Source: Opitutaceae bacterium
Lineage (GTDB): Bacteria > Verrucomicrobiota > Verrucomicrobiia > Opitutales > Opitutaceae
Direction: 5' to 3'
Length of the DNA: 41,662 bases
NCBI GenBank assembly: GCA_947474995.1
Contig: CANJNJ010000031.1
Location: 1-41,662, forward strand
Positions within the stretch are counted from its first letter, which is position 1, and each line of letters begins with the position of its first letter. The notes beneath the pieces were generated by a model. It was not told where the DNA came from. It saw nothing but the letters and a program-made list of their open reading frames with translations, and did not search any database. Made by a program: the position numbers and the translations under genes. Below, one piece after another: positions 1 to 41,662 of this stretch.

Positions 1-1110
1 CTTGTAGCCGGGGAGCTGGGAGAAATTGAGGGTCTCGGCGACAACGCCTTGGCCGGCGAACGCGGCGTCGCCATGGATGAGCAGGGGGAGTACCCGCCAG
101 CGTTCATCGATCGCGCCGCGCATCCGCTGGCGCGCGCGGGCCTTGCCCTGGACGACGGGGTCGACGATCTCCAGGTGAGACGGATTGGCGGCGAGCCGGA
201 CCTCGACCTTCTGGCCGGAGGCGGTTTCCAGAATGGCTTCGTAACCGAGATGGTATTTGACGTCGCCGTCGCCGCCCACGGCCTCGGGCACATAGTTTTC
301 GGAAAACTGCTCGAAAAGCGTGTCGAAGTTTTTCCGCATCACGCTTGTGAGGATGTTGAGTCGGCCGCGGTGGGCCATGCCCATGACGACCTCCTCGACG
401 CCGAGCTTCGGGCACAGCTCGATGATGGAGTCGACGGCCGCGATCATCGTCTCGCCGCCTTCGAGCGAGAAGCGTTTCTGGCCCACATATTTCGTGTGGA
501 GGAAGCGCTCAAAGAGCTCGGCCTTGTGCACGCGGCGGAGGATGCGGATTTTTTCGGCCTTCGAGAAATCCGGCTGGTTGCGGGCGGACTCGAGTTTTTC
601 CTGCAGCCAGGTGCGGACGTCGGGATCCTGGATGTGCGTGTACTCGGCCCCGATCTTGTCGCTATAGGTGAGGCGAAGGCTGTTCCGGATGTCCCTTAGT
701 TTCATCTGGCCGCCGCCGAGGTAGGTGCCGACATCGAACGACGTCTCGAGATCGGCGTCGCTCAGGTTAAATTGTGCCAGGGAAAGCTTCGGGTGCGCGG
801 CGGGTGCATCGCTCAACGGATCGAGATGGGCCTCAAGGTGGCCGATGGAGCGATACGTGTTGATGAGGTGGTGGACGCGCGACTGCTTGAGGCTGTCGAT
901 GATCGGCGCGGCGGCGGCCTGCGCCTGCGTTTCGCTGGTGGGCGCGTTCGTGAGGGCCGCGAACGGTGTCTCGCCATTCGTGCCCAGCGTGAAGCCCTGG
1001 AAAAATGCCCGCCACGTCGGATCGACGGAATTGGGATCACCCAGCCAGGCCTCATAGGCCGCTTCGATAATGGCGGCGTTGGCGTGCGTGGGAACGGATG
1101 AGCGATTCAT
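1..1110 (-). CDS. sucA: 2-oxoglutarate dehydrogenase E1 component, N-terminal part (runs off left edge)
   Basis: This is the thiamine-diphosphate-dependent E1 subunit of the 2-oxoglutarate dehydrogenase complex, which decarboxylates 2-oxoglutarate in the TCA cycle. The frame is open from an ATG at 1110 to the window edge, giving 370 codons; the family is usually 900-1000 residues, so the thiamine-binding and C-terminal parts lie outside. Near the N-terminus I read YEAWLGDPNSVDPTWRAFFQ, the typical E1 entry motif. Further on, ANPSHLEIVDPVVQGKARAR and then PLLIHGDAAFAGQGVVAETL are classic E1 sequences around the active site. Identification rests on these motifs and is firm. The divergent gene at 1309 leaves about 200 bases for both promoters. 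Truncation is by the window, not by mutation. Confidence 0.95.
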   Translation of the reverse strand, partial: MNRSSVPTHANAAIIEAAYEAWLGDPNSVDPTWRAFFQGFTLGTNGETPFAALTNAPTSETQAQAAAAPIIDSLKQSRVHHLINTYRSIGHLEAHLDPLSDAPAAHPKLSLAQFNLSDADLETSFDVGTYLGGGQMKLRDIRNSLRLTYSDKIGAEYTHIQDPDVRTWLQEKLESARNQPDFSKAEKIRILRRVHKAELFERFLHTKYVGQKRFSLEGGETMIAAVDSIIELCPKLGVEEVVMGMAHRGRLNILTSVMRKNFDTLFEQFSENYVPEAVGGDGDVKYHLGYEAILETASGQKVEVRLAANPSHLEIVDPVVQGKARARQRMRGAIDERWRVLPLLIHGDAAFAGQGVVAETLNFSQLPGYK

Positions 1111-1308
1111 GGCGGAAAGGATGCACCTCGCGGTGACTCTTGGCCTGCAGGGAGCGTGGCTGGAGCCCTGCGTGAGTCGATTCCGAGAAAGTGAAGGATC
1201 AGCCGACCACGAGTTCGGCCGCGAGACAAGCGCAGGCCGGGCGGGCTAGGGGATTGCAATCGGGCTTAACGTGGGTAACAGCCGCATTAGCTAAAATATC
1301 CGACACTC

Positions 1309-1551
1309 ATGGAAATCCAGATAAAAGACTCCATTGTGGCCCTCCTGGCCGCGATCAAGACCGCTAATGGCCAGGTGATTGCGGATGAGATGGCGAAACT
1401 CGACGAGTTTCTGGCGCGGGGCCGCGCGGGACTGCATCCCCAACTCGTACACTTCCTGCAAAACCGGAGCTATGCCAAAGCGCTGATGTTTCTGGGCGGC
1501 GAGTCGGACATTCCGGTGGGCATTTGCGGCGGCCGGGCGGGGAAAGCGTGA
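1309..1551 (+). CDS. small conserved-looking protein of unknown function (80 aa)
   Basis: I do not recognise a family. The 80-residue product has no signal peptide or membrane segment and is rich in helix formers. The first half (IKDSIVALLAAIKTANGQVI) looks like an amphipathic helix, followed by a charged stretch and a C-terminal part with LHPQLVHFLQNRSYAKALMF. The Gly/Cys-rich tail (VGICGGRAGKA) suggests a flexible end. The HPQLVHFLQNRSYAKA stretch resembles small helical proteins whose single domain ends in a conserved 'hFLxxRSYxKA' helix, which argues that it is a real gene. An AT-rich patch (TAAAAT around 1292-1297) just upstream could be a -10 element. The divergent sucA lies upstream. 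Function unknown; coding status is likely rather than certain. Confidence 0.65.
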   Translation: MEIQIKDSIVALLAAIKTANGQVIADEMAKLDEFLARGRAGLHPQLVHFLQNRSYAKALMFLGGESDIPVGICGGRAGKA

Positions 1552-1558
1552 AATGGGG

Positions 1559-1651
1559 CGTCATTCTCCCCCATTTTTAGGGAAGCGAAGCATCCCGATG
1601 ATCGGTGGCGCAGTTGGGGGTGGATTCTTCGCTGGCGCTCAGAATGACAAA
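1559..1651. repeat. inverted-pair repeat, family B copy 1 (GAATGACA / GGATTCTTCGC)
   Basis: A degenerate left arm (about 1560-1594, GTCATTCT ... GAAGCGAAGCATCCC) faces a right arm at 1620-1651 that reads GTGGATTCTTCGCTG then CAGAATGACAAA. The same arms recur at 4577-4661 and 6631-6713. It fills the gap between the small gene ending at 1551 and the SUI1-like gene. Confidence 0.7.
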
Positions 1652-1704
1652 CGAGTGGATTCTTCAGGAATGGAAAACGACCAGATAACACGAGTAGGTT
1701 GACC

Positions 1705-2109
1705 ATGGCTGCAGGCGACAAACTTTCGACCGATGGGGGGCAATCGTTGGGCCAAAATCCCTTCGGGGCGCTCAGCAGCGCGGGTTTGCCCGCGGCGCCC
1801 AAGGTCGTCCTGGAAAAGGCGGCCGCGAGTGGGAACGCGAGCGCCGCGAAGGCGCCGGCCAAGAATCGCGGGCGGGTCGATATTCGCCGCGAGACCGGAA
1901 ACCGCGGGGGCAAGACCGTCACGGTCGTCGATGGGTTTGTCGGCATCGGCCTGCCAGAGAAAGAGCAGCTCGCAAAAAAAATGCGGGCCGCGTGCGGCTG
2001 CGGCGGTACGGTCAAGGACGGCGCGATTGAAATTCAGGGCGACCAGCGGGAGAAGATCGCCCAGATTCTGTCTGCTGCGGGATTTCGCCCGGTCTTTGCC
2101 GGAGGATAG
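1705..2109 (+). CDS. SUI1/eIF1-like translation factor family protein (YciH type)
   Basis: The C-terminal 75 residues match the bacterial SUI1/eIF1 (YciH) family: RETGNRGGKTVTVVDGF, then LAKKMRAACGCGGTVKDG, IEIQGDQREKI and a final GFRPVFAGG. In eukaryotes and archaea this fold helps select start codons on the small ribosomal subunit; the role of bacterial members is poorly known. An ATG at 1705 gives 134 residues; a TTG two codons upstream is possible. The first 60 residues are an Ala/Gly/Pro-rich extension absent from the roughly 108-residue E. coli YciH and are probably disordered. It stands alone, with repeats on both sides. Family assignment is confident, function is not. Confidence 0.9.
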   Translation: MAAGDKLSTDGGQSLGQNPFGALSSAGLPAAPKVVLEKAAASGNASAAKAPAKNRGRVDIRRETGNRGGKTVTVVDGFVGIGLPEKEQLAKKMRAACGCGGTVKDGAIEIQGDQREKIAQILSAAGFRPVFAGG

Positions 2110-2168
2110 TGCGGCGGTGCGTAGCGGCCTGCGGCCAAACGTGAACACGATATCAATGCCAGGCCGCC

Positions 2169-2231
2169 CACGGAGTGACCGGCCCGGTCGGATCGTCGTA
2201 ACGGGTGGGCCGGGCGCTCCGTCGCGCGGCC
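2169..2231. repeat. inverted repeat containing family D element (GGACGCTCCG type), copy 1
   Basis: The stretch GGTGGGCCGGGCGCTCCGTC at 2204 onward, ending CGCGGCC at 2231, recurs with few changes at 12120-12147 and 27896-27923. The sequence before it (GGCCGCCCACGGAGTGACC, from about 2163) is roughly its reverse complement, so this copy can form a hairpin. It lies downstream of the convergent SUI1-like gene and metF. Confidence 0.6.
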
Positions 2232-2305
2232 TTGAACCGTTAAGCCGAGGGCAACGCCCAGTCACCGGGCCAATTCGACCGCCCGCAGAGATGAAATCGG
2301 CAATG

Positions 2306-2333
2306 CGGTTTGGCGGCTTAGGCTGCCAAACCG
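2306..2333. repeat. GGTTTGGC hairpin across the metF stop codon (family K copy 1)
   Basis: GGTTTGGC at 2307-2314 pairs with GCCAAACC at 2325-2332. The metF stop codon (TAA on the minus strand, 2318-2320) sits in the loop region. The same stem sequence occurs at 10583-10601 upstream of aroK. There is no T-run, so it is not a standard intrinsic terminator. Confidence 0.6.
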
Positions 2334-3196
2334 GCCGCCATCGCCAGCGCGGCCCGCGCGCGATTCAGAATATAGAGATGATAGCCCGGCGCGCCGTGCG
2401 CGAGCAGGTCGCGGATTTGGCCGAGCGCCCAATCGATGCCCACCGTTTCCACGACGTCGGTGTTCTCGGCGGCGACTTCGAGGCGCGTGAGCAGCTTCTG
2501 CGGCAGCGTCGTGCCGCACATGGTTGTGAAGCGCTGAATCTGCTTCAGCGACAAGACCGGCATCAGGCCGGGCACAATCGGCACGGTGATGCCGGCGGCG
2601 CGGGCCTTTTCCACGAAGCGATAGTAAACGGTGTTGTCGAAAAAGAGCTGGGTCGTGATGAAGGACGCGCCCGCATCGATCTTGCGCTTGAGACTGGTGA
2701 GGTCGGCCTCGAGAGAGGGAGCCTCGGGGTGCTTTTCCGGGTAGCCGCTCACGCCGAGGCAGAAATCCGCATGCCGGGCCTTGAGGAGGGCGACGAGTTC
2801 GTTCGCGTAGCGCAGGCCGTCCGCGGCGACCGTGAATTCGGTTGCGCCTTTGGGCGGGTCGCCGCGCAGCGTCATGATATTGCGGAAGCCGCCCGCGTGA
2901 ATGCGATCGGCGATTTCGCCCAGTTCGCGGCGTGAGTGACCGACACACGTGAGGTGGGGCATCACCGTAAATCCGAGATCGCGTTTGAGCAGCGCGCTGA
3001 CTTCTGCCGTGCGCTCACGCGTGGTGCCACCGGCACCATAGGTGACGGAGACGAAATCGGGCTGCATCCGCTGCAACGCGGTCGCGGTGGCGCGCAGTGC
3101 GGCCACCCCCGCGTCGTCCTTGGGCGGAAAAAACTCCAGCGAGCGCAATGGGCGCTGGCTGGCAAACAGTTCAGAAATCGACCGATCGGGCGTCAT
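2318..3196 (-). CDS. metF: 5,10-methylenetetrahydrofolate reductase
   Basis: MetF is a flavoenzyme that reduces 5,10-methylene-THF to 5-methyl-THF, the methyl donor for methionine synthesis, in the cytoplasm. The 292-residue length is standard for bacterial MetF. Recognisable family blocks are SLEFFPPKDDAG near residue 20, FVSVTYGAGGT near 48, then PHLTCVGHSR and NIMTLRGDPP. Later come FCLGVSGYPEKHPEAPS, FITTQLFFDN and VPIVPGLMPV. It follows the DUF4340 gene by 94 bases on the same strand, so it may be read from the same message, although the two have no obvious functional link. The stop codon lies inside a GGTTTGGC hairpin. Start chosen at ATG 3196, which gives the usual N-terminus. Confidence 0.97.
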   Translation of the reverse strand: MTPDRSISELFASQRPLRSLEFFPPKDDAGVAALRATATALQRMQPDFVSVTYGAGGTTRERTAEVSALLKRDLGFTVMPHLTCVGHSRRELGEIADRIHAGGFRNIMTLRGDPPKGATEFTVAADGLRYANELVALLKARHADFCLGVSGYPEKHPEAPSLEADLTSLKRKIDAGASFITTQLFFDNTVYYRFVEKARAAGITVPIVPGLMPVLSLKQIQRFTTMCGTTLPQKLLTRLEVAAENTDVVETVGIDWALGQIRDLLAHGAPGYHLYILNRARAALAMAAGLAA

Positions 3197-3290
3197 GCGT
3201 TTTCGCGACGGAAGGGAAAACCCGCCGGAAGGTAAAGCGGCGAATGTGCGCTGACGCGGACGCTCCAGCCTGCGTACCTAGCCGTCCTGG

Positions 3291-4487
3291 CTATTTGGCG
3301 GCAGCTGGTTTGCCGGAATCGGCGGGCATCGGAGCGGGAGCGGGCGGCGGCGGAGCGGCCTCGAAGAGCTCGTCCGCCTTCTGGGGCAGGGCGGTGAAGA
3401 CGTAATCGGAAATCTGGAAGGCTCGCTTTTGCATCAGCGCATTGATGCCCGCCTTGGCGTCGCTGTCCGCGACAGACACGAACACGGGGCCGGCTGCAAT
3501 CGTCTCAAACTCAGGCGCGAGCGGTTTGGCCTCCTCGGCTTTCTTTTCCTCGCCGGGCTTGGGCTCGGCCGGCTCTTTCTTGTTCAGGTCCGCCATGGAG
3601 CCGAGCGCGCCCGGGCCGGATTTGCCGTCGGGCGAGGCGGTCGGCGGCTTCAGCTTCTTTTCCTCCGGCTTCCGGCCCATCGCGACCGTGAGGGTCTTGT
3701 GCTCAAAGGTCTCAATCTTGAAAATGCGCTCGTTGGCCTTGGCGGCGGCGACATTGGCATCGGTGCGATCGTTGGTCTCGGAGAAGCGCAGGCTGCCAAA
3801 GGAACTGAGCACGGAGGCGATCTTGTCCGCCTTTACCTTCTGGCCCGCCGGGGTCTTGTCCGCCGTCCACGGATCTTCTTTTTTCGCCCGTGAAATCGCA
3901 ATCGTTCCGCCTTCGGCGAAAGGAATCTCAAGGCGTGCCACGTCGTCGGCCTTGAGGCTGACGATCTCCGTGTTCGCCCAGTTCTTCGACTCGGTGTCGA
4001 GATCCGCCGTCAGGCTGGCGAGAAACGCCTTCGGTTCCGTGCCGAAGCGAACGAATCGTCCGGTGCCGGTTTCCGGTGTCTTGCCCAGGGTCACGGCGAA
4101 GAGCTCTTTGTCGGCCGCGTCGAGCAGGGTGATCTTGGCGTCCTTGAATTCGAGCCGCGCGATGCGATCGGCGTTCGAGGTGACGAGCCGCTCGAGCTTC
4201 GCGTCGCCGAGGCTGCCGACAAAAGCGGAGAGTTTCTGGAAATCGGCCGGCATATCGTAGTAGCTGGTGACGCGCCAGGTGCCGTCGGCCTGGCGGTCGA
4301 GCGATACCGTCTTGCCCTGGTCGCTCAGCCGCACCTTGGCGGCTTGTTCGGCGGTGGCGCGGGCGACCATGGGCTGGTTGATTCGCGCGTCGGGCAGGGC
4401 CGGCGCTTCGGGGCGGGTCGCAAAGAAAGCGATCGCGGAAAGCGCGGCGAGGACGGCGATGGTGACGATGAGGTTCTTGAGTTTCAT
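3291..4487 (-). CDS. DUF4340-type membrane-anchored protein, partner of Gld-like ABC cluster
   Basis: The 398-residue product has one N-terminal membrane segment (residues 6-23, IVTIAVLAALSAIAFFATR), with the rest presumably outside the cytoplasmic membrane. The body reads like DUF4340: repeated beta units such as VSLDRQADGTWRVTSYYDMP, ARLEFKDAKITLLDAADKEL and ARLEIPFAEGGTIAI. Around residues 280-330 there is a Pro/Lys/Glu-rich low-complexity linker, and the tail is a Pro/Ala run. DUF4340 genes commonly sit next to GldG-like ABC auxiliary genes, as here: it is the last of four co-directional genes after ATPase, permease and GldG-like subunit. Molecular function is not known; an accessory role in the export complex is an inference from gene order. 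Confidence 0.85.
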   Translation of the reverse strand: MKLKNLIVTIAVLAALSAIAFFATRPEAPALPDARINQPMVARATAEQAAKVRLSDQGKTVSLDRQADGTWRVTSYYDMPADFQKLSAFVGSLGDAKLERLVTSNADRIARLEFKDAKITLLDAADKELFAVTLGKTPETGTGRFVRFGTEPKAFLASLTADLDTESKNWANTEIVSLKADDVARLEIPFAEGGTIAISRAKKEDPWTADKTPAGQKVKADKIASVLSSFGSLRFSETNDRTDANVAAAKANERIFKIETFEHKTLTVAMGRKPEEKKLKPPTASPDGKSGPGALGSMADLNKKEPAEPKPGEEKKAEEAKPLAPEFETIAAGPVFVSVADSDAKAGINALMQKRAFQISDYVFTALPQKADELFEAAPPPPAPAPMPADSGKPAAAK

Positions 4488-4502
4488 CGCGAGTGGGAAG
4501 GC

Positions 4503-4537
4503 GAGTTCAGAGTTGAGAGCTGAGCGTTGAGAGAGCG
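4503..4537. repeat. heptamer tandem repeat upstream of DUF4340 gene
   Basis: Five 7-base units (GAGTTCA, GAGTTGA, GAGCTGA, GCGTTGA, GAGAGCG) begin 16 bases upstream of the start codon at 4487. A near-identical array lies 15 bases upstream of the GldG-like gene (6586-6620). Confidence 0.75.
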
Positions 4538-4576
4538 GAACTTCATGTTGAGCGGCGCCAAGGGTAGATTTTCTGG

Positions 4577-4661
4577 TTTGTCATTCTGCGCGTCAGCGAA
4601 GAATCCACGCGAACCTGGCAGCGGATCCTGGGGATGCTTCGCTTCGCGCAGAATGACACGC
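4577..4661. repeat. inverted-pair repeat, family B copy 2
   Basis: The left arm TTTGTCATTCTGCGCG (continuing TCAGCGAAGAATCC) at 4577-4606 faces a right arm ending CGCGCAGAATGACACG at about 4632-4661. The arms match those at 1559-1651 and 6631-6713. It separates the DUF4340 gene from the GldG-like gene inside one gene cluster. Confidence 0.75.
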
Positions 4662-4675
4662 CGGGGAACCTTGGT

Positions 4676-6571
4676 TCATTTCTTGCGGGCGCGGTAGAAC
4701 CAGAAGCTGAAGGCACCAACGAGGAGGGGGGTGGCGAGGAGATTGAGGGCGAGCAGGCGGTTTTCCAGATGGTCGATCTCCTCGCGCAGCGCCCGGCGAA
4801 TTTCGCGCCGCTCACCGCGCATGGCGGCGGACTGCTTCTGGAATTCCTCGATGGCTTTTGCCATTTCCGGCGTGGCGATCAAGCGGTTGCCTTCGGTCTT
4901 CTTGCCTTGGAGCTCGCTCAGCTTCGCCTGGACCTGCTGCAGCCGGCTATCGAGCTCGGTCAGCTTGGTCTGGTATTTCTTTTGGGCGGCGACCTCCATG
5001 TCGCGGACCACATCGAACGGATGCAGCGAGGTGCCCTTGCCCCGAATCGAAATCAGGTCCGGCGAGCCGCCGAGGAACTCGAGGATGTTGGCGGCGAACG
5101 CGAGGTTGTTGTTGATTGGGTCGGCCATCGTCTGGCCGAAGAAGTTGAATTTGCGGACACTGTAGTCGTCGAAGAGCCAGTCGGTGTCGGCGATGACGAA
5201 GAGGGTCGACGTTCCCATCGATTCCTTGAGGGCGGCGCCTTCCTTGGCTGGCGGCGTGGCGGGAGCCTTCTTGTCCCCTTCGGCCGGCTTGTCGTCCTTC
5301 GGGGCGCCCTCGGGGAAGGCGGACTTGAACTTGCCCGATACGAGCGCGGCGATCGTCTTCTTTCCCGAGACGGTGATTTGCTTGGCGACATCGTCCGGCT
5401 GGGCGAATTGCAGCATCATGCTCGGGATGTCGCCGGATTGCGCCGAGGACTCGATCAACGGCGTGAACGTCAGGGCGCTGCCGGTTTTTTGTGACAGACT
5501 GCCCGCCTCGATGAACATCGCGGTGTTCAGCTGGGCGGTGGGCAGGGCCTTCGCACTGAAGTTCGGTTTCCGGAGGCTCAGCCAAATGGGATAGCGGGCG
5601 GTGGCGCCGTTGCCGACGTTAACCGGCGTGGCGTTCTCGAGATCGCCGACGACCTTTTGCGGATCGTAGACGATGCCATAGGCATCGAGCAGCGTGGGCA
5701 GGTTACTGGAAACGTTCGGCTGGGGGCCGCCCATCATCGCCTGCTGCCCGGCCTGCCGCTTGAAGAATTGCGACGACGGATCCACCGCGAGGAAGACCGG
5801 CTTTCCGGCGAGGAGGAATTGATCGATGGCGAACTGGAGCCGGGGCGAAAGATTCTGCGGATGGGCGACGACGAGGAGATCGAGGCCGGGGGGAAGTTCG
5901 GTCGCGGTCGCTTCGACCGTGATGACTTTGAACGCGTTGTCCCATTCCGTCGCGACGTGCTGGCCGGGCTGGGGCTGCTGGCGCATCATCATCATCATTT
6001 GCGCCTGCTGGGGATCGGTGCCCTTGAGCGGCAGGCTGGTCAGCAGGCCCATCTTGGGCTTGTCGAGGTGTTGCACGCCATCGATCAGCTTGGACAGATC
6101 GTATTCGAGAAACTGTTCCCGCTGCGGCATGAAGGCGGGGACGGTCTTTTGCTGGTCGGCCTGGGTGACGATGAGCCCAAAGAAGAACTGTTCGCCGCCC
6201 TGCTGCGCCATCTGGGGCGTCAGGCCTGCGGCCGTGGCCCGTTCCTCCTCCGGCGTGTCGGGGCGGGGATTGACGACCTTGAGTGAAATCTTGCCCCGCG
6301 AGGCCCGAACGTACTGGCGGAGCATTTCCTGCACGCGCACGGCGTAGTTCTTGTAGCCGATGGGCAGGCCCGCGGCGTCCTTCGAAAAAATGAGTTCAAG
6401 CGCGATCGGTTCCTCGACCTTGCCGAGGAGCGTCTTGGTGCCGCCCGACAGGGAGTAGATGGACTCGGCGGTGACGTCGCCGCGGAAAGGCAGCGACGCC
6501 GCGAGGTAATTGATGAGCACGAGGCCAACGAACAGCAGGACGATGGCGAGGGCTTTGGCGCGGAGTTTCAT
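4676..6571 (-). CDS. GldG-like ABC transport auxiliary protein
   Basis: The 631-residue protein has an N-terminal membrane segment (about residues 8-27), a long extracytoplasmic body and a C-terminal membrane segment (about 607-626, LLATPLLVGAFSFWFYRA). This architecture is typical of GldG-type ABC auxiliary subunits. After the first segment comes GDVTAESIYSLSGGTKTLL, the hallmark entry of the family. The body holds FFFGLIVTQADQQKTVPAF and EYDLSKLI, then the Rossmann-like LDLLVVAHPQNLS and GKPVFLAVDPSSQF. Residues 540-605 are charged and probably a coiled coil. A Met/Gln-rich patch (about 190-205) and a Lys/Pro/Ala-rich linker (about 425-450) are low complexity. The family is known from Bacteroidota gliding motility but also occurs in non-gliders; motility is not implied here. 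The product probably works with the permease and ATPase encoded upstream. Confidence 0.88.
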   Translation of the reverse strand: MKLRAKALAIVLLFVGLVLINYLAASLPFRGDVTAESIYSLSGGTKTLLGKVEEPIALELIFSKDAAGLPIGYKNYAVRVQEMLRQYVRASRGKISLKVVNPRPDTPEEERATAAGLTPQMAQQGGEQFFFGLIVTQADQQKTVPAFMPQREQFLEYDLSKLIDGVQHLDKPKMGLLTSLPLKGTDPQQAQMMMMMRQQPQPGQHVATEWDNAFKVITVEATATELPPGLDLLVVAHPQNLSPRLQFAIDQFLLAGKPVFLAVDPSSQFFKRQAGQQAMMGGPQPNVSSNLPTLLDAYGIVYDPQKVVGDLENATPVNVGNGATARYPIWLSLRKPNFSAKALPTAQLNTAMFIEAGSLSQKTGSALTFTPLIESSAQSGDIPSMMLQFAQPDDVAKQITVSGKKTIAALVSGKFKSAFPEGAPKDDKPAEGDKKAPATPPAKEGAALKESMGTSTLFVIADTDWLFDDYSVRKFNFFGQTMADPINNNLAFAANILEFLGGSPDLISIRGKGTSLHPFDVVRDMEVAAQKKYQTKLTELDSRLQQVQAKLSELQGKKTEGNRLIATPEMAKAIEEFQKQSAAMRGERREIRRALREEIDHLENRLLALNLLATPLLVGAFSFWFYRARKK

Positions 6572-6585
6572 CGCAGGGGGCCGAA

Positions 6586-6620
6586 AAGTTGAGAGTTGAG
6601 GGCTGAGAGTTGAGAGAGCG
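6586..6620. repeat. heptamer tandem repeat upstream of GldG-like gene
   Basis: Units AAGTTGA, GAGTTGA, GGGCTGA, GAGTTGA, GAGAGCG start 15 bases upstream of the start codon at 6571. It is almost the same sequence and the same distance as the array at 4503-4537. Confidence 0.75.
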
Positions 6621-6630
6621 GAAATCCACC

Positions 6631-6713
6631 TTGTCGTGCTGAGCGCGGCAAAGAATCCCTGGAAGCGGTCACGCGTTAGCCGTGGATTCTTCGCTGGCGG
6701 TCAGAGTGACAGA
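6631..6713. repeat. inverted-pair repeat, family B copy 3
   Basis: The left arm TTGTCGTGCTGAGCG then AAAGAATCC (6631-6658) faces a right arm GTGGATTCTTCGCTGGCGG then CAGAGTGACAG (6682-6712). It lies between the GldG-like and permease genes. Confidence 0.7.
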
Positions 6714-6720
6714 GGAAAAT

Positions 6721-7443
6721 TCATCGTTCCAAGGCCACGACGTTGAGGAAGAGCGTGAAGGCCATCAGGGAGACGAAGAACATGACGTCCTTCGGATCAA
6801 TGATGCCCTTGGTGAAGGCGTCGAAATGCGTGATGAAGCTGAAATTCGACAGCAGGTCGACGAACCACACCGGGAAGAGGGAATTGAGCACGTTGCTGAA
6901 CACGCTCCAGCCGAGGAACAGGAGCATCAGGCAGGCGACGACGCTCAGGACAAAACTGATTACCTGGTTCTTGGTCACCGACGACATGAGCGAGCACAGG
7001 CCGAGGTAGCCGCCGGCCATCAGGATGGCGCCGCAATAGGTGGTCGCGATGACCCCCCAGTCGGGATGGCCGAGGTAGGCGACGGTGAACGCCATGGGCA
7101 GGCTGAGTAAAATCGCCAGGGAGAGAAACGACCAGGCGGCGAGGAATTTGCCGAGGACGGCGTCGAGCGTCGTGATCGGCAGCGTGAAGAGGAGTTCGAT
7201 CGTGCCAGTGCGCTTTTCCTCGGACCACAGCCGCATGCCGGCCGCGGGGATGAGGAAGAGGAACAACCACGGATAAAACATGAAGTAGCGGTCGAGCGAC
7301 GCCTGGTTGGACTCGAAGAATCCGCCGACGAAAAACGACAGGCCGACGCCGGCGATGGAGAACACCACGAGAAAAACGTACGCGATCGGCGAACGGAAAT
7401 AACCGAGGAACTCGCGTTTGAAGACAGGGGTTATCTGGCGCAT
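6721..7443 (-). CDS. ABC-2 type transporter permease (GldF-like)
   Basis: This 240-residue polytopic protein has about six membrane segments: roughly residues 17-40, 52-72, 99-124, 129-152, 165-190 and 217-238. Between segments 2 and 3 it carries the ABC-2 coupling motif RLWSEEKRTGTIELLFTLP, found in GldF and NosY-type permeases. The ATPase gene lies upstream and the GldG-like gene downstream on the same strand, so the three likely form one export complex. Length and motif fit the family. The substrate cannot be read from sequence. The ATG at 7443 opens directly into the conserved PVFKREFLGYFRSP start, which supports it. Confidence 0.92.
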   Translation of the reverse strand: MRQITPVFKREFLGYFRSPIAYVFLVVFSIAGVGLSFFVGGFFESNQASLDRYFMFYPWLFLFLIPAAGMRLWSEEKRTGTIELLFTLPITTLDAVLGKFLAAWSFLSLAILLSLPMAFTVAYLGHPDWGVIATTYCGAILMAGGYLGLCSLMSSVTKNQVISFVLSVVACLMLLFLGWSVFSNVLNSLFPVWFVDLLSNFSFITHFDAFTKGIIDPKDVMFFVSLMAFTLFLNVVALER

Positions 7444-7534
7444 GGGTTCGGTAAAGTAGTCGTGAGGTGAAACGGCTGGGCGAGGGTGGTTTGGGCTACT
7501 CGCTACTGATTACTCCGATGAAACAGCACCGCGC

Positions 7535-7599
7535 TCGTAGTCCCGCCTTTAGGCGGAATCCGGGCGGCTCAATCCTTCCGCCTGAAGGCGGGACTACGA
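7535..7599. repeat. AGGCGGAA paired-hairpin repeat (family A copy 1)
   Basis: 24-base arms at 7535-7558 and 7576-7599 are inverted with one mismatch; each arm is itself a small hairpin (CCGCCTTTAGGCGG). Related copies lie near 17021, 21314 and 39730. It separates the ABC permease and ATPase genes. Confidence 0.85.
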
Positions 7600-7654
7600 A
7601 CGGGCTGGCGGCCTTCGGTCGGGAGCAATACGTGGCTGGTGGTCGGGGCTGCAT

Positions 7655-8377
7655 CTAGACATCCGAGGCCGTCAGGCGCCGGAAGATTTCGTCGAGGCGG
7701 GCGCCGGGCTGGCGGGCCTGAAGCTGGGCGGGCGTTTCGTCGACCACGACTTTGCCCCGCGAGATGATGATGACGCGGGTGCAGATGGCTTCGACTTCCT
7801 CCAGGATGTGGGTCGAGAGGATGATGGTCTTGTCGACCGCCATGCTCTTAATCAGCGCGCGCATTTCGATCTTCTGGTTGGGATCGAGGCCGTCGGTCGG
7901 CTCGTCGAGCACCAGCGCGGGCGGATTGTGGAGGAGCGCCTGGGCAAAACCGACGCGCTGCTTGAAGCCCTTGGAAAGAGTTTCGATCGATTGCTTGCGG
8001 ACGGGCGCGAGGTGCGTGAGCCCGATGGCTCGGTCCACCTGGGCCAGCCGGCTGCTCTTTGTGCGGAACCCGCGCACTTCGGCGATGAAGGACAGAAACT
8101 CTTCGACGGTCATCTCCGGGTAGCCGGGAGAATTCTCGGGAAGGTAGCCGAGTTTGCTTTTCACGGCGACGGGGTCGTCGGCCACGCTGATGCCATCCAC
8201 GGTGGCGGTGCCGGCGTCGGGTCGCAGGTAGCCCGTAATCATCTTCATTGTCGTCGACTTGCCGGCGCCGTTGGGTCCGAGGAAACCGAGGATGTCGCCG
8301 CGGCAGACCGAAAAGCTCACGCCGTCGACTGCGCGCTTGGCGCCGTAAGTTTTAACCAGGCCTTTGACTTCAATCAT
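7655..8377 (-). CDS. ABC transporter ATP-binding protein (GldA-like)
   Basis: This is the ATPase of the neighbouring ABC-2 exporter. All family motifs are present: Walker A GPNGAGKST, Q-loop region LGYLPENSPGYPEMTVEEF, signature LSKGFKQRVGFAQALLH, Walker B ALVLDEPTDGLDP and switch ILSTHILEEVE. The ATG at 8377 gives 240 residues starting MIEVKGLVKTYGAKRAVDG, the normal beginning of an ABC domain. A longer reading frame up to a TTG at 8443 adds a Pro-rich 22-residue leader that looks non-coding, so I prefer 8377. The C-terminus is short, without the dimerisation extension of some families. First gene of the cluster ATPase, permease, GldG-like, DUF4340. Confidence 0.94.
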   Translation of the reverse strand: MIEVKGLVKTYGAKRAVDGVSFSVCRGDILGFLGPNGAGKSTTMKMITGYLRPDAGTATVDGISVADDPVAVKSKLGYLPENSPGYPEMTVEEFLSFIAEVRGFRTKSSRLAQVDRAIGLTHLAPVRKQSIETLSKGFKQRVGFAQALLHNPPALVLDEPTDGLDPNQKIEMRALIKSMAVDKTIILSTHILEEVEAICTRVIIISRGKVVVDETPAQLQARQPGARLDEIFRRLTASDV

Positions 8378-8568
8378 GGAGCGGGGCGGGGGTAGGGAGC
8401 GGGGCGGAAGTGGATGAACGGGTGAGACCAGCATGACGGACAAGGTTCCGCAAGGGTTTCAACAAATGTGACCCTAAAAAAATCCGCGAGCCGGGCTTCA
8501 AGCTGAAAATGAGCAGAGCGGTGCTTTCCGAACGAGATTGGAGAGTTTGCGGCGATCTTCCGACCAGT

Positions 8569-8634
8569 CCCGCTTCTCTCGAAGCGGGCGACAAGACAGC
8601 GCTCGGCCCCTGTAGCCCGCCTCGAGAGAGGCGG
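8569..8634. repeat. double hairpin repeat downstream of queG
   Basis: Two hairpins with different but similar stems: CCCGCTTC-TCTC-GAAGCGGG (8569-8588) and CCGCCTC-GAGA-GAGGCGG (8617-8634), separated by GCGACAAGACAGCGCTCGG. They lie 3' of queG and upstream of the ATPase gene. No T-run follows in the queG direction, so a repeat element is more likely than an intrinsic terminator. The rest of 8378-8568 holds nothing I recognise. Confidence 0.65.
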
Positions 8635-8676
8635 AACGGACATTGCGGTGGCGCGTCCGAGCTCTGTGTCGGGCGG

Positions 8677-9807
8677 TCAGGCGGAAGGCAATTCGGCGGC
8701 GTATTCGGCTAGCGGCAGGGGATCCCCTTCGCTGAGCCTGGCGGCGGAGAGACCGGCGCCCCCGCCGAGGCGAAACACCGCCCAGATCGCATGGGCGCGG
8801 ACGAGGGCGGATTCGTGGGTCGTAGCCAGGCGGCTGAGTTCGGGCACCAGCGTGCGGTCGCCGCTGTTGCCGGCCACGATGCAGGCGTTGCGCAACAGCC
8901 CGGTCAGTTTCAGCCGCTTGATGGCGGTGCGCCGAAAAATTTCAGCGAAGCGTTCGGGGGTCAGGGCCAGGATCTCCGCCAGGGTAAGTTCCGCGAGGTC
9001 GTGCCGCGACGACAGCAGGAGCTGGCGGCCTTCGCGGGCGAACCGGTTCCACGGGCACACTTCGAGGCAGATGTCGCAGCCATAGATCCGGTTGCCGATG
9101 GCGGAACGAAATTCACGGGGAATCACGCCCTTGTTCTCGATGGTCTGATAGGAGATGCAGCGCCGGGCGTCGACGACGCCGGGCCGGGGAAACGCCTGCG
9201 TCGGGCACGCGTCGAGGCAGCGCGTGCATTTGCCGCAGAGCAGGCCGACCTTGTCCGTGTTCGCCGGACCGCGCTCCGGTTCATCCGGCTTCAACTCGAG
9301 CCGGGTCAAAATCGCCGCGAGGAACAACCAGTTGCCGTGCCGGCGGGAAATCAGCATCGCGTTTTTGCCGACGAAGCCGACGCCCGCCCGAGCCGCGGCG
9401 TCGCGTTCGAGGACGGGGCCGGTGTCGACGTAGTAGCGATAATCCTGCGGGGCGGCCCCGTGGCTTTCCTCGAGCAGACGGCCCGCCGCCGTCAGCGCGA
9501 CCTTGATCGTGTCGTGGTAATCCGCGTGCAGGGCATAGCGCGCCCAGATGGGGCGATGCTCCGGGTTGGGGGCCGCGTGCCAGTAATTGACGCCGAGCAT
9601 GATCACCGAGCGCGCGCCCGGCAGCACGAGTTGCGGGTCGAGGCGTTTTTCCGCGGTGCGTTCCATCCACTGCATGTCGGCGTGCATTCCCTGCGCGAGC
9701 CAGGCGCGCAAGGCCGGGCCGGACTGCGGCGCGACGGCGGCAAACCGGACGTCATCGAAGCCGAGCGCGGCGAGTCGGCGGCGAAGTTCCTCCTGCGTTG
9801 CGCTCAT
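8677..9807 (-). CDS. queG: epoxyqueuosine reductase
   Basis: QueG carries out the last step of queuosine tRNA modification, reducing epoxyqueuosine with a cobalamin cofactor and two [4Fe-4S] clusters in the cytoplasm. The 376 residues match the family length. Cluster ligands are visible in CGKCTRCLDACPTQAF and CDICLEVCPWN. Other family blocks are ARSVIMLGVNYWH, RYALHADYHD, YVDTGPVLERDAAARAG and VGFVGKNAMLI. The C-terminal part (LRNACIVAGNSGD onward) is the HEAT-like repeat typical of full-length QueG. No other queuosine genes are in the window. Start at ATG 9807 places the N-terminus as usual. Confidence 0.96.
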   Translation of the reverse strand: MSATQEELRRRLAALGFDDVRFAAVAPQSGPALRAWLAQGMHADMQWMERTAEKRLDPQLVLPGARSVIMLGVNYWHAAPNPEHRPIWARYALHADYHDTIKVALTAAGRLLEESHGAAPQDYRYYVDTGPVLERDAAARAGVGFVGKNAMLISRRHGNWLFLAAILTRLELKPDEPERGPANTDKVGLLCGKCTRCLDACPTQAFPRPGVVDARRCISYQTIENKGVIPREFRSAIGNRIYGCDICLEVCPWNRFAREGRQLLLSSRHDLAELTLAEILALTPERFAEIFRRTAIKRLKLTGLLRNACIVAGNSGDRTLVPELSRLATTHESALVRAHAIWAVFRLGGGAGLSAARLSEGDPLPLAEYAAELPSA

Positions 9808-9852
9808 CTAGAAGAGGTCGTCGGACACTTTCGTCCACGTGCATTGGAGCCC

Positions 9853-9970
9853 CGACGCCCTCGTCGCGGTGCTGGCTCATGTCGACGCGGCGAGGGCGCC
9901 GCGTCCCCTGCAAGGCGACGGTTTCGAGAGCGGTTAAAGTTCATGACAGCCTCGGTCCCGCCAGCGGGAC
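9853..9970. repeat. two small inverted repeats between queG and aroK
   Basis: CGACGCCCTCGTCGCG (9853-9868) is inverted at 9886-9901 with two mismatches. A perfect 7-bp hairpin GTCCCGC-CA-GCGGGAC follows at 9955-9970. No gene is supported here; a 73-residue open frame across it looks random. Confidence 0.5.
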
Positions 9971-10011
9971 GGCCCGACAAACGGAACACGGTTCGCACGT
10001 CGCACAAGCCC

Positions 10012-10557
10012 TCACCGCTTGGCACGAGCGAAATCCCCCGCGTCGCGCCGCCACGCTCGCATCACGTGGGACGCGATGTCCTGGAGCGGCCGCGCGTCCG
10101 TGAGGATGACGGTGCCGGCCTGTTTGTAGATCGGTTCGCGTTGGGCGTAGAGCGTGCGGACACGCTGTTCCGGGTCCTCGACGTTGAGCAGCGGCCGGCT
10201 GCGCTGCCGGGCCGTGCGGACGAGAATCGATTCGATGGACGCATGGAGGCAGACGACCACGCCTTTGCCCAGGAGAACCGCCAGCATGCCCGGCTGCACC
10301 ACCAGCCCGCCACCGCAGGCCACGACGGTGCGTTGGGCGGGATGGCCGTTGAGGATGAATTCGCGTTCCATCACGCGAAAGGCGGGCTCGCCGTTCTGTG
10401 CAAAAATATCCGCGACCGTCTTGCCCTGCTGGCGCTCGATCTCGTGGTCGCTGTCAAGCAGCGCGAAGCCCAGTTTCTGGGCGACGGCGCGACCGATCGT
10501 GGTCTTGCCCGTGCCCATGAAACCGACGAGGTAAAGGTTAACATCCGCTGCGTTCAT
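10012..10557 (-). CDS. aroK: shikimate kinase
   Basis: Shikimate kinase phosphorylates shikimate in the aromatic amino-acid pathway. The 181-residue length is standard. Motifs in order: P-loop GFMGTGKTT (residues 12-20), shikimate-binding DSDHEIE near 36 and VACGGGLV near 80. The lid region ARQRSRPLL carries the arginines that contact ATP and substrate. Unlike many genomes, no aroB follows. The next gene on the same strand is queG after a 200-base repeat-containing gap, so co-transcription is doubtful. ATG 10557 gives the expected short N-terminus (NLYLVGFMGTGKTT). Confidence 0.96.
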   Translation of the reverse strand: MNAADVNLYLVGFMGTGKTTIGRAVAQKLGFALLDSDHEIERQQGKTVADIFAQNGEPAFRVMEREFILNGHPAQRTVVACGGGLVVQPGMLAVLLGKGVVVCLHASIESILVRTARQRSRPLLNVEDPEQRVRTLYAQREPIYKQAGTVILTDARPLQDIASHVMRAWRRDAGDFARAKR

Positions 10558-10582
10558 CGCGTGCGCTGGACCAAACGCCGCA

Positions 10583-10601
10583 GGTTTGGCGATGCCAAAC
10601 C
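10583..10601. repeat. GGTTTGGC hairpin (family K copy 2)
   Basis: A perfect 8-bp stem GGTTTGGC / GCCAAACC with a GAT loop. The same stem sequence is found at the metF stop codon (2307-2332). Here it lies about 25 bases upstream of aroK. Confidence 0.7.
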
Positions 10602-10681
10602 TTAAAAGTGGCCGGCGCGGGCGATTGCACCGGATTTGGCCCTAAAATCGGTCCGGCACTTTTAGCCCAATCCCCAAGCTG

Positions 10682-10797
10682 GTTTAACCGCTGATGCACG
10701 CTAATATTCGCAGGCCAATGGGTCCGCGATGAGCGCTTGCGGCCAATCGCCGCAGCCATTGCGCAGGCTAAACATTAGCGAAAATCAGCGGTTAAAC
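10682..10797. repeat. long inverted repeat with CCGCTGAT / ATCAGCGG arms
   Basis: The left arm starts GTTTAACCGCTGAT (10682-10708), and the right arm ends ATCAGCGGTTAAAC (10771-10797). The 27-base arms have about four mismatches, and a 62-base centre lies between them. Only one copy in the window. Confidence 0.7.
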
Positions 10798-10922
10798 TCT
10801 GCGTTGCCGGGTATGAAATGCTGTCCGACGGTTTCGCACGGGCTCCCGTTCAAGACCGTCTTCAGGGCGGGAACGCGCACAAATAGTTTTGCGCGCCGGG
10901 ACGCGGCAGCGAAAATCGCGTG

Positions 10923-11969
10923 ATGTCCGTTCCGCCCAACTATGCCTTCGCCAGTGACAACACGGCTGGCGCCTGCCCCGAGGCGCTGGCGGCCCTCGCG
11001 GCGGTGAACGGCGGGTCGGTGCCGAGCTACGGCGACGACGCGCACACGGCCGAGGCGAAGCGGCTGCTGGCGGAGACGTTTGAAACCGAATGCGAGGTGT
11101 TTTTTGTTTTTAACGGCACGGCGGCCAATGCGCTTGCGCTGGCCGCGCTTTGCCAGCGCCACCACGGCATTGTGTGCCACGCGGTTTCCCACGTGGACAA
11201 CGACGAATGTGGTGCGCCGGAATTTTTCACGGGCGGGAGCAAGGTCCTGCCGGTCGCCGGCGCCGAGGCTAAGTTGCGTCCGGCGGATCTCGAGCCGCTG
11301 CTGCATCGCGGGCATGGCGTCCATTTCCCGAAGATTCGCGCGCTGTCGCTAACGCAATCGACCGAGCTGGGTACCGTCTACGCACCGGAGGAACTTCGCG
11401 CGCTCACGGGATTTGCCCACGGCCATGGCTGGGCGGTGCACGTCGACGGCGCGCGGTTTGCGAATGCGGTCGCGGCGTTGCGCGGGCGCGGTGTTTCTCC
11501 CGCCGAACTCTCGTGGCGGGCCGGGGTCGACGTACTTTGCCTTGGCGGCACGAAGAACGGGCTCGTGGCGAGCGAGGCCGTCGTCTTTTTCAACCGCGAA
11601 CTGGCGCGGGAATTCGACTATCGCGTGAAGCAATCCGGCCAGCTCGCGTCGAAGTCGCGTTTCGCCGGGGCGCAGTGGGCCGCGGTGTTGCGCGACGGCG
11701 CTTGGCTGCGCCGCGCGGACCACGCCAATCGGCAGGCGCAGAAACTCGCGGCGGGCCTGCGGGCGCTCGGGCTGAAATTCGTGATGCCGACCGAGGTGAA
11801 CGGCGTTTTCGTCACGCTGACGGTTCGCCAGCATGCGGCGCTCACCGAGCGCGGCTGGCAGTTCTACAAATTTCTCGGCGACGACGGCTACCGGTTGATG
11901 TGTTCGTGGGCGACCACGGACGCGGACGTGGCCGCATTTCTGGCGGACGCTGGCCGCGCAGCGGGTTGA
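10923..11969 (+). CDS. low-specificity L-threonine aldolase family (PLP-dependent)
   Basis: This is a fold-type I PLP enzyme of the threonine aldolase / beta-eliminating lyase family, which cleaves L-threonine (often allo-threonine) to glycine and acetaldehyde. Evidence in order: FASDNTAGACPEAL at the N-terminus, the PSYGDDAHTAEAKRLLAETF block, FVFNGTAANALAL and SHVDNDECGAPEFF. Then come HVDGARFANAVAAL, with the cofactor-contacting aspartate, and LCLGGTKNGL, where the lysine should bind PLP. Length of 348 residues fits. A GTG one codon upstream (10920) is an alternative start; I use the ATG at 10923. Glycine produced here feeds the same pool as GlyA and PurD, encoded nearby, but the genes are not in one operon. 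Confidence 0.93.
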   Translation: MSVPPNYAFASDNTAGACPEALAALAAVNGGSVPSYGDDAHTAEAKRLLAETFETECEVFFVFNGTAANALALAALCQRHHGIVCHAVSHVDNDECGAPEFFTGGSKVLPVAGAEAKLRPADLEPLLHRGHGVHFPKIRALSLTQSTELGTVYAPEELRALTGFAHGHGWAVHVDGARFANAVAALRGRGVSPAELSWRAGVDVLCLGGTKNGLVASEAVVFFNRELAREFDYRVKQSGQLASKSRFAGAQWAAVLRDGAWLRRADHANRQAQKLAAGLRALGLKFVMPTEVNGVFVTLTVRQHAALTERGWQFYKFLGDDGYRLMCSWATTDADVAAFLADAGRAAG

Positions 11970-11998
11970 TCAAGGCAGCGGGTTGAGCCGCGCAGCAG

Positions 11999-12103
11999 GT
12001 TTTAAGAGTAAAGTTTAAGGTATAAATTGAGGGAAACCGTCGGTGCAGTCAGCCTGCCGGTCTTGGGCGCGGCTTACACCTTGCCCCTTAAACTTAAAAC
12101 CTA
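11999..12103. repeat. AT-rich inverted repeat (GGTTTTAAG / CTTAAAACC)
   Basis: GGTTTTAAG with AAGTTTAAGG on the left (11999-12022) faces CCTTAAACTTAAAACC on the right (about 12087-12102). The arms are imperfect. It begins about 30 bases after the aldolase stop codon. Confidence 0.5.
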
Positions 12104-12119
12104 TCGCCCGAACCTCATC

Positions 12120-12147
12120 GGTGGGCCGGACGCTCCGCCGCGCGGCC
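12120..12147. repeat. family D element (GGACGCTCCG type), copy 2
   Basis: GGTGGGCCGGACGCTCCGCC followed by GCGCGGCC is nearly the same as 2204-2231 and close to 27896-27923. Confidence 0.65.
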
Positions 12148-12359
12148 ATCTCCCCTGGGATCGAGCCCAACGTTTGGCCGCACCAGGAGTTGCGAATAGG
12201 CCCTGGCCCAAGCCCCGGAATTTTACAGGAGTACAAACCGAGGTCAGGCGGAGGATTGGTCTCGGTTCGTCCTCGGATTGCCCTCCTGAGCAAACGGATT
12301 GTTTTTTGGCTATCTTTGCGGCTACCGCCTTGATGATTCTTAGTCCGGCCAGCTCCGAA

Positions 12360-12437
12360 CTCTGCGCCTCTGCGTCGTGAGCGAAGCGGGCGGGAGAATG
12401 GGTTTTAACTCCCGCGGAGCCGCGGAGACGCGGAGAA
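12360..12437. repeat. CTCTGCG / CGCGGAG repeat pair
   Basis: ACTCTGCGCCTCTGCGTCG (12359-12378) faces CGCGGAGCCGCGGAGACGCGGAG (about 12414-12437). Similar 'ctctgcgcctctgcg' strings are common dispersed repeats in many bacterial genomes (general knowledge). Confidence 0.5.
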
Positions 12438-12546
12438 ATCGCCCCACCTCCGGTTTTTTGCCCCGCTCCGCGTATGGCTGCGACCGTGCAGTCCGACGGC
12501 GGCAAATTCGTGGTCGCTGGCAGGGTCGTTGAAAGGGGGGCGTTGA

Positions 12547-12620
12547 AAGGGGTCGAGTCGTTACACGTTACATCGAAACGAAGCCGGCGAAGCCTGTAAC
12601 ATGTAACGTCTCGACCCCTT
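12547..12620. repeat. 26-base-arm inverted repeat (AAGGGGTCGAG / CTCGACCCCTT)
   Basis: The left arm at 12547-12572 and the right arm at 12595-12620 are inverted with two mismatches. Each side is extended by a short direct duplication: GTTGAAAGGGG twice on the left, and CCCTTCGGATTGGT twice on the right. The layout is symmetrical, like the ends of a small non-autonomous element. Confidence 0.75.
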
Positions 12621-12679
12621 CGGATTGGTCCCTTCGGATTGGTCGACTGAATAGCCTGCTTCCCGTCCGTGCTCACAAT

Positions 12680-12710
12680 CCGGTTTGTCATCTATTAGAT
12701 GACAAACCGG
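12680..12710. repeat. perfect palindrome around TCATCTATTAGATGA (family E copy 1)
   Basis: 15-base perfect arms around a single central T. The inner 23 bases recur at 22686-22714 (apart from the central base), but the outermost bases differ (CCGG here, CCA there). Confidence 0.85.
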
Positions 12711-12759
12711 GTTTCGCGACTGGTCGGGAAACTTGGGCGCAAGGACCCGTGCGGCACAA

Positions 12760-12790
12760 AAAAGCCCCCGGCTGAGGCCGGGGGCTTGGG
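12760..12790 (-). terminator. intrinsic terminator of the FKBP gene
   Basis: On the minus strand the sequence reads AAGCCCCCGGC-CTCA-GCCGGGGGCTT followed by more T residues. A strong GC stem with a T-run, about 25-50 bases downstream of the stop codon at 12814, is a textbook rho-independent terminator. Confidence 0.92.
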
Positions 12791-12813
12791 TCAAAATTTA
12801 ACCTTGCGAATTC

Positions 12814-13623
12814 TTACTTTGCGCCGGGCGCCGGAGCCGCGGGGGCCGCCGGGGCCGCGGGAGCGGCGACGGTCGGCTTAATCTCGAGCAACTCGACTTC
12901 GAAGATCAGCGTCGAGGCGGGCGGGATGCCGGGGCGGCCGTCGTCACCGTAGGCGAGCTGCGGCGGGACGTAGAGTTTGATTTTGCCACCCTTGCTCATC
13001 TTCTGGATGCCCTCGGTCCAGCCGGGGATAACCTGATCGAGCGGGAATTCGGCGGGCTCGCCGCGCTGCACCGAGCTATCGAACACGGTGCCGTCGATCA
13101 GCGTGCCGGTGTAGTGAACCTTCACGGTCTCGGTGGGCTTCGGAGCCGTCTTGTCGCCTTCCTTGACGATCTCGTAGCGCAGGCCGGAGGGAGTTTCGAC
13201 GATGGCCTTGTTTTCCTTCAGCTTGGCGAAGAACGCGGCGGTGGCCGAAAGATTCTGCTCCTTGAGCTTGCCGAGGTAGGCGCCCTGCTTCTTCTGCATG
13301 AACTCGTCCATCGCGGGCCCGATTTTTTCGAGCTCGTAGGGCGACTCTTTGCCGGCAGCCGCGGTCGAGATGCCCTTCAGGAGGGACGCGATTTCGGTCT
13401 GGCTAAACGACAGCTCGGTCAGGCCGACGCGCTTGCCGATGAACCAACCGAACTCTTCGATCAGCTGGGCCTCGGGGAAAACGGCGGCGGGCGCAGCCGG
13501 AGCGGCGGGGGCGCCGGCCGGTTGATCGGGCTTGCCCGGGATGTTGAGCTTGACCTCCTGCGCGCGCGCGGCGGCAAGGCCGAGAGCAAGCAGGCAGATC
13601 GTGGAGATTTGCGTCAGTTTCAT
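12814..13623 (-). CDS. exported FKBP-type peptidyl-prolyl isomerase
   Basis: The 269-residue product has a signal peptide (residues 1-21, ending AAARAQ), then a Pro/Ala-rich linker. A helical N-terminal dimerisation-type domain of the FkpA/Mip kind follows (about 50-155). The C-terminal FKBP domain (about 160-252) contains [47 protein letters not shown] and [15 protein letters not shown]. The tail is a second Ala/Pro repeat. Such proteins catalyse proline isomerisation and act as chaperones in the periplasm. ATG 13623 starts exactly at the signal peptide ([18 protein letters not shown]). It is transcribed alone and ended by a strong terminator; the LOG-domain gene diverges from it. Confidence 0.95.
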
Positions 13624-13769
13624 TCGTAGTGTGGGACGGTTTGGTGCAACGGCGGAGGCTGTTTTGTGCCGTAAAGTTTCCACCATTGCCAGCGGGGTGG
13701 GGCGAATGCAACCACCATTACTCCCCACTTGTGTCGGCCCCGCCGATACCCCAGTACGTCTTCTTTTCC

Positions 13770-15677
13770 ATGAACCCAGACCAGTTTTGGACCAGCCAGG
13801 ACGGACAAATCCTATCCGTTAAGAACAAGGAGGATCACACCGTCGCGCTCACCCTGGCGTTCTGGCCGCGGCAACCGGCGGAGCTGGAAGCGTTCAAGGG
13901 CCTGGAATCGCACCTGAAATTCAGCGAACGCAGCTCGATGGCGCGAATCGGGATCGAGATGTTGCTGCACGGGAAGCCGCACGTCGCCGGCAACCGGTTT
14001 GAGTTGGAGGTGGATGCGTTCCTCTTCGATGCGAGTTTTCCGAATGCCGCGTATTGGAAAAAATTGATGCGGGTCGGCGCGCCGATCGGCCGGCTGTTCT
14101 ATGCCCCGGTGGCGGCCAAGCTCTCGACGGCCGAGATCTGGGATGCGTTGAAGGAAAACCGGATCAAGCTGCCCAACACGATCAGCATCGACAGCCGGGG
14201 CTCGGTGTTTCTGACGCCCCACCAGCTGAGCTACACGCTGAGCCAGAAATTGCAGCGCGCCGATTTCGAGCGAGTGGTCAGCGGCTTCGCCGGCCGCAAC
14301 TATCTCGACCGGGTGCAAATTCGCCACGAGGCCTCACCGTTGACGATTGCGCCGCGCTCGGGACTGCTCACGAGCTGCTCGATGTATCTGAAGGAGCACT
14401 TTGTGGTCCTCAACCAGGGCGAGGGGAACTTCGGCATCCACACCAGCGCGGTGCTGTTGGATCCGATCAAGACGTTCGGCACGAATGTCATGCTGGAGAT
14501 CTACAACAACGGTGACCAACCCGTGGTGAACCCGGTGGTTTCGGTGGAAATTTTTCGCGCCCCGGAAGCGAGCGACCCGGAGTACAAGGTGCTGTCGAAG
14601 AAGCGGACCCGGCTGCTTGGCACGGCGGCCAATCTCTACAAGTGCCTCGACCAGAATCCGGCCAAAGTCACCGCCGAAGCCCGGCCCACGACGAAGATTA
14701 CGGTGCGGGGCCAGAGCGGTTCGATGGAGAACCGCGCCGTGGTCGTGCGCGCCAACGACGATCTGAAAAAATTTCTGGAGGACGAGGCGTGTCCGCTGGG
14801 CAGCCGGACGATGATCCAGGCGCTCGATGCCGCGCCGGAAAATGGCGACACGCTCGTGCTCGATTACTTTCCCGATTTGCTGGAGCACATCGAGCTCCTC
14901 ACCCGGATGGGCAACATCAAGCTGAAGCGGATCGTCTTCCGCAAAGCCTCGCGCAGCCACGGTTATTTCCTCTCGAGCAATGCCCACAGCCGGCTCGACA
15001 CCTACGACGCCATTGGCCTCCAGATCTATTGGTACGACGAGCTCACCAAGGATCTCTACTTCCACACCTACAAGAAGGAGCACGGTTTTTTCGTGCGGGA
15101 GGAAATCGCGCGGAAATTCCAGGAGGCGACCCTGCTCGCGTTCTACGGCTCGGCCATCGGCCTCGAACAGGCCGACACCGATCGCATCTCGTCGCTGGTC
15201 GACAAGCTGACCAGCTTCATCGGTCACAACCTCGGCGTGCTCACCGGCGGCGGGGGCGGCGTGATGCGGCTCGCGACCGATCAGGCGCGGAGCAAAGGCG
15301 CACTCACGGGCGCGTGTTTCCTCGAACTCGAGGCGCAGCCGCCGGAGTTGGGCGTCGATTTCTTCAACACCTTTCAGGAATCGTCGCGGCACTTCCGGCA
15401 AAAATGGTTCGAGGCGGCGGATTTCTGCATCTTCAACGTCGGCGGCGTCGGCACGCTCGAGGAGATCGGCATTGAGATGTGCAACCTCAAGCTCGGCATC
15501 CGTCCGCGCGTGCCGTATGTTTTCTTCAATGCGAAATTCTGGGGCGACCTGCGCCGCCAGATGCGCACGATGACCGCGACGCGGCGCGCGCCGGCCTGGA
15601 TGTCGGACTACCTCCTGTTTACGGACGATCCGGACGAAGTGGTGGCGTTCTACCGGAAGAAGCTCCAGGTGCTCTAA
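13770..15677 (+). CDS. large protein with C-terminal LOG-type Rossmann domain
   Basis: The last 200 residues of this 635-residue protein are a LOG-family (lysine-decarboxylase-like) domain. It opens with [19 protein letters not shown], then has [17 protein letters not shown] (the nucleotide-binding glycine motif) and [20 protein letters not shown]. The last motif matches the family PGGxGTxxE except that its proline is valine. LOG proteins of about 190 residues cleave cytokinin ribotides or other nucleoside monophosphates at the base-ribose bond. The first 430 residues are unknown to me: a hydrophilic region, a beta-rich middle part ([20 protein letters not shown]) and [20 protein letters not shown]. 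No signal peptide. The start at ATG 13770 is preferred over an upstream TTG-type frame that reads through non-coding sequence. purD follows after 13 bases, so co-transcription is likely and a nucleotide-related role is plausible. Confidence 0.85.
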
Positions 15678-15690
15678 CCCCGATTCCTTC

Positions 15691-16986
15691 GTGACGCATA
15701 ATCCGCTTCCTCTTTCCGTCCTGGTCGTCGGCTCCGGCGGGCGCGAACACGCGCTCGTGCGGTCCCTGTTGAATTCGCCCGCCCAACCCCGCGTAATCTG
15801 CGCCCCGGGCAATGCCGGCATCGCCGGCGACGTGACGTGTTTTCCGATTGCCGTCGAAGCGATCGACGACCTGGTCGGGCTCGCCCAACGGGAGAAGATT
15901 GAGTTCGTGGTGGTCGGTCCCGAGGTGCCGTTGGCACTGGGGCTCGCGGATCGACTCCAAGCCGTGCGGATTCCCGTTTACGGTCCCAAGGCCGCCGGGG
16001 CGCGCCTCGAGGCCTCGAAGACCTTTACGAAGCGGATTCTGCTGAAATATAAAATACCCACGGCGGCCGCCGGATTCTTCGACGCCGTGGCGCCGGCGAT
16101 TGCCTACGTGCGCGGCCGGCCGGCCCCGATTGTGATCAAGGCCGACGGCCTGGCGGCCGGCAAAGGTGTGGTCGTGGCCCAGACCCACGCCGAGGCGGAG
16201 GCCGCGGTGCGCGACATGCTGGAAGGCGGCAAGTTCGGCGCGAGCGGCCGGCAGATTCTCGTCGAGGATTGCCTGGTGGGCGAGGAGACTTCGATTCTCG
16301 TCGTCGTCTCGGGTCGCGACTACGTCATCCTGCCGACTTCGCAGGATCACAAGCGGATCGGCGACGGCGACACCGGGCCGAACACCGGTGGGATGGGCGC
16401 CTATTCGCCGGCGGAGGTTGTTACGCCCGCGCTTTTCCAGCGGATCGAGGACGAAATCGTGCGGCCCTCGGTCGACGCGATCGCGGACGAGGGCTTGGAC
16501 TTTTGCGGCACGCTTTTCATCGGGATCATGCTGACGCCGGAGGGCCCGCGAGTCATCGAGTACAATGTGCGCCTCGGCGATCCTGAGACCCAGGTGGTGT
16601 TGCCGCGGCTGGCGACCGATCTGCTCGGCCTGCTCTGGGCGGCGGCGCGGGGCGATCTCGGGAACGTGACACTCGCGGTAAAACCGGAGCACGCGATTTG
16701 CGTCGTGATCGCGGCCCAAGGCTATCCGGACGCCTACGCCAAGGGCGAGGTCATCAAATTTCCGGCGACGCTCCCGGCCGGCGTCACGGTCATTCACGCC
16801 GGCACGGCGACCAATGCGCGGGGCGAAATTGTGACCAATGGCGGGCGCGTGCTGGGCGTGACGGCCCTGGGGCCGACCCTGCAGGCGGCGGCGGCGAGCG
16901 CCTACCATGCCTGTGAGGCGATCGACTGCGCTTCCAAATATTTCCGCCGCGACATCGGGGCGCGGCAGCTCAACCGTGGCGCATGA
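15691..16986 (+). CDS. purD: phosphoribosylamine--glycine ligase
   Basis: PurD joins glycine to phosphoribosylamine with ATP in the second step of purine synthesis. The 431-residue length is usual. Motifs: VLVVGSGGREHALV at the N-terminus, ICAPGNAGIAGD, then VVVGPEVPLALGLADRL and the ATP-grasp core VIKADGLAAGKGVVVA. Further blocks are QDHKRIGDGDTGPNTGGMGA and EYNVRLGDPETQVVLPRL, with metal-binding Glu and Asn. The start is GTG at 15691 (GTGACGCATAAT); no better ATG lies nearby. It is only 13 bases after the LOG-domain gene. Confidence 0.97.
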   Translation: MTHNPLPLSVLVVGSGGREHALVRSLLNSPAQPRVICAPGNAGIAGDVTCFPIAVEAIDDLVGLAQREKIEFVVVGPEVPLALGLADRLQAVRIPVYGPKAAGARLEASKTFTKRILLKYKIPTAAAGFFDAVAPAIAYVRGRPAPIVIKADGLAAGKGVVVAQTHAEAEAAVRDMLEGGKFGASGRQILVEDCLVGEETSILVVVSGRDYVILPTSQDHKRIGDGDTGPNTGGMGAYSPAEVVTPALFQRIEDEIVRPSVDAIADEGLDFCGTLFIGIMLTPEGPRVIEYNVRLGDPETQVVLPRLATDLLGLLWAAARGDLGNVTLAVKPEHAICVVIAAQGYPDAYAKGEVIKFPATLPAGVTVIHAGTATNARGEIVTNGGRVLGVTALGPTLQAAAASAYHACEAIDCASKYFRRDIGARQLNRGA

Positions 16987-17017
16987 GCTTAAAGCTTTGG
17001 TGCGGCTTCCTGACCGT

Positions 17018-17082
17018 TCGTCGTTCCGCTTTTAGGCGGAATCCGAACGGCTCAAGCCTTCCGCCTGAAGGCGAAACGACCA
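17018..17082. repeat. AGGCGGAA paired-hairpin repeat (family A copy 2)
   Basis: The arm TCGTTCCGCTTTTAGGCGGA (17021-17041) faces TTCCGCCTGAAGGCGAAACG (17059-17079) with three mismatches. The spacer ATCCGAACGGCTCAAGCC is shared in outline with copies 1 and 3. Confidence 0.8.
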
Positions 17083-17155
17083 GCGGGTGTGCTGATGGCT
17101 TTATGAAACAGGAAGCGTTTGCGGTGAAGCTTGGCCTCGATTGGGCGTAAACCAT

Positions 17156-17806
17156 ATGTTCATGCGCGTCGTTGCCCTTTTCGTCGGCATTCTTTCTGCG
17201 ATGCAGGCCGCGCCTCCGGCGGAGAACCCGCCCGACCCGCTCGAACGCGATTTGGGCCTGGGGCTGACCTATCATCGCATCCACGACCTCCCGGCTGATT
17301 TGCCGACCCGGACGCCGTCGCCGTTGCAGCCGAGCGTCGTGGATGTGCGCTACGTTCAGGCGAGTCCGGCGGCTGCGACGGCGTTTCTGGCCTGGTTGAA
17401 TTTCCGGGCGTCGCCGCGGGCGCCGATTTTCGTGCTCGCGAACGCCGGCACCGATCGGGCGCTCCTGGCATCGCTCCGCAATGAGGAACCCGGCCAGGGC
17501 TTTCAGATCATCGGCATTGCCGGACTTGGGTTTCAACCCGACCTGGCGGTGCTTTCCAATGCCGAGGACGAACGCCGCGCTTACGATGCCTTGGAAAGCG
17601 GTACGCCGGTTGGAGAACTGGTAACCGACACGCCGGACAAGGTCCGCCATGATGAGGCCAGCCTCGGCCGGGAACGGCGGGGCGAAGACAATTCCGATCC
17701 CGCCCCCGAGGGCACCGCGAAGGTTCGGCCGCCACCCCGACTCGACGCCACCCTCCAACGTGCCGTGCAGGTGCATCGGGCTTTGGTGGCCTTGAAAAAA
17801 ATCTGA
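17156..17806 (+). CDS. secreted protein of unknown function
   Basis: I do not recognise the family. From ATG 17156 (or 17162) the product is 216 or 214 residues, with a short signal peptide (MRVVALFVGILSAMQAAPP) and a probable cleavage after the alanines. The mature part has a conserved-looking beginning (DPLERDLGLGLTYHRIHDLP) and a Rossmann-like alternation (SVVDVRYVQ, APIFVLANAGTDRALLASL, FQIIGIAGLGF). The last 70 residues are charged and probably flexible. A longer frame from TTG 17141 would only add five residues. It lies between purD and the phosphatase gene, with the same direction but a 155-base repeat-bearing gap before it. Coding is supported by the signal peptide and codon-like GC pattern. 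Confidence 0.75.
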   Translation: MFMRVVALFVGILSAMQAAPPAENPPDPLERDLGLGLTYHRIHDLPADLPTRTPSPLQPSVVDVRYVQASPAAATAFLAWLNFRASPRAPIFVLANAGTDRALLASLRNEEPGQGFQIIGIAGLGFQPDLAVLSNAEDERRAYDALESGTPVGELVTDTPDKVRHDEASLGRERRGEDNSDPAPEGTAKVRPPPRLDATLQRAVQVHRALVALKKI

Positions 17807-17875
17807 TCGGGTCGCGTTTGGCCGCTGAATCGGGTTTTGCCTTTCGCCCAAAAGCATGTCCTTTCCCTGCCCACG

Positions 17876-18367
17876 ATGGCCGTACGGGGAACGATCGTCA
17901 CTGTTTGCACAGCCAACATCTGCCGCAGCCCGATGGCTGCGGCGCTCCTCCAGCATGCCCTGGCGGCCGAGCGCGAGCCCCTTCGCTCCCTGAAAGTCAT
18001 CTCGGCCGGTGTCGCGGCCCGGACGGGTGTGCCTGCCTCGGAAAATTCGGTGCAGGCCCTGAAGAAGGTCGGACTCGATATCTCTCGCCATCGCAGCCAG
18101 CCCCTCACGCGGCGCCTGATGGATGATGCCCTCGTTATCTTCTGCATGACCGAGTCCCACCTCGCGATGATTCAGGTGCAGGCGGATCCTCAGCCCGAGA
18201 ATTTGTTTCTCTTCCGGCAATTTCTGGCGGGCGCGGGCGACAAGGAAATCGGCGATCCCTATGGCGGGCCGTTGCGGGTGTACGAGGCGGCGCGCGACGA
18301 GATGGTTGAGGCGATTCCTTCGCTGGTGGCGTACCTTAAGACACTGATCGCCCGCCGGCCGGAATAA
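17876..18367 (+). CDS. low-molecular-weight protein phosphatase family
   Basis: This cytoplasmic phosphatase of the LMW-PTP/YwlE family has the active-site loop [11 protein letters not shown] (C-x5-R-S) at residues 9-19 and the general-acid aspartate in IGDPYGG near residue 130. The 163 residues from ATG 17876 fit the family; an ATG 13 codons upstream would add an unlikely leader. The residue before the Cys-Arg core is Ile (NICRSP). In B. subtilis YwlE, a Thr at this place gives specificity for phospho-arginine, so Ile favours a phospho-tyrosine type enzyme (established for the family, inference here). It precedes glyA, the same order as the ywlE-glyA region of Bacillus, with an 80-base gap. 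Confidence 0.92.
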
Positions 18368-18447
18368 ATTTCAATTTTCGCCCGACCGATTTCGACTCTA
18401 ACTGCGCTTCGTTGCCCCTTTCCGCTTCGCCAAAAAACACTTCCTCC

Positions 18448-19716
18448 ATGTCCCTCGCCTCCGCGCCGCTCCGCCAACTCGATCCTGAAGTCTACGCCGC
18501 CATCGCCGCTGAATTTGCCCGGCAGCAAAATCACATCGAGTTGATTGCGTCCGAGAATTTCACCTATCCCGCGGTCCTCGAGGCCCAGGGCAGCGTGCTG
18601 ACGAACAAGTACGCCGAGGGTTATCCGGGGAAGCGCTGGTACGGTGGCTGCGAGCAGGTGGACAAGATCGAGAATCTCGCCATCGAGCGCGCAAAGAAAC
18701 TCTTTGGAGCGGATCACGCGAACGTCCAGCCGCACTCCGGCTCGCAGGCCAACTTCGCCGTGTACACGGCCGTCCTGAAGCCCGGCGACAAGGTCCTCGG
18801 CATGAATCTCAGCCACGGCGGCCACCTGACGCACGGGAACCCCGCGAATTTCTCGGGCAAGCTTTATCAATTCTGCCAGTACGGCGTGCGCGAGGACAAT
18901 GGGTTGATCGACTACGATGAACTCGCCGTGGTCGCGCAGCGCGAGAAACCCCGGATGATCACGGTCGGCGCGAGTGCGTATTCGCGCGTGATCGATTTTG
19001 CCCGGATGGGTGAAATCGCCCGCAGCGTGGGCGCCTATCTTTTTGCCGACATCGCCCATATCGCGGGCCTCGTGGCGGCGGGGATTCATCCCTCGCCGGT
19101 GCCGCACGCCGATTTTGTCACGACGACCACGCACAAGACGCTGCGCGGTCCGCGGGGCGGCCTCGTGCTGTGCCGGGCCGAGCACGCGAAGGCGATCGAC
19201 TCGGCGGTGTTTCCCGGCGGCCAGGGCGGTCCGCTGATGCACGTCATCGCGGCCAAGGCGGTTTGCCTCGCCGAGTGCCTGAAGCCGGAGTTCAAGACCT
19301 ATTCCGCGCAAATCGTCAAAAACGCCCGCGCCCTCGCCGCGGCGATGGAGCAGCGCGGTTACAAGATCGTTTCGGGCGGCACCGACAATCACCTGATGCT
19401 GGTCGACCTGCGCCCGAAGTATCCGGAACTCACGGCCAAGCGTGCCCAGGAGACCCTCGATCTCGCCCACGTCACCTGCAACAAGAACACCGTGCCGTTC
19501 GAAACCCGCAGTCCGTTTCAGGCCTCGGGGATCCGGCTCGGCACGCCGGCGGTCACGACGCGCGGGTTCGTCGAGAGCGAGATGGCCGAAATCGCGGGTT
19601 GCCTCGACACGGTGCTCGCCGCCATCGGCACGCCGGGCGAGGCCGACGCCATCGCCGGCGTGAAAGCGCGCGTGGCGGAGCTGACGGCTCGGCATCCGCT
19701 GCCGTATAAGCTGTAG
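18448..19716 (+). CDS. glyA: serine hydroxymethyltransferase
   Basis: GlyA is a PLP enzyme that converts serine and tetrahydrofolate to glycine and 5,10-methylene-THF, the main source of one-carbon units. The 422-residue length is normal. Motifs: [48 protein letters not shown] and [15 protein letters not shown]. The PLP lysine sits in [13 protein letters not shown], and [20 protein letters not shown] is the folate and active-site region near the C-terminus. ATG 18448 is chosen; a longer frame from TTG 18412 adds a Ser-rich leader that is not typical. It follows the phosphatase gene and is followed by a hairpin at 19754-19797. Confidence 0.98.
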
Positions 19717-19753
19717 CGCGGGGCTCGAGGGTGGTGGTAAAGGGCCTGTCACT

Positions 19754-19797
19754 CTGAAAGGTGAATGCCGATGAGGACATCGGGTTCCACCTTTCAG
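19754..19797. repeat. 20-bp hairpin downstream of glyA
   Basis: CTGAAAGGTGAATGCCGATG (19754-19773) and CATCGGGTTCCACCTTTCAG (19778-19797) are inverted with three mismatches and an AGGA loop. It could stop transcription of glyA, but the following GTGGGGTCGTTTT is a poor T-run, so a repeat element is as likely. Confidence 0.65.
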
Positions 19798-19951
19798 TGG
19801 GGTCGTTTTCGGAGCGGGCAGGCATTCCGACTGCAACGTTCCGGCTAAGGGGTAGGCAAACCACCGCGCCCTGGGAAAAATAGTTGGCGCCCGGGGGACC
19901 AAAAACCTCGCCTTGGCGTCAGGATGCGAAGTCTCTTTGCTGGTCCTTTTC

Positions 19952-21289
19952 GTGCCCGCCGCCACCCCCAGTTCTGCTGTTCCTGCTCCCACCGAGCGAC
20001 CGCTGTCGCTCGGCGTGATTTTTCTCACGCTCTATATCGACCTGATCGGCTTCTCGATCATTTTCCCGCTCGGGCCGGACCTGTTGGAATATTACCTCAA
20101 GCTCGAGGGGCAAAGCGGCTTGTTGGGCGATTTGGTGGCCCGGACGGATGCGCTGGCCCATGCCTTCGGGATCCCCAACTACGCGCCGGTGTTGTTTGGC
20201 GGCGTCATCAGCTCGATTTTTTCGCTTCTGCAATTCGTCTTCGCCCCGTTCTGGGGCGCCGTGAGCGATCGCCGCGGGCGGCGGGGCGTGCTGCTGCTGA
20301 CGGTCGCGGGCACCGCCCTGGGTTACTTCCTCTGGGTGGTGAGCGGATCGTTCTGGCTGTTTCTCGTCTCGCGGATCGTGAGCGGCGGATTCAGCGGGAA
20401 TCTGTCCGTGGCGACGGCGGCGGTGGCCGATGTCACCACGCGCGAGGAACGTTCGAAAGCGATGGGTCTCGTCGGCGCGGCCTTTGGACTCGGGCTCGTG
20501 ACGGGGCCGACCATCGGAGCGTTGACTGCGCATTTCAATCTCCTGGCCAACCACCCGTCGCTGGCGCGCTTGGGGATCAATCCGTTTTCCGTGCCCGCGC
20601 TCGTGGCCCTGGGGTTGTGCCTCGTGAACCTTTGCTGGATCAGCGCGCGTTTCCGCGAGACGCTTTCCCCGGAGGCGCGGGGCCGGGCGGCTGAGCCCCG
20701 GCTGCGCAATCCGATTCGGGCGATCCTCGGATTGGAAAATCCCGCCGTGCGCCGCACCAACCTGGTGGCGTTCGTCTTCTCGGTCGCGTTCGTCGCGATG
20801 GAAGCCTCGCTGACGTTTCTCGCCACGCAGCGCTTTGGCTACACGGCGCAGGAAAACGGCATGATGCTCGGTTACCTCGGCGTCTGCGCCATCATCACCC
20901 AGGGCTACATCGTGCGGCGAATGCTCAAGGTCATCCGCGAGACGCGCGTGCTGACGTATGGGTTGATCTTCACCGTCGTGGGAATGCTGATTATCGGGTA
21001 CGCCCTGCGCCCCTGGATGCTTTATGTCGGACTCGCCTGGCTCGCGCTCGGGTCCGGCCTGGTGAACCCGTCCACGACCGGGCTGATTTCCCTCTACGCG
21101 ACGGCGGTGGAACAGGGCCGGGTGCTCGGGATCTTTCGCTCGCTGAGCGCGCTGGCGCGCGCGTTCACGCCCATTCTGGCGGGCGTCGTGTTCTGGCGGT
21201 TCGGTTCCACCAGCGTCTTCGTTGGCGGCGCGGTCCTGGCGGTGGTCGCTCTCATCCTAGGTATCGGTTTGCCGCAACCCGAGAAATGA
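19952..21289 (+). CDS. MFS transporter (DHA1-like)
   Basis: This is a major facilitator superfamily permease in the cytoplasmic membrane with about 12 predicted segments. The first reads LSLGVIFLTLYIDLIGFSII, as in tetracycline- and drug-type DHA1 carriers. The MFS motif A is visible as GAVSDRRGRRGVLLL near residue 100, and a motif-C-like GLVGAAFGLGLVTGPTIGA follows in segment 5. Only non-ATG starts are available: I take GTG 19952, which gives 445 residues and a short Pro/Ala leader; TTG 19913 is possible. Substrate unknown. Its stop codon overlaps an ATG of the next gene (ATGA at 21286-21289), suggesting coupled expression with the lipoprotein gene. Confidence 0.88.
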   Translation: MPAATPSSAVPAPTERPLSLGVIFLTLYIDLIGFSIIFPLGPDLLEYYLKLEGQSGLLGDLVARTDALAHAFGIPNYAPVLFGGVISSIFSLLQFVFAPFWGAVSDRRGRRGVLLLTVAGTALGYFLWVVSGSFWLFLVSRIVSGGFSGNLSVATAAVADVTTREERSKAMGLVGAAFGLGLVTGPTIGALTAHFNLLANHPSLARLGINPFSVPALVALGLCLVNLCWISARFRETLSPEARGRAAEPRLRNPIRAILGLENPAVRRTNLVAFVFSVAFVAMEASLTFLATQRFGYTAQENGMMLGYLGVCAIITQGYIVRRMLKVIRETRVLTYGLIFTVVGMLIIGYALRPWMLYVGLAWLALGSGLVNPSTTGLISLYATAVEQGRVLGIFRSLSALARAFTPILAGVVFWRFGSTSVFVGGAVLAVVALILGIGLPQPEK

Positions 21290-22647
21290 AATTGGGGGAG
21301 AGGAAGCCGCGTCGGGTTCGTCGTTCCGCCTTTAGGCGTAATCCGAGCGGTCCAAATCTTCCGCCTAAAGGCGGAACGACAAACCCGAACCCAGAGTTTC
21401 TTCCGGCACGCGGTTTGGTCGCTGCATCGCGCGCTTCGTGCTTCCGGTTGGGCTGGCTGCGCGGCCTCGGGCTGCTCCCCATCGTGGCCGGACTCCTGTT
21501 TCTCACCGGCTGCTCGGTCCTCCCGTTTCGCCGCGAACCGCCCCGGCCGGGCCGGACCACGCTGGGAGCGAAGCTCGTGATCCTGCCCGCGGAGACGATT
21601 GGGAGTTACCTTATCATCGAGACGAAGTGGGATCGCTTTGGACCGTATCGGTTCCTGGTCGACACCGGTTCATCCATCACGCTCATCACGCCCGCGCTGG
21701 CCAGGCGGTACCCGAGTTCCGCGGCTTACCTGCCGGCCACGCCCCGGGTGCGGGTGACCGGCGCGGACGGGAACCTTACCGAATTGCCCGCCACGTCGCT
21801 GCGCCGGCTCGAGCTGGGCGACGCCCGCTTCGAGGATGTCCCGGCGTTGGTGTACGATTGCGCGCCGCTTTCGGCCCACCTCGGCGTGAAGATCGACGGC
21901 GTGCTGGGCTTCCCGCTCTTCCGCGAAACCGTGCTGACACTCGACTATCCGGGCAGCCGCGTGCTCCTGCAGTCACCCTCGTCGGGCGCGCTGGTTCCCG
22001 GGACGGTGCTGCCCTTCGACGACGCGCGCAAAACCCCGCTCATTCACGTGCAACTCGGGGAGCGTTCGCTCGTGGCGCTGATCGATTCGGGCAGCGACGC
22101 GGCGTTCAGCCTGAATCCCGTCGGCTTGGAACCGCGCTTTGCCTTTGGGCCGCGCGCGGGGGCGACGGTGGGAACCTTGGTGGGGGATCGCCGGCAGCAA
22201 ATCGGCCGCCTCGCCGAGCCGCTGACGATCGCGAACCAGATTTTTCCACACCCCGTGGTGGATTTGACCGATGAGCTTTCCACGATTGGTGGCGACCTGC
22301 TGAAATATTTTACCGTCACTTTTGATCAGGAGCACGATCGGGTGACCTTTTTCCGGGAGGCGCGGACGCCGATTGAAATCGGGCCGCAGCGCAGCGCGGG
22401 AGTGAGTTTCAGCAAGACGCCCGCGTATTGGAAAATCGCCGGCGTCATCCCCGCTTCGCCCGCCGCCGCCGCGGGGATTCATCTCGGCGATCTGGTCACG
22501 CGGATTAACGGCGAGCTCGTGGCCAAGTGGGATTTGCGCCGCTACGAACAACTCGTGGCGACCGCAGGGGAGATCGCGCTGACCTTTCTGAACGGCGCGA
22601 ACGAGACCGCGCCGCTACCGGTCAAGGTTTTCGACCTCGTGCCGTAG
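21286..22647 (+). CDS. predicted lipoprotein with twin aspartyl-protease repeats and PDZ domain
   Basis: The body is a retropepsin-like pair: FRFLVDTGSSITLI is clear at about residues 123-136 in the first half (YRFLVDTGSS), and VALIDSGSDAAFSL occurs in the second half. Each carries the D-[TS]-G-S active-site motif, so both catalytic aspartates of one protease may come from one chain. LDGVLG-type turns (IDGVLGFPLF, IGGDLLKYF) follow each. The last 90 residues are a PDZ domain (IAGVIPASPAAAAGIHLGDL, VTRINGEL). A lipobox FLTGC ends a hydrophobic segment at residues 60-76. The first 45 residues are encoded by a family A repeat; starting at TTG 21415 or TTG 21448 would leave a normal lipoprotein signal. 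The ATGA overlap with the MFS gene favours 21286. So the start is uncertain, the function fairly clear. Confidence 0.82.
   Translation: MKLGERKPRRVRRSAFRRNPSGPNLPPKGGTTNPNPEFLPARGLVAASRASCFRLGWLRGLGLLPIVAGLLFLTGCSVLPFRREPPRPGRTTLGAKLVILPAETIGSYLIIETKWDRFGPYRFLVDTGSSITLITPALARRYPSSAAYLPATPRVRVTGADGNLTELPATSLRRLELGDARFEDVPALVYDCAPLSAHLGVKIDGVLGFPLFRETVLTLDYPGSRVLLQSPSSGALVPGTVLPFDDARKTPLIHVQLGERSLVALIDSGSDAAFSLNPVGLEPRFAFGPRAGATVGTLVGDRRQQIGRLAEPLTIANQIFPHPVVDLTDELSTIGGDLLKYFTVTFDQEHDRVTFFREARTPIEIGPQRSAGVSFSKTPAYWKIAGVIPASPAAAAGIHLGDLVTRINGELVAKWDLRRYEQLVATAGEIALTFLNGANETAPLPVKVFDLVP
21314..21386. repeat. AGGCGGAA paired-hairpin repeat (family A copy 3), inside an open frame
   Basis: The 28-base arms at 21314-21341 and 21359-21386 are inverted with two mismatches. 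The element reads in frame as part of the lipoprotein ORF and encodes Arg-, Pro- and Gly-rich sequence. Confidence 0.85.
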
Positions 22648-22685
22648 ACCCGCCCGGTCCCGGTGTTTGCCGTGAGGCCCGAAGC

Positions 22686-22714
22686 CCATTTGTCATCTAA
22701 TAGATGACAAATGG
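22686..22714. repeat. perfect palindrome around TCATCTAATAGATGA (family E copy 2)
   Basis: 14-base perfect arms around one central A, sharing the inner 23 bases with 12680-12710 (same sequence read on the other strand at the centre). It sits between two convergent genes, where no operator is expected. Confidence 0.85.
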
Positions 22715-22765
22715 CCCGAACGGGGCGCGCGGCGGGGTGTCCGACGCCGCAGCCTAAATCTCAAC

Positions 22766-24091
22766 CTAAGCTTTTCTCCGGAGGAGAAAAGCGGCGCCGC
22801 CGTCGTGGCCGGTTTCCCAGGGCAGGCTGATGACGCTCTTCTCGCGCGTGAACGCCCCGCCGGCCCGGCTCAGGAAGAATTCGCGGACGACGTGCTCATT
22901 CTCCTCGGTATCGATGCTGCACGTGGAATAAACCAGCCGGCCGCGCGGACCCACCAGCCGGGCCGCGGCGTGCAACAGCGAGAGCTGCTGGCGCGGGTGC
23001 TTCTTGAAATCGCCGGCCTGCAGGCGCCATTTCACGTCGACGCGGTGGCGCATCACGCCGGTGTTCGAGCACGGCGCGTCAAGCAACACGGCATCGTAGA
23101 CCGGCGGCAGCTCATGTTCCTGCAGGACCGAACCGATTTCGCCGAGGAGGTCCGCCTGGACGAGCGCGACATTGACCGTGGTGACCCGCGAAAGATTTTC
23201 CTTCAGCCGTTCGATGCGGGCGGTCGGCAGATCGACCGCGACCAGCTGGCCGGCTTTCATGGCGTCGGCAATCATCAGACTCTTGCCGCCGGGCGCGGCA
23301 CAGAGGTCGAGCACCTTCTCGCCCGCTTGCGGCGCGAGGAGTTCGATGGGGAGCCGGGTCGAAGGATCCTGCAGATAAATCTGACCGGAGCGCAGCAGTG
23401 GTTCGACTTTGGCCCAATGACCCGACTCGACCTCGAACATTTCGGGCCAGCGCGTCGGTTTGAGAAAATCGGGGATGACGGGACTCGCGCCGTCCTTGGC
23501 CACCAGGGGACGCCAGCGCGCGTAGACGGGCGCCGGCTGCTGGTTCCACTCGAGTAACTCGCGCGTCGCCTTGGCGCCGAATTGGGTGAGCCAGCTTCGG
23601 ACCAGCCACTCGGGGTGGGAAAAATATTCCGCCAGCACGGCCGCGCCGGCGTCGGCGGGCGGCACGGGCACGGCGAGGGCCTCAATCAGTTTTCGGCCCA
23701 CGGCATTGACGAGGCGGGCTTCGGCCGGGCTGGCGAGCGCCTTGGTCTGTTCGACGGCATGATGCACGACTTTCGCCCCGTGACCCTCGCGGGCCTCGCC
23801 TTTCGCGTTGGCTGATTCCAGTAATTCGTAGCCCGCAACGAAAAGGACCGCCCGGGTCGCGAAGCGGGGAGGGTGGGCGACGAGCCGGCCCAAGGCCGCC
23901 TCGATCCGGCCGAAGTGCCGGACCACGCCCAGCACCAAATGCTGGCAGCGGGCACGCTCCGTCGGCGGGAAGTTTCGGGGCAGGGTATCGAGCAGGGCGT
24001 CAATGCGCTCGCGGCGATCCAGCCAGCGGGCGACCAACCGGGCGGCAGTCGGCCAGGCGGCGGGCGCCGCAAATTCGTCGGTGGAGGTCAT
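22766..24091 (-). CDS. rsmB: 16S rRNA (cytosine-C5)-methyltransferase, RsmB type
   Basis: The 441-residue protein has an N-terminal NusB-like helical domain (about residues 10-145) and a C-terminal RsmB/Sun-type SAM methyltransferase domain. RsmB methylates C967 of 16S rRNA. Motifs: VLDLCAAPGGKSLMIADAMK (SAM binding), VAVDLPTARIERLKENL and VLLDAPCSNTGVMRHRVDVK. LVYSTCSIDTEENEHVV carries the catalytic cysteine (the TC motif), and the cysteine of APCSNTG is the second conserved one. The order NusB domain then methyltransferase marks RsmB rather than RsmF. It is convergent with the lipoprotein gene and divergent from the GreA-family gene. ATG 24091. Confidence 0.93.
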   Translation of the reverse strand: MTSTDEFAAPAAWPTAARLVARWLDRRERIDALLDTLPRNFPPTERARCQHLVLGVVRHFGRIEAALGRLVAHPPRFATRAVLFVAGYELLESANAKGEAREGHGAKVVHHAVEQTKALASPAEARLVNAVGRKLIEALAVPVPPADAGAAVLAEYFSHPEWLVRSWLTQFGAKATRELLEWNQQPAPVYARWRPLVAKDGASPVIPDFLKPTRWPEMFEVESGHWAKVEPLLRSGQIYLQDPSTRLPIELLAPQAGEKVLDLCAAPGGKSLMIADAMKAGQLVAVDLPTARIERLKENLSRVTTVNVALVQADLLGEIGSVLQEHELPPVYDAVLLDAPCSNTGVMRHRVDVKWRLQAGDFKKHPRQQLSLLHAAARLVGPRGRLVYSTCSIDTEENEHVVREFFLSRAGGAFTREKSVISLPWETGHDGGAAFLLRRKA

Positions 24092-24145
24092 GCGCGCAGC
24101 CGTTCCCCCATGAAAGCAGGATTTTCACTCGGACTGACACTCGGT

Positions 24146-24175
24146 TTGACAAGGTAAGACATTCTCCGCTCTACT
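24146..24175 (+). promoter_or_regulatory. possible sigma-70 type promoter of the GreA-family gene
   Basis: TTGACA at 24146-24151 matches the -35 consensus perfectly. A weaker -10 (TCTACT, 24170-24175) follows after 18 bases. The start codon is 30 bases further on. Confidence 0.4.
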
Positions 24176-24204
24176 CTCCTGTTCAGGCCATCACACACGC
24201 AACC

Positions 24205-26055
24205 ATGAATTCCGAAGTCCTCTCCGTGCTCATCGCAAAAACGCCGTCCCTTAAGGCGGCCAAAGCCAAGCTTGAGGCGATGGAACCGGGTGCCTACGTG
24301 GTGCACCGGAGCTGGGGTTTCGGCCAAATCAAGAGCTACGACGACGCCGCCCAGCGGCTGATGATCGATTTCAAGAGCAAGAAGGCTCATGCGATGGACC
24401 CGGTTTTCTGCGTCACAACCATGGAGGTGCTGCCCGAAAAGCATCTGCTCGTGCGCAAAGAAGTTGAGCCCAAGAAGATTGCGGAACTTATCGCGGAGAA
24501 TCCCGCCCAGCTCGTGGTCGAGGCTCTGGAGGCTTATCCGAATAACGCGGCGACGGCCATCGAGTTGGAAATCACGCTCGCCCAGGTGGTCGGCGACGAA
24601 AAGTTCAAGAAATGGTGGGCGGCCGCCAAGAAGGCCTTGGCCAAGGATCCCCGGGTCGCGGTGCCGGCCAAGAAGACCGAGTGCTATATCCTGCGCAAGA
24701 CGCCGGTATCGGCGGAGGACGAGATCCTCGAGCAATTTAACTCCACCCGTTCGGCCCGCCGGCGCATCGGCTTGGCTGAGGATCTGATGGGCGCCACGGG
24801 CCGCAAGGATGTGAAGAGCGATTTGTCGGTCGTCCTGAAGGGCGTGACGGACGCCGTGCGCGATTCCAATCAGCTCGATGCCGCCGAACGTCTTTACGGC
24901 GCCGCGGTGCGCGATGATTTGGCCAAGGCGGTGGGGGCCGAAAATAATTTCGAACCCACCCAGGCGACGCTGATCGCGACCGTCCGCGATCTTCCGGCCA
25001 TCGCGGAAAAGATTCCGGTGCACTTCCAGTCCCGCTTCTTGGAACTCATCCAGGAAACGCATCCGATCGAGGCCCGCGATATTCTCTTCAACCTGCTGAA
25101 GACTTCGCAGGGCAAATTCACGACCGAGGTCATCAATTTCCTGGTCGAGCAGGGTCATTCCGACGAACTCGCCGCCACGCTTAATCGCTGGCAGATCGAG
25201 CAGAATCTTCGCGCGCCGGTGCTCCTGTGGATCGTCAAGAACCGCCATTCGAAGAAATTCGCCAAGCTGCTCAACGATCTCATCACGCCGCGGCTGCTCA
25301 GCGCCATTTTCTTCGCCATCGACTACGAGGCGCTGCAGGCCTCGAGCGCCCGGCGCATTCCGCTGGGCGACATCCTGAGCGAGGACCGCGACCTCATTTC
25401 CGATCTGCTCTCGACCGCGGATCCCGAGACGGCCCGCGATCTCGCGAACACGCTGATGCTCAACCAGGGCTTCGAGGAGCTGACGAAGAAGTCGCTGCTC
25501 GCCCGGTTCATTAAAATCTTCCCGAAGATCCAGTCCCTCGTGGCGGCCGACGCCGAGAGCAAGGAAGAGCAATTGCTCGTTTCCCGCGGCAGCTTCGAGC
25601 GCAAGCGCGAGGAGTACGAGACCATCGTGTCCAAGCGGATTCCGGAAAACTCCAAGGCCATCGCCACCGCGCGCGAGCACGGCGATCTCAAGGAGAACTC
25701 CGAATACAAGATGGCCAAACAGGACCAGCAGGTCCTCATGGCGCAGAAAACCAATCTCGAGCGCGATTTGGGCCGCGCGCGCGTCGCCGATTTCAAGGAG
25801 GCTTCGACCGACCAGGCCAGCGCCGGCACGATCGTTCAGGTCAAGAACGTCAAGACGGGCGCGAGCATCGCCTATACGATTCTGGGCGCTTGGGACGGCG
25901 ACCCGGACAACCACATTATCTCGTACAAGACGGCGCTCGGCGCCGCTTTGCTGGGCAAAAAGCCGGGCGACACCGTGACGGTGAAGGCCGGCGGAGCCGA
26001 GGACGACTACACGATCGTTAAGATCAGCCGCTACGCCGACAAGGCCCGGGCCTAA
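24205..26055 (+). CDS. very large GreA/GreB-family transcription elongation factor
   Basis: The C-terminal 160 residues of this 616-residue protein are a GreA-type factor: the coiled-coil tip AREHGDLKENSEYKMAKQDQ keeps the conserved acidic Asp and Glu that enter the RNA polymerase secondary channel. It is followed by the FKBP-like C-terminal domain ending in GKKPGDTVTVKAGGAEDD. Normal GreA is about 158 residues. The first 450 are an extension: AYVVHRSWGFGQIKSYDD near residue 30 looks like a small SH3/CarD-type barrel, and then there are many helices. Chlamydia GreA (about 715 residues) is likewise enlarged, so this is a known superphylum trait. Likely role: rescue of paused RNA polymerase, with an extra contact domain. 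ATG 24205 and an intrinsic terminator downstream bound it as a single-gene unit. Confidence 0.9.
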   Translation: MNSEVLSVLIAKTPSLKAAKAKLEAMEPGAYVVHRSWGFGQIKSYDDAAQRLMIDFKSKKAHAMDPVFCVTTMEVLPEKHLLVRKEVEPKKIAELIAENPAQLVVEALEAYPNNAATAIELEITLAQVVGDEKFKKWWAAAKKALAKDPRVAVPAKKTECYILRKTPVSAEDEILEQFNSTRSARRRIGLAEDLMGATGRKDVKSDLSVVLKGVTDAVRDSNQLDAAERLYGAAVRDDLAKAVGAENNFEPTQATLIATVRDLPAIAEKIPVHFQSRFLELIQETHPIEARDILFNLLKTSQGKFTTEVINFLVEQGHSDELAATLNRWQIEQNLRAPVLLWIVKNRHSKKFAKLLNDLITPRLLSAIFFAIDYEALQASSARRIPLGDILSEDRDLISDLLSTADPETARDLANTLMLNQGFEELTKKSLLARFIKIFPKIQSLVAADAESKEEQLLVSRGSFERKREEYETIVSKRIPENSKAIATAREHGDLKENSEYKMAKQDQQVLMAQKTNLERDLGRARVADFKEASTDQASAGTIVQVKNVKTGASIAYTILGAWDGDPDNHIISYKTALGAALLGKKPGDTVTVKAGGAEDDYTIVKISRYADKARA

Positions 26056-26080
26056 GCAGAGCGCGCAAAACTCTCATCTT

Positions 26081-26111
26081 GGGGCGGGCCGAACGGCTCG
26101 CCCCTTTTTTT
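26081..26111 (+). terminator. intrinsic terminator of the GreA-family gene
   Basis: GGGGCGGGCC-GAAC-GGCTCGCCCC (one G-T pair) followed by seven Ts, 25 bases after the stop codon. Confidence 0.93.
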
Positions 26112-26125
26112 GCACCCCAATCCGG

Positions 26126-26725
26126 ATGTCTCCTTTCGTCCAAGGCCTGATCATCGGTTTTTCCGTCGCGGCTCCGGTCGGTCCGATCGGCTTGTTGTGC
26201 ATCCGCCGGTCGATCGCTGACGGTCGGCTGGCAGGCTTCGTTTCGGGACTCGGGGCGGCGACGGCGGACGCGGGATACGGCCTGATCGCGGCCCTGGGGC
26301 TGACGGCCGCCAGCAGACTCCTGTTGAATTATCGCATCGGACTGCAGTTGGCCGGCGGCGTTTTCATGCTCTATCTTGGCCTGACCATGCTGCGGTCCCG
26401 GACCCCGGCGGCGGCGAAGCCAAGAAATCTCGGAGGCTTGGCCGGCGCCTACGGGTCGACCTTTCTACTGACCCTGGCGAATCCCCTGACGATTCTTTCG
26501 TTTGCGGGCATCCTGGCCGGAATGGGAGCGGCGACTTTCAACGGGGCCCCGTTGGTGCTGGGCGTTTTTCTGGGATCGGCAGTTTGGTGGCTTCTCCTTA
26601 GCGCCGCCGCCGGCTGGGTGGGGGGCCGGTTGCAACAGGGCGCGAGGCTGCGGGCGGTGGATCTCGGCGCGGGGTTGGTCATTGCCGGATTTGGCGTGTG
26701 GCAACTTTTGCAGCTTGGGAGCTAG
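26126..26725 (+). CDS. LysE/RhtB family amino-acid exporter
   Basis: This 199-residue membrane protein has about six membrane segments and the LysE hallmarks: FVQGLIIGFSVAAPVGPIGL at the N-terminus, LGAATADAGYGLIAALGL in segment 2, AGGVFMLYLGLTMLRSR in segment 3, and FLLTLANPLTILSFAGI in segment 4. The family exports lysine, threonine, homoserine and similar amino acids; which of these is not visible. The start codon is only 15 bases after the terminator T-run of the preceding gene, so its promoter may overlap or lie within the terminator region. Confidence 0.92.
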   Translation: MSPFVQGLIIGFSVAAPVGPIGLLCIRRSIADGRLAGFVSGLGAATADAGYGLIAALGLTAASRLLLNYRIGLQLAGGVFMLYLGLTMLRSRTPAAAKPRNLGGLAGAYGSTFLLTLANPLTILSFAGILAGMGAATFNGAPLVLGVFLGSAVWWLLLSAAAGWVGGRLQQGARLRAVDLGAGLVIAGFGVWQLLQLGS

Positions 26726-26739
26726 GTCTGTCTCCACAG

Positions 26740-26809
26740 GGAGGGCCGAACTCCGTCGAGGCCGAAAGAATTTCGAAATACGATTGGCCTCGACGGAGCT
26801 CGGCCCTCC
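26740..26809. repeat. 24-bp inverted repeat (family C copy 1)
   Basis: GGAGGGCCGAACTCCGTCGA (26740 onward to GGCC at 26763) is inverted at 26786-26809 with one mismatch, with a 22-base spacer. One arm of the same family recurs at 30016-30039. Confidence 0.8.
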
Positions 26810-26917
26810 GCAATTCAAAAATATCCACGTGGAGGAGCGCTCGCCCCGAATAGTCGAAACGATTCGCTCGCGCGTCATGATTGCCATTCCGACGGCCGTT
26901 CGTCACGGTCGCCCGAC

Positions 26918-27856
26918 GTGAATGCTTCCTGGGACGTCTTGAAATCACTTTCCGATCCGACGCGGCTGCGGCTGCTGGCGTTGGTGAGTCGGGAGGAACT
27001 CTCGGTGGCGGAACTCCAGGAAATCCTCGGCATGGGGCAGTCGCGGATTTCGTCACAGCTGGCGCTGCTCCGGCAGGTGACGCTCGTCTCGGATCGGCGC
27101 GAGGGGAAAAATGCCTTCTATTCGCTGCGGGCGAACCTGCCGGCGCGAACGGTTGGCTTGGTCAAGGCGGCGATCGACTCGGTGAGTGAGTTGCCCGTGA
27201 TGATCGAGGACCGCCAGAACCTCGATCGCATTCTCCAAAAGCGCCGTCGGACACAGGAGCAGTATTTTAACCTGATCGCGGGTCGCCTGGGTAAACACTA
27301 TTGTCCGGGCCGTTCCTGGGAGGCGATCGGCCATCTGGCGCTCCGGCTGACTCCGGCGATCGAGATCGCGGATCTCGGCGCCGGGGAGGGGCTCCTTTCG
27401 CAGTTGCTGGCGCAGCGGGCCCGCCAGGTGTGGTGCATCGACAATTCGCCGCGGATGGTTGAGGTCGGCACGGAGCTGGCGAAAAAGAACGGCCTCGCCA
27501 ATCTCGCCTACAAGCTCGGCAACATCGAGAAGGTTCCGCTCGCCGATCGGTCCGTCGATCTCGCCATTCTGAGCCAGGCGCTGCATCACGCGCAGCATCC
27601 GCAGCTCGCCGTCAACGAAGCCTTTCGGATCCTCCGGCCGGGTGGCCAGCTGTTGATCCTCGATCTCAACGAGCACACGTTTGAGAAGGCCCGCGAGCTG
27701 TACGCCGACCTCTGGCTGGGGTTCAAGGAAAGTGCGCTCCACGGTTTCCTGAAGAAATCTGGCTTCACGAAAGTCGAAGTCGCGACCGTCGCCAAGGAAG
27801 CGACCGAACCGCACTTCGAGACGCTGCTGGCGAGCGGCAGCAAAGGTTCGCGCTGA
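26918..27856 (+). CDS. ArsR-type regulator fused to a SAM-dependent methyltransferase
   Basis: Residues 1-85 are a winged-helix ArsR domain (LKSLSDPTRLRLLALVSREE, ELSVAELQEILGMGQSRISS, DRREGKNAFYSLR). Residues 110-305 are a class I methyltransferase with IADLGAGEGLLSQLLA (SAM-binding motif I), VWCIDNSPRMVEVG and FRILRPGGQLLILDLNEH. Such ArsR-methyltransferase fusions are known and are often linked to methionine/SAM metabolism. Classic metal-binding cysteine motifs of ArsR are absent (only two Cys, neither in a CxC pair), so a metal sensor role is unlikely. The start is GTG 26918, as NASWDVLKSLSDPTRL begins there; no upstream ATG in frame fits better. It may sense SAM or a related metabolite and control genes elsewhere; the targets are not visible. 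Confidence 0.9.
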   Translation: MNASWDVLKSLSDPTRLRLLALVSREELSVAELQEILGMGQSRISSQLALLRQVTLVSDRREGKNAFYSLRANLPARTVGLVKAAIDSVSELPVMIEDRQNLDRILQKRRRTQEQYFNLIAGRLGKHYCPGRSWEAIGHLALRLTPAIEIADLGAGEGLLSQLLAQRARQVWCIDNSPRMVEVGTELAKKNGLANLAYKLGNIEKVPLADRSVDLAILSQALHHAQHPQLAVNEAFRILRPGGQLLILDLNEHTFEKARELYADLWLGFKESALHGFLKKSGFTKVEVATVAKEATEPHFETLLASGSKGSR

Positions 27857-27895
27857 GCTCGGTGAGCCTGGGCTTGCCGGAGGGCGTTTGCCGTG

Positions 27896-27923
27896 GGGTG
27901 GGTCGGACGCTCCGCGCCCGGCC
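27896..27923. repeat. family D element (GGACGCTCCG type), copy 3
   Basis: GGGTGGGTCGGACGCTCCGC then GCCCGGCC resembles 2204-2231 and 12120-12147. It lies in the 228-base gap before the secreted protein gene; the rest of that gap has nothing I recognise. Confidence 0.55.
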
Positions 27924-28084
27924 TTAACGGCGAATTGGAAACGAAACCTCCGAATGACTCGGCCGCTGCCCGAAGTGCACGCGCCACCTTGCCCAATTTC
28001 AATTGTCGGTTGCGCGGTAAGGGAACGCTGGTCAGGTTCAGGTGGTCGACTCGCCGTGAACCCCCGTTGCGCCCACCTTAACCT

Positions 28085-28654
28085 ATGAGGTCCCCCTTGA
28101 AATTCTGGCTGCTCTGCGTCCTCGGGGCCTGGGCGGGAGTCGCCGGCGCCAACGCGCAGGATGAAAGCGTCTTCCTGTTTCAGAACCGCAAGGTCGTGTT
28201 CGCGGTGCCGAAAGGGCTGGGGTTTGCGAGCACCAAGGACGAACGCGGTATGATCTCGATCCGGCTCGGCCATCCGCAGGACAAGATCAGCCTGCATGTT
28301 TCATTTCTGCCGGATCCGGACGGGCGGTTTGCCACGGCGCGCGGCCGGAAGGAATTCATGGTCGAATCATTTCAAGAATACGTGGCTGGCTCCGTCGAAA
28401 AGGCCATGCAGTTCGAGGAGTTGGAACCGCACGCGGGCGGCGGGACTTATTGCGTCTTCACCGACTCCGCCCTGGTCGGAAAGGACAAGGTGCCCCGCGG
28501 CGAATTTCGCAACTCCACCAATGGCGTGAAGACCTGGCCGGGGGTGGTCGCCGTCTTCACGTTGATGAGCAACGATACGTCCTCCGAGGAGTTCAAGGCG
28601 GTCATGACCATGCTCCGCCAGAGCATGGAGGAAAAGACCGGGCCGCTGCGGTAG
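28085..28654 (+). CDS. secreted protein of unknown function
   Basis: A 189-residue product with a clear signal peptide (MRSPLKFWLLCVLGAWAGVA, cleavage probably after AGANA near residue 24). The mature part is about 165 residues: VFLFQNRKVVFAVPKGLGFA, then ISIRLGHPQDKISLHVSFLP, and a C-terminal FTLMSNDTSSEEFKAVMTML. The pattern of alternating strands with a final helix resembles small periplasmic proteins that are measured against a stress or detergent-like ligand (a PsbP/Mog1-like shape), but this is only impression; I cannot name a family. The stop codon is the first part of a perfect hairpin shared with the convergent gene. Confidence 0.8.
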   Translation: MRSPLKFWLLCVLGAWAGVAGANAQDESVFLFQNRKVVFAVPKGLGFASTKDERGMISIRLGHPQDKISLHVSFLPDPDGRFATARGRKEFMVESFQEYVAGSVEKAMQFEELEPHAGGGTYCVFTDSALVGKDKVPRGEFRNSTNGVKTWPGVVAVFTLMSNDTSSEEFKAVMTMLRQSMEEKTGPLR

Positions 28655-28678
28655 GTTTTCGCGCGAGCGAAAACCTAC
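28651..28678. terminator. symmetrical hairpin containing both stop codons of convergent genes
   Basis: GTAGGTTTTCGC-GCGA-GCGAAAACCTAC is a perfect 12-bp stem. The TAG of the plus-strand gene (28652-28654) and the TAG of the minus-strand gene (28675-28677) are both in the outer stem. It probably ends transcription from both sides, although no long T-run follows; a REP-like repeat is the alternative. Confidence 0.6.
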
Positions 28679-29871
28679 ATTTTCTTCACGGCATACGCCA
28701 TCGCGTAGGCGATTTGCTCGAGCTGCCCGTCGGTGTGCTGGGCGGAAATCGCGGTGCGGATGAGATCCTTGCCGGCGGGGACGGCGGGCGCAATCGACAT
28801 GACGGTAAACACACCCTTGTCGAGAAGGGCCTTCCAGAACGGATAAACGCGCTCCTTCGAACCAAGCACGATGGGTACCGCCGGCGTTTCGCTTTCCCAC
28901 GTGTCGAGGCCGAGCGATTTCAACATGGCCCGATATTTCTTGGTGTTGGCCCAAAGCTTCTCGTGGTGCTCCGGCTCCGACTGCATGATCTCGAGCGAGG
29001 CCTTGGCGCAGGCGGCCTGGCTCGGGCTGATCGCCGCGGAGAAAATCGTCTGCTTGGAATGAGTGCGCAGGTATTCGATGACCTCGGTCGAGGCCGCCAC
29101 GAATCCACCGGTGCTGGCGAGGGACTTCGAAAGGCTGCCGCAGAGCACGTCGACTTTGTCGTTGAGCCCGAAATGGTCGACCGTCCCGCGGCCTTGCCGG
29201 CCGAGCACGCCAAAACCGTGGGCGTCGTCGACGACGGTAAAGCAGCCGTGTTCCTCCGCGATTTCCGCGAGCTCGGGCAACCGCGCGATGTGGCCCTCCA
29301 TCGAGTAGACCCCTTCGATGACCATCATCTTTGTCGCATCGGGACTGACCGCCGCCATGACTTCCCGCAAATCGTCGGGGCTGTTGTGCGAAAACCGCTC
29401 CACCGTCGCCATCGACAGCCGGATGCCATCCCAAAGGCACGAATGGATGTTCTTGTCGGCGAGGATGACGTCGCCCTTTTGGGCAAACGAAGCGACGCTC
29501 GACATACACGAAATGTAGCCGGCGACACTGATGTGGCAGGCCTCGCGACCGAGGAATTCCGCGAGTTTCTCCTCGAGTTCGATATGGTAGCCCCGCGACC
29601 CGTTCGACATGCGCGCGCCAGTCGTGCTGGTGCCCCATTTGAGCATGGCCGCCCGACCCGCCTCGATGACCTTGGGATGGAACGAAAGCCCAAGGTAGTC
29701 ATTGCTGGACAGCATGATCATGTCACGCCCATCGAGCTTCACGTTGGTCCCGTTCTGGCGCTCCATCGCGTGATACCAAGGAGCGTATTTCAACCGCATC
29801 TTGGTCGAATAATCATCCCGGCACCGGGCCAGCAGGGCCTTTTTGTTTTTCGTGAAGAAAGATAACGCCAT
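28675..29871 (-). CDS. alpha-oxoamine synthase family enzyme, serine palmitoyltransferase-like
   Basis: This PLP enzyme condenses an amino acid with an acyl-CoA/ACP (family of KBL, BioF, SPT). Motifs: MLSSNDYLGLSFHPKV, then GTSTTGARMSNGSRGYHIEL and NIHSCLWDG (the His that stacks on PLP). VIEGVYSMEG, VVDDAHGFGVLGRQGRG and SLSKSLASTGGF (the PLP lysine) follow. The last pattern, with VIEGVYSMEG, FSAAISPSQ and LLDKGVFTVMSIAP, resembles bacterial serine palmitoyltransferase more than KBL (GTLGKALG) or BioF. If so, it would start sphingolipid synthesis; other members of the family make long-chain aminoketone signals. 398 residues is normal length. It lies downstream of a glycosyltransferase on the same strand, with a 215-base repeat-containing gap. 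Family certain, substrate not. Confidence 0.88.
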   Translation of the reverse strand: MALSFFTKNKKALLARCRDDYSTKMRLKYAPWYHAMERQNGTNVKLDGRDMIMLSSNDYLGLSFHPKVIEAGRAAMLKWGTSTTGARMSNGSRGYHIELEEKLAEFLGREACHISVAGYISCMSSVASFAQKGDVILADKNIHSCLWDGIRLSMATVERFSHNSPDDLREVMAAVSPDATKMMVIEGVYSMEGHIARLPELAEIAEEHGCFTVVDDAHGFGVLGRQGRGTVDHFGLNDKVDVLCGSLSKSLASTGGFVAASTEVIEYLRTHSKQTIFSAAISPSQAACAKASLEIMQSEPEHHEKLWANTKKYRAMLKSLGLDTWESETPAVPIVLGSKERVYPFWKALLDKGVFTVMSIAPAVPAGKDLIRTAISAQHTDGQLEQIAYAMAYAVKKM

Positions 29872-30015
29872 GACTCGGCGAAATCCTGAGCAGCCCCCAT
29901 GCCCATTGCAAATGCAAAGGCTGGATTGGCGCGGATGAGACGCGCTTGGTGGATGCGCGGCCGCGCTGGAAGGCCGGACTTTGCCCCAGGCCGGACTGAT
30001 CCGGGGTCAGAAGAT

Positions 30016-30039
30016 CGGCCTCGACGGAGCTCGGCCCCC
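30016..30039. repeat. family C arm (copy 2, single arm)
   Basis: CGGCCTCGACGGAGCTCGGC (30016 on) matches the right arm of the inverted repeat at 26786-26809. No clear partner arm is present nearby. Confidence 0.65.
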
Positions 30040-30086
30040 CTGGCCACCCGTCGCGCTCGCGCCTCCGCCCCGCCGGAAATTATTCT

Positions 30087-31280
30087 TCAGCTCCTACGCC
30101 GTAACGCCTGCATCCACGTCGTCAATTCCGTGGCGTAGTCCGACCAGGTCTTGAAACGCCGGGCGCGCGCCGCCGCGGCGAGGCGTGCGATTTCGCCCGG
30201 TGCTGCGAGCAGGCGCCCGAGGGCGCCCGCGAGGCTGGCGGCATCGACGGTTTCGAGCATCACGCCACCGCCGCCCCGGGCCGATTCGGCGAGCGCCCCG
30301 CGAGCGGAGCAAACACAGGGCTTGCCGTGCCCGAGGCTTTCGATGACGGGCAGGCCGAAACCTTCGCGGATCGACGGATAGACCGTGAGCGTGCAGCCGG
30401 CGTACGCGCTCGCGAGGGCGTCGTCGCTGACCGGCCCATCATAGCGCAGCGGTCGCCCTGCGGCCTGCAAAGCGCGAATCCGCGCGAGCGCCGCCGCCCC
30501 GGTCTGCGCTTGCGCGAGACCGATCAGATGCAGCGTGAACGTGACGCCACGCGACCAGAGTTCCTCCGCGGCCTCGAGCAGCGCGAGGTGGTTTTTCCGG
30601 CCCTCGATGCTGCCCACGGAAAGGATCGTCGGCGGGGATTGTGGCGCGGGATTCTGGGCGGTCGCGGCGGAGGCGGGGAGATCGACCCCTAGGGAGATCG
30701 TCTGGACTGGGGGAGCCGATTTGACCTCGAGCCACTGCCAGTAATCGAGGAGAGCCTGGCGGGAATCCTCGGACACGGCGGCGATGCCGTCGAACGCGAG
30801 CAGCTCGATGAGGTAGGCGGGAAACCGTGCGACCGTACGCGTGGGAGTGAGCTCGGGCAGCTGGAGCGCGATGGCGTCGTGAAACAACGCGACGCGTGGC
30901 CCGCGGGTAAGGGCGAAGAGGGCGGGCAAGGCGCGGGCGATGGCCGGCGAAAAAACCTCGGGCACGACAATGCCGGATGGATGGAGCGCGGAAAGGCGGC
31001 CCGCGGGGTTGGAGCCGCCACCGAAGATGCGTCCCGCGTGGCCGCGAACTTTCGCGCTCAACGGCCAGCTGGCGCCGCGCCGTGCGCCCGCGGCTTCGGC
31101 GTCGAGATTGGCCTGTTCCCAGCGTTCGAGCGCGCGCCAGGTGCCCCGATGGGGGTCGTGTGTGATGGCGACGGCGCCGGCACCCAGGGCGCGATGCAGG
31201 GAGCGGGTGACCCGCTGGATTCCCGTGCGCGCGTGCGTATGGCTCGTGTGCGAGAGATCCAGGAGGAGGGGAGCGGCCAT
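30087..31280 (-). CDS. family 4 glycosyltransferase
   Basis: This 397-residue cytoplasmic GT-B enzyme probably transfers a sugar from a nucleotide donor during surface glycan synthesis. The C-terminal half has the GT4 features ILSVGSIEGRKNHLALLEAA, LRYDGPVSDDALASAYAGCT and TVYPSIREGFGLPVIESLGH (the E-x7-E region), then GKPCVCSARGALAES. The N-terminal half begins LLLDLSHTSHTHARTGIQRV, a start typical of this group, and has FHDAIALQLPELTPT. ATG 31280 is chosen; a longer frame upstream adds a non-coding Arg-rich leader. It is divergent from the membrane protein gene at 31489 and upstream of the SPT-like gene. Confidence 0.9.
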   Translation of the reverse strand: MAAPLLLDLSHTSHTHARTGIQRVTRSLHRALGAGAVAITHDPHRGTWRALERWEQANLDAEAAGARRGASWPLSAKVRGHAGRIFGGGSNPAGRLSALHPSGIVVPEVFSPAIARALPALFALTRGPRVALFHDAIALQLPELTPTRTVARFPAYLIELLAFDGIAAVSEDSRQALLDYWQWLEVKSAPPVQTISLGVDLPASAATAQNPAPQSPPTILSVGSIEGRKNHLALLEAAEELWSRGVTFTLHLIGLAQAQTGAAALARIRALQAAGRPLRYDGPVSDDALASAYAGCTLTVYPSIREGFGLPVIESLGHGKPCVCSARGALAESARGGGGVMLETVDAASLAGALGRLLAAPGEIARLAAAARARRFKTWSDYATELTTWMQALRRRS

Positions 31281-31383
31281 GATGCGAGTCAGGGTACTGG
31301 CAGTGCCGCGGGCCAATCTCAAAGCGCAAACTTCGCCCCGGCGGGTTCGGCTGGGAGCGCGGCCGCCCCCCGCCGCCGGACGT

Positions 31384-31412
31384 GGGAATGCGACCGGGGA
31401 GGTCGCGCTCCC
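31384..31412. repeat. small inverted repeat between divergent glycan genes
   Basis: GGGAATGCGACC (31384-31395) and GGTCGCGCTCCC (31401-31412) pair with two mismatches around a GGGGA loop. It sits in the shared promoter region of the two divergent genes, so a regulatory role is possible, as is a repeat element. Confidence 0.5.
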
Positions 31413-31488
31413 CAACGGCCGAATCTTCGCACCCAAAAAATCCAGTTTCTATCGTGGCTCACCCATGGTGACATGCGGGCGAACCTGC

Positions 31489-33048
31489 ATGAGACAAATG
31501 CTGACATGGTTTTGGACGCGCCGGCTGGGCCTGGCGGGCTGCGCCATGGTCCTGGCTTTCCTCGTGCTCGCGGGCCGATTTTGGCATCCGTATTACGGGT
31601 TCACCAAGTTTCTGCAGATCGACGAAGCGGATGCGCGGGTCGCCATTCCCGAACTGCGCGCGGCTCCGGTTTATTTTTATTCGGGCCAGAACGGCTACGA
31701 CGCATCGGCGTATTCCCAAATCGCCTTCCATCCGGGGCTGGATTCCCCCGACTTGAAAACCGCCGTCGGCAACGTGCCGTACCGGGCGCGACGCATCCTC
31801 GGGAGCGCGCTCGCCTGGCTGGTGGCGGGTGGGAATCCCGATCGGATCGCCAACGCCTACGCCACGCTCAACCTTGCCGTCTGGCTCGGACTGGCCGCCG
31901 TGCTTTGGCGGTTGCTGCCGGTGCGTGACTGGCGGGGCTGGCTGGCGTGGGTGGGCGTGCTTTTTTCGGCGGGCGCGTTGCATGCCGTTCGCCTCGCGTT
32001 GACCGATCTGCTCGGGCTCACGCTGTTCGCCGCCGCGATGCTGGCGCAGGAAAATCGCCGCGAACGACCGGCGCTCGGCCTGCTGGCCCTGGCCGGTTTG
32101 GCGCGGGAGACGGCGCTCGCCGGCGTGGTCGCATTTTGGCGAGGGCCGTGGCTGGCGCCGCGGACCTGGATCGGAAACGCGGTCCGCACGTGGATCGTGA
32201 TCGCGCCGCTTGGCCTGTGGATCGCGTACATTCGCTGGCAGGCCGGCCCGGCGGACCAGGGCTTCGGAAATTTTTCGTGGCCCGGGGCCGGCTTCGTGGA
32301 GAAGTGGTTTTTTGCGCTCGCCGGCTTTCGGCTGGACCCGGCCTACGGCTGGCTCAACGCCGCGACGCTCCTGGCCACGCTCGGATTGACCGTGCAGGCG
32401 GGTTTTCTGGTCAGTCGCCGCCTGTTCAACGACGCGTGGTGGCGGGTGGGTGCGGTGGGTGTGGTGATGATGCTGCTGTTCGGCACGTCGGTGTGGGAGG
32501 GCCATCCCGGCGCCGCCACCCGCGTGTTGCTGCCGATGGGGCTGGCGTTCGCCGTCCTCGCCGTGCGGCAACGCGCCACCTGGCTCTGGTTGGTGGCCGG
32601 AAGTCTCTCGGTCTGGAGCGGTGTGCTGGCGTTGTGGACCGTGCCGCAGGACGCGGCGGAGATCGCGGCCGGCCGGTCCGAACACGGCGCCTACGTCCTT
32701 CGAATCAACGAGGGCTGGTACGGCTGCGAACGCGATCGTCGCAACACGTGGGCCTGGACCGCGAGGGAGGGGCAACTCGTCCTCGACACGTCGCCGCGGG
32801 GCGGTTCCCCGGCTCGTGTGCGCCTGTCCCTGCGTGCCCTCGCCCCGCGCACCGTCGAGATTCGCCACGGCGCCCGGTTGCTTTGGTCCGGCCCGGTCGG
32901 GGTGAATTTGCAGTCGATCGAATTCCCCGTTGAACGCGCGGGTCGGGTTGTCCTGCAGCTCCGTTCGAGCGAAACCCCGGTGCGCGAATCCAGCGCCCCC
33001 GGTGCTCGCGCCTTGGGTTTCGCGGTCTACAACCCGCGCGTCGAATGA
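31489..33048 (+). CDS. polytopic membrane protein with C-terminal extracytoplasmic module (GT-C-like), paralogue of the protein at 37104
   Basis: About 519 residues from ATG 31489 (31465 and 31498 are alternatives). After membrane segment 1 comes YYGFTKFLQIDE, then SGQNGYDASAYSQIAFHP and NVPYRARRILGSAL, an arrangement shared residue by residue with the protein at 37104 (GYDGAYYVQLALYP, NLPYRARRIL). A Tyr-Asp in the first outer loop is reminiscent of GT-C glycosyltransferases. Nine or so membrane segments follow, including LGLLALAGLARETALAGVVA. The last 110 residues form an outer module: GWYGCERDRRNTWAWTAREG, then beta strands ending ALGFAVYNPRVE. The same module ends the proteins at 33485 and 37104. 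The stop codon overlaps the start of the next gene (ATGA), so the trio is coupled. Function: likely glycan or lipid-linked sugar transfer, inferred. Confidence 0.82.
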   Translation: MRQMLTWFWTRRLGLAGCAMVLAFLVLAGRFWHPYYGFTKFLQIDEADARVAIPELRAAPVYFYSGQNGYDASAYSQIAFHPGLDSPDLKTAVGNVPYRARRILGSALAWLVAGGNPDRIANAYATLNLAVWLGLAAVLWRLLPVRDWRGWLAWVGVLFSAGALHAVRLALTDLLGLTLFAAAMLAQENRRERPALGLLALAGLARETALAGVVAFWRGPWLAPRTWIGNAVRTWIVIAPLGLWIAYIRWQAGPADQGFGNFSWPGAGFVEKWFFALAGFRLDPAYGWLNAATLLATLGLTVQAGFLVSRRLFNDAWWRVGAVGVVMMLLFGTSVWEGHPGAATRVLLPMGLAFAVLAVRQRATWLWLVAGSLSVWSGVLALWTVPQDAAEIAAGRSEHGAYVLRINEGWYGCERDRRNTWAWTAREGQLVLDTSPRGGSPARVRLSLRALAPRTVEIRHGARLLWSGPVGVNLQSIEFPVERAGRVVLQLRSSETPVRESSAPGARALGFAVYNPRVE

Positions 33049-33488
33049 GGGTGAGTAATTCAACGTGGCGGGCGGGTGCACTCGGCGTGGTCGCGATCGT
33101 GGCGATCGGGAATGTCATTTTAGCCGTCCACAAAACGCTTCCGCCTCCCGTCGACTCGCCGGTCATCGCCGTCGACCCCGTCACCCGGCAGGAGCGGCGG
33201 CTGGCCAAGCTCCGGCAGTCCCTTGCCGCGCGGGGCGTGGAGGGAGTCGTCGGTTATCTCGGCGACAGCGCGGGCCCGGCGCTCTGGTCCGACCCGGGCC
33301 AGGTGGAAGACTATTACCTCGCCCAATTTGTCCTCGTGCCCCTGGTGCTGGAGGGGAACTCCGAGCGGTCGGAATGGGCCGTGGCGAATCTGCGGACGAC
33401 GGCGGCTTCCGCGCGAGTGGGCCCCGACTGGAAAATCGCGGAGGATTTCGGCGATGGCGTGTTCCTCCTGCGAAAGGCGAAGCCATGA
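33045..33488 (+). CDS. small membrane-anchored protein in coupled trio
   Basis: This 147-residue product has one N-terminal membrane segment (residues 10-30, AGALGVVAIVAIGNVILAV), and the rest is probably outside the cytoplasm. Unknown family. The soluble part contains RQERRLAKLRQSLAARGVEG, VGYLGD, DYYLAQFVLVPLVLEGN and a final GPDWKIAEDFGDGVFLLRKA. The ending resembles the C-terminal soluble part of the GT39-like protein at 35469 (NWTKIGTSNQISFWRLDG), which is a weak similarity judged by eye. It overlaps both neighbours by ATGA junctions (33045-33048 and 33485-33488), so the three proteins are probably made in fixed proportion. Possible accessory subunit of the two membrane proteins. Confidence 0.8.
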   Translation: MRVSNSTWRAGALGVVAIVAIGNVILAVHKTLPPPVDSPVIAVDPVTRQERRLAKLRQSLAARGVEGVVGYLGDSAGPALWSDPGQVEDYYLAQFVLVPLVLEGNSERSEWAVANLRTTAASARVGPDWKIAEDFGDGVFLLRKAKP

Positions 33489-35356
33489 CGTTCGCGGCCG
33501 TCCTGGCCTTGGGTTCTGCCTGGCTCATGGGCGTGCTCCTCGTGAGCCTGCTGTGGCCCGGCCCGCGGAGGTGGCGGGCGGACCTTGGCTTCATTCTGCC
33601 CCTGGGGTTGGGGCTTGGCCTGGGTGTCACGTCGGCGATTTTTTTCGCGGCGTCGCTCGCTTCGTCGCAACCGGTGAGGCTGTCCTTGATCCTGGAATTT
33701 TCGATCGCGGCGGGGCTGGCGTGGCTCGTGGGCCGGCGTTCTCGACTGGCCACGGGGACGGGCAAGGCCGGGACGCCGGGCCATTCGTGGCTGGTTGCAT
33801 TCGGAGCGACGGCGTTGGGGCAGGCCGCGTTGGTGGCGGCGGTCACGAGCTGGCGGGCCTACGTCGCCGAACCGCACGGGGGTTGGGATGGCTGGGCGAT
33901 TTGGAACATGCACGCGCGGTTTATTTTTCGCGGCGGCGAGAATTGGACGCGACTGCTGCAGCAACCCCCGGTCGCGTGGACCCACGCCGATTATCCTTTG
34001 CTGATCCCGGCGAGTGTGGCGCGGGGCTGGGCTTTCGTCGGCCAGGATGGGGCGTTTGTTTCCGGACTGCTTTCCGGTTCGTTTGGGCTGGCCACGGTCG
34101 GACTGCTCGTCGCCGCCGTCGGGCGACTCCGGCAGCCGTTGGTCGGAATTGTCGGCGGGCTCGTGCTGCTGGGCACACCGTTCTTCGTGACGTTCGCGTC
34201 CAACGAGCACGCCGACATTCCCCTGGGATTTTTCCTGCTCGCGACGGTCGTCCTGATGGCGCTGGGCCAACGGCAGCCGGAGGTCCGCGGTTTCCCGGTG
34301 CTGGCCGGTCTTTGCGCCGGCCTCGCCGCGTGGACCAAGAACGAAGGGCTCCTCTTCGCTCTGCTGGCGGCGGGAGTGTTCATGGCGCAGGCGGCCCGCC
34401 GCGGCGCGCGACGAGCGTCCGGGGCGTTTATCCTTGGACTGGTCGTCGCGTTGGTGCCCGTGGCCATTTTTAAAATCTTCGTCGCCCCGCACAACGACAT
34501 CGTCTCGGCCGGAATCGGCGGGCGGCTGGCCCAACTCGTCGACGGGTCCCGCCACCGTCTGATCCTCGCTTCACTGGTTCGCGACGTGACCCGCTTTGGC
34601 GAGTGGAGCGTGCTCCCTTTTTTCGCGATGATTCCGCCGCTCGTGGTGCCGGGTGGAAAGCGCCTGGGTCGCGGCGAATGGTGGGTGGCGGGCCTCCTCG
34701 CGCTGACCGGCGCCGGCTACTACGCCGTCTATTTGATCACGCCGTGGGATCTCGCCTGGCATCTCGATTCGTCGCTCGTCCGGCTGTTGCTGCAGCTCTG
34801 GCCGGCCGCGGTGTTCTTCTGGTGTCTGGCGATTTCCCAAGATGAAGAGGTGTCCGCCGCGCGACGGCGGCCGCGATGGTTCCTGCCCTGGTTCGGCGTC
34901 GCCAATCTCGGCTTGGGCGCAGTCGTGCTGACCGTGCTTGCGCGTCAACCGGCGCCAAATCAGCTCGCGGTGGCGCGAGTTTCGGGTGGGGAAGTCAGCC
35001 TGCTGACGGGGGACGGTTGGTTCGGTCGCGAGCGCGATCGCCGCGCTGAGTGGATGTGGAGCAAGGGCGAATCTGTCCTTTTCGTGCGCAGCGCGGCGGC
35101 GCAGCCGGTCGCGTTGACGCTGCGATTTAGAATCCGCGGTTTGGGCGCGCGCACCGTGCGAGCCTTCGTGGGCGCTGGCGTCGTCTGGCAGGGTGCCGTC
35201 GGCGAGGCCCTGGTGCCGACGGAAATCGCGGGCGTCGTGTGGCCGCCGGGAGTGACCGCCGTGGTCTTCAAGACCGACGCACCGGGTTTGCCCGAGTCAG
35301 GCTCGCCCAACGCGCGCGCGTTGACGTTTGCGCTTTACGATCCGCGGTTGGAATAG
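33485..35356 (+). CDS. GT-C type membrane glycosyltransferase with same C-terminal module
   Basis: The 623-residue protein has about ten or more membrane segments. Its first large outer loop reads GGWDGWAIWNMHARFIFRGG, with the Asp-x-Trp arrangement of PMT/GT39-like enzymes, followed by THADYPLLIPASVARGWAFV, NEHADIPLGFFLLATVVLMA and GLCAGLAAWTKNEGLLFALL, which fit the GT39/GT-C family. The C-terminal module is the same as in the proteins at 31489 and 37104 (GWFGRERDRRAEWMWSKGES, ending ALTFALYDPRLE), although the membrane part is not a close relative of theirs. The start is at ATG 33485, overlapping the stop of the previous gene. Downstream is a 20-bp inverted repeat between convergent genes. 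Confidence 0.85.
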   Translation: MTFAAVLALGSAWLMGVLLVSLLWPGPRRWRADLGFILPLGLGLGLGVTSAIFFAASLASSQPVRLSLILEFSIAAGLAWLVGRRSRLATGTGKAGTPGHSWLVAFGATALGQAALVAAVTSWRAYVAEPHGGWDGWAIWNMHARFIFRGGENWTRLLQQPPVAWTHADYPLLIPASVARGWAFVGQDGAFVSGLLSGSFGLATVGLLVAAVGRLRQPLVGIVGGLVLLGTPFFVTFASNEHADIPLGFFLLATVVLMALGQRQPEVRGFPVLAGLCAGLAAWTKNEGLLFALLAAGVFMAQAARRGARRASGAFILGLVVALVPVAIFKIFVAPHNDIVSAGIGGRLAQLVDGSRHRLILASLVRDVTRFGEWSVLPFFAMIPPLVVPGGKRLGRGEWWVAGLLALTGAGYYAVYLITPWDLAWHLDSSLVRLLLQLWPAAVFFWCLAISQDEEVSAARRRPRWFLPWFGVANLGLGAVVLTVLARQPAPNQLAVARVSGGEVSLLTGDGWFGRERDRRAEWMWSKGESVLFVRSAAAQPVALTLRFRIRGLGARTVRAFVGAGVVWQGAVGEALVPTEIAGVVWPPGVTAVVFKTDAPGLPESGSPNARALTFALYDPRLE

Positions 35357-35371
35357 CCGGCGGTTGAATTT

Positions 35372-35418
35372 AGAAGCCAGGAAGCCACGAGGAATTGGCT
35401 CGTGGCTTCCTGGCTTCT
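35372..35418. repeat. 20-bp perfect inverted repeat between convergent genes
   Basis: AGAAGCCAGGAAGCCACGAG (35372-35391) and its exact reverse complement (35399-35418) surround a 7-base loop; the AATT bases beyond extend the match with one mismatch. It lies between two convergent genes and could act as a two-way terminator, but has no T-run of note. Confidence 0.75.
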
Positions 35419-35468
35419 GAATTGTTCCGAGGCATTGGGGAGTCGACCGCGCGGAAAATAATGTGGCC

Positions 35469-36995
35469 TCATTTCGCGCTCGTGGCGTTGAGCCCGTCGA
35501 GACGCCAAAACGAAATCTGGTTCGACGTGCCAATCTTCGTCCAATTTCCCGGACAGCGTTCCCGCAGGGCGCCTTGTTCCTCCATGCCGAAAATGACCGC
35601 GCAGACGGGCCGGCCGGACGTTTGCGCCAGCGCGGCGTAGCGTGCAAACTGGGCCGCCTCGATTTGGTCCCAGCGCAGGACGGCGAAGTCGGTGTAGTGG
35701 TAAATCGCCCCACTGAGATAAAAACAGGTGACGAGGGCGTTCGCCGGCAATTGGCCGCGCGCGGCCACGCAGGCCTTCGCATAGGCTTCCTCGTAGCCTT
35801 TGGTGTAGAGCACGCCCAATTTCTTCGTCCAATAACACGAGCCACCCACCGCCCAGAGCCCAAGAATCACGGCGGCGATCGCCCGCCAACGCTGGGCGCG
35901 TTGGATCGCGAAGGAACGCACCACGGCGTCGGCTCCGAGCAGTCCCGCGAGGATCAACGCCGGGATCCCGGGTAGAATGAAGCGCAGGCACCACCACGCT
36001 TCGCGCGACACTTCGTAGCAGGCGTAGAGTCCGACCACGGCCGCGAACCAAAGTCCGAGCGCGAGGAGACCGCGCGTGCGGAAATCACGGCGCACGGTGG
36101 CGGCCAGGGCCAGCGCGACGAGCACGCCCGGCAACAGCAGCGGCAGCCAGTGCGCAAAATGGGCCAGGGTCGGCGGGGCATACGACCAACTGAAGGCGGC
36201 CTGCCAGTCGCCGTAGCCCGATCGCATCGGGCCGCCGTAAAGTTCCCGATTGTAGAGCGCCACCCACACCGCACCGGGCAGACCCGCAAGCGTGGCCAGC
36301 CCGAGCCGCCGCCAGTCGAGTCCGAGCAGCACAACGAGCGCCGGCAGCATGACCAGATTCGTCGGCCGGACCAAAACCGCGACGGCGGTGGCCGCGCCGC
36401 AGGCCGCGGCCCAACCGGAGTGCCGGCGCGCTCGCAACGCCGTGTAGAAGGTGGCGAGCGCCCATGCCGTGGCCAGCGTATCGCTCAACGGCTGAATCGA
36501 CGTGAACAGGAACACGGGGCACGCCCCGAGCGCGCTGGCCCCCGCCGCGGCGAGCCACGGGTCGAGCCCGAGTTCGCGGGCCGTGGCGTAACAGAGCCAC
36601 AAGGCTCCGAGGGCCCCGGCGAGCCCGACCACGAGCGGACCGATTTCCCAGCCGAGAATCTTTCCGGCGAGAGCGTAGTGCAGCGGCAGGCCGGGCGGGT
36701 ACGTCGGTGGTAAATGGGGATTGCCGGGTTGGGGAAAGAATCCGTGCGGCGTGAAATGGGCGCGGTTCAGCTCCATTTGCGGTCCAAACTCGGGTGGCGT
36801 CCGCAATGCGGTCTGCCAGTGGCCCGCGGCGAGCAGGCGCCCGCTGTTCAGGTACCCGGAGGAATCGGATCCCGCAGCGGCCACCGATGTGTTCCGCGCC
36901 AGAAAGAGGGCGAAGGCGGCGAGGGCCAGGACGCCCAACCAGACGAACCAGCGGGGCGCACGCGCAACCGGTTCAAGGGGATTGGGATTTGACAT
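35469..36995 (-). CDS. GT39/ArnT-like membrane glycosyltransferase
   Basis: 508 residues from ATG 36995 (a frame from 37049 adds an unlikely leader). After the first membrane segment (VWLGVLALAAFALFLARN) come AAAGSDSSGYLNSGRLLAAG and ELNRAHFTPHG. Then there is HLPPTYPPGLPLHYAL, the usual pattern of PMT/ArnT-type enzymes, where the outer-loop Asp is catalytic. Later segments include LSDTLATAWALATFYTALRA and CGAATAVAVLVRPTNLVMLP. The last 90 residues are soluble (FAVLRWDQIEAAQFARYAAL to the end) and may face outward. These enzymes use polyprenyl-phosphate sugars. It is divergent from the gene at 37104 and convergent with the one at 33485. Confidence 0.88.
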   Translation of the reverse strand: MSNPNPLEPVARAPRWFVWLGVLALAAFALFLARNTSVAAAGSDSSGYLNSGRLLAAGHWQTALRTPPEFGPQMELNRAHFTPHGFFPQPGNPHLPPTYPPGLPLHYALAGKILGWEIGPLVVGLAGALGALWLCYATARELGLDPWLAAAGASALGACPVFLFTSIQPLSDTLATAWALATFYTALRARRHSGWAAACGAATAVAVLVRPTNLVMLPALVVLLGLDWRRLGLATLAGLPGAVWVALYNRELYGGPMRSGYGDWQAAFSWSYAPPTLAHFAHWLPLLLPGVLVALALAATVRRDFRTRGLLALGLWFAAVVGLYACYEVSREAWWCLRFILPGIPALILAGLLGADAVVRSFAIQRAQRWRAIAAVILGLWAVGGSCYWTKKLGVLYTKGYEEAYAKACVAARGQLPANALVTCFYLSGAIYHYTDFAVLRWDQIEAAQFARYAALAQTSGRPVCAVIFGMEEQGALRERCPGNWTKIGTSNQISFWRLDGLNATSAK

Positions 36996-37103
36996 GGGTG
37001 GCTTGCGTTCTGTGATTCGCAAACTGGCCGTGACATTTTTTGAAGACAAGCACCCGCAGTGTCACGATCTGACCAAGGGCGGTAGCCGTGCGGCTGGCGG
37101 CGG

Positions 37104-38738
37104 ATGAGTTCGTCCTCCACAGACACCCCGGCCCGGCCGGTTCCGCCTCGCTTCGCCCACTGGCGCTGGCGCGGGGCGCTCGTGGCCTGTGCCCTGCTTT
37201 TTGGCTGGGCGGTGGCGCAATTTTACGAGCCGCCGTACGGGTTCACCAGTTTGATTTCAATCGGCGACATGCTGAACTCGACGAAGGTGACGGCCCTGCG
37301 GCAGGTCCCGCACTACGTTTATGAGAAGTCGGCGGGCTATGATGGGGCTTATTACGTCCAGCTCGCGCTGTACCCGACGCTCGACAATCCCGAGCTGAAA
37401 AAGGCGATCGACAATCTTCCCTACCGCGCGCGGCGGATCCTGTTTTGCTGGGTGGAGTGGCTGCTCGGATTGGGGCAGCCGGCGTGGATCGTCCAGGCGC
37501 ACGCGTTGCTCAACGTGCTGTGCTGGTTCGCGCTCGCCGTGGTGTTGTTGCGGTGGTTTCCGCCGACGGACGGGGCGAATTTCCTGCGGTGGTTCGGCGT
37601 GATGTTTTCGCACGGGCTGTGCATGAGCGTGCGGCATTCGCTCGTCGACGGACCCAGTCTGTTGCTCGTGGCGGTGGCGATCGCGCTGGGGGAAAAAGGC
37701 CGCCGGGGGCCGGGCACCGCGGTGCTGGCACTGGCCGGGCTCGGTCGGGAGACGAGCCTGCTCGCGGTGGTGGGTTTCGCGCCGACGGATCCGCACGTGA
37801 GTTCCGCCCCGGTGTGGCGGCGGCCCCAAGCCTGGATCCGATTAGCGGTCACCGCGGTGGTCATCGCGCTGCCGCTGCTGGCGTGGACGGCCGCTCTCTT
37901 CTGGAAGCTTGGCCCGGCCGACGATCCGGCGGGCGTGGGCAACTTCGGCCTGCCGCTCGCGGGGCTGGCGGAAAAATGGGGCACGGTGGTGGCGGGTTCT
38001 TCGGCCTCCGGCCACTCGCCGCTCGATTGGGCCACGCTGGCCGTCACGCTCGCGTTGACGGTCCAGTGGTTGTTCTTCGTTCTCCGGTGGCGGCCGGCCG
38101 AAACCTGGTGGCGGGTGGGGGCGGCCTTTGCCGGGCTGATGATTTTTTTGTCGACGCCGGTTTGGGAGGGATTTCCCGGCGCTGGGACCCGCGTGCTTTT
38201 GCCGATGACGCTGGCGTTCAACCTGGTCGTTCCGCGCGGACGCCGCTGGCTGCCTGTGTTGCTGGCCGGCAACCTCACGGTCTTGGCGGCCTGGTTCGAA
38301 TTCAATCCGCCGCCGCGTGATTTCGTCCACGTGGTGGGCGAGGGCGGCGCCAATGTCGCAGTGCAAATTGGGCCCGCGACCGGTTGGTCCGGCTCGGAGA
38401 ATCACGACAAGGACCGCTGGCGCTGGAGTTCGGGCGAAGCGACGCTCCGCATCCGGAACGACGCTGGCACCCCGGTGATGCTGGTCGTGCAGGGGCGGAT
38501 CGCCGCGGTGGACAATCGCCACGTGCGGGCCTTCGCGGGTGAGGCGATGGTGTGGTCGGGCGCCGTCGGCGAAAAGCCCGCCAATCTCCAGTTCGGGTGC
38601 GTCGTGCCCGCCGGCGAATCCACCCTTCGTTTCTCCAGCGATCGCCCGGGTCGGCGCGTCGGGCAGGATCCGCGGCTGCTGGCCTTCAGTGTCTACAACT
38701 TGGAGATCGTCGTGCGCCCGGCGCCCGTGCGACGCTAA
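37104..38738 (+). CDS. GT-C-like polytopic membrane protein, paralogue of the protein at 31489
   Basis: 544 residues; ATG 37104 leads through a Pro/Arg-rich tail into the first membrane segment (LVACALLFGWAVAQFYEP). Conserved with the protein at 31489: YGFT, SAGYDGAYYVQLALYPTLDN, NLPYRARRILF, LALAGLGRETSLLAVVGF and ETWWRVGAAFAGLMIFLSTP followed by VWEGFPGAGTRVLLPMTLAF. The C-terminal module (GWSGSENHDKDRWRWSSGEA ... LLAFSVYNLEIV) is the same outer domain. About nine membrane segments. A methyltransferase gene follows after 4 bases, so the two are co-transcribed. Its role in glycan synthesis is inferred from neighbours. Confidence 0.84.
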   Translation: MSSSSTDTPARPVPPRFAHWRWRGALVACALLFGWAVAQFYEPPYGFTSLISIGDMLNSTKVTALRQVPHYVYEKSAGYDGAYYVQLALYPTLDNPELKKAIDNLPYRARRILFCWVEWLLGLGQPAWIVQAHALLNVLCWFALAVVLLRWFPPTDGANFLRWFGVMFSHGLCMSVRHSLVDGPSLLLVAVAIALGEKGRRGPGTAVLALAGLGRETSLLAVVGFAPTDPHVSSAPVWRRPQAWIRLAVTAVVIALPLLAWTAALFWKLGPADDPAGVGNFGLPLAGLAEKWGTVVAGSSASGHSPLDWATLAVTLALTVQWLFFVLRWRPAETWWRVGAAFAGLMIFLSTPVWEGFPGAGTRVLLPMTLAFNLVVPRGRRWLPVLLAGNLTVLAAWFEFNPPPRDFVHVVGEGGANVAVQIGPATGWSGSENHDKDRWRWSSGEATLRIRNDAGTPVMLVVQGRIAAVDNRHVRAFAGEAMVWSGAVGEKPANLQFGCVVPAGESTLRFSSDRPGRRVGQDPRLLAFSVYNLEIVVRPAPVRR

Positions 38739-38742
38739 CGGC

Positions 38743-39696
38743 ATGAGTTTCGGCCTCCGGGATTTTCTGCGCTGGTTTCCGGCGTTCACGCGGCTGGAAA
38801 AGGCGAACGCCCGGCTGGCCGCGGAGCTGGCGCAGCGCACGGCAGAGTTGGAATCGCTGCGAGCCGAGTGGATGCGATTCTTTCCGCCCGGGCATTTCTA
38901 TTCTCCCTTGCCTTCGCAGGCTGAGATCGCCGAGGCGTTTGCCCGCGGTGGGTTTGGACCGCCGTTTCCCGCCATCGACCTCAACGAGGCCGGGCAGTTT
39001 GCGCGGCTGGAAAAATTCGCCGAATTTTACGCGAGCCAGCCCTTCCCCGAGCAGCCGACTCCCGGTCGGCGTTTCTATTTGGATAATCCCTCCTATGGGC
39101 ACTACGACGCGATCATGCTCTACGGGATGCTGCGCGAGGCGAAACCGCGGCGGATCATTGAGGTGGGTTCCGGTTTCAGCTCCGCGGCGATGCTCGACCT
39201 CAACGAGCACGTCTTGGGCGGCGGGGTGGAATTCACCTTTATTGACCCGGACATGACGCGCCTGCGGCCGCTGTTGCGCGAGGGCGACACGAAGCGGGCG
39301 CAATTGATCGAGAAGCGTGTGCAAGAGGTGCCGCTCGCAACGTTCGCGGGCCTGGCGGAAAATGACGTGCTGTTCATCGACTCCTCGCACGTCAGCAAGA
39401 TCGGGAGCGACGTGAACCGGTTATTCTTTGACGTGCTGCCGGTGCTCGCGCCGGGCGTGCTCATTCACATTCACGATGTCGCGGGCAACCTCGAGTATCC
39501 CCGCGACTGGCTGGAAGGCGGCCGGGCGTGGAACGAGCAATATTTGCTGCACGCGTTCTTAATGTACAACCCCGCGTTTCGAATCGAATTGTTCTCGGCG
39601 TGGCTCTGGAACGCGAAGCACGAGTACATTCGCACCCATTTGCCAATGTGCGCGCGCGGCGGTGGTGGCCAGGTCTGGCTGCGGAAATTAAAGTAG
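38743..39696 (+). CDS. class I SAM-dependent methyltransferase (Methyltransf_24 type)
   Basis: This 317-residue cytoplasmic enzyme has an N-terminal coiled-coil-like helix (FTRLEKANARLAAELAQRTA), the motif PPGHFYSPLPSQAEIAEAF, and YLDNPSYGHYDAIMLYGMLR. The SAM fold follows: IIEVGSGFSSAAMLDLNEHV (motif I), VEFTFIDPDMTRLRPLLREG and DVLFIDSSHVSKIGSDVNRL. A conserved LIHIHDVAGNLEYP closes the core. Family members often sit in polysaccharide gene clusters and methylate sugars or lipid-linked glycans; this fits the neighbourhood. ATG 38743 is 4 bases after the stop of the preceding membrane protein. The final KHEYIRTHLPMCARGGGGQV is a family-like ending. Confidence 0.88.
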   Translation: MSFGLRDFLRWFPAFTRLEKANARLAAELAQRTAELESLRAEWMRFFPPGHFYSPLPSQAEIAEAFARGGFGPPFPAIDLNEAGQFARLEKFAEFYASQPFPEQPTPGRRFYLDNPSYGHYDAIMLYGMLREAKPRRIIEVGSGFSSAAMLDLNEHVLGGGVEFTFIDPDMTRLRPLLREGDTKRAQLIEKRVQEVPLATFAGLAENDVLFIDSSHVSKIGSDVNRLFFDVLPVLAPGVLIHIHDVAGNLEYPRDWLEGGRAWNEQYLLHAFLMYNPAFRIELFSAWLWNAKHEYIRTHLPMCARGGGGQVWLRKLK

Positions 39697-39725
39697 CGCC
39701 GGTCCCGGAGACGTGGCGGGGAGCG

Positions 39726-39804
39726 TTGGTCATTCCGCCTTCAGGCGGAAAGAATGCCCGTCGTCATCGCTAAATCCGATTCCGCCTAAAGGCGGGACTA
39801 CGAA
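39726..39804. repeat. AGGCGGAA paired-hairpin repeat (family A copy 4)
   Basis: TCATTCCGCCTTCAGGCGGA (39730-39750) faces TTCCGCCTAAAGGCGGGACT (39780-39803), with a longer 29-base spacer that differs from the other copies. It fills most of the gap between convergent genes. Confidence 0.8.
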
Positions 39805-39849
39805 CGTCCAAACCTCGCCGGTCGGAGATTGGCGCGACTTGCCACTTTC

Positions 39850-41493
39850 TCAAAACCCCGCGATGTGCTCGAGCCGCCGCCGGTATCGCGCGCCGATGAC
39901 GGCCGGGGAAAACCGCGCCTCGATCGTGGCGCGGGCCGCCGCACCGAGGTGGGAGCCCAGCGGGCGGTCCGCGAAAAGCCGGCGCATGTGTTCCGCGGCG
40001 TGGACCGGATCCGCCTCGGCCCACGTGGAGCCCTTGGCGTACGGCCCGTGGCTCTGTTCCAGCGTCGCCAGGCGCGCACGCACGGGGCAGCCATTCGTGT
40101 CGTCGACAAATTCCGCCGTCGCCGACCAGTCCGTCGTGATGACGGGTTTGCCGAGGTACATGCACTCCGCCACCGCGAGCCCGAAGCCTTCCGAGCGGTG
40201 GAGGGAGACGAAGCAATCGCAGGCGGCTTCCAGCGCGTAGATCTCGGCCCGGGCCAGGGTCGCGGTGAGGAGCACGGTGCCGGGCAAATCGCGGATTTCC
40301 GCCTGGAGCGCGGCGAAGTCGGCTTCGTTGCCGGCCACGTTCTGGACCTTCAGCACGAGGGCGGCACCCTGGCCGGCGAGGCCCGAGCAGCGAAACGCGT
40401 CGATGACGGCGCGCGGGTTCTTCCGGGCCGCGTAGGAATTGAAATCGAACAGCGTGAGAAAAAGATACGGATCCGGCGGCAGTCCGAGGCGGGCGCGGAG
40501 GATGGCCGGAGTTTCGGCCGGTCGCGCGAAGGCGATGGCGTGGGGCATCGTCAGCACCGGCAGGGGTGACTTCAACGCGAGCGCCGCGGTCGTGAAATCG
40601 CTGGGACACCAGACTTCGTCGTAGTAGTCGAACGCCGAGACCCAGGCCTCGGGAAATTCCGGCAGCTCCCACGCAAAGTAGGCGATGTTGTACTTGCCGG
40701 CGCGAAAACCCGGACCGTGGTGGTGGTCAAGGTCGCGCGAAGCCGGCGGATCGACGTGGACGACATTGACGTCGTGCGGATTGTCCGCCTGCAGTCGCGT
40801 GGTGAAGGTTTGGTCGCCGAGTCGGTTCTTGCAGTTGAGCTTGAGGGGCACGAGCGCCGTGGGAATCTCCGCGGCATCGGCGGCGCGAGCCATGCAGCGG
40901 GCGGATTCGCCGATGCCCAGGTCAGCGGTGAAGAAGCCGGCGATATTGAGCCCGAGCTTCGCATGCCGGCGAGCGTAGTCGGAGGAGTAGGGTGCGTCCC
41001 GGCGTGAGAAATCGAAAATAGTTTCCCCATCGGGCAGCGTGATGGTGGTCACCCGCAACTGGCGGTTCTTGTTTTGCGCCCGGAACCGCTGCCACCAGCC
41101 CAGCCCCGTCACGCGGCCGAGGAATGCGAGAAAATTGGTCAGCCCGACCCCTCCGAGTGCGACCGTGAGCGTGGCCGACTCGCTGGCGGGAAGGGTCACC
41201 CGCAGTTCCCACGGGCCGGGCTGCGGCGGCGTGATCGTGCCGGCCGACTGGCCGTTGACGAAAAAATGGAGCGCGGGGGCGGCCTGTTCGATGCCGCGGG
41301 CCGCGGGATGCGGTCGAAATTCGCCCCGCACGATGACCTCGCGCACCGGTCCCAGCGGGGGCAGTCGCACGGTGGCCCTTTCGCGAATCCACGCCGAGGC
41401 CGGCTCGAACTCGTCGAAGAAGAGTCCCGCGTACGAAACGAAGCGGCGGGAAAAGGCGCCACCTGACGGCGGCGTGCGGGAAACAGAAGACAT
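39850..41493 (-). CDS. family 4 glycosyltransferase with N-terminal beta-rich domain
   Basis: The ATG at 41493 gives 547 residues. The first 150 are a beta-rich domain (YAGLFFDEFEPASAWIRERA, ALHFFVNGQSAGTITPPQPG, LPASESATLTVALGG) not found in a minimal GT4. The GT-B part starts near residue 180 (LGLNIAGFFTADLGIGESAR) and has ILRARLGLPPDPYLFLTLFD, LFDFNSYAARKNPRAVIDAF and AACDCFVSLHRSEGFGLAVA (the E-x-G-F-G motif). It continues with ECMYLGKPVITTDWSATAEF, which fits nucleotide-sugar-dependent transferases. Longer frames to about 41650 run into the heptamer repeat and are artefacts, so 41493 is used. The downstream part to the stop at 39850 is complete. Confidence 0.92.
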   Translation of the reverse strand: MSSVSRTPPSGGAFSRRFVSYAGLFFDEFEPASAWIRERATVRLPPLGPVREVIVRGEFRPHPAARGIEQAAPALHFFVNGQSAGTITPPQPGPWELRVTLPASESATLTVALGGVGLTNFLAFLGRVTGLGWWQRFRAQNKNRQLRVTTITLPDGETIFDFSRRDAPYSSDYARRHAKLGLNIAGFFTADLGIGESARCMARAADAAEIPTALVPLKLNCKNRLGDQTFTTRLQADNPHDVNVVHVDPPASRDLDHHHGPGFRAGKYNIAYFAWELPEFPEAWVSAFDYYDEVWCPSDFTTAALALKSPLPVLTMPHAIAFARPAETPAILRARLGLPPDPYLFLTLFDFNSYAARKNPRAVIDAFRCSGLAGQGAALVLKVQNVAGNEADFAALQAEIRDLPGTVLLTATLARAEIYALEAACDCFVSLHRSEGFGLAVAECMYLGKPVITTDWSATAEFVDDTNGCPVRARLATLEQSHGPYAKGSTWAEADPVHAAEHMRRLFADRPLGSHLGAAARATIEARFSPAVIGARYRRRLEHIAGF

Positions 41494-41566
41494 GACGGCG
41501 GTGGGAGGGAAAGGCTCGCGGCGGAGGTTGGCAAAACTTTCCTCGGATGGCGGTGGCGGCGGCGGC

Positions 41567-41662
41567 GGACCACGGACCACGGACCACGGACCACGGACCA
41601 CGGACCACGGACCACGGACCACGGACCACGGACCACGGACCACGGACCACGGACCACGGACC
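41567..41662. repeat. GGACCAC heptamer tandem repeat, runs off right edge
   Basis: Thirteen perfect GGACCAC units plus five bases fill 41567-41662 without a mismatch. It starts 74 bases upstream of the glycosyltransferase start codon at 41493 and continues past the window. Because 7 is not a multiple of 3, every frame is open and gives false long open frames. Confidence 0.97.

Follow-up and report, generated by a model that had tools for sequence, protein, structure and literature searches.

GT-C enzymes with acceptor-binding modules have previously been known singly. In the mycobacterial arabinosyltransferase EmbC, a GT-C membrane part is followed by a C-terminal jelly-roll module, a lectin-like carbohydrate-binding module (CBM), and the cited passages of that study report that substitutions of conserved tryptophans inhibited LAM extension and impaired acceptor binding (PMC3044687). 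The GT136 enzyme ORF12 of Citrobacter youngae O1 is likewise of GT-C type and ends in a beta-rich domain that bears the label CBM, with its authors urging caution over how this CBM is placed; in the sections cited here, it is described as adding a sugar extracytoplasmically from a polyprenyl-phosphate donor, within a multi-component pentofuranose system (PMC11127046).

We analysed a window of 41,662 nucleotides from an Opitutaceae bacterium (the whole stretch of DNA studied: assembly GCA_947474995.1, contig CANJNJ010000031.1, positions 1 to 41,662, forward strand), in which three membrane proteins, A, B and C, end in one common tail (Table 1). Like EmbC, A appears to join a GT-C membrane part to a C-terminal jelly-roll module, a layout similar to that described for GT136 ORF12. 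A is about half the length of EmbC, the tail is common to several scaffolds, unlike the EmbC module, and GT136 ORF12 is a single enzyme whereas the window encodes a set. Since these precedents already pair a GT-C enzyme with a C-terminal CBM, the tail system is a novel family and a variant, rather than the undescribed type of system put forward in the original prediction. We propose that the tail is probably an extracytoplasmic module, common to GT-C glycosyltransferases, with a putative role in binding the acceptor glycan.

Table 1. Features of the tailed locus, in window coordinates.
Feature	Position	Strand	Basis or remark
A: GT-C-fold membrane protein (predicted) with C-terminal tail, AZOBR_p60025-like, 'AC2' type	31489..33048	+	
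Tail of A, from residue 392, predicted CBM-like beta sandwich	32662..33048	+	AlphaFold2 model, alignment
147-aa protein, single N-terminal hydrophobic segment	33045..33488	+	
B: PMT_2 (GT39-like) membrane protein with C-terminal tail	33485..35356	+	PF13231 35.7 bits
Tail of B	34955..35356	+	AlphaFold2 pLDDT 95.6, all-beta, predicted CBM-like fold
GT39m: GT39-like membrane protein without tail	35469..37049	-	start provisional
C: paralogue of A over full length, tailed, 'AC' type	37104..38738	+	
Tail of C	38316..38738	+	assigned by sequence
Methyltransferase (Methyltransf_24), recurrent neighbour	38611..39696	+	PF13578 46.2 bits; start provisional
GT4N: GT4 glycosyltransferase with own conserved N-terminal region, recurrent neighbour	39850..41490	-	PF00534 47.6 bits
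GT4a: GT4 glycosyltransferase, recurrent neighbour	30087..31280	-	PF00534 72.7 bits
Serine-palmitoyltransferase/BioF-like PLP enzyme, recurrent neighbour, locus edge	28675..29871	-	NF047600 E 3.5e-115, below cut-off

Results

Three membrane proteins share one tail

The tail is about 130 residues long, and 22 alignment columns are identical across A, B and C. A and C are paralogues end to end (38% identity over 520 aligned positions, E 1e-91), whereas B matches them significantly only towards its end (over 168 positions for A, E 3e-19, and over 145 for C, E 6e-19). Local alignment of the last 130 residues gave scores of 186 (A-B), 109 (A-C) and 194 (B-C), far above the maxima of 55, 59 and 58 reached in 1000 shuffles, which rules out a chance likeness. 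The original prediction had placed the three proteins and their tail motifs correctly, and it was also right that A and C are full-length paralogues and that B joins the same tail to a different, GT39-like membrane part, as its PMT_2 match and tail-only alignment indicate. A fourth copy of the tail lies on a different contig of the same genome. The N-terminal region of GT4N was considered as an additional copy, which found no support (hhalign probability 4.3%; 8.0 bits).

Four tail residues (E34, W41, W43 and R129) are invariant in 57 of 57 rows of an alignment that omits 11 of 68 rows, ten of the S1 scaffold type and one fragment; these divergent rows visibly lack part of the tail motif. The invariant residues may be structural in role.

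The tail moves between scaffolds at a conserved locus

Within the Opitutaceae, at least four scaffold groups bear the tail, and the tails of two scaffolds group together in the tree (100/97; the tail tree was built from 87 of 101 non-redundant tailed proteins, the bootstrap tree from 72, without S1). The claim that one module is used across different scaffolds is therefore borne out by both the alignments and the scaffold groups. In one genome (G002), a whole GT39-like protein, a relative of GT39m, is fused to the tail of an adjacent enzyme, the catalytic part of which is gone. One relative carries three tails in a row on a single protein, and tailless paralogues exist that end where the tail would start. 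In 76 proteins of the first survey the tail is C-terminal, with at most 38 residues beyond it; GH42-like relatives extend roughly 100 residues past the domain, which is therefore not terminal in every case. Distant relatives of the tail occur on proteins of glycan-active type, one GH42-like (L090) and one pectate-lyase-like (L094), and OpgB joins these by remote homology. The tail is a discrete module in that it is found on several membrane scaffolds as well as on these GH42-like and pectate-lyase-like types, and related bacteria have moved it from protein to protein within a gene cluster for glycan building. The genome survey scored at most 21 candidates per genome, which makes absences soft, and one set of relatives comprised the best 80 of 176. 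No plasmid record matched C (E 1e-3), and a search of this genome, run without a positive control, did not find S1.

The conserved Opitutaceae locus encodes up to four tailed proteins side by side. The three-gene set proposed originally is real as a tailed trio, and the conserved locus is wider than that set; the expectation of glycan-assembly surroundings held, with glycosyltransferases among the recurrent neighbours. The stretches compared were selected for tails or their kin; that they hold tails is therefore uninformative, in contrast to the other genes that they hold. First neighbour clusters consisted partly of antisense open reading frames, and a second neighbour count was built to avoid these. 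A GT2 enzyme resembling ArnC/PgfS was found in 18 of 37 stretches, 3 of those 18 having been scanned for the family, and this genome holds an 80% identical copy, probably situated right after the fourth tailed gene. Circumstantially, this ArnC-like synthase points to a supply of polyprenyl-phosphate donor. In view of PMC11127046, a three-component pentofuranose system was considered as a candidate. The gene for a GtrA flippase is present as a single copy on another contig of the genome (C98), and such a three-component set is thus not seen complete at the locus. In the literature searched, we found no description of the Opitutaceae surface glycan to which this locus points.

Between A and B, the gene for the 147-aa protein overlaps each neighbour by 4 bp (ATGA), and its relatives occupy the same spot between A-type and B-type genes in three further stretches (L034-L036). 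A small single-helix protein that accompanies this pair in four stretches, together with up to four tailed proteins encoded adjacently, could mean that the tail is a docking domain through which a common protein partner gathers the GT-C enzymes into a complex, sugar binding not being its role. Jelly-roll domains serve in protein contacts too, which counts in the same direction. However, the distant relatives sit on GH42-like and pectate-lyase-like proteins, where such a complex would be unexpected, and only the tailed families recur in 37 of 37 stretches (neighbour families being recognised by similarity), as opposed to any candidate partner. We therefore regard docking as unlikely, and continue to favour an acceptor-glycan-binding module.

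The tail has a predicted CBM-like fold and a remote named relative

Modelled alone with AlphaFold2, the tail of B forms a beta sandwich (pLDDT 95.6), the best structural matches of which are mostly carbohydrate-binding modules; the top VIA rows are CBM35 (2w3j and 2w87, both Z 9.0) and CBM6 (2cdp, Z 8.9). The predicted fold is thus of the CBM-type jelly-roll kind, with Z up to 9.0-9.2, where values of 8-9 lie only slightly above the level of models without a clear relative. Non-CBM jelly rolls are also among the matches, and the first Foldseek row is a phage lambda tail fibre. Separate models of the A and B tails both match CBM-type jelly rolls, ruling out for these two proteins the unrelated tails that would have refuted the original prediction; the tail of C is joined to them through sequence alone.

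None of the tails passed a Pfam cut-off. On profile evidence, the tail is a remote member of the superfamily of DUF7024 (PF22895), the C-terminal domain of E. coli OpgB. The two have a common motif layout, with G..E....RW near the start and D-R-L-G near the end. The tail profile matched DUF7024 with a score of 40.6, where the highest of 100 column shuffles reached 18.6, and hhalign gave a probability of 88% (E 3.1e-6), or 71% with OpgB added; the control set containing OpgB produced two unexplained shuffle scores of 134, and we relied on the set without OpgB. Two intermediate profiles link DUF7024 to the GT-C tails, with E-values that refer to a small set of open reading frames, and a genome of the same family (G028) encodes a PMT_2 protein with a C-terminal DUF7024. 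Despite this remote homology, the DUF7024 model itself fails on the three tails of the window (no match at E<=10), and among 57 tails it matched only one (E 0.018), below the family cut-off. The module, which the original prediction could not match to a named family, is therefore better described as a remote DUF7024 relative with a predicted CBM-like fold. Sequence searches of the PDB gave nothing significant: one returned no match, and another a GH2 sugar-binding chain at E 0.44. In the literature searched, we found no description of the tail family, and no paper naming DUF7024 or AZOBR_p60025.

The membrane parts of A and B are predicted to be of GT-C type

The AlphaFold2 model of whole A has a pLDDT of 94.0 and a pTM of 0.91. 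With VIA-align, residues ~2-391 matched OST (7oci, Z 17.8), ArnT (5f15, 16.8), ALG12 (15.7), PglB (14.5) and PimE (14.4), with 286-308 residues aligned at an rmsd of 4.7-5.4. EmbC (7bvh) aligned over residues 12-519, tail included (Z 12.7, rmsd 11.0). Foldseek on whole A was weak, with EmbB first (E 1.4e-4, TM 0.19-0.32) and then unrelated rows (E 6e-4), and we therefore base the GT-C assignment on VIA-align. Structure prediction covers A in this respect; B is assigned by Pfam, its membrane part passing PMT_2 (PF13231) with 35.7 bits against a cut-off of 26.1. Together, the predicted fold of A and PMT_2 in B agree with the GT-C-like character that had been proposed from the sequence.

Pfam includes the Emb families, and neither A nor C had any Pfam match at E<=1. 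A profile of 43 A/C-type proteins likewise returned no Emb chain from the PDB and nothing significant, with an unrelated ribosomal protein at E 0.6; neither search thus placed A or C in the Emb/Aft families. The closest family is NF046093, 'AZOBR_p60025 family cell surface glycopolymer formation protein', the cut-off of which (150 bits) is reached by neither A (E 7.5e-32, 110.4 bits) nor C (123.4 bits). Their GT-C parts span nearly all of its 232 model positions (4-230 and 8-227); unlike A and C, the model covers no tail, and the tail is absent in 11 of the 20 loci examined that hold NF046093 matches (32 matches in all). GT39m matches NF047440 below the cut-off (E 8.7e-7) and no Pfam family, and scaffolds S1 and S2 gave no family match.

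All 43 of the aligned A/C-type sequences have the pair Y70-D71, which in A falls in the stretch that separates helix 1 (residues 2-29) from the next long helix (117-142). In several solved GT-C enzymes, the cited part of PMC11127046 places a proposed catalytic aspartate after the first membrane helix. By analogy, D71 would be the acidic residue of the first outer loop, with a putative catalytic role and a presumed outward orientation.

In the model of A, the tail follows directly after the last membrane helix and is confidently placed against the core. Such a domain could serve the GT-C core as a structural lid or packing element and have no binding site of its own; ArnT and AftB, each with a periplasmic domain at the C-terminus, would be the models for this. 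The invariant tail residues would suit this role if structural, and AftB offers a parallel, although its C-terminal periplasmic domain is of different make-up in the cited part of PMC12041299. Yet a lid accounts poorly for tailless paralogues, for the use of several scaffolds, for tandem copies, or for a tail appended to an entire GT39-like protein in G002, and we consider it improbable. On a further reading, the membrane parts would be no glycosyltransferases at all but, say, ligases or transporters built on a GT-C-like helix bundle, and the tail would bind their cargo. This would fit the scores of A and C below every family cut-off and the literature consulted, in which we found no activity of any member, but it is highly implausible given the GT-C structural matches of A, PMT_2 in B, the invariant aspartate after helix 1 and the ArnC-like donor synthase at the locus.

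Discussion

Our preferred reading, an acceptor-glycan-binding tail, builds on the common tail and its portability, on two predicted folds (a beta sandwich for the tail and GT-C for A) and on the conserved locus with its ArnC-like gene. In this proposal, A, B and C would be glycosyltransferases of GT-C type, each accepting a sugar from a donor, presumably polyprenyl-phosphate-linked, and transferring it onto a growing surface glycan, putatively on the outer side of the inner membrane. The CBM-like tail, behind the last membrane helix and presumably on the catalytic side, would hold an acceptor glycan common to the enzymes; although these differ in their catalytic parts, and hence perhaps in sugar or linkage, they could in this way act on one polymer. 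By analogy with ArnT and EmbC, it is plausible that the tail lies outside the cytoplasm and that the enzymes have a substrate in common. More tentatively, and with the balance of our expectation against it, the tail might serve as a glycan-reading address tag common to a battery of GT-C enzymes at one locus, all sent to the same polymer, with the battery evolving by capture of the tag from a neighbour, as in G002.

At least four scaffold groups use one and the same module, for the most part within one conserved locus, and nature supplies knock-outs (the paralogues without a tail), a fusion and a protein with three copies. This combination makes acceptor choice by extracytoplasmic glycosyltransferases testable through removal or swapping of the tail. 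The relationship to DUF7024 also suggests a function for a Pfam superfamily of unknown function, one to which the C-terminal domain of E. coli OpgB belongs, and the tailed locus points towards an Opitutaceae surface glycan.

Sequence relationships of the tailed membrane proteins

We confirmed the coordinates originally given for genes A, B and C, whose membrane protein products share a C-terminal module of ~130 residues, hereafter the tail. As first proposed, the GT-C-like proteins A and C are full-length paralogues (38% identity over 520 positions), and B is joined to them through the tail, with significant similarity confined to its last part (E = 3e-19 to A; 6e-19 to C). The three-tail alignment holds 22 invariant columns, and tail pairs scored 186, 109 and 194, where the best of 1000 shuffles per pair reached 55, 59 and 58. 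The membrane part of B passed the Pfam PMT_2 cut-off. A and C had no Pfam match at E ≤ 1 and matched NCBIfam NF046093 ('AZOBR_p60025 family cell surface glycopolymer formation protein') with scores below its cut-off, and the three tails had no Pfam match at E ≤ 10. The small protein encoded between A and B matched no family in Pfam or NCBIfam and has relatives at the equivalent position in three other stretches (L034-L036); its gene overlaps both neighbors, and the three genes look translationally coupled. Elsewhere in the window we observed a GreA-type factor and GldG-/GldF-like genes, names of the latter type usually referring to gliding motility.

Features of the window and of stretches from related genomes (L-numbers)
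Feature	Location	Strand	Remarks
GldG-/GldF-like ABC transporter genes	window 4676-7443	-	TIGR03521, TIGR03518, both below cut-off
GreA-type transcription factor with ~450-residue N-terminal part	window 24205-26055	+	NF011309 E 3e-86, below cut-off
Serine-palmitoyltransferase/BioF-like PLP enzyme	window 28675-29871	-	NF047600 E 3.5e-115, below cut-off
A, tailed	window 31489-33048	+	
147-aa single-helix protein	window 33045-33488	+	4-bp ATGA overlap with A and with B
B, tailed	window 33485-35356	+	
GT39-like	window 35469-37049	-	tailless
C, tailed	window 37104-38738	+	
GT4 enzyme (GT4N)	window 39850-41490	-	conserved N-terminal ~165 residues without named domain
7-bp tandem repeat CGGACCA, 13.9 copies	window 41566-41662		contig end
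Natural fusion, GT39-like membrane protein with A-type tail	L048:6831-8855	-	genome G002
S1-type membrane protein, three tandem C-terminal tails	L089:3430-6321	+	genome G166
ABC-transporter ATPase with Wzt_C and extra C-terminal DUF7024-like domain	L089:7493-9349	+	genome G166, beside triple-tail gene

Predicted folds

The model of A (43 sequences; pLDDT 94.0, pTM 0.91) matched GT-C enzymes over residues 2-391 in VIA-align, namely yeast OST (Z = 17.8), ArnT (16.8), ALG12 (15.7), PglB (14.5) and PimE (14.4). EmbC aligned over both parts of A (residues 12-519), at Z = 12.7 and a high rmsd (11.0 Å). Foldseek matches to whole A were weak, led by EmbB (E = 1.4e-4) with unrelated rows next. The VIA-align match to ArnT ends at residue 387 of A and residue 456 of ArnT, near which we take the periplasmic C-terminal domain of ArnT to begin; by analogy, the tail would lie outside the membrane.

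The tail of B, predicted with 57 relatives, is an all-beta domain (pLDDT 95.6). Its structural matches in Foldseek and VIA-align (top VIA Z = 9.0) were mostly CBMs (CBM35, CBM6, CBM36, CBM29, CBM22 and CBM4), and included the sugar-binding part of cellulose synthase subunit B. The first Foldseek row was the phage lambda tail fibre, and the lists also hold insecticidal Cry domains, reelin, MAM and binary-toxin domains, so sugar binding does not follow from the fold by itself. Tail residues W30, E34, W41 and W43 sit on two successive predicted strands (30-36 and 39-44), and the invariant Trp, Glu and Arg positions could have a structural role.

Distribution and movement of the tail

A profile of the three tails matched all 27 genomes of the genus, the window's own included, 5 of 10 genomes from other genera of the family, and none of 20 genomes from elsewhere in the order. 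A deeper tail profile matched 26/194 genomes of the phylum (15/19 in the family and 11/175 beyond, where matches were weaker, E = 3e-10 to 8e-5). When the 43-sequence alignment of A/C-type proteins was the query, the best 76 loci were labelled Opitutae, Opitutia, Opitutaceae, Opitutus, Lacunisphaera, Verrucomicrobia or Verrucomicrobiota, with one exception labelled Acidobacteria. The tail was C-terminal in the 76 tailed proteins of a first survey, with at most 38 residues beyond it. In a second survey, 101 non-redundant tailed proteins fell into N-terminal groups of A/C type (48), S2 (18), S1 (15) and B (5), plus small groups. The members scanned, two each of S1 and S2, had no match in Pfam or NCBIfam; we infer that both groups are GT-C enzymes purely from their size and hydrophobicity.

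In a tree of 72 tails, one group (support 100/97) comprised 19 A/C-scaffold tails, including that of A, all 5 B tails and one fused tail, while the tail of C fell outside. Since this group mixes scaffolds and a single grouping of all A/C-scaffold tails was rejected (AU p = 0.00015), tails seem to have passed from scaffold to scaffold. The fusion in G002 contains a complete relative of the window's GT39-like protein; of the 15 stretches with this protein, all 14 others have it without a tail. Nearest to the fused tail are those of A-type neighbors in relatives (42-45% identity), and the one NF046093 match in G002 is C-type. The most economical interpretation is that the A-type catalytic part was deleted and its tail left behind. 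Among 20 NF046093 loci examined, from 32 matches, the tail was present in 9 and absent in 11, the tailless proteins of the same family stopping just past the last membrane helix. Tailed and tailless A/C-type proteins also occur together in one genome (G171).

A wider superfamily

Against a small set of DUF7024, the Pfam domain at residues 616-759 of E. coli OpgB, the tail profile reached an hhalign probability of 88% (score 40.6, compared with ≤18.6 in 100 column shuffles and 13.3 reversed); adding E. coli OpgB to the set lowered the probability to 71%. Two tandem DUF7024 domains were seen in one protein of genome G088 (L065). Distant tail matches fell on a GH42-like protein (L090, the one scanned, with two relatives, L091 and L092), a pectate-lyase-like protein (L094, with one relative) and further proteins without a Pfam family. 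The profile of the GH42-attached domain found GT-C tails (best E = 2.5e-6) and DUF7024 domains (1.5e-4), as did that of a family-less group (best E = 4e-6 and 7e-7, respectively); the pectate-lyase profile found GH42 domains (3e-14), and GT-C tails only at E = 0.005. The extra domain of the G166 ATPase is near DUF7024 (E = 2.6e-12) and distantly tail-like (15.4 bits). Judged by these carriers, the superfamily accompanies proteins with apparent roles in glycan synthesis, cleavage, modification or export.

A conserved locus

The survey covered 37 stretches, each 9 kb or longer, picked for holding tails or their kin. The recurring order, with losses across stretches, is serine-palmitoyltransferase-like, GT4a, tailed A-type, GT39-like, tailed C-type, methyltransferase, GT4N, tailed S1, tailed S2, GT2a and GT2b. 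GT4N occurs in 20 stretches, GT4a and GT2a in 18 each and the serine-palmitoyltransferase-like gene in 13, and 11/37 encode three or four tailed proteins. The N-terminal region of GT4N has relatives in another 13 long stretches, and further stretches have them in truncated ORFs. The serine-palmitoyltransferase-like neighbor makes a sphingolipid connection to the glycan possible. An A-type and B pair stands alone, the rest of the locus absent, in L034-L036, and A in the window is opposite in direction to A-type genes at the equivalent place in L037 or L038; in the window the pair therefore seems to have been added to the conserved locus or to have taken the place of part of it.

GT2a resembles the polyprenyl-phosphate sugar transferases ArnC and PgfS, with scores below those models' cut-offs, and has two hydrophobic segments at its C-terminus. 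The window's genome has a GT2a copy (80% identical) close to the beginning of contig C59. An NAD epimerase is the first gene on C59 and has a stretch in common with the gene at which contig C245 ends, the contig that carries the S2-type tailed protein. The CGGACCA repeat at the window's end may have broken the assembly.

Proposed mechanism

Taking sequence, models and analogy together, the best reading, which we consider reasonably probable, is of GT-C enzymes with a common tail that would hold an acceptor glycan. The epimerase and GT2a would supply a polyprenyl-phosphate sugar donor, which the GT-C enzymes would use outside the membrane, with D71 of A, kept in 43/43 aligned sequences, as candidate catalytic residue. 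A single common acceptor is the best explanation for one tail recurring on enzymes whose catalytic parts differ. The model for this role is the C-terminal CBM of EmbC, where substitution of conserved Trp residues is reported to inhibit LAM extension and to impair binding of the acceptor (PMC3044687). The GT136 enzyme ORF12 is likewise drawn with a CBM in an acceptor-holding role, in a paper whose authors urge caution over CBM placement (PMC11127046). The original reading was right in outline. What is new here is one module reused and moved over a set of proteins; the architecture itself was already known.
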